Below are positions 1-28,510 of a DNA stretch of 28,510 nt, piece after piece (positions within the stretch are counted from its first letter, which is position 1; every line of letters begins with the position of its first letter). Source of the DNA: a virus; the IMG/VR virus record IMGVR_UViG_3300030419_003103, positions 1 to 28,510 of that record; one strand, given 5' to 3'. The translations under genes and the position numbers were made by a program. The notes below the pieces were generated by a model. That model was given only the letters and a program-made list of their open reading frames with translations, was not told the origin of the DNA and made no database searches.

Positions 1-81
1 AGCAAGGTTAATCTCCAATACAGGAGCACCCAACTGCCTTAAGCAATATGTTTTAAAATCAGTTCTACTTGATGGTTGCAT
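1..81 (-). CDS. Partial gene, probable neck/structural protein (gp13-like), N-terminus only
   Basis: The first 27 codons of a gene run off the left edge. The peptide begins MQPSSRTDFKTYCLRQLGAP and continues VLEINLA. From memory, the pattern (T/S)R-x-(D/E)FK-x-YCLR-x-LG-x-PV-(I/L)EIN matches the start of a conserved T4-like cyanophage structural protein usually annotated as neck protein gp13 or as a virion structural protein. The ATG at 81-79 lies 23 nt after the preceding stop codon. A purine-rich AAGGGG about 10 nt upstream could serve as a weak ribosome site, and a late promoter motif precedes it. The position after the baseplate block also fits gp13, which begins the neck/terminase cluster in cyanophages. 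The open frame is seen directly; the gp13 name is an inference from a short stretch. Confidence 0.6.
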   Translation of the reverse strand, partial: MQPSSRTDFKTYCLRQLGAPVLEINLA

Positions 82-101
82 TTACACAATACCCCTTAAT
101 A

Positions 102-108
102 TATTTAT
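102..108 (-). promoter_or_regulatory. T4-type late promoter (ATAAATA) overlapping a stop codon
   Basis: The minus strand reads CCATAAATATATT here. ATAAATA matches the T4/cyanophage late promoter core recognised by the phage sigma factor gp55. Its TAA is also the stop codon of the 213-aa gene. Transcription would begin at about position 95, some 15 nt before the ATG of the left-edge gene. The motif is short, but the placement in the only gap between the two genes supports it. Confidence 0.6.
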
Positions 109-746
109 GGAGAGGAAGAAATACCTGCTATTACTAAAACACTCCCTGATGCTACATCATAGATGGTTGAAGCAGTTCCAGGTCTAGTAAATGTAACTGC
201 AGTTCCTGGCTGTATTTGAGTGGAAGCAGTATTAGCAGATCCTACTTGAACTACAGTGCCAACTGTACCAAACCCAATAACAGGAGCATTTGTAATAGCA
301 ACACCAACAGTTACTGAATCACCCACAGCAACATTTGTTTTGGAATTTATAGTAATAGCTGTTGTTCCAATACCAGCTGTTGATCCGGCAGAAACAGCAG
401 TAGTTAATATAGTCTCAGTTTCAGTATCTCCCGTAAGTAAAAGATTCCAAACATACCTTCCTGCACTGAGATCATTAGTTTGAGTTGCTGCTAAAGAAAC
501 ATCAAATTTACCAGCTGCGGCACTTGTAAATCCTACATTAAAAGTCCTAGTAGCACCTAAAGTTGCTCCTACAGCAACACTTTTTGCCATCTGAGCAGAT
601 CCACTCCACCCAGTAAAATCAAAAGCATCTCCATTAGGACGTGTAATGGTAAAACCATCCTTAAAAGTTGATCCCGTGTTAATTTTTACATTAACACCTT
701 GAGAAACTCCTGCGTCAGTATCAAATTTAAAAGAATGTTGGGCCAT
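105..746 (-). CDS. Beta-sandwich tail/baseplate accessory protein (213 aa)
   Basis: Residues ~15-113 have the pattern of the immunoglobulin-like fold seen in phage baseplate upper and fibre-attachment proteins: RPNGDAFDFTGWSGSAQMAK, then alternating strands ending SAGRYVWNLLLTG (~95-106). The last strand of that fold appears to be SGSVLVIAGIS (200-210). Between them, residues ~114-193 look like an inserted module rich in V, T and G (ITINSKTNVAVGDSVTVG), similar in style to modules in the two giant proteins of this window. There is no signal peptide or membrane segment. The ATG overlaps the stop codon of the preceding gene by one base (TAATG), so the two are translationally coupled. It is probably a virion component near the baseplate or fibres; the exact role is unknown. 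Family assignment is by pattern only. Confidence 0.75.
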   Translation of the reverse strand: MAQHSFKFDTDAGVSQGVNVKINTGSTFKDGFTITRPNGDAFDFTGWSGSAQMAKSVAVGATLGATRTFNVGFTSAAAGKFDVSLAATQTNDLSAGRYVWNLLLTGDTETETILTTAVSAGSTAGIGTTAITINSKTNVAVGDSVTVGVAITNAPVIGFGTVGTVVQVGSANTASTQIQPGTAVTFTRPGTASTIYDVASGSVLVIAGISSSP

Positions 747-958
747 TAGATACTTCTCTCTGCTAAAGCTTTAAGTAAGGATTTAATCTCACCGATTTCA
801 GACTCTAAGTTATCAAGTCGCTTTTTCTCATCTTCTTGAAATTGTCTTCTGGATATGTAAGATTCATATCCAGAGGTATTAGTATTAACAATAGCATTAG
901 TTTCAGAATCTCTAAAAAGATAATTTTCACCCTCAACTGGTATAAGTTTATTTTTCAT
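746..958 (-). CDS. Small coiled-coil protein (70 aa), unknown function
   Basis: The protein begins MKNKLIPVEGENYLFRDSET. Residues ~37-66 form a charged heptad-like helix (FQEDEKKRLDNLESEIGEIK followed by SLLKAL), a probable coiled coil for self-association or docking. The frame stays open five codons upstream to a TTG at 973, but the ATG at 958 is preferred: it sits one base after the stop codon of the 2534-aa gene, which implies re-initiation. Its stop overlaps the next start. Small coiled-coil proteins at this position are common in T4-like cyanophages. They may be chaperones or connectors for the neighbouring tail protein, but nothing in the sequence proves that. Confidence 0.75.
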   Translation of the reverse strand: MKNKLIPVEGENYLFRDSETNAIVNTNTSGYESYISRRQFQEDEKKRLDNLESEIGEIKSLLKALAERSI

Positions 959-959
959 A

Positions 960-3900
960 TTAAGCAAGTGCAATGGCTCTTAGATCTTGAATAACTGGAA
1001 CAAGTGCCTGATTAGTTGATGTCATCACCAATTTAATTCTAAAAATCTTAAATGCAGGAAGTTCATCAATTGTCCATTCAATTTCTTTAAAGGACCTAGG
1101 ACCAGGTACAAAATCATAGAAAGAATTCTTTTTCAATTCCACATCAGGTGATCCATTACTATCACCAATCGCCTTTACTCTACCCTCAGTTCTACCAGTA
1201 TCAAGATTGGAATGTCCAGGGAAAGGTGTAAAGATTACACTTTCATTAATATCATTTTGAATAGCATAGAATGCCCTTATGTCATTAGCATCATTAATGG
1301 AACCAGTAAGAAGAATTCTTATAGCAGTAGCGGAATTCTGTAAAGTTACAGGTTTAGATGCATAATAGAATGCATTAGGATCTGTTTCCAAACTATTAAC
1401 TCTCTTATCACTTATATAATCAGTAATAGGTCTATTAACCCTATTAGAAGTAAATATTACATTAGTTCTTGTTAAATCAATACAAGGAGAAAGTCTAGTA
1501 TCTACACTCAACAAATTCATATTCATAGTAAATGACTTTCTACCTGGAAGATTTTGTAGACGCGCATCTTCGTTAACTTTAGAGGCAATAACTCTTGGAG
1601 AATCGAAATAATTATGCGATCCAATAGAAATTGGTTGGAACCCTTTATCAACATAAGGACTTTCATTACCATTTACACTCTTACCACTTGTAGTTCTAGC
1701 AGAAGCAGAAATAGTAGTAAATTTAGGATTAATTACTTGAATGTCTGGAGTTATAATTTCAAATGGAACATTATAAGTTGCTTCAACAGTATCTCCACCA
1801 ATTTTCTCAGTTTCATTAAAGAACAGTTTTTCAAAGGTAGCACCCGTTCTATCTGTCATATCAGTGCCCGAAGACATATCTGCCTTCAGATAATAGTAAT
1901 CAAGACCTATTTGCTCATCAATATCAGCATCACTCAAATCATGAGTCGTATTAATCCTCAATAATGATACTCCATTCATTTCATACTTATAAACAAGATC
2001 AGCATCAGAATGCTGGAATGCAACCGTACCATTTCTTGCGCGTGTAATACCAGTTAGATTTTGACCAGAAAGACCGGTATACTTGATAATCTCACTACCA
2101 ATCTTAACCAAACCTGGATTTGTAGCACCAACAGAAACATTTTCAAACTTCGCAAAGTTTGCTGTACTTGCTACTGAAATATTACCTGTAGAAGATGCTG
2201 AATAATCCCCACTTAATGTAGTAGGTTGAACATCAGATTTTGCTCCCTTGAGGGTAACTTTATTAACATCAGAGATCATTCCATGATTTCTCTGATTTAC
2301 CTTAAAGTGTAATCCATCATATACTTCCTGAACAGCACTTGTAATAGTAACATTTCCACCGAAATTACCATTCATTGTGGTAGCAACACCCACAGCAGTA
2401 TTATAAGTTAAAGTATACCCTGCTCCAACAGTGAAGTCTCCCTGAACATTATCTAGTTTTAATTCATTAACACCAGCAATTTGTTGAACACTTAATCTCA
2501 AATTCCTACCAACAGAAGAAATACCAATAGATGAAACCGTAAGAACATCACCCACTTGATATCCTATACCACCATTTGTTATACTTGCATTGCTGATAAC
2601 ACCCCCGGTACTAACTGTTACAACTCCAGTGGCATTCCTTCCACTACCTGTAACATTTGTAAAGGAAACATTATAAGCAGTAGGACTTCCAGTATATCCT
2701 ATACCTGCATTTAATATTCTAAGATCACCATGAGCAGTTCCAGCACTTCCAACATAAGTTCCTGTTGCTCCAGATTTTAACTGTACTATAGTATTACCTT
2801 TTGCTAAACCAGTATCCCTTAATGTAGTTCCAATACCAATTCTAATAGTTTTGGAATCAATATCAAATGGATCTTTTCTAAGAACACCAATATCTGTTGG
2901 TAATTTAGGATTAAAGAATTGAACTGATCCTTCATTAGTAAAGTCTGCTCTATATAATTTGAATTTAAGGTCCTCATACTGACTTGCATCCCAACTAGAA
3001 GCGTTTTGAGATTTAAAGAGAGAACCAAGAATTGGCTGAGATGTAACAAGAATAGTTCCTGCTTCTTGTGCAGTAGATGTTACATCCGCTTCTCCAATTC
3101 TAGAAATCCATACAGTATATTCTGTAGAATCGGAAAGAAGAACGATTGCATATTCTCTTTGACCGTTGAGATAAACAGGAGAATCAAAGGTAATTGTGGT
3201 AGCAACAGATGCATCGCTTGATACATTAACATCAGCAGCAGGTATTTCAATATCTGCAAAAGGAAGAATTTTTAATGTAGGAAGACCAGTTTGAATCTCT
3301 CTTATTTGACAGAATACGGGAAGAGATGCATCTTTAGTTCTAAAGTATACATCAATCTTCGTAACAAATATTCCTGTACTATCATCTACAAAGAATGATT
3401 GTGCTAAGGGGTCTCTTCTTACTTGAGTGACTTCAGTAACATTAGTAACATTAGTAATATTTTGTGCAACAATCTGTGTAGAAGAAGTTGATGAATCACT
3501 AGCTGTGGCTGTAGCAGTAACTCTTCCTGAAGTAATGGTTCTTGACTGTGTGAAATCTTCATGAGTAACCCTTGCATTTCTAAGAGAAAGAGTTACTTCT
3601 TGAGTATTATCAAGATCACCTTGAGAATAGAAAATCTCTTCAGCAGACGTTGTTACTACACCGCCAGTTCTATCATTAGTAGAACTATTTGTTAATCTAA
3701 AGACTGTTCTACCAGTTTCAAATTGAGGATTACCTGCAATATTACCATCAGGAACCATATAGGATCCAATTATAGTTCCAACATTATCTGATACCAATCT
3801 AAGATTACTTAAAGTTGCAACAGCACCACTTGTTTGACCTCTCAAAATCATCCCTTGCTGAACCCAACCCCAATATGTCGGCTGTCTTTCATTTGACAAA

Positions 3901-6900
3901 CTAGCACAATCTACATTTATCAAAGAACTAGTGGTAGAATAAGTCGAAGGAACTATGTTCTCCCTATCATAAGGGTTCTGCGAATAAACATCGGTAGGAG
4001 CATTAAATGGACCATACTTATGATTTAAATTAGCAGCTCTAAAGACGATATATGGTACAGAAGGTTCAAAATTATCAGGTACAGATTCTGAAATAGGCAT
4101 TGTACCAATAACTTCTTCCCCAACTTGGAAAGTTCCCGAAGTCATTGTAACTTCTAATAATTTGGGAATTAAGAATCCATTGATATCAACAGTATCGAAG
4201 AATCCATAAACCTGAGTATTAGGCTTCATCCTTCTTCCAGTGAAGGTGATATTCCTTTGCCTCATGAAGTGAATAATATTTCTACTTACAATCCTATCTC
4301 CTAAGGATTCAGTATCAATTTGCTGTCTAATGGTATGCTGAACACCCGTTCTAGATTGATCAAGAGTTGTTTCAAGACTTACACTTCCACTAACCGTTAC
4401 ATCTGTAGTTTGACTTATAGACTCAGTTGTTCCACCAGGTCCCGTATTATTAGAACTCATCGATGTATTAACATCTACACCCAAAGTCATATCCAAATCA
4501 TTGGTGATACTATCAGTTTGCCATGAATTCCAAATAATAGGACTTACACCTATACGAGATCCATCAGCAGTATCAGTAATTTCAGCTCTAAGTGCTTCCG
4601 CAACACCACGGAAAGAACCTTCCATCTCAACATCTCTCAATTCCATTCTATTAACATCAATCCATACATCAACACTTGGATCAAGATCAATAGATCCTTC
4701 ATAACTCTTAACCAAGTATGGAGTTACATTCTCAACTCTGGTTGCAAATGGCTGATTTAACCACTCAACATCCTCATAATCGAGACTTACAACTTGACCG
4801 GTTCTCTTAATATTAGTACCAATAATATTACTGAGATAGTTAAGATCTGCATTAGTATTAGTAGTTGTACCCAGTCCGGCAATTGCATCTGATCCTAACT
4901 CCAAACTAACAGAAGTTGTATAATGAGAAGGTCTTAAACGACCATTCTGCAAATCTACACTATTCTTTACCCCAACTGTTAAATCCTGAACTCCTACAGC
5001 AGAGAAATTATCAATTAGGAAACCCGACTTAAACCTATTTTGTCCTTGAGCATCTGCTATGAAAAGATTAGCAGTATTATTTTCTAAAAGAGAAAGAGTA
5101 GTATAATATTCTAAATTCTTAATCCTATTCTCTAGCTTATAGATATCGGTCATCTGATATCTCTTATGATTCACATAAGTAACTTGAGCATTTGAAACAT
5201 CATAGAGATATGGAGGAAGAGCAATATTTGCAACATTTATTGCATCATTAATTGGCCCTGGTAACTTTGGTTCATCTGCTGCTTCACCAAGTTTTACTTG
5301 GAAAACTCCATCTTTAGTTAAATAAATTCTATCCAATCTAGGTAGATAGTAATTAAATGCTAAAGTCTCTGATTCATCAGAAGCAAAGATGTATTTTGTA
5401 CTATGCTTGTCATCAGTAAATGATCTTCCTGCAAATTCAAAAGGAGAAGCAGAATCAACTGCTACAGTATAATCATCAACTCGTGGTCGTGCATCAATAA
5501 GATCAGTATTTCGATAAGCATCTATAGATTGTATTTCTGTTCCATAATTAAATCCTTCATAAGAATTGGCAGTCGTAATATCTCCATCATCTGCAGATTC
5601 ATAATAACCTTTAGAATAAACAATTTTTACACTCTTACGAGGAGATACTACTCCTTGCTTTCTTAGAATGTAACTATAATCATAATAAGTTAAAGTTTGC
5701 CCATTATAGAAAGTATAATTATCAGTTATATTAGGACTACCTTGATCTAAAGTAGAAGCAATTCCATTTACACCAGAATCCAAGAAATTAAGAATCTCTC
5801 CATCTTGAAAAGTATTTTTATTCAAATAAATGAAGGAAATCTTGCTGCTATCAACTTGTACAGCATACATCCCTCTTGCACCACTCAACTGACCTACAAA
5901 TTCTTCTCCAATAATAAGATCATCAGTTTTACCCGTAGGACCATCCAATGACCCAATAACTATATTTGGCAGTACTGGTTCAGCAGTATTAGTAGATTCA
6001 TATATCCCATGCACCTTAATTACATCAGGAACATTAAGAGAAATCTTTTCATCTTGAACTCTAGTTCCATATGGATAACTTCCATAAGTTAATCCATCAT
6101 TTCTTGTTGTAGAGAGACTGCCAGCATTTGTACCAGATCCTGCATCATTAGACTTATTAACATTTAAAATCTGAATAATTCCTTTCTTCTTGGACTTAGA
6201 AGTTACTTTACTCTTTCTAAGAGTAGCAATAAGACGAGCTTCTCCACTACTATCATCAGCACCTAGTCCATTAATTTGAAGACTAGTACTACCATTAGTA
6301 AAATCAAACTGATCTGAATTAAGTTTTTCAGTACTTCCACCACCTCTTGTTAAGACATATCTTTCTTCATCGAAAGGTAAAAATACTTGATTAGAACCAG
6401 CTTCTACAGAAAGAACATTAGAAGAATTATTAGCAATAGTAACATCAAATTCTCTTCTAATAATAATAGAAGAACCTTCCAAATCTACCGATTCAATATT
6501 TCTTTTAGGAAGAGGTGCAAAAATTCTTTCGTTATTCTCGGTTCTCTCAGTTTCTGTAGTAAGAAGTGTTAAATCAGTTACTCCAATGGTATTGAGATCA
6601 AAACCACCATCACAGATTCCACTAACAGTTGTTACTCCACTCAGAATAAGAGAGTTTGTGTTTACTTGATCAACCTTAACAAAAGATGGATCAGTTTTTC
6701 CATCACGAGTATACTTAAGATAATTACCACTTGTTACAATACCCGGGAAAGTAGTAGTAGGACTTGTAAAAGTAGCAATAAATCCTTTTGATTGAGTAAT
6801 ACCAGTTATACTACCAACACCAATTTTAATAGCATCTGAAGGAATAACATCCGCAGAGAAGGTAGATCCTGCGCCAGCATTGTCATGATTGACTAAAGAG

Positions 6901-8564
6901 TATACTGAACGTACATCTCCCATTCCATAATTCGTCCACCCAATACTTACTCTAGTATCAGTAGAATTGTCAAAAACTAATTTTTCACCATTAATAAAGT
7001 TTCCAGAGATTTGATAAACAGTTAACGCAGCACCAGCAGTTACGGCATTTTTAAGGAATGCAGTTGCTCCACTAGAATCACCTTTAATATAAGTTGGAAC
7101 ACTTAGGGTAACTGCCTCATTAAGTTCTAAATCACCATAAGTCTGAATGTCATAAAGAGAAAGATCCCATCTATTTAAATTATAATTACTTAATTCATAA
7201 CCACCAGATTCTAAAGCATAATCATATACTCTAGCAATTCCAACTTCTTTTCCTGCTGGATTTAAAGAATTTATACCAACTCTATCTTTTCTTAAACTAA
7301 TAGTTTCGGAAGTACTTAAACCAATTTTTGGAGACCCTGATGCTCTATCTAATCTAAGTGTGGATCCAAAACTAAAATTCACTGCTTGATTTTCAAGCAA
7401 TCTAGTTGTTCTTGGTTTAGGAGTATCTAAAAGAGAAGGTGCAATTGTCTCAACTTCAAATCCCCTTACATATGCTTTTCCAGGTCCAACCTTGTAAACC
7501 ATCAAATCCTCAGATGGCTTTTGTCCATACTCAGTTAATTGATTTGATTTATAAATTCCATTATTTCCTTTACCATTATTCAAACTATCTTTGGCAAAAA
7601 CATCAAATGCCTTAATGTAATAATTTCCAGACTCATCAAAAGTTCTTCTCGCAAATTCCTGAGCAAGAATATTATATTCAGTTTTATTGTTTATTTTTCT
7701 CAATACTCCATTCTTTACATTCGCTAATTCAACAAAATTAGGAACATCAAAAGTATCTAAATCTTTTTTGGCTAAAGATGCAGTAATTTTTAATCTATCT
7801 GCACCAGGAGCAGCATAGTTATTAAATCCATTAGCATTATCATTCAAATATGGATCTTGATCTGCATTAACAATTTCTTCAAGAATATCTAATCCAACCC
7901 TATAACTAGGAGTATTGTCATATTGATCAAGAATTAAAATCTCAGTATCAACCTCAACCAAATATCCTCTAAGAAAATATACACCTTCACTGATACGGAA
8001 TGCCGATCCAATCGAACATGCATTACTCGCTATAGTTTTTGAGAATCCTTCCCCTGCAGTAATAAAACTAGTTCCAAACGTAATATTAGAATCTGTAATC
8101 AAATTCTCAGCATCACTAAAATCTCTTACTGAATTATTAGTACCAGATTCTCCATAAGTTACATAAAGAGTAATATTTCCCCTATCAGACTCATCCGCAG
8201 TAATTACTTTTCTTATTGTTGCCGTTACTCCAGAAGTTTCTCCTCTAATAGAAACTCCAACTAAATCACTAAGATATAAAGATACAGGAATACCTAAAAA
8301 ATCACTTTCAACTTCTACAGCATAAAATTTGTCAATATACGTTAAATCACCAGGAATTACCTTGGCACCTTCTTTAAAGAAGTGGTTGCCCATTTGCTCA
8401 ACTTGATTTTGCAATATAGATTGCAACGTAGTCAGTTCTCTTGCCTGAACTGCCTGTCCTGGCTTAAATAAAACCTTGTAATAGTCTTGAGCTTTACCGC
8501 CTATTTCCGGTTCATTAAAGTCATCAAAATATGGAGCTACGTTGAGATTGGTTTCCTGAGACAT
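960..8564 (-). CDS. Giant DUF4815-type virion structural protein (2534 aa)
   Basis: The N-terminus (residues ~8-70: NVAPYFDDFNEPEIGGKAQD, then FKPGQAVQARELTTLQSILQ) is the signature of DUF4815, a family of large phage tail/baseplate proteins. A coiled-coil segment lies near residues 1130-1165 (IYKLENRIKNLEYY). Residues ~1433-1460 carry RNITFTGRRMKPNTQVYGFF, a segment recurrent in phage tip and fibre proteins. Around 2000-2060 are two GG-x-GY beta repeats, and at ~2150-2190 a module KIGSEIIKYTG...ARNGT...H that is also found in the gp7-like protein. There is no signal peptide. The ATG lies 6 nt after the gp8 stop. The protein occupies the slot where T4 has gp9-gp12, so it probably forms baseplate periphery or fibre attachment. 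That role is inferred from position; the family call is firm. Confidence 0.9.
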   Translation of the reverse strand: MSQETNLNVAPYFDDFNEPEIGGKAQDYYKVLFKPGQAVQARELTTLQSILQNQVEQMGNHFFKEGAKVIPGDLTYIDKFYAVEVESDFLGIPVSLYLSDLVGVSIRGETSGVTATIRKVITADESDRGNITLYVTYGESGTNNSVRDFSDAENLITDSNITFGTSFITAGEGFSKTIASNACSIGSAFRISEGVYFLRGYLVEVDTEILILDQYDNTPSYRVGLDILEEIVNADQDPYLNDNANGFNNYAAPGADRLKITASLAKKDLDTFDVPNFVELANVKNGVLRKINNKTEYNILAQEFARRTFDESGNYYIKAFDVFAKDSLNNGKGNNGIYKSNQLTEYGQKPSEDLMVYKVGPGKAYVRGFEVETIAPSLLDTPKPRTTRLLENQAVNFSFGSTLRLDRASGSPKIGLSTSETISLRKDRVGINSLNPAGKEVGIARVYDYALESGGYELSNYNLNRWDLSLYDIQTYGDLELNEAVTLSVPTYIKGDSSGATAFLKNAVTAGAALTVYQISGNFINGEKLVFDNSTDTRVSIGWTNYGMGDVRSVYSLVNHDNAGAGSTFSADVIPSDAIKIGVGSITGITQSKGFIATFTSPTTTFPGIVTSGNYLKYTRDGKTDPSFVKVDQVNTNSLILSGVTTVSGICDGGFDLNTIGVTDLTLLTTETERTENNERIFAPLPKRNIESVDLEGSSIIIRREFDVTIANNSSNVLSVEAGSNQVFLPFDEERYVLTRGGGSTEKLNSDQFDFTNGSTSLQINGLGADDSSGEARLIATLRKSKVTSKSKKKGIIQILNVNKSNDAGSGTNAGSLSTTRNDGLTYGSYPYGTRVQDEKISLNVPDVIKVHGIYESTNTAEPVLPNIVIGSLDGPTGKTDDLIIGEEFVGQLSGARGMYAVQVDSSKISFIYLNKNTFQDGEILNFLDSGVNGIASTLDQGSPNITDNYTFYNGQTLTYYDYSYILRKQGVVSPRKSVKIVYSKGYYESADDGDITTANSYEGFNYGTEIQSIDAYRNTDLIDARPRVDDYTVAVDSASPFEFAGRSFTDDKHSTKYIFASDESETLAFNYYLPRLDRIYLTKDGVFQVKLGEAADEPKLPGPINDAINVANIALPPYLYDVSNAQVTYVNHKRYQMTDIYKLENRIKNLEYYTTLSLLENNTANLFIADAQGQNRFKSGFLIDNFSAVGVQDLTVGVKNSVDLQNGRLRPSHYTTSVSLELGSDAIAGLGTTTNTNADLNYLSNIIGTNIKRTGQVVSLDYEDVEWLNQPFATRVENVTPYLVKSYEGSIDLDPSVDVWIDVNRMELRDVEMEGSFRGVAEALRAEITDTADGSRIGVSPIIWNSWQTDSITNDLDMTLGVDVNTSMSSNNTGPGGTTESISQTTDVTVSGSVSLETTLDQSRTGVQHTIRQQIDTESLGDRIVSRNIIHFMRQRNITFTGRRMKPNTQVYGFFDTVDINGFLIPKLLEVTMTSGTFQVGEEVIGTMPISESVPDNFEPSVPYIVFRAANLNHKYGPFNAPTDVYSQNPYDRENIVPSTYSTTSSLINVDCASLSNERQPTYWGWVQQGMILRGQTSGAVATLSNLRLVSDNVGTIIGSYMVPDGNIAGNPQFETGRTVFRLTNSSTNDRTGGVVTTSAEEIFYSQGDLDNTQEVTLSLRNARVTHEDFTQSRTITSGRVTATATASDSSTSSTQIVAQNITNVTNVTEVTQVRRDPLAQSFFVDDSTGIFVTKIDVYFRTKDASLPVFCQIREIQTGLPTLKILPFADIEIPAADVNVSSDASVATTITFDSPVYLNGQREYAIVLLSDSTEYTVWISRIGEADVTSTAQEAGTILVTSQPILGSLFKSQNASSWDASQYEDLKFKLYRADFTNEGSVQFFNPKLPTDIGVLRKDPFDIDSKTIRIGIGTTLRDTGLAKGNTIVQLKSGATGTYVGSAGTAHGDLRILNAGIGYTGSPTAYNVSFTNVTGSGRNATGVVTVSTGGVISNASITNGGIGYQVGDVLTVSSIGISSVGRNLRLSVQQIAGVNELKLDNVQGDFTVGAGYTLTYNTAVGVATTMNGNFGGNVTITSAVQEVYDGLHFKVNQRNHGMISDVNKVTLKGAKSDVQPTTLSGDYSASSTGNISVASTANFAKFENVSVGATNPGLVKIGSEIIKYTGLSGQNLTGITRARNGTVAFQHSDADLVYKYEMNGVSLLRINTTHDLSDADIDEQIGLDYYYLKADMSSGTDMTDRTGATFEKLFFNETEKIGGDTVEATYNVPFEIITPDIQVINPKFTTISASARTTSGKSVNGNESPYVDKGFQPISIGSHNYFDSPRVIASKVNEDARLQNLPGRKSFTMNMNLLSVDTRLSPCIDLTRTNVIFTSNRVNRPITDYISDKRVNSLETDPNAFYYASKPVTLQNSATAIRILLTGSINDANDIRAFYAIQNDINESVIFTPFPGHSNLDTGRTEGRVKAIGDSNGSPDVELKKNSFYDFVPGPRSFKEIEWTIDELPAFKIFRIKLVMTSTNQALVPVIQDLRAIALA

Positions 8565-8570
8565 AATTCC

Positions 8571-10136
8571 TTAGAATTGCAAAATAACTTTGATATCTTC
8601 TTTTTGGTTGGATGATCTAGTAATTGCAGGTCTGTTATCAACGTAGATAATGTTGCCCGAATATTTTTTCACTTCTGGCTGTGCCACACCTTTAATAAAA
8701 GATTGTCCTAAGTTATAGGTACGACTATTTATTACGGTATTGATACCTGGGTTAGCAGCACTGCCAAAGGTGGTTTGAATTGCTAATGTAGCACTTCCAC
8801 CAATAATATTAAAGGAACCTCCACTACCAGTATCAGCAGTGAATCTTTGCATTGTAAATCCATAAGTGGGTGATGAATTTTTAGTTCCATCAGTATTAAA
8901 TCCACAATGGAATTTGTCTTGCCAATACTTTAATACACCAGTATTTTGATCGTATTTTACAACTCTACCAAAAGCAGTAGAACCAACACCAATTGTTTGT
9001 GTAATTTGATCATCTGGATTAAAAGTAACTCCACTATATCCTGCTCCAGTCAATTTAAGAGCATAAACAGCACTTGCTTTGTCTGATTCTAAATTTGAAG
9101 TAGAATCATATGCTTGTGGACTTTCAATAACTCCCACTCTTGCAATTTCATTTCCAGTAACAAAATCAGGGTTATCTGAATCATTCTCAATTCTAGAATA
9201 AAGAAGAACATTATATGCACCCAATTCTCTATAAATGTCAGCACCATGTCCTCCTTGAGGAGGAATAATGACATTAAAAATAGGATCAGTTGTTCCTTCA
9301 ATACCTTTAGCAGCAAGATCTAAAGTTCCAAAAGTATAATTAGACCCACCATTCGAAATAGTTACATCAGAAACTTTAGCATCATTATTAGTTGTAACTG
9401 TTGCTTCTGCTCCAGATCCATCACCCTTAATAGGAACCTGAGTATAAACCTTATTAGCAGTTCCTACTCCTACACCCCTATTGACAATGGTTACTATTTT
9501 CAACTGCCCACTAGTTGCAGCATTTTCTCTCACTGCTTTATCATTTGTATTAGTATCCCAATCTTGAGGAACGGGGAGATAATTTGTTGAATCAAATTTA
9601 ACAATATCACTAGGACTGATAGTATAAAGAAATTTCCAAATATAACCATCACCACTAGTACCTGCAGCCCGTGGTTCTAAATCAGTAAAAGTTGGTTCAT
9701 CAAGAGAAGGTCTTCCTGATGGATTATCTGGAGAAGTACCATTTTGAAGACAAATATAAACTCTATAGTCACTATTTAAAACATAATAATTAGCATCATA
9801 TAAAGTTACCGCATCAGATGGTTTAGATACATCAGTAACACTTATATTATTACGATACATATCATAAGTAATTCCTGATGTCCAAGTTTGTTTTCTTACA
9901 ACTTGTCTTACATCAGTCTTACTAATTTTCTTCAAGGCAATCATTGTATCCCAATAATTATCCTCCTGATTGAAATTATCTATAGGAGAAGGTGGGGTTG
10001 TATTCCAATCAGTATCATAATCCGTTGGATTTGGTAATCCAACAAAAGAGTAGTAAGAGTTGGCTGTTGAAGCAACTCCCGCCACAAAATTCTTAGCATT
10101 TAAGATACGAAGTTGATCAGTTATAATGGCAGCCAT
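8571..10136 (-). CDS. 8: Baseplate wedge subunit gp8 (521 aa)
   Basis: This is a homologue of T4 gp8, a wedge protein that joins gp7 and gp10 to gp6. The N-terminal half keeps the gp8 layout: a WNTTPPSP stretch (44-51), NYWDTMIALKKI (60-71), YRVYICLQNG (124-133) and GDGYIWKFLYTI (162-173; T4 has GDGYVWEYLFEI). The C-terminus keeps GNIIYVDNRPAI (494-505; T4 GEMIYMENRPPI) and ends in -ILQF (T4 -ILFTF). T4 gp8 is 334 aa. The extra ~190 residues sit in the C-terminal half and include GG-x-Y repeats (~219-275, ~360-400) like those in the neighbouring giants. The gene has its own late promoter in the gap upstream and no clear Shine-Dalgarno sequence. The order gp6-gp7-gp8 is as in T4. Confidence 0.93.
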   Translation of the reverse strand: MAAIITDQLRILNAKNFVAGVASTANSYYSFVGLPNPTDYDTDWNTTPPSPIDNFNQEDNYWDTMIALKKISKTDVRQVVRKQTWTSGITYDMYRNNISVTDVSKPSDAVTLYDANYYVLNSDYRVYICLQNGTSPDNPSGRPSLDEPTFTDLEPRAAGTSGDGYIWKFLYTISPSDIVKFDSTNYLPVPQDWDTNTNDKAVRENAATSGQLKIVTIVNRGVGVGTANKVYTQVPIKGDGSGAEATVTTNNDAKVSDVTISNGGSNYTFGTLDLAAKGIEGTTDPIFNVIIPPQGGHGADIYRELGAYNVLLYSRIENDSDNPDFVTGNEIARVGVIESPQAYDSTSNLESDKASAVYALKLTGAGYSGVTFNPDDQITQTIGVGSTAFGRVVKYDQNTGVLKYWQDKFHCGFNTDGTKNSSPTYGFTMQRFTADTGSGGSFNIIGGSATLAIQTTFGSAANPGINTVINSRTYNLGQSFIKGVAQPEVKKYSGNIIYVDNRPAITRSSNQKEDIKVILQF

Positions 10137-10156
10137 TTTGACAATAGTTTTTTTAC

Positions 10157-10164
10157 TTATTTAG
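10157..10164 (-). promoter_or_regulatory. Late promoter (CTAAATAA) ahead of gp8
   Basis: The 36-nt gap between the giant gp7-like gene and gp8 holds CTAAATAA on the minus strand, a cyanophage-style variant of the T4 late element TATAAATA. Initiation would fall near 10150, giving a leader of about 14 nt. A separate promoter makes sense after a 13.7-kb gene, because it lets gp8 and the following genes be made without reading through the giant. Confidence 0.55.
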
Positions 10165-10172
10165 CGAGTTAA

Positions 10173-13100
10173 TTACTGATAATTGTTTCTCTTAAGAGGA
10201 TAAAGTCTTCTGACTATACCTCCAGTAGAAAGTCCGGTTACTCCATCATTAGTATAAGCATTATATGCCTTAGCATCATCCCTATCTCCAAAGAGTATTT
10301 TACCCCAAGAGAAGTTACCATAATAAGAACTGTATCCAAGACCAGTCAATCCTTCAAGATTTGCTACGCTAACCGTAACCTTAGCAACTGCTGTTAAACC
10401 AGCGCCTGTCTTAGATTCTGCTGCAGTTACACCAATGGAAACAGCAGCAACTTGATACACATTATCTAGGAAAGTAGTTCCTATTCCAACTGTCCCACCA
10501 CTAACATCTATAGAAGTTACTCCATTACCAACTGTTGAATTACTAACAGTGAAGTAATATCCAGTAGCAATTCCACTAACTGTAGTAACTCCGACAATAT
10601 CAGAATCTCTAAGTTCTGAATCAGGTGGAATAAAGAGATCAAATACTATTCCAGTAGATGCAACGCCTACAGAAGTAGAACTTATACCACTAATTATTCC
10701 AAAGTCACCTTCATAAGTTACACTAGTTGCTTTTCCTCTAACTGGTATGGGATCACCAATTAGAACTTCAGGTGGATTAGTAGAAGTATATCCAGATCCA
10801 ATACTAGAACCTATAGTTATTGCATTAACAACTCCACTACTAATTGTTGCAGTAGCATATGCTTGACAATCTCCGGGAGTTGTTCCCAATCCAACAGGAG
10901 AACCAATAGTTACAGTTGGTGCAGAACTATATCCATATCCACCATCTGTAATAGTTAGAGAAGTAATAGTTCCCGCTGTAGAAACATTAGCAGTCGCTGC
11001 AGCACCAGTCTTAGCATCCTGTGACATCAACTCTACAGTGTAGGTGTTTGTATCAGTATTATTTTCATTAATAGGATCAAAGAATGGTCTAGCATTTTGA
11101 ACCCAGGCGCATGTAGACGCTACACCAACATTTTGAATTATAAATGCGGTGGGTTGAATAAGTGGCTCATAATGAACTCTATCTTTTCCTATTCTAATAC
11201 CATCAATAATTTTATCTTTAGATTGACGGCACCACTTAACAGGTCTTAGTAAAGTATCATCAGTAGTAATTCCTGGTCCTACATAAGGATTAGTTTCTAC
11301 AGAATCAGTTGTATTAATTCCAGTAACCACTCTTTCATCTTGAAGCATTCCATATCCTTGATTAAATGGATCTCTAGATTCATTAACCAAAGTAAGTTCA
11401 TCACCTTCCTTAACTGTTTCTAAAACATCCTTAAAGACTACATCAATAGCACCAGTTCCCTTATAATAAAGAACTTTTGTCGTATCTCCTTTCTTAGGAG
11501 CTTCGCTAAATTTGAGAGTACTACCTCCACTGAATGTATACGATTCTCCTGGTACTTGTAAAACATCATTAACAAATACAAGAAGACATGATTGAACATC
11601 TATAGAAGATCCCTTAGCAGCTCTAATTGTCAGATAAGAACCATTATGCTTAATTGGGAAAGACTTATTACTTCCATCACATAAAGAATCAAAATCATCA
11701 AGTACTTGCAAATCACCTATAGTCCAACCAGCAAATGCATCACTATAAGTAGTTTGAATTGTCAGCTGGAATTCTTTATATGGAAGTGAAGGATCTGTAG
11801 GAATTCCTGCAGTGCCTCCTGTATGAACTGTTAGTATTTCTCCCTGACCAAATGCATATCCAGTATTTGTAATTTCAAAATCAATAATACTAGAACCTTG
11901 ACCCACAACTACATCAACCTTCGCATAAGTTCCAATTCCCTGAGATGACTCAGAACTGTAAATTAAATCAAGATCGGAATAAGATAATGGATCGTCAAAC
12001 TTAACATCCAATTCTTTCTCAACTTTACCACCTCGTGCGTAGAAGTGAGTTCTAGTTGATACTCCAGTATTAATACGGAATGATTTACTATCTAAAACTT
12101 GTGTAACTGGAGTACTTGGGAAAGCAGGATCTTGTCCACTAGAAGAATTATTTACTGCTCTAGGAGCAATAATTGCTGCTTGTACTTTTCCTCCTCCTTG
12201 ATAGAATGTAGGAACAGTAGATGTTCCAACATTTACAGTAAATGTCGTTGTAGTTCCAACACTATCGATAGGAACTCCTGCATAAGTAGGATCTCCTTTT
12301 CTAGGATAACTATGCTCTGTTGCATGAGCGTCCCTAGCACAAGTAAAGGTAAGAGATTCTGTAGCAATTCCAATACTTGTTCCTTCACTTATACTATGTC
12401 CAGCACCAACAGTTAAAACAAGATCACCAGTTGTTGCGTCATATGTGGCAGCAGAAACATCATCATACTTAATACTGGTTATTCCAACATTTAATGCAAT
12501 CGTAGTAGAAGTTGTAGCAGCAATAGAAATTGCAGTATCATAGTAAGTATCTGTTGAACGAGGATATGTATGGATGCTTCTATAATCATCCAAAGCACAT
12601 CTGAATGATAATCCATTATTCATCAATCTAATACTTGTTCCAGTGGTTAAACTATGACTTCCAATATTCAAAGTCATAATACCAGTTGAACCAGTATACT
12701 GAGCATCGTAAACGTCGAAGAAGACACTCCTAGAAGCGCCTACATTGACCGTAATGGTATCATCGCTAATTGCAGTAATAGCGGTGTTAACGCCTGCTAC
12801 AGGGTCCGTAGAGCGAGGATAAGAGTGTGTGGTAGCATCATCGTCTAAAGCACAGGTAAAGACCAATGAACTTGTACCAAGTCCAACAGTATTGCTAGTG
12901 GTATAAGTATGTCCTGATCCCACTGTCAACACCATATCTCCCGTTAAAGGATTGTAAGTAGCAGCTGTTGGAGTAATAGATCCAATACCCGTTACGGTAA
13001 TGCTAGTAACACCTACACTATCAAATGTATGGAGATAATTACCACCACTAACAACACAACTTGTTACACCACTTACAAACTGATGTAGATAATCGCCACC

Positions 13101-16100
13101 AGAACGTATTGCATTTGCTGATGCTCTCTTAAAGGTATGAGCATATTGGTCTCCAGGACCTGCAACACCAACATTAACAGTAATCTGAGTAGTTGATGTA
13201 GAAGCAACAGATACTGCATTATTGTATGCTGGATCATGTCCTCTAGGATAATAATGAGTTGATACACCAGAATCAATAGCACAGGTCATTCCTAACCCAG
13301 TAAAGATAACAACACTAGATTTACCGCTTGCATTGAATCCATGAGCAGTACTGGTAGTAACTGTCATGACACCACTACTACTTGTATAATCAGCGGTATA
13401 GATGCCAATTGGAGCAGTATAATCACAGGTAAACGCAATACCGGAAATATTGATATTTTCTCCTCTCTCCAACCCATGAGCTTGATGGGTAGTAATTGTA
13501 GTTAATCCAGTTACTGAACTGTACCCCACATTAGAAACATCTACGGGCGCATAGAAGACGTGTGGATTGGTAATTGCTATTCCAGTAATACCACCATTTA
13601 CAACTTGTGCAGTACCAATTGAGACGTAACTGGCAGCATACAAACTTGATGTTTGAATAGCAACATTGACAGTAGGTTGAATATTAAGTCTATATCCAGA
13701 ACCACTAGTTCCCATTCCAACAGACTGAATAGTTCCAGCAGCAGATACAACTGCTGTTCCTCCAGCAGCAACTAAAGGTTGTAATCCAAATCCTTCAGTA
13801 GATCCTACAGAAACAATAACTCCACCTGTAGGGACATTTGCATTATTGACATCATAAGTTACCGAAGATGCTGTACCTGTAAAGAATACACTAGAGATAC
13901 CAGCACTCTCTTTAAACTCATAATCTTCAAGTTCTGATTGAATTCCCTCAGGACCCTGGAAAATACCATTAATAAGAACTACGCCATTACTAGTAGAGAA
14001 TCCGGTAGCATTACTTCCACCATCCTTCTTAAGAGTAAATGTTTTAGCAATCCCTGTAAATTGATTTGAAATATCATCGAAGATAATATTATTAGTATAA
14101 GTCTCTGCAATAGTTCCCGTCTTTCCACTTCTCATAAAGGTTCTACCCTGGAAAGTAGAATGTGTAGAAATTCCAACCCAATCTCTATCGTCTGGAGCAT
14201 TGGTTGTAGAACTTATAGGATCAGGTCCATAAGGTGCTTCAACAAAGTGAATCTTATTCTCACGGATATTATAATTACCCTCAATGGTCTGAACTAAAGC
14301 TCCTGAGCTATGACTAGCAATTCCTGTTCCCATCCAAGGTCTATCAACAAGAATAACATTAGTGCTACCAAGACCAACTGTGTTGATCTTCATAATCTCA
14401 TTATTAATTTGAATTAAATTACCACTAAAGAATGAAGTTATTCCACTAAAGGTAATCCTCTCATCTAATAGTAATACATCCTTCGCAAGAGTAGTTGTAA
14501 CTGATCCTCCAACAATAGGAGACTGGAAGAAGTTGTCAATAGCAATAAGACCCTTCGCATTTTGATTAGTTGAAGTAAAGGAGTGAGATGTTCCAATACC
14601 AACAGATGTAATATCAAATACTACAGGATTTTGTAAAAGTGCTTTTTCAGGACTTGCTGCTAACTTAATAGTACTTTCATTAACCTTGACTGCATAGACT
14701 GTTCTTGGAACTGTAGTAGTTGTACCGAAACCAGGACCACTAGTTGTACCAATACCAATTGCTTGAGTAGAACCAACACCTGCCCATGAATAAGTAAGTT
14801 CTTCACCACTTACAAAATAATGATCTGGAATAGTAATAGTATCAGCAGAAACACTAACAATATCTGAATCACTTCCATCAACAAATCTTTGGAAAATAGG
14901 TCTATCATTATGAAGTAATCCAAATTCCCTCTTAATATCAGTTTCTGTTCCTCTATACTCAGCATAACTGGATCTAATAACTCCACTATTCATATCGATA
15001 GAAGATGTATCGACACTATCCTTAACAACACTTAAAACATTCTGGAATACTCTTACCTGAACCTTAATATTATGATTAGGAATAAAGGTTAAATGCTTTC
15101 TATTAGAACCATCAATATTAGCACCAATAGTTCCTAAACCAGTTGTATGTAATTGAACATTACCATATTCAGTTAAAGCATTATAATCACCATCATCACA
15201 TGCTATAACTTCACACATCTCATAACGCTTATTGGTTGTATCTTCTAACTGAACAACATAATAAGCAGCATGAGAATCTGCATGATATTCTGCAATAGTA
15301 TTAATTCCAGGTGTTCCGGAAGCAGCAATCGAAGTATACCAAGAATCCAACAATCCAGTTTGCAATTCTGTAGCAGTTCCTACTCCAGTAGCAGTAGTAG
15401 TGCTACTTGCAATAGAAATACTCATCGAACTTACACTATGTGCTACACTTACAGCAGAATCAGGTGTAAGGTCTAATTTAATGCGAGCTCCGTCAAGATA
15501 AGCATAGTAAGTTCCTAATCCACCAACCGAGAAAGGACTATTATTATTATCTGATAATTGACCGTATTCAACTAGATCAACAGTAGATCCATCATGAATC
15601 AAATTCAATTCATCAAATTCATAATAGGACCCATCATCTGCACCAATTTCAACAATAATTTTTGAAGAACGGTAAGTAGAAGCGATTCCAACAATAGTTT
15701 GTGCAGAACTTGCTCCACTAGCAATTGCTTTATGATGAGAATTAATATGAACTATACTTCCTAAAGAAGTACTACCTATTCCAGTAGTGCTACTCTTAAG
15801 ATCATGAGAAATGTAAGTAACATCATAATTATTCTTCTTATACTTAATAGGATAGAATTGAAGTTGTCCCTTATCCCCATCTATAGACCAATCAAAAGAT
15901 CCTAAATCTGGATGAGTCTCCACTCTACCATATTGGTTCAAATATCCCTGACTACCATCATGTAATAAGGATACAACCAAAACTTGGCGTTCTTGGGTAT
16001 ATCTCTTATCTCTTACATAAGTAAAGAATTTTCTTGTTTGTGCCGCATTAAGTTTATCATTAGTAATAACTGCATAACGAGTTGCTCTAGGTTTGTGGTT

Positions 16101-19100
16101 AAATTCTCCACTAAAATCATCAATCGTTAAAACCCTATTTCCAACAGATTCAAAATAATCACTCAATACTCTATTTTCAAAAACAATCTCATTAGAGACT
16201 AATGTAGTTCCTACTTTAACAACCTCTTCAGATGCTAAATCAAAAGTATAAACACAATTTAAATCACCTTTTCCTTCAATATCAACCGTAATCTCAGTAT
16301 TACTATCCTCTCCAAAAACAGATGCTCCACCCTTCTCATCTTGAGTTTCAATAACCAAATCAGAGAATTTTAAGAAGCCAGAAGTATGATTTAAAGAACT
16401 AACTGCATTCTTCCAAGTATCATAATCAACTTTAGATTTTAAGGAATAAGAGAAGTATTGATAATAATGATTATCAGGTAGTCTTTGAACATTGTTATTT
16501 AAAATTCCAGTATCATATATCCACCCTTTATTAACTTCAGAATATGGACCCAATTTAATATAAGAATCAAAGTCAATCTTCGACTTAATAACTCCCATTG
16601 TATTGGAAGTCTCACCTCTTATAATATCTCCTATCTTAAGTTCCCTATTAGTAGAAACTTTAAGACTTTCAATTTTATTGTTCCAACTTGCTACAGTTCC
16701 TTTTGCTTCACCACTTACAACAGTTTCTCCTTCAAAGTAATCGTTTACACCAATCTTTATATCAAAAATTGGAAATTCTTTTTGAGGAATAACTCTACCA
16801 CCTATAGACGTAGTAGGATCATAATATCCAGGATATTCACCAGAATCCAATACATCACTCATATCATAAACAATAGACCCTGTATTACCACCCAGAGCTT
16901 CATTAACTTCTACAACTGGGAAAAGTTTATAATTATATTCTGCAGAGTTATATCCCTTAGCAGTGGAACCGACACCTACACTAGTATTTTCAATTAAAAC
17001 ACCATCTCCTACAGCAAATGGGAATAGATCACTAAATCCTGTGTTAAATCCTACAGTTACCCTTTGAGTAGTTGTATTATAAGTTATGGTATTAATACCA
17101 ACTCCATTTGAATTACGAGTAGGAATGATAGTAGGTAATACATTATACATTCCATAAGTATTCTGAACTATCCGTACATTAGTAGCTCCAACTTGATACT
17201 CAAGTTCTACGTCATCAACAACCTTTCCAGTATATCCATCAAGAACCACTAGAGTAGGATCGGTCAAATAATTTTTACCACCAGATGAAATTCCAATACT
17301 CTTAAATGAAGTAAGTGGTTCAATAGTAAGAATCTCTGGAAGATTTAAAGAAGGTTTTAAAGTAAAATCAGTAGGATAATCAAATCCTATATTTTGAATG
17401 GTATCTTTTTCAATTGATCCAATTGAATTACTTCCAATTTCTATTATTGCATCTTTTCCATAAACAGAAGATATTGTACCAATACCAGGAGCTACTTCAT
17501 ACTTTCTTCCGCCATTAAGTACTTCTATATTTGCAATAGCTCCATAAGCACTTAATGATTTGGTAGTATAATATAAATTAGCTGTTGTTGTATTATAAGA
17601 ACTTGCCTCAGGGTATTCTTTTAAATTAAACTTAAATGTAGTTGTACCTAATCCAACTATAGTCTGAGACCCAGAATACTTACTACCAATCAAATTAATT
17701 TGATTATTATTAGTTACATCAGTATCAATAATAATTTGCTTCTTAACTTCTGCAATAAAATCTTCATTAACAGACTCAAATTTATAATAAAGATTTTGTG
17801 GAACATCATCATTTAATATTATTTGAACATATGCACCTGCTTCAAGTCCAACTTTACCACTACGCTCAACTTCAAAATTTACAGAAGTTTCAGTAGATTC
17901 AAATTTATAATTGTAGAGAGGGTCTTTATAGAAATTAAGAGCAAACGCACTATAAGAAGTTAAACCTACTTGAGAAGATAAAGAAGAATCTTCTAGATTA
18001 AATTTAATAATCTTATTCTTATAAACATCAAGTTGAGGATTGATTAAAGATATGGTTCCAGCAGTAGCACTAGTAATATCAATATAATTGGGAATGTTTA
18101 AACTCAAATCATATCTAGTAGCACATAATCTAAACTTATCCTTAGTATAATAAAGGACATAATAAATTCCTTCATTTGATAATCCACCCGAAGCTGACGA
18201 TGCAGTATAAATTACTTTATCTCCAGTCTTTAATCCATGATCACTAGATGTAATAGTATCATTTGCTGTATCAACATCACCAGCAACCCAAGTTAAAGGT
18301 TTAAGTACAATCCTTCTATTGTCATTATCATACTTAACTGTTATAGTCTCAGTATCTATTGGGGTGGCTGTAAATTGAACCTTATCCCCCAATGATAATG
18401 CATGAGTGGCAGCAGTAGAAACAGTAACAATATTTTGACCTATTTCACCTGTTATAGCAGTTCTCTTAGTAGTAAAACTATGATAATTTCCTATTCCAAA
18501 ATTCTGGAAATATGGTAACCTTTGTGTAGTAGTAGATCCAACTCCAACAAAAACTCCAGTAGTTCCCAATCCAACTTTAACAGTTGAAATTCCAATAAAA
18601 TCTCTACTGAAATTAGCTATGTATAGATCTTGTCCTTCTGGTAATTTAAAAGTGGTTCCAGAAGTAATTCCAGTTATAGGGTGCCAACACTGCATCCCAG
18701 TTCCACCATGATTGGAATAAGTAACCTTTTCTCCAGTTTTCAATCCATGATTAGGAATATAGATTTGACTATAAGGAACAAAGACTTGAGTTGCTCCCAA
18801 ACCTGGCATTGAGAAAACTGCAGTAGAACCTATTCCAGCAATAGCAGATGTTCCAATACCAACAGATTCATTAGGATTAAAATAAATTTCTCTATTTGCA
18901 TTATAACTATAGTCCGTCTTAAATCCTGTATTAATAGTAAATTTACGAGGATTTTCATAAAGAAGAGTTCCTGCACTGAATGCAACACCAACGGTCTCAT
19001 TATATTCTCTTACAACTCTAATTCGCTTTCCTATCTGATCAATATTAAGAACTTTAACCTTTTCAGCAGTAGTTCCCAGACCAACATTTAAAGTATCATT

Positions 19101-22100
19101 TTCTCTAATAAAAGGAAAATCTAAAAATCCTGTGGTATAGAAGAAAGTAGTTAATCCTGTTGCTCCGGTAGTTCCTACACCTAGAGTAGTAACAAAATTA
19201 TCAGTCCTTATACCCAACGCATAGGAACCTTCAAGATGAGCAAAATATGTACTTAAACCAGAAACCGTAATCAATTCCCCATTATTAAATCCATGAGGTG
19301 ATGTAGTAAATCCAACAATATTTCCAACTCCATCTAATGTAGCAAAATCAACATTAGAAAATGAAGTAGTAGCAACACTAACAGATGAGATTCCTGGACT
19401 ATAAAGATTAGATACTTTAGCGGCTGCATTAGTACCACCAGTTAAAGCATTATCAAATAAAACTCTATCATTTACTTTATAATTTTTACCTCCCGTCAAG
19501 ATGCCAATAGCATCAATAGAACCCGAAGAAGCAAAATCAATATTTACTGTTTGATTTCTAACACTATCAGGATCAAAAACAAAATCATAGGAACTATTAG
19601 AAGATTTAAATCTATAATCTACAGTATTCCTAAACCATCCAGATTTATTTAAATCATATTCTTCTTGATTAAAATCATTACTAAAGTTTAAAGTATTAGG
19701 TTCTGAATAGAAACAAGTTCCAATTACGTATGGGAATTGTGGGCGATAATATCCTTTAAAAGGTCCGTCAGTATCAGTATTACCAGTTTCAATAGTGGTA
19801 AAATAAGCATATACCCCATTAGGATATTCAGGTGTTACACCAAATCTACCATTATGCTTATCAAGATCTCCTTCTCCTTTAAATACATAATCTTCGTTAA
19901 AGAATCCCTGAGGGAAAACGGATAAAGGAGGTCTATTTGCTTTAGAGACCAATTTATATCCGGATTCCATTGCTCTGGCTGTTCCGCCTTCTGGAGTAGT
20001 ATATCCATAAGGACCATAAATTGGATTTCCATCATAGGCCCATCCAAGAATGGGAGAATGATATGAAGAAGGTTGTTCTTGATTATTTGCTTTTCTTAAA
20101 TCACCAACTCCATATTGTATTTCTCCTCCTTGATTTCTTACATATACCCCCTCTCTAAGTTTTCGAGGAGAGTACATATGACAATACTGTAATCCAAAAT
20201 CACTTCTTTCAGATTCATCAATAACTCCATCATCTGGAGTGAAAGTATCCAAATATTTTCTAAACAGGTTAACTGTCCATGGTTGAATATGAGCTTTTAA
20301 CCTACCTTGAGTTCCTGGAGCTTTTATTGTAAGAGTTGTAGTATTATCATAACCAACTCCACCATTTATTACATGTATGTCTGTAAGTATTCCATTTTCT
20401 ACTACTGGAGTGAGTTTAGCATAATCACCAATTCCATTAATTACAATATTAGGAGGAGTATTATAACCAGATCCCCCTCTTGTAACCAAAACTTCTACAA
20501 TTCTTCCATTATTAACAATAACCTCAGTTTCAGCATTTTTACCGCTCCTAAATTCAAATTCAGGTTGTCTATCCCAATTAAGAATGGAATCAGATCCATA
20601 CTTACTTCCTTTATCAGTTAAATGAACTGAATCAATCTCTCCTCTAAAAATAGGATTTATTTTAGCAGAAAAATCTTGATTGGCTAAAGTAGATACTCCA
20701 ATATTACCAGTAATAACAACAGAAATAGTAGGATAGTTAAATGAATGAGTTCCACTTCCAATCGACTTTAAATCTACATATTGTTCACTATTAAGATATT
20801 CATTCTTAGATGTAGTTCCTAATCCAACAGGGGCTAGTTTAAAAGAATCATTACTTACCTTCTTAACCAAATATTGAGAAGAAGTATTAAGACCCTCAAT
20901 TACACTACCAGTAGTTGCATAAGTTAAAGTTTCTCCAGTTTCATATCCATGAGAATCTATATTAATACGATTCTGAGATGTGCTAATACCACTAGTTGTA
21001 ACAGTTCTCTTTTTATTTTGATACCCTTCCCCACTATTAGTAACATTAATATCAGAAATTATATCTTTCTTTTCTGAAGATCTAAACTCTTGATTACCAA
21101 CACCATATCCCGTAATATAAAACGTGTTTATTCCTGCTATAGCATCTGCTTCAGTAGGATGAAGACGAATTGTTTGAGCATCTACAACAGCAACACGATA
21201 TGTTGAATCTGTTGTAAGTCCTGTTAATCCAGTTTGCTTATCAGTGTCATATATAACTTTCTCATAATCTCTAAACTGGTGATAAGTAGAAAATCCAATT
21301 AAACTGGTACTTGCACTACCTACTTGAATGAATACATCTCCATCACTACCCTTATTGGTTGAATCAAAAGAAACACTATGAGATATAGATCTCATATTAA
21401 TTTCTGCCGCAGCATCCTTACCATTTCCACCAGTAATGGTAATAAATGGCTTATCAACGTAATCAAATCCAGAATTAACAATCTCTATTCTTTCTAAAGA
21501 TCCTTTTACAGCACAAATTCCAGTGGCAGCAATTCCAGTGGCATCTGTAATCTCTAAACTTGGTGGATTGATAATATCATATCCAGATCCTGGTGATTCA
21601 ATTTCAATATCATTAATAGATCCATAGAATAAGGTTTGGGATGACTTATAATTAAGAACCTCAACACCATTAATTAAAACACCAGTTTTTCCAGGGTCTG
21701 TAGTATAATTACCACTCTTATTGAGAGGATCCTTTATTTCTTTTAAAATATTTTGAGACAATATTTCTTTTCTGGCAAAATCATAATCTTGAATAACATT
21801 AGAAGTAACAATACCTGATACAGAAATGAAATCACCACTAAAAATATTAGATTGGCTTTTTGCTAAGCTTAACGTACTAGGACTAACTCTTTTAACAAAA
21901 TAAAGACCTTCTTCCAACTCAGGGAATTTACTAGTAGAAGTAGTAACTCCTGTGATTCCATCAGAATCGACAAATGTAGTAGAAACAATATAGGGTTGAT
22001 AATAAATCCTATCACCAGTAAAGAATCCATGATCATCTGGTGCATTGGGATCATTAGCAAGAACGTCCAATTCAGTTCCACTATAACTTCCACTTAGTGT

Positions 22101-23897
22101 AACTTTTCTATCATATGGATTGATAAATTGATCGTCATAAAATGGTAAAGATGGTGAAGCAACTACTACTTCATCAGAATAATTGGTATAAGTATTCTGA
22201 ATGTTTGCATTAATTTTATTAAGAGGAGAATAAAGAGAAGATTCTACTTTTCTAAGTTTTCTCTGAAGAGAATACGTATAACTTAAGTCTAAAGGTCCTT
22301 GTCCTCTAATTGAAAATCTAGTAGAAGAATTTATAGCAATAATCTCACAATTAGTCTTAACAGTATCACTTCTTGTTAATAAAGCTTCATCCCCAACTCT
22401 AAAGTTATGTTCATCATAACTTACTACTTCATAAGTATAATTTGAAAGATCAACTAAACTAAAAGAGCTAATTTTATAACTATTAGCAATATTTTCAATC
22501 CAATTATCTCTTCTAATAGTAGAAGAAGAAATTCCTAAAGTTTTAATTCTTCCAACATCATTTTTAGAAAAACGATATGTATTTTCAGGAATTACTACAT
22601 CTTCTAAAACTGATCCTACTCTAACCTTAATAGGACTAGATGTAGTAAGTCCAGAATAACCATAAGCATGAACATCTAACCTGACTTCTGCTGCCGTTCC
22701 AATTCCTGAAGTTATTGCAGTACTCGCTATTCCAAAGAATTGAGTAATTGATTTGGAAGAATATGATGCTATACCAGTAGTGCCATTATCATATGTAAGG
22801 AATAAATTACCAGATTGAGCAAATCCTACTGTCGAATCTACATCTAAGAATGTAGCTCCAGCAGAAACTGGAGATATTAATAAACTTTTAGGATGAACAG
22901 AGAATTCACCATAAACAGTTCCATCTAAAACTAGGTCTTTATTATAATCAGCATCAAAACTTAATTTAAAATATTCCGTTGTTCCAATAGAAATTTTTTC
23001 TACGTCAGTAATTGATGCATACGCTTCTGTAATCCCATATTTTTCATTTTCATCTTGATATAATGTATTATTCAATAGGTCAAGCGGATTACCTTCTACA
23101 CGCTCAACAACAATATCCTTTGTTCTTCTCCAACCAGCATCAGAAGGTCTAAACAAATAATTACGAGGTTTAATAACTTCTACATTTTCTCCGTATAAGG
23201 AAGAAAAAAGAATTTCAAATGAACGATCAGTTCCTTTGGAAGAATAGAAATCTTTCGATTGTTTAATAAAAAGATTTTGATTCAAATCCTCTGTTAGAGT
23301 TCTATCAGAAAATCCAGGTAGAAATTGCTGTTTTAATTTGTTTAAAAACTTATGAAAGAATAATCCACTTAAATTATAAACAATCGGTCCTTCAGGAGCA
23401 GTATTACCACCTGCTTCATAGTTTATTACAGTATGTTCTGCAATATTAGATGTAGAAAAAACTAATTCTTCTGGATCATTCGGTTTGGAATATGATGTTA
23501 CACCACTGAATCCCCTTATACATCCCGTAAATGTTCTATCTGTTTTTCCAGTATACGTAATTATTTCATCATCTATCTTAATAATTCCATATCTATCAGG
23601 AAAACCCCGTGTTCCTGATAAAATCTTACCAGTTTTATCAGTAGTAGTACTTACATTAATAATCGTATCACTATAAGAGACATCCTCTGATAGAAGACAG
23701 GTATCAACAGATTTAAAAATCTCATTTAATTTAATATACTTATCAATATTCTGAATAAGATCTGTTGTTCCACTAGGATATTCTTGAGAAATATAATATT
23801 GCTTTAAAAATTCTACAAATAAAGGATTTTCCTCAGCAACAAAATCTGGTAGTTGATTCTCAACAATAGATTGGATCTTTACTCTAGTTTCTGACAT
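10173..23897 (-). CDS. 7: Giant baseplate wedge gp7-like fusion protein (4574 aa)
   Basis: Residues 25-40 (PLFVEFLKQYYISQEY) and 215-244 (KDFYSSKGTDRSFEILF, then LYGENVEVIKP) match the C-terminal part of T4 gp7 (YDFYSTKGIEASYKFLFKVLYNEEVEI in T4, split here for comparison). Its place directly after gp6 and before gp8 is also that of gene 7. The remaining ~4300 residues are unlike T4 gp7 (1032 aa): many H-G-x-x-x-G-(D/E) beta modules, over ten GG-x-GY-x-x-x-P repeats, a YHYH-type domain at ~1235-1366, a run of ~85-aa repeats at ~3500-3900, and near the end (FVNDVLQVPGESYTFSGGS) a module common in fibre proteins. There is no signal peptide or membrane span. The ATG is 3 nt after the gp6 stop. 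The gp7 assignment is strong for the N-terminus; host contact by the rest is inference. Confidence 0.88.
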   Translation of the reverse strand: MSETRVKIQSIVENQLPDFVAEENPLFVEFLKQYYISQEYPSGTTDLIQNIDKYIKLNEIFKSVDTCLLSEDVSYSDTIINVSTTTDKTGKILSGTRGFPDRYGIIKIDDEIITYTGKTDRTFTGCIRGFSGVTSYSKPNDPEELVFSTSNIAEHTVINYEAGGNTAPEGPIVYNLSGLFFHKFLNKLKQQFLPGFSDRTLTEDLNQNLFIKQSKDFYSSKGTDRSFEILFSSLYGENVEVIKPRNYLFRPSDAGWRRTKDIVVERVEGNPLDLLNNTLYQDENEKYGITEAYASITDVEKISIGTTEYFKLSFDADYNKDLVLDGTVYGEFSVHPKSLLISPVSAGATFLDVDSTVGFAQSGNLFLTYDNGTTGIASYSSKSITQFFGIASTAITSGIGTAAEVRLDVHAYGYSGLTTSSPIKVRVGSVLEDVVIPENTYRFSKNDVGRIKTLGISSSTIRRDNWIENIANSYKISSFSLVDLSNYTYEVVSYDEHNFRVGDEALLTRSDTVKTNCEIIAINSSTRFSIRGQGPLDLSYTYSLQRKLRKVESSLYSPLNKINANIQNTYTNYSDEVVVASPSLPFYDDQFINPYDRKVTLSGSYSGTELDVLANDPNAPDDHGFFTGDRIYYQPYIVSTTFVDSDGITGVTTSTSKFPELEEGLYFVKRVSPSTLSLAKSQSNIFSGDFISVSGIVTSNVIQDYDFARKEILSQNILKEIKDPLNKSGNYTTDPGKTGVLINGVEVLNYKSSQTLFYGSINDIEIESPGSGYDIINPPSLEITDATGIAATGICAVKGSLERIEIVNSGFDYVDKPFITITGGNGKDAAAEINMRSISHSVSFDSTNKGSDGDVFIQVGSASTSLIGFSTYHQFRDYEKVIYDTDKQTGLTGLTTDSTYRVAVVDAQTIRLHPTEADAIAGINTFYITGYGVGNQEFRSSEKKDIISDINVTNSGEGYQNKKRTVTTSGISTSQNRINIDSHGYETGETLTYATTGSVIEGLNTSSQYLVKKVSNDSFKLAPVGLGTTSKNEYLNSEQYVDLKSIGSGTHSFNYPTISVVITGNIGVSTLANQDFSAKINPIFRGEIDSVHLTDKGSKYGSDSILNWDRQPEFEFRSGKNAETEVIVNNGRIVEVLVTRGGSGYNTPPNIVINGIGDYAKLTPVVENGILTDIHVINGGVGYDNTTTLTIKAPGTQGRLKAHIQPWTVNLFRKYLDTFTPDDGVIDESERSDFGLQYCHMYSPRKLREGVYVRNQGGEIQYGVGDLRKANNQEQPSSYHSPILGWAYDGNPIYGPYGYTTPEGGTARAMESGYKLVSKANRPPLSVFPQGFFNEDYVFKGEGDLDKHNGRFGVTPEYPNGVYAYFTTIETGNTDTDGPFKGYYRPQFPYVIGTCFYSEPNTLNFSNDFNQEEYDLNKSGWFRNTVDYRFKSSNSSYDFVFDPDSVRNQTVNIDFASSGSIDAIGILTGGKNYKVNDRVLFDNALTGGTNAAAKVSNLYSPGISSVSVATTSFSNVDFATLDGVGNIVGFTTSPHGFNNGELITVSGLSTYFAHLEGSYALGIRTDNFVTTLGVGTTGATGLTTFFYTTGFLDFPFIRENDTLNVGLGTTAEKVKVLNIDQIGKRIRVVREYNETVGVAFSAGTLLYENPRKFTINTGFKTDYSYNANREIYFNPNESVGIGTSAIAGIGSTAVFSMPGLGATQVFVPYSQIYIPNHGLKTGEKVTYSNHGGTGMQCWHPITGITSGTTFKLPEGQDLYIANFSRDFIGISTVKVGLGTTGVFVGVGSTTTQRLPYFQNFGIGNYHSFTTKRTAITGEIGQNIVTVSTAATHALSLGDKVQFTATPIDTETITVKYDNDNRRIVLKPLTWVAGDVDTANDTITSSDHGLKTGDKVIYTASSASGGLSNEGIYYVLYYTKDKFRLCATRYDLSLNIPNYIDITSATAGTISLINPQLDVYKNKIIKFNLEDSSLSSQVGLTSYSAFALNFYKDPLYNYKFESTETSVNFEVERSGKVGLEAGAYVQIILNDDVPQNLYYKFESVNEDFIAEVKKQIIIDTDVTNNNQINLIGSKYSGSQTIVGLGTTTFKFNLKEYPEASSYNTTTANLYYTTKSLSAYGAIANIEVLNGGRKYEVAPGIGTISSVYGKDAIIEIGSNSIGSIEKDTIQNIGFDYPTDFTLKPSLNLPEILTIEPLTSFKSIGISSGGKNYLTDPTLVVLDGYTGKVVDDVELEYQVGATNVRIVQNTYGMYNVLPTIIPTRNSNGVGINTITYNTTTQRVTVGFNTGFSDLFPFAVGDGVLIENTSVGVGSTAKGYNSAEYNYKLFPVVEVNEALGGNTGSIVYDMSDVLDSGEYPGYYDPTTSIGGRVIPQKEFPIFDIKIGVNDYFEGETVVSGEAKGTVASWNNKIESLKVSTNRELKIGDIIRGETSNTMGVIKSKIDFDSYIKLGPYSEVNKGWIYDTGILNNNVQRLPDNHYYQYFSYSLKSKVDYDTWKNAVSSLNHTSGFLKFSDLVIETQDEKGGASVFGEDSNTEITVDIEGKGDLNCVYTFDLASEEVVKVGTTLVSNEIVFENRVLSDYFESVGNRVLTIDDFSGEFNHKPRATRYAVITNDKLNAAQTRKFFTYVRDKRYTQERQVLVVSLLHDGSQGYLNQYGRVETHPDLGSFDWSIDGDKGQLQFYPIKYKKNNYDVTYISHDLKSSTTGIGSTSLGSIVHINSHHKAIASGASSAQTIVGIASTYRSSKIIVEIGADDGSYYEFDELNLIHDGSTVDLVEYGQLSDNNNSPFSVGGLGTYYAYLDGARIKLDLTPDSAVSVAHSVSSMSISIASSTTTATGVGTATELQTGLLDSWYTSIAASGTPGINTIAEYHADSHAAYYVVQLEDTTNKRYEMCEVIACDDGDYNALTEYGNVQLHTTGLGTIGANIDGSNRKHLTFIPNHNIKVQVRVFQNVLSVVKDSVDTSSIDMNSGVIRSSYAEYRGTETDIKREFGLLHNDRPIFQRFVDGSDSDIVSVSADTITIPDHYFVSGEELTYSWAGVGSTQAIGIGTTSGPGFGTTTTVPRTVYAVKVNESTIKLAASPEKALLQNPVVFDITSVGIGTSHSFTSTNQNAKGLIAIDNFFQSPIVGGSVTTTLAKDVLLLDERITFSGITSFFSGNLIQINNEIMKINTVGLGSTNVILVDRPWMGTGIASHSSGALVQTIEGNYNIRENKIHFVEAPYGPDPISSTTNAPDDRDWVGISTHSTFQGRTFMRSGKTGTIAETYTNNIIFDDISNQFTGIAKTFTLKKDGGSNATGFSTSNGVVLINGIFQGPEGIQSELEDYEFKESAGISSVFFTGTASSVTYDVNNANVPTGGVIVSVGSTEGFGLQPLVAAGGTAVVSAAGTIQSVGMGTSGSGYRLNIQPTVNVAIQTSSLYAASYVSIGTAQVVNGGITGIAITNPHVFYAPVDVSNVGYSSVTGLTTITTHQAHGLERGENINISGIAFTCDYTAPIGIYTADYTSSSGVMTVTTSTAHGFNASGKSSVVIFTGLGMTCAIDSGVSTHYYPRGHDPAYNNAVSVASTSTTQITVNVGVAGPGDQYAHTFKRASANAIRSGGDYLHQFVSGVTSCVVSGGNYLHTFDSVGVTSITVTGIGSITPTAATYNPLTGDMVLTVGSGHTYTTSNTVGLGTSSLVFTCALDDDATTHSYPRSTDPVAGVNTAITAISDDTITVNVGASRSVFFDVYDAQYTGSTGIMTLNIGSHSLTTGTSIRLMNNGLSFRCALDDYRSIHTYPRSTDTYYDTAISIAATTSTTIALNVGITSIKYDDVSAATYDATTGDLVLTVGAGHSISEGTSIGIATESLTFTCARDAHATEHSYPRKGDPTYAGVPIDSVGTTTTFTVNVGTSTVPTFYQGGGKVQAAIIAPRAVNNSSSGQDPAFPSTPVTQVLDSKSFRINTGVSTRTHFYARGGKVEKELDVKFDDPLSYSDLDLIYSSESSQGIGTYAKVDVVVGQGSSIIDFEITNTGYAFGQGEILTVHTGGTAGIPTDPSLPYKEFQLTIQTTYSDAFAGWTIGDLQVLDDFDSLCDGSNKSFPIKHNGSYLTIRAAKGSSIDVQSCLLVFVNDVLQVPGESYTFSGGSTLKFSEAPKKGDTTKVLYYKGTGAIDVVFKDVLETVKEGDELTLVNESRDPFNQGYGMLQDERVVTGINTTDSVETNPYVGPGITTDDTLLRPVKWCRQSKDKIIDGIRIGKDRVHYEPLIQPTAFIIQNVGVASTCAWVQNARPFFDPINENNTDTNTYTVELMSQDAKTGAAATANVSTAGTITSLTITDGGYGYSSAPTVTIGSPVGLGTTPGDCQAYATATISSGVVNAITIGSSIGSGYTSTNPPEVLIGDPIPVRGKATSVTYEGDFGIISGISSTSVGVASTGIVFDLFIPPDSELRDSDIVGVTTVSGIATGYYFTVSNSTVGNGVTSIDVSGGTVGIGTTFLDNVYQVAAVSIGVTAAESKTGAGLTAVAKVTVSVANLEGLTGLGYSSYYGNFSWGKILFGDRDDAKAYNAYTNDGVTGLSTGGIVRRLYPLKRNNYQ
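12211..13400 (-). repeat. Tandem ~85-aa repeats within the gp7-like giant
   Basis: Four related units are anchored by tyrosines Y3504, Y3648, Y3734 and Y3819. Each follows the pattern A-x-Y-x-x-x-(T/S)G-x-(M/L)-x-L, then H-x-x-x-x-G-x-x-(I/V), then (F/L)xC-A-x-D, then H-x-YPR-x-x-DP, then an (I/V)-x-(L/V)NVG strand. The last three are spaced 86 and 85 residues apart. The first is separated by 144 residues because a ~59-residue insert carries two copies of GG-x-YLH-x-F. DNA identity between units is modest, so these are old protein repeats rather than recent DNA duplications. A beta-sandwich shaft or adhesion module is likely. Confidence 0.8.
19790..20200 (-). other. YHYH-type domain within the gp7-like giant
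   Basis: Residues ~1235-1366 contain YCHMYSPRKLREG, YHSPILGWAYDG (1279-1290), NPIYGPYGY (1291-1299) and NGRFGVTPEYPNGVYAYF (ending at 1366). This order is that of the YHYH domain family. The name-giving motif is here Y-A-Y-F (1363-1366), so both histidines-in-pair are not kept. The flanking sequence has GG-x-GY beta repeats on the N-terminal side. The domain's biochemical role in phages is unknown to me. Confidence 0.75.
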
Positions 23898-23900
23898 ATC

Positions 23901-25802
23901 TTATCTTACAAAGACTCCGTTTGAATAACTTGATGATACTTTATGATCTGTTCCAGAGACTTGAGCTCCAGAAGAAATTTCATCCTCCCACATATTAACG
24001 AGAACGTTATTAGTATCTAGTTGCAAATAAAGATCCTGTAATCCGATGACATCATTGGAATAAGGGACTGCTTCAATCTCAATAAGTGGAGTTCCTCTAT
24101 TAATAGTAGTATTAATTATATTAATAGGATTCAACATGATTTCACCCTTTATATAATCAATAGATCCGACATTTCGACGAGCAATTTGGGGTTGAGTTGG
24201 TGATAGCAATTTAAAGAGGTTAATAGTTCCCTTTTTACTATCTCCATCAGGAATATCTCCCAAATATACCGTATCCGCAATACCAGCTACCGTAAATCCA
24301 GAAGATTTGATATTATACCCTAGTTGGTCGGAAATATGGAATCTATTACCAAAACATATCTCATATTCAGCAAAAGAATTAAGAACTGCTCTTAAATCCC
24401 TTCTCATTGTCACAGTAGTGATATTAGAAGTAATAGATGAATGACTTTCATCAATTATATTCAAATATTGGCTATATTTGAATCTTGCGCCAAATTTATT
24501 CAATTCTGTAGAATCGGCATAGGTATTAATGTTAGAATAAACATCAGTTTTTACCGTATTTGAAGAAGGTGCTAAATTAGGGTTATAATAAACATTAGAA
24601 GTGGTTTCTACATAAAGATATTTCAAATCAACGATTTCTGCAACAATTCCAGCAACACTATATTTCTGCAAATCCCGTCTAATGTTATCTTTAATCAAAT
24701 TGGACAAATAACGATCATTATAGGGTTTAATACTGATAAAAACTTTTCCAAATTGAGGTGGATTGAGAGATTCTCCTCCATAAGCAGAAACAGACTCAGT
24801 TTCTGGATAAATTGAAGGAATTAGTGCTTCATAATCTGCTGAAGTTACTGCTCTGTTTCTGGAAGCATAAATTCGAGTACCATATTTCTTAATAGACTCG
24901 ATAGTTTCAATATTAGCGCCAGAATGAGAAGAATCTACGACAGTAATTAAAGAAATTCCTGTTTCTACAGATCTATCAGCATCATCTTCCAATATTCCAC
25001 TAAAAATGAAAGAATTAATGTTATTTGCATCTGATCCATTACAAACTGTGTACTCTGCAGTGATATATTCGGGAGAAGAGAGTTTTTTCCCAAAAATACC
25101 ATCACCAAAGATTAATTCATATTCTTCATTCTCAACTTCTTGGATAAAAAAGACTTTTGATTGACCATTTAGATCAAATAGACTATCAGAGAGGTAATAA
25201 TTAACTGCATCACTAGCAGCACTATTAGATCTTACATTTACGTTAATTAAAGTTGTATCAATACCAGAATTATTTAAAATAAATCGCTGATTTGGAGTAA
25301 ATGAGTCAATTGTGAAGTTTTGAGTGATTCTTGCACCCTCATATATGGTAATATCATTAAATTCTGCAACATTATTAACAACCGGAGTAGTAATATCTTC
25401 CGGAATTGAAAATGAATAACTTTCAGACCCAAATGGAGTGGTTGTAGCAACAACTCCTTTCTTTAATGTTAAAGAAGCAGGTGCATTAGTATAACTGCTA
25501 GTATCTACGAAGAATGATACTTTAGCTCTTGATGCTTTTCTTGATCTAGGTACATAACCAATGTTACGAGCAAGAGAAACGACGTTTTCTCTTAATGTTG
25601 CACTATCAATGAATACTTCATTTGTTACCATATTGGTATTATATGAAGTAATATAGGTATTATAGGCAAGAACATCAATAAGTGTTGAAAGGTTAGACCC
25701 TTCAAAGTCATAATCGGTAAAATTAGAGTTCGATCTGATATAATCCTTAATCGAAGTCTTAATTTGATCGAAATCTAAATTTGCGTAATTAACTAATGCC
25801 AT
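23901..25802 (-). CDS. 6: Baseplate wedge subunit gp6 (633 aa)
   Basis: This is a gp6/J-like baseplate wedge protein. It forms the inner ring of the baseplate, together with gp25 and gp53, that rearranges when the tail contracts. Length is close to T4 gp6 (660 aa). The N-terminus has the usual helical start, including TDYDFEGSNLSTLIDVLAYN (29-48) and SYNTNMVTNEVFIDSA (53-68). The core shows FGDGIFGKKL near 233-242, typical of the J-like fold, and YGTRIYASRNRAVTSADYEA near 310-330, another family hallmark. The ATG overlaps the gp25 stop by one base (TAATG), so translation is coupled to gp25. No insertions or breaks are visible. Confidence 0.95.
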   Translation of the reverse strand: MALVNYANLDFDQIKTSIKDYIRSNSNFTDYDFEGSNLSTLIDVLAYNTYITSYNTNMVTNEVFIDSATLRENVVSLARNIGYVPRSRKASRAKVSFFVDTSSYTNAPASLTLKKGVVATTTPFGSESYSFSIPEDITTPVVNNVAEFNDITIYEGARITQNFTIDSFTPNQRFILNNSGIDTTLINVNVRSNSAASDAVNYYLSDSLFDLNGQSKVFFIQEVENEEYELIFGDGIFGKKLSSPEYITAEYTVCNGSDANNINSFIFSGILEDDADRSVETGISLITVVDSSHSGANIETIESIKKYGTRIYASRNRAVTSADYEALIPSIYPETESVSAYGGESLNPPQFGKVFISIKPYNDRYLSNLIKDNIRRDLQKYSVAGIVAEIVDLKYLYVETTSNVYYNPNLAPSSNTVKTDVYSNINTYADSTELNKFGARFKYSQYLNIIDESHSSITSNITTVTMRRDLRAVLNSFAEYEICFGNRFHISDQLGYNIKSSGFTVAGIADTVYLGDIPDGDSKKGTINLFKLLSPTQPQIARRNVGSIDYIKGEIMLNPINIINTTINRGTPLIEIEAVPYSNDVIGLQDLYLQLDTNNVLVNMWEDEISSGAQVSGTDHKVSSSYSNGVFVR

Positions 25803-26203
25803 TATCGTGTTGGTTGTAATGCAAAGTCTAATTGTTGAGGTAATACATCAATTCCAACAATGTCATAATTTAAAGTTACGTCAAATTGATCATTATCGTA
25901 ATTAGGAACGACATGAACGTCTGTTAATACTACCCTAGGTTCAAAGTTTTCTACAGTTATCTTAATTTGATCACTTATTTCAGATGCAGTAAGGTTATCA
26001 ATGTTCTCAAATAGTAAAGAAGTGACATCTGAACCCAAAATAGGGTTAAAAAACCTTTCTCCAGGTACTGTCATAATCAAATTACGTAGAGAACGCGCAA
26101 TTGCTGTCTCATTTTTAATCGCAATGATGTCTTCATTTATAGGATTTACCTTAAATGATGAACTAATGTCTTTAAAAGATTGACTTACCCGTTCTACAGG
26201 CAT
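25802..26203 (-). CDS. 25: Baseplate wedge subunit gp25 (133 aa)
   Basis: This is the gp25/GPW-like lysozyme-fold wedge protein, a small subunit that nucleates the sheath and binds gp6. Length matches T4 gp25 (132 aa). The family block is intact: AIARSLRNLI (35-44), VPGERFFNPILGSDV (46-60) and LLFENID (63-69), then an ENFEPRVVLTDVHV strand region (85-98). The lysozyme-like fold in this family is structural, not enzymatic. The ATG is about 29 nt downstream of a late promoter element. No clear Shine-Dalgarno sequence precedes it. It is coupled to gp6 by a one-base overlap. Confidence 0.95.
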   Translation of the reverse strand: MPVERVSQSFKDISSSFKVNPINEDIIAIKNETAIARSLRNLIMTVPGERFFNPILGSDVTSLLFENIDNLTASEISDQIKITVENFEPRVVLTDVHVVPNYDNDQFDVTLNYDIVGIDVLPQQLDFALQPTR

Positions 26204-26231
26204 AAGAATATAGAAAAACTATAATTATGAG

Positions 26232-26239
26232 TTATTTAT
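26232..26239 (-). promoter_or_regulatory. Late promoter (ATAAATAA) ahead of gp25
   Basis: The minus strand reads GTAATAAATAAC in the gap between the 66-aa gene and gp25, containing the T4 late core ATAAATA. Initiation would be near 26225, leaving a leader of about 20 nt. It would drive the gp25-gp6-gp7-like unit. Confidence 0.65.
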
Positions 26240-26252
26240 TACGGATTTTTAC

Positions 26253-26453
26253 CTAAAATTCCGCAAGAGGAACCATATCAGTGTCATAATCTAGTCCATC
26301 ATCCTCAAAATCGTCATCTTTTCTCTCATAAACGTCATTTTGGACTAATGTATCACGTTTTTTAGGTGTTATATTGTCATTTGCGATTTCTCTAAGCATT
26401 TTTTGGTGCTGATCATTTGCTAAATTGTCTAAAAAATCGTTTTCTGGAGTCAT
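26253..26453 (-). CDS. Small acidic protein (66 aa), unknown function
   Basis: The protein starts MTPENDFLDNLANDQHQKML and ends in a strongly acidic tail (DDDFEDDGLDYDTD). It is helical in the first third and probably disordered at the end. The frame is open to a GTG at 26468, but the ATG at 26453 is chosen because AGAGGT lies 4 nt upstream of it, while the GTG would have only a U-run behind it. The gene sits between a terminator/late-promoter element and gp25. Acidic tails in small phage proteins can serve as binding handles, but I do not recognise the family. Confidence 0.8.
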   Translation of the reverse strand: MTPENDFLDNLANDQHQKMLREIANDNITPKKRDTLVQNDVYERKDDDFEDDGLDYDTDMVPLAEF

Positions 26454-26457
26454 TTTT

Positions 26458-26463
26458 ACCTCT
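26458..26463 (-). promoter_or_regulatory. Ribosome binding site AGAGGT that fixes the 66-aa gene start
   Basis: AGAGGT is followed by AAAA and then ATG at 26453. It supports the internal ATG rather than the upstream GTG at 26468, whose only upstream sequence is the terminator U-run. Confidence 0.6.
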
Positions 26464-26469
26464 TTCACT

Positions 26470-26491
26470 AAAAAAGGACTCTTTCGAGTCC
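26470..26491 (-). terminator. Intrinsic terminator GGACTC-GAAA-GAGTCC-TTTTTT
   Basis: On the minus strand a perfect 6-bp stem (GGACTC/GAGTCC) closes a GAAA tetraloop and is followed directly by six T residues. This is a textbook Rho-independent terminator. It ends the unit that contains the glycosyltransferase-like gene, the 28-aa peptide and the 49-aa basic peptide. A late promoter core lies immediately upstream (26496-26502), so late transcripts would start at about 26490, inside or at the edge of the stem. Confidence 0.8.
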
Positions 26492-26495
26492 CATT

Positions 26496-26502
26496 TATTT
26501 AT
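26496..26502 (-). promoter_or_regulatory. Late promoter (ATAAATA) overlapping stop codon and terminator
   Basis: The minus strand reads AAAATAAATAAATGG. ATAAATA overlaps the TAA stop of the 49-aa basic peptide (26501-26499). Its predicted start site (~26490) falls at the base of the terminator stem. It would express the 66-aa gene late in infection. Confidence 0.55.
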
Positions 26503-26648
26503 TTTCCTTGTCCTCGATAGACTTTTTTTGCTCTATTTCGAGAACTCGCGGAATATTTGGTATGTTTACCATTCCCCTGACGAGTTTTTTTCGGCGGTGA
26601 ATCTATAAAACCTGTGGTTCCATAAATTCCTTGTTTTGATTTTGCCAT
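26499..26648 (-). CDS. Very basic 49-aa conserved phage peptide
   Basis: The peptide starts MAKSKQGIYGTTGFIDSPPK and ends NRAKKVYRGQGK. It has many K/R residues and almost no acidic ones, so it is likely to bind nucleic acid or an acidic surface such as the ribosome or RNA polymerase. I recall near-identical short proteins as conserved hypotheticals in T4-like cyanophages, which supports it as a real gene. The ATG follows the stop of the 28-aa gene after 3 nt. No Shine-Dalgarno sequence is obvious. Its stop codon is embedded in a late promoter motif. Function unknown. Confidence 0.8.
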   Translation of the reverse strand: MAKSKQGIYGTTGFIDSPPKKTRQGNGKHTKYSASSRNRAKKVYRGQGK

Positions 26649-26651
26649 AAT

Positions 26652-26738
26652 TTAGTGTGGATTAAAGGATTTCATGTAAAGGACAAAGCCACATACCGAG
26701 AGGACGACGATGAGACCGAGTAACGAAGCAATTTGCAT
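26652..26738 (-). CDS. 28-aa single-span membrane peptide
   Basis: The frame encodes MQIASLLGLIVVLSVCGFVL followed by YMKSFNPH: one hydrophobic segment of ~19 residues and a short polar, positively charged tail. This is the layout of a small inner-membrane protein. It begins 9 nt after the glycosyltransferase-like stop and ends 3 nt before the 49-aa gene, which fills an otherwise empty gap exactly. No good Shine-Dalgarno sequence is seen, so expression may depend on translational coupling. It could modulate a membrane enzyme, help lysis, or alter envelope signalling; none can be chosen from sequence. Reality of the gene is moderately certain. Confidence 0.6.
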   Translation of the reverse strand: MQIASLLGLIVVLSVCGFVLYMKSFNPH

Positions 26739-26747
26739 AAAAATTCA

Positions 26748-27521
26748 TCAAATAATACGAGTTTTTTCGTGACCTACACGAATGCGAGGATCGCACCAGA
26801 TTTGATAACCTGCTTCAATAGCATCTAAACAGAACGAGACATCCTCGCCGCACATATCTTGTACGTTCCCTGATTCGAATTCTTGCATCTTAGGAGCAAA
26901 CCAAGGATACTTAATCTTCTTATCCTCAAAAACGCCGTGCTTAATCATTACCCATCCAAATCCTGTATAATCAACAGTAAAGGGTTTCTGACGCTTACCA
27001 ATAGACTCAACGGTTTCATGATTCATAACTCCACCGTTCTTGCGGAAATCTTCTTCCTCTAACCAGTGTGCTACTGAGGTTGTGCTCCCATCTTCAGTGG
27101 CATACCATCCAGCAGTAATTCCCCTCTCTTCACCTTCTGCAGGTACAGCAAGATCACATAGTTGCCAGAACTTCTCTGAACTAAAGACAATATCCGAGTC
27201 AATCCAAAGTTGATAATCATACTTTAATTTACCATCCCATGGAACTTGATCTGGTCCACGTAAAACATTAGCACCTAAACACTTACAACGTGCAAAGTTA
27301 ACCATTGATGAATAGTCCTGGGATATCTGAATAGACATACCGTTCTGAACCATGTCAAAGCATAACTGCACAAAGTTCTTCATAAAAATGTAAGAACATC
27401 CACGTCCTGGAAGACAAAACACAATTGTCTTTCCTTTCATTCGTGCTTTAATTGCATCAATATCCCAAGCAGGTTCTTTCTTTTTTGGGGTATTGGCTTT
27501 AACTGTAAATCCTTTTGCCAT
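26748..27521 (-). CDS. Glycosyltransferase-like protein, GT-A type (257 aa)
   Basis: The fold reads as a nucleotide-sugar-type glycosyltransferase: an initial beta strand KTIVFCLPGRGCS (31-43), a D-x-D motif in LWIDSDIVF (105-113; D108 and D110 would hold the metal and the sugar nucleotide), then GEDVSFC (225-231) and VGHEK (249-253), which sit where the catalytic base and late metal-binding His lie in related enzymes. There is no signal peptide or membrane span. A lysine-rich tail opens the protein (VKANTPKKKEPAW). The ATG has GAAGGT about 10 nt upstream, behind a perfect sigma-70 promoter. Phage versions may modify virion proteins, phage DNA or host surface glycans. The substrate is not known. 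Confidence 0.8.
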   Translation of the reverse strand: MAKGFTVKANTPKKKEPAWDIDAIKARMKGKTIVFCLPGRGCSYIFMKNFVQLCFDMVQNGMSIQISQDYSSMVNFARCKCLGANVLRGPDQVPWDGKLKYDYQLWIDSDIVFSSEKFWQLCDLAVPAEGEERGITAGWYATEDGSTTSVAHWLEEEDFRKNGGVMNHETVESIGKRQKPFTVDYTGFGWVMIKHGVFEDKKIKYPWFAPKMQEFESGNVQDMCGEDVSFCLDAIEAGYQIWCDPRIRVGHEKTRII

Positions 27522-27544
27522 AATTGCTTAATACCTTCAATTCA

Positions 27545-27573
27545 ATTATACACTGTTATATGTAGTGTGTCAA
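27545..27573 (-). promoter_or_regulatory. Perfect sigma-70 promoter (TTGACA-17-TATAAT)
   Basis: The minus strand has TTGACA at 27573-27568, a 17-nt spacer, and TATAAT at 27550-27545, with TG directly before the -10. Both hexamers and the spacing match the bacterial consensus exactly. Initiation would be near 27538, giving a leader of ~17 nt to the glycosyltransferase-like ATG with GAAGGT in it. The -35 lies in the last codons of the oxygenase-like gene. This is the type of element used for host-polymerase (early) transcription. Confidence 0.85.
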
Positions 27574-28083
27574 TTGTTCTAAGAAGAATAGTATTACTAG
27601 TCGGTTATCCACAAATTTATTAAGACTATGTGGTATGGTTGGATCATACATAACCATCTTATTATACTTATTTTTAAATTCTTTTATCTTTTTATTATCT
27701 TCATTATATAAGGAAGTACCCGCTCTTGGATCAATATCTTTCGTTAGATAAATCACTCCTGCTTTTATAAGATTACTTGCATCCTTATGAATAGGTTGTA
27801 TAGTTTTATCCTTAGAATTAATCTTAGAAAAATATGTTGCAAATACCCACTGAGTATTAGGATGTTTATTTAAATCAACTATATGAGGATGTACTATCTT
27901 ATTACACAGGTAATCAAAAAACCCTCTGTGCTCTTTGTGTATTTCTCTACTTCTTAAACCAGCATACTTTCCACAACTGTTTGGTTTAGGATGTATATCA
28001 TAAGGATAATAGGTTAATGTCTTTGAGAATTCAACTATACCATCAGGATTCTCAAAGAAGTTATTAACCTCTTTATATTTCAT
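27556..28083 (-). CDS. 2-oxoglutarate/Fe(II)-dependent oxygenase-like protein (175 aa)
   Basis: The sequence shows the oxygenase metal triad: H99-x-D101 in QPIHKDASN, and the distal H152 in PTIPHSLNKF. R161, in NRLVILFFLE, sits where the arginine that binds the 2-oxoglutarate carboxylate is usual. Strand AGVIYLTKD (108-116) between them fits the jelly-roll core. Length is short but normal for phage members. There is no signal peptide. The ATG directly abuts the stop codon of the 83-aa gene. Cyanophages often carry such oxygenases in structural clusters, where they may hydroxylate proteins or sugars. The target is unknown. Confidence rests on the correct order and spacing of the four residues. 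Confidence 0.75.
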   Translation of the reverse strand: MKYKEVNNFFENPDGIVEFSKTLTYYPYDIHPKPNSCGKYAGLRSREIHKEHRGFFDYLCNKIVHPHIVDLNKHPNTQWVFATYFSKINSKDKTIQPIHKDASNLIKAGVIYLTKDIDPRAGTSLYNEDNKKIKEFKNKYNKMVMYDPTIPHSLNKFVDNRLVILFFLEQLTHYI

Positions 28084-28335
28084 TTAATAACTATCTCCAC
28101 CTTCTGGTTCTTTCCAGGTAACCGTACCGCCTCCTCCCCCAATACCTGAAGGAAGTCTTTCATATGATAAATCATCGAGTGTATAATCTGTCTTCATTAA
28201 TCCTACCATCCCTTGGAGTTCTGCCCACTTTTCTTTAAACTCACTTTCATTCAGACAATTATAAAGACACTGCCCTTTGGCATATATGTGATAGATTTCT
28301 GTGTCCCCTGTGATGTTCTGAATAAAACCTGACAA
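28084..28335 (-). CDS. Conserved 83-aa T4-like phage protein with TTG start
   Basis: The protein begins (TTG)SGFIQNITGDTEIYHIYAK and has a central ECK-like helix (EFKEKWAELQGMVGLM, 32-47) and a glycine-rich tail (GIGGGGGT, 64-71) ending EPEGGDSY. I recall close relatives as conserved hypotheticals in cyanophage genomes, often near the baseplate cluster. The start is TTG at 28335: a full GGAGGT lies 7 nt upstream, an in-frame TAA is just beyond, and the next Met is residue 43, which would lose the conserved N-terminus. A late promoter precedes it. Function is unknown. Confidence 0.85.
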   Translation of the reverse strand: MSGFIQNITGDTEIYHIYAKGQCLYNCLNESEFKEKWAELQGMVGLMKTDYTLDDLSYERLPSGIGGGGGTVTWKEPEGGDSY

Positions 28336-28338
28336 ACC

Positions 28339-28497
28339 TTATACCTCCAATTTTTTGCTGGGCGATTTTTTTATGTATTTAGTTTTTAAGGTCCGAATTA
28401 TATAAGACCAAAAACCCCAAGTATCAAAATGGTAATCAGACCACTTTTTTTCTTGGGGGATTTTTTTTATTTTTATTTTTGTGTATTTAACTCGCAT
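28339..28497 (-). CDS. Doubtful 52-aa basic open frame
   Basis: A frame opens at the ATG 28497 and stays open to a TAA at 28341-28339: a lysine-rich start, then WSDYHFDTWGFWSYIIRTLK and KTKYIKKSPSKKLEV. The aromatic middle looks protein-like, and the next gene's GGAGGT lies in its last codons, as often happens in tight operons. Against it: the A-rich strand makes open frames likely, and the same region contains a strong stem-loop and a late promoter. It may also be the end of a longer frame that enters from the right edge. Confidence 0.3.
   Translation of the reverse strand: MRVKYTKIKIKKIPQEKKWSDYHFDTWGFWSYIIRTLKTKYIKKSPSKKLEV
28343..28348 (-). promoter_or_regulatory. Ribosome binding site GGAGGT deciding a TTG start
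   Basis: GGAGGT lies 7 nt upstream of TTG at 28335 and is the strongest Shine-Dalgarno sequence noticed in the window. It supports the non-ATG start of the 83-aa gene. Confidence 0.75.
28376..28382 (-). promoter_or_regulatory. Late promoter (CTAAATA) ahead of the 83-aa gene
   Basis: The minus strand reads AAACTAAATACATAA. CTAAATA is the same variant seen ahead of gp8. Initiation near 28369 gives a leader of about 34 nt that includes GGAGGT. It follows a probable terminator, which supports a new transcription unit here. Confidence 0.5.
28411..28465. terminator. Probable two-way terminator stem-loop
   Basis: CCCCAAG (28415-28421) pairs with CTTGGGG (28452-28458). Inside, TGGT/ACCA with flanking AAA/TTT forms a second stem around a CTGATT or AATCAG loop, for about 15 bp in total. 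On the minus strand the outer stem is followed by TTTTT; on the plus strand by GA and eight T residues. It would end transcription from the right-hand gene and block opposing transcription. The open frame at 28339-28497 is the competing reading. Confidence 0.55.
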
Positions 28498-28510
28498 GTA
28501 CCCACTTTTG

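Follow-up and report, generated by a model that had tools for sequence, protein, structure and literature searches.

A putative early, terminator-bounded glycosyltransferase unit closing the gp46-gp25 hotspot of T4-like marine cyanophages

How does a small group of genes headed by a host-type promoter come to stand beside the late tail genes of a marine phage, and when during infection would it be expressed? The question is raised by a viral sequence of 28.5 kb (28,510 nucleotides, a virus record by itself and referred to here as the window), which is a fragment of a T4-like marine cyanophage (Kyanoviridae-type) with the baseplate genes gp25 and gp6 and giant structural ORFs. Its nearest kin among phage records are myoviruses of Synechococcus and Prochlorococcus, e.g., S-SM2, SynMITS9220M01, Bellamy, P-TIM68, and P-SSM2. 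On the minus strand, a sigma-70 promoter is followed by the gene of a predicted glycosyltransferase (GT), a gene for a 28-aa peptide, a gene for a 49-aa protein, and a terminator. From the sequence and its relatives, we read this as an early, terminator-bounded unit that closes a gene hotspot of these phages, with a probability of roughly 0.7. The unit is genuine and strongly conserved, and its layout makes sense. In kind it is largely familiar, and we regard it as a clear instance of an arrangement already known and not as a wholly new one. Elsewhere in the window there are very large structural ORFs of 2534 aa (960-8564) and 4574 aa (10173-23897), the latter where relatives have gp7 (baseplate wedge initiator). 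No known structured RNA was found within the window.

The initial annotation had described a perfect TTGACA-17-TATAAT promoter at the head of the unit and had proposed early or independent expression from it. The promoter was found on the minus strand at 27573-27545 (TTGACA at 27573-27568, a 17-nt spacer, TATAAT at 27550-27545), with a predicted start near 27538. It matches the consensus at 12/12 positions, which happens once in the window against 0.07 expected, and no other perfect promoter is present there. Its -35 hexamer and part of the spacer lie within the last codons of a 2OG-Fe(II) oxygenase-like ORF directly upstream (27556-28083, minus strand; phrog_1644, E 3e-19; PF13640, E 0.007, below the Pfam cut-off). 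GT orthologues were gathered from phage records and viral contigs and reduced to 120 distinct upstream regions, in which a sigma-70 site was counted when it matched at least 10/12 positions at 16-18 nt spacing. Such a site precedes the orthologous GT gene at the same place in 120/120 regions, and 59 of the sites are perfect (12/12). The information by column peaks in TTGACA, TATAAT, and the TGAAGG ribosome-binding region, whereas the flanks drift. The distance to the gene is nearly fixed, with the -10 hexamer ending 21-29 nt before the GT start in the sampled GT loci. The low expectation together with this conservation rules out a chance promoter, and the conservation also lends support to independent expression of the unit. 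Among distant relatives, S-CAM9 retains a near-consensus site before GT, the sigma-70 hexamers of ACG-2014f and Sf-FS3 are weak, and S-TIM5 has no such promoter before its GT. The S-TIM5 gene (L251, 2974-3648) is 54% identical and has a different setting, with a tail fibre gene, tRNAs, and pstS around it.

The position of the unit turned out to be different from the one first proposed, inside a late structural block. It lies upstream of gp25 (25802-26203, minus strand; PF04965, E 1e-13; phrog_261), the first gene of that block, and hence at its edge. The interval from gp46 to gp25 has been reported as a gene hotspot of marine cyanomyoviruses (PMC3037559). In annotated relatives, many small hypothetical genes in a row lead up to GT, and gp25-gp6-gp7 follow it, which places the unit last in this early small-gene hotspot. 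For the gene just upstream of GT, relatives show a sigma-70 promoter in 53/101 cases and a late box in 10/101. The hotspot position and the promoters of the upstream gene thus mark the unit as the early/late edge and not as an island in the late block.

At the other end of the unit, a stem-loop followed by a T-run, GGGACTC-GAAA-GAGTCC(T), is located at 26492-26475 (minus strand) and has a folding z of -3.7. Hairpins with a T-run starting at most 20 nt from the phrog_516 (49-aa gene) stop recur in 40/125 distinct loci versus 0.1 expected from mononucleotide shuffles, which supports the stem-loop as a terminator closing the unit. Their GC-rich stems differ widely in sequence, so it is the structure that is kept and not the sequence, as is the case for an intrinsic terminator. 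Loci with the terminator directly behind phrog_516 thus make up about one-third, which speaks somewhat against the reading as a terminator-bounded unit; elsewhere, different hairpins are present or cargo genes come first. Beyond the terminator lies a gene for a 71-aa acidic protein (26253-26468, minus strand; homologues in 69/92 sequences compared). The late box AATAAATA was found before this gene and before gp25, at -37; further late boxes are ACTAAATA before 28084-28335 and GCTAAATA before 8571-10136. All the surrounding genes had been said to have late promoters, but not every neighbor has one of its own, several being arranged back-to-back. In the window, AATAAATA overlaps the stop codon of the 49-aa gene directly before the terminator (26496-26503, to within a base or two, minus strand, in the region 26490-26510), and there early termination and late initiation would nearly coincide. 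This cannot be considered a general feature, since a late box so close to the phrog_516 stop was found in 6/119 distinct loci.

The spacer of the sigma-70 promoter contains a new element, a late-like box of the form [AC]TANATA (ACTACATA in the window, 27559-27566, minus strand). TANATA, usually TACATA, is present in 95% of 96 distinct GT-promoter spacers versus 6% (maximum 13.5%) after shuffling of the same spacers, a comparison that ignores the kinship of loci related by descent. In 102 other distinct early-type promoter spacers from the same loci, the figure is 1%. To our knowledge, the conservation of such a spacer box over some 120 loci has not been described previously. The box shifts by several positions inside the spacer between loci, and A or C is found directly 5' of it in 93/94 occurrences. 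The canonical late box NATAAATA does not overlap the early promoter of the window, where ACTACATA is found instead, and TAAATA accounts for just ca. 9% of GT spacers, whereas the gp25 late boxes of the same loci are [AC]TAAATA, almost always TAAATA. The GT spacer box resembles the late box but differs from its canonical form, and so may not act as a late promoter.

Given this resemblance to [AC]TAAATA, an early-plus-late-like middle promoter is plausible, and expression of the GT unit need not be purely early. For S-PM2 and Syn9, middle genes have been proposed to be driven by promoters in which early and late elements overlap (PMC2984593). We favor, at about even odds, the view that the spacer box provides a dual input (early plus late-like, i.e., middle). 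It is also possible, at somewhat less than even odds, that this is a plain early promoter in which the sigma-70 hexamers alone matter, with TANATA being inherited or aiding sigma-70 opening without any late or middle input. The majority of the GT boxes are indeed TACATA and not the strict late TAAATA, and some of the conservation must reflect descent, since the loci are all related. However, the near absence of the box from the other early promoters of the same loci speaks against a plain early promoter, as does the A or C that precedes the box wherever it moves within the spacer, as with true late boxes. Also against it, in ACG-2014f (L253, upstream of 2501) CTACATA has been retained before GT though the sigma-70 hexamers are degraded. 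Compound sites like that of GT were found by whole-record scans before gp32 in P-SSM4 and S-RIM8 and at the corresponding gp32 places in P-RSM6 and probably ACG-2014b, with a reversed-pattern control giving ca. one-third as many matches as the pattern. S-SSM7 and S-SCSM1 were added by inspection of the gp32 upstream regions. The same arrangement of sigma-70 site and TANATA is seen in gp32 upstream regions at L114:895-923, L126, and L130. A compound promoter before psbA was considered as well and is not general. A more far-reaching reading, which seems unlikely, is that marine cyanomyoviruses use [AC]TANATA as an element dedicated to middle-mode control and shared with, e.g., some gp32 promoters. 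If true, the box would be read by a factor that the phage encodes (gp55/gp33 or an activator yet to be named), and the middle promoter that has long been missing for these phages would be identified. The conserved spacer box is the part of the unit worth testing.

The slot between GT and gp25 has a wide variety of cargo in relatives, with ferredoxin/“PurM,” SpeD, CP12, Trp halogenase, 2OG oxygenase, FkbM methyltransferase, or SET-domain genes. These labels look doubtful for the protein called “PurM” in some records, as this protein between GT and gp25 (L001:5933-6616 and L228:2834-3607) matches ferredoxin in PHROG and has no Pfam match. Such variety would be expected if the promoter belonged to an exchangeable slot before gp25, with GT as its commonest first occupant and the companions as unrelated cargo. 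P-SSM4, which has no GT, points in the same direction with an 11/12 promoter, containing ATAGATA in the spacer, upstream of phrog_516. On the other hand, the spacing between promoter and GT start hardly varies across the sampled GT loci, and the compound promoter is absent from most of the few GT-less loci examined. We consider the exchangeable slot possible but not the leading explanation, and continue to treat the promoter as that of a GT unit.

The companion genes differ from GT in their distribution. The initial annotation had described a GT-like protein, a 28-aa membrane peptide, and a 49-aa very basic peptide, and the ORFs and their computed properties agree with this. The 28-aa product (26652-26738, minus strand) is hydrophobic (GRAVY 1.37), probably with a single transmembrane segment. 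It has the conserved pattern MQIAS..LG..VVL..CGF.LY.K...PH, and the peptide is kept while the codons differ between the window and two other loci (L011 and L013). With homologues in ca. five sampled loci, all close and from few lineages, it is, judging from these synonymous changes, a real, coding, lineage-specific gene. The 49-aa product (26499-26648, minus strand; pI 10.9, charge +11.6) matches the phrog_516 profile over residues 1-49, its full length (E 3e-23). This family accompanies GT in 88/91 GT-bearing sequences compared, but it is widespread in marine cyanomyoviruses and mostly found without GT (443 phage records versus 103 for GT). The proposal that the three genes move together fails on these numbers, and their unequal distribution rules out a three-gene mobile cassette. 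Plasmid transfer of the cargo was discarded because GT had no match in plasmids. A bacterial source of GT was discarded too, as the ten matches in GTDB genomes (74-84% identical) are on MAG contigs resembling cyanophage contamination. These contigs (L149-L158) are labelled Chlamydiae, Euryarchaeota, Flavobacteriales, and others, and contamination is the most likely origin of their GT.

GT itself (26748-27521, minus strand; 257 aa) matches phrog_1574 (E 2e-116) and, weakly, phrog_34859 (phage glycosyltransferase; E 4e-6), and its orthologues include PSSM2_106 of P-SSM2 (T4-GC 102). The sequence had no match in Pfam, NCBIfam, or PDB. A DxD motif is present in WIDSDIVF, with D108 and D110 invariant among 34 orthologues, as are GEDVSFC and VGHEK. 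An AlphaFold2 model of modest quality (mean pLDDT 60, pTM 0.63) was compared with known structures by Foldseek and VIA. The top PDB matches of this modest model are mostly GT-A (best Foldseek E 1.4e-4, Z up to 7.7 and so below 8, TM ca. 0.4). The enzyme looks like a predicted glycosyltransferase of GT-A fold, and the DxD motif, the weak phrog_34859 match, and the structural matches support the original description as glycosyltransferase-like. No support was found for a T4-type GT-B DNA glucosyltransferase; the T4 alpha- and beta-GT families are absent from the PHROG and Pfam matches, while absence from the fold lists is no proof.

As to what GT modifies, we tentatively suggest that the likeliest target is on the host side, either a glycan of the cell surface or some other acceptor, which is reasonable by analogy with the LPS genes discussed for P-SSM2 (PMC2984593). 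The substrate of GT might instead belong to the phage itself (a capsid or tail protein, or DNA), in which case the timing of GT would serve virion building and not host alteration. It does adjoin baseplate genes, its model matches structures such as the PBCV-1 capsid glycosyltransferase and LH3/mimivirus-like protein glycosyltransferases, and the 2OG oxygenase-like ORF is directly upstream in the window. We nonetheless regard a phage target as somewhat less likely than a host one, though a serious rival, since inspection of clusters puts a 2OG oxygenase near GT in about a dozen of 124 loci, the promoter is of an early and not a late type, and there is no evidence that cyanomyoviruses glycosylate DNA (PMC2984593). 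The same low count speaks against an obligate pair of GT and 2OG oxygenase, comparable to the LH3-like hydroxylase/glycosyltransferase, attractive as the idea is. Oxygenases like 27556-28083 are seen near GT in P-SSM2, S-SCSM1, and Sf-FS3, a minority of loci.

Early genes of these phages are read by the unmodified host sigma-70 polymerase (PMC2984593). Since a host-type promoter heads the unit and a stop signal closes it ahead of the late tail genes, it is probably on early. We infer that it is most likely expressed early to middle by the host RNA polymerase and insulated from late gp25 transcription. The host polymerase with its primary sigma factor would start near 27538, and the transcript would cover GT, the lineage-specific membrane peptide, and phrog_516. 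Transcription would then stop at the 26475-26492 hairpin, so that early transcripts would not reach gp25 and the baseplate genes, for which separate late boxes are present. A further input, later in infection, would most likely come from the [AC]TANATA spacer box, and expression would then be early to middle. The GT product is predicted to act as a GT-A-type enzyme using a nucleotide sugar.

The early-to-middle switch of cyanomyoviruses has been described as unclear (PMC2984593). A promoter found in more than 100 distinct phage contigs, with an extra box and a terminator before the late block, offers a concrete site at which to study it. GT is common in marine viromes, and if it does alter the host surface, it would have a bearing on superinfection and on the grazing of infected cells.

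Several known systems resemble parts of this unit. GpgS/MpgS, GlfT2, the LH3 glycosyltransferase domain, and the PBCV-1 capsid glycosyltransferase resemble the window GT in its DxD motif and, as far as the modest model goes, in its predicted fold, but by sequence the window GT matches no PDB chain and no Pfam or NCBIfam family. PSSM2_106 of P-SSM2 and SSM2_091 of S-SM2 (T4-GC 102) are orthologues with 77-85% identity at the same place upstream of gp25 and with the same promoter type; their companion genes differ from those of the window, and most of the records are annotated as hypothetical and a few as glycosyltransferase. The gp46-gp25 hotspot (PMC3037559) has the same location, with variable small and metabolic genes, and what is defined here are the start and stop signals of its last unit. 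Finally, the overlapping early/late (“middle”) promoters of S-PM2/RB49 (PMC2984593) likewise combine a sigma-70 promoter with an overlapping late-type box ahead of a gene expected to be expressed early to middle, but in the promoters of the type described here the box, TACATA in most cases, is located within the spacer.
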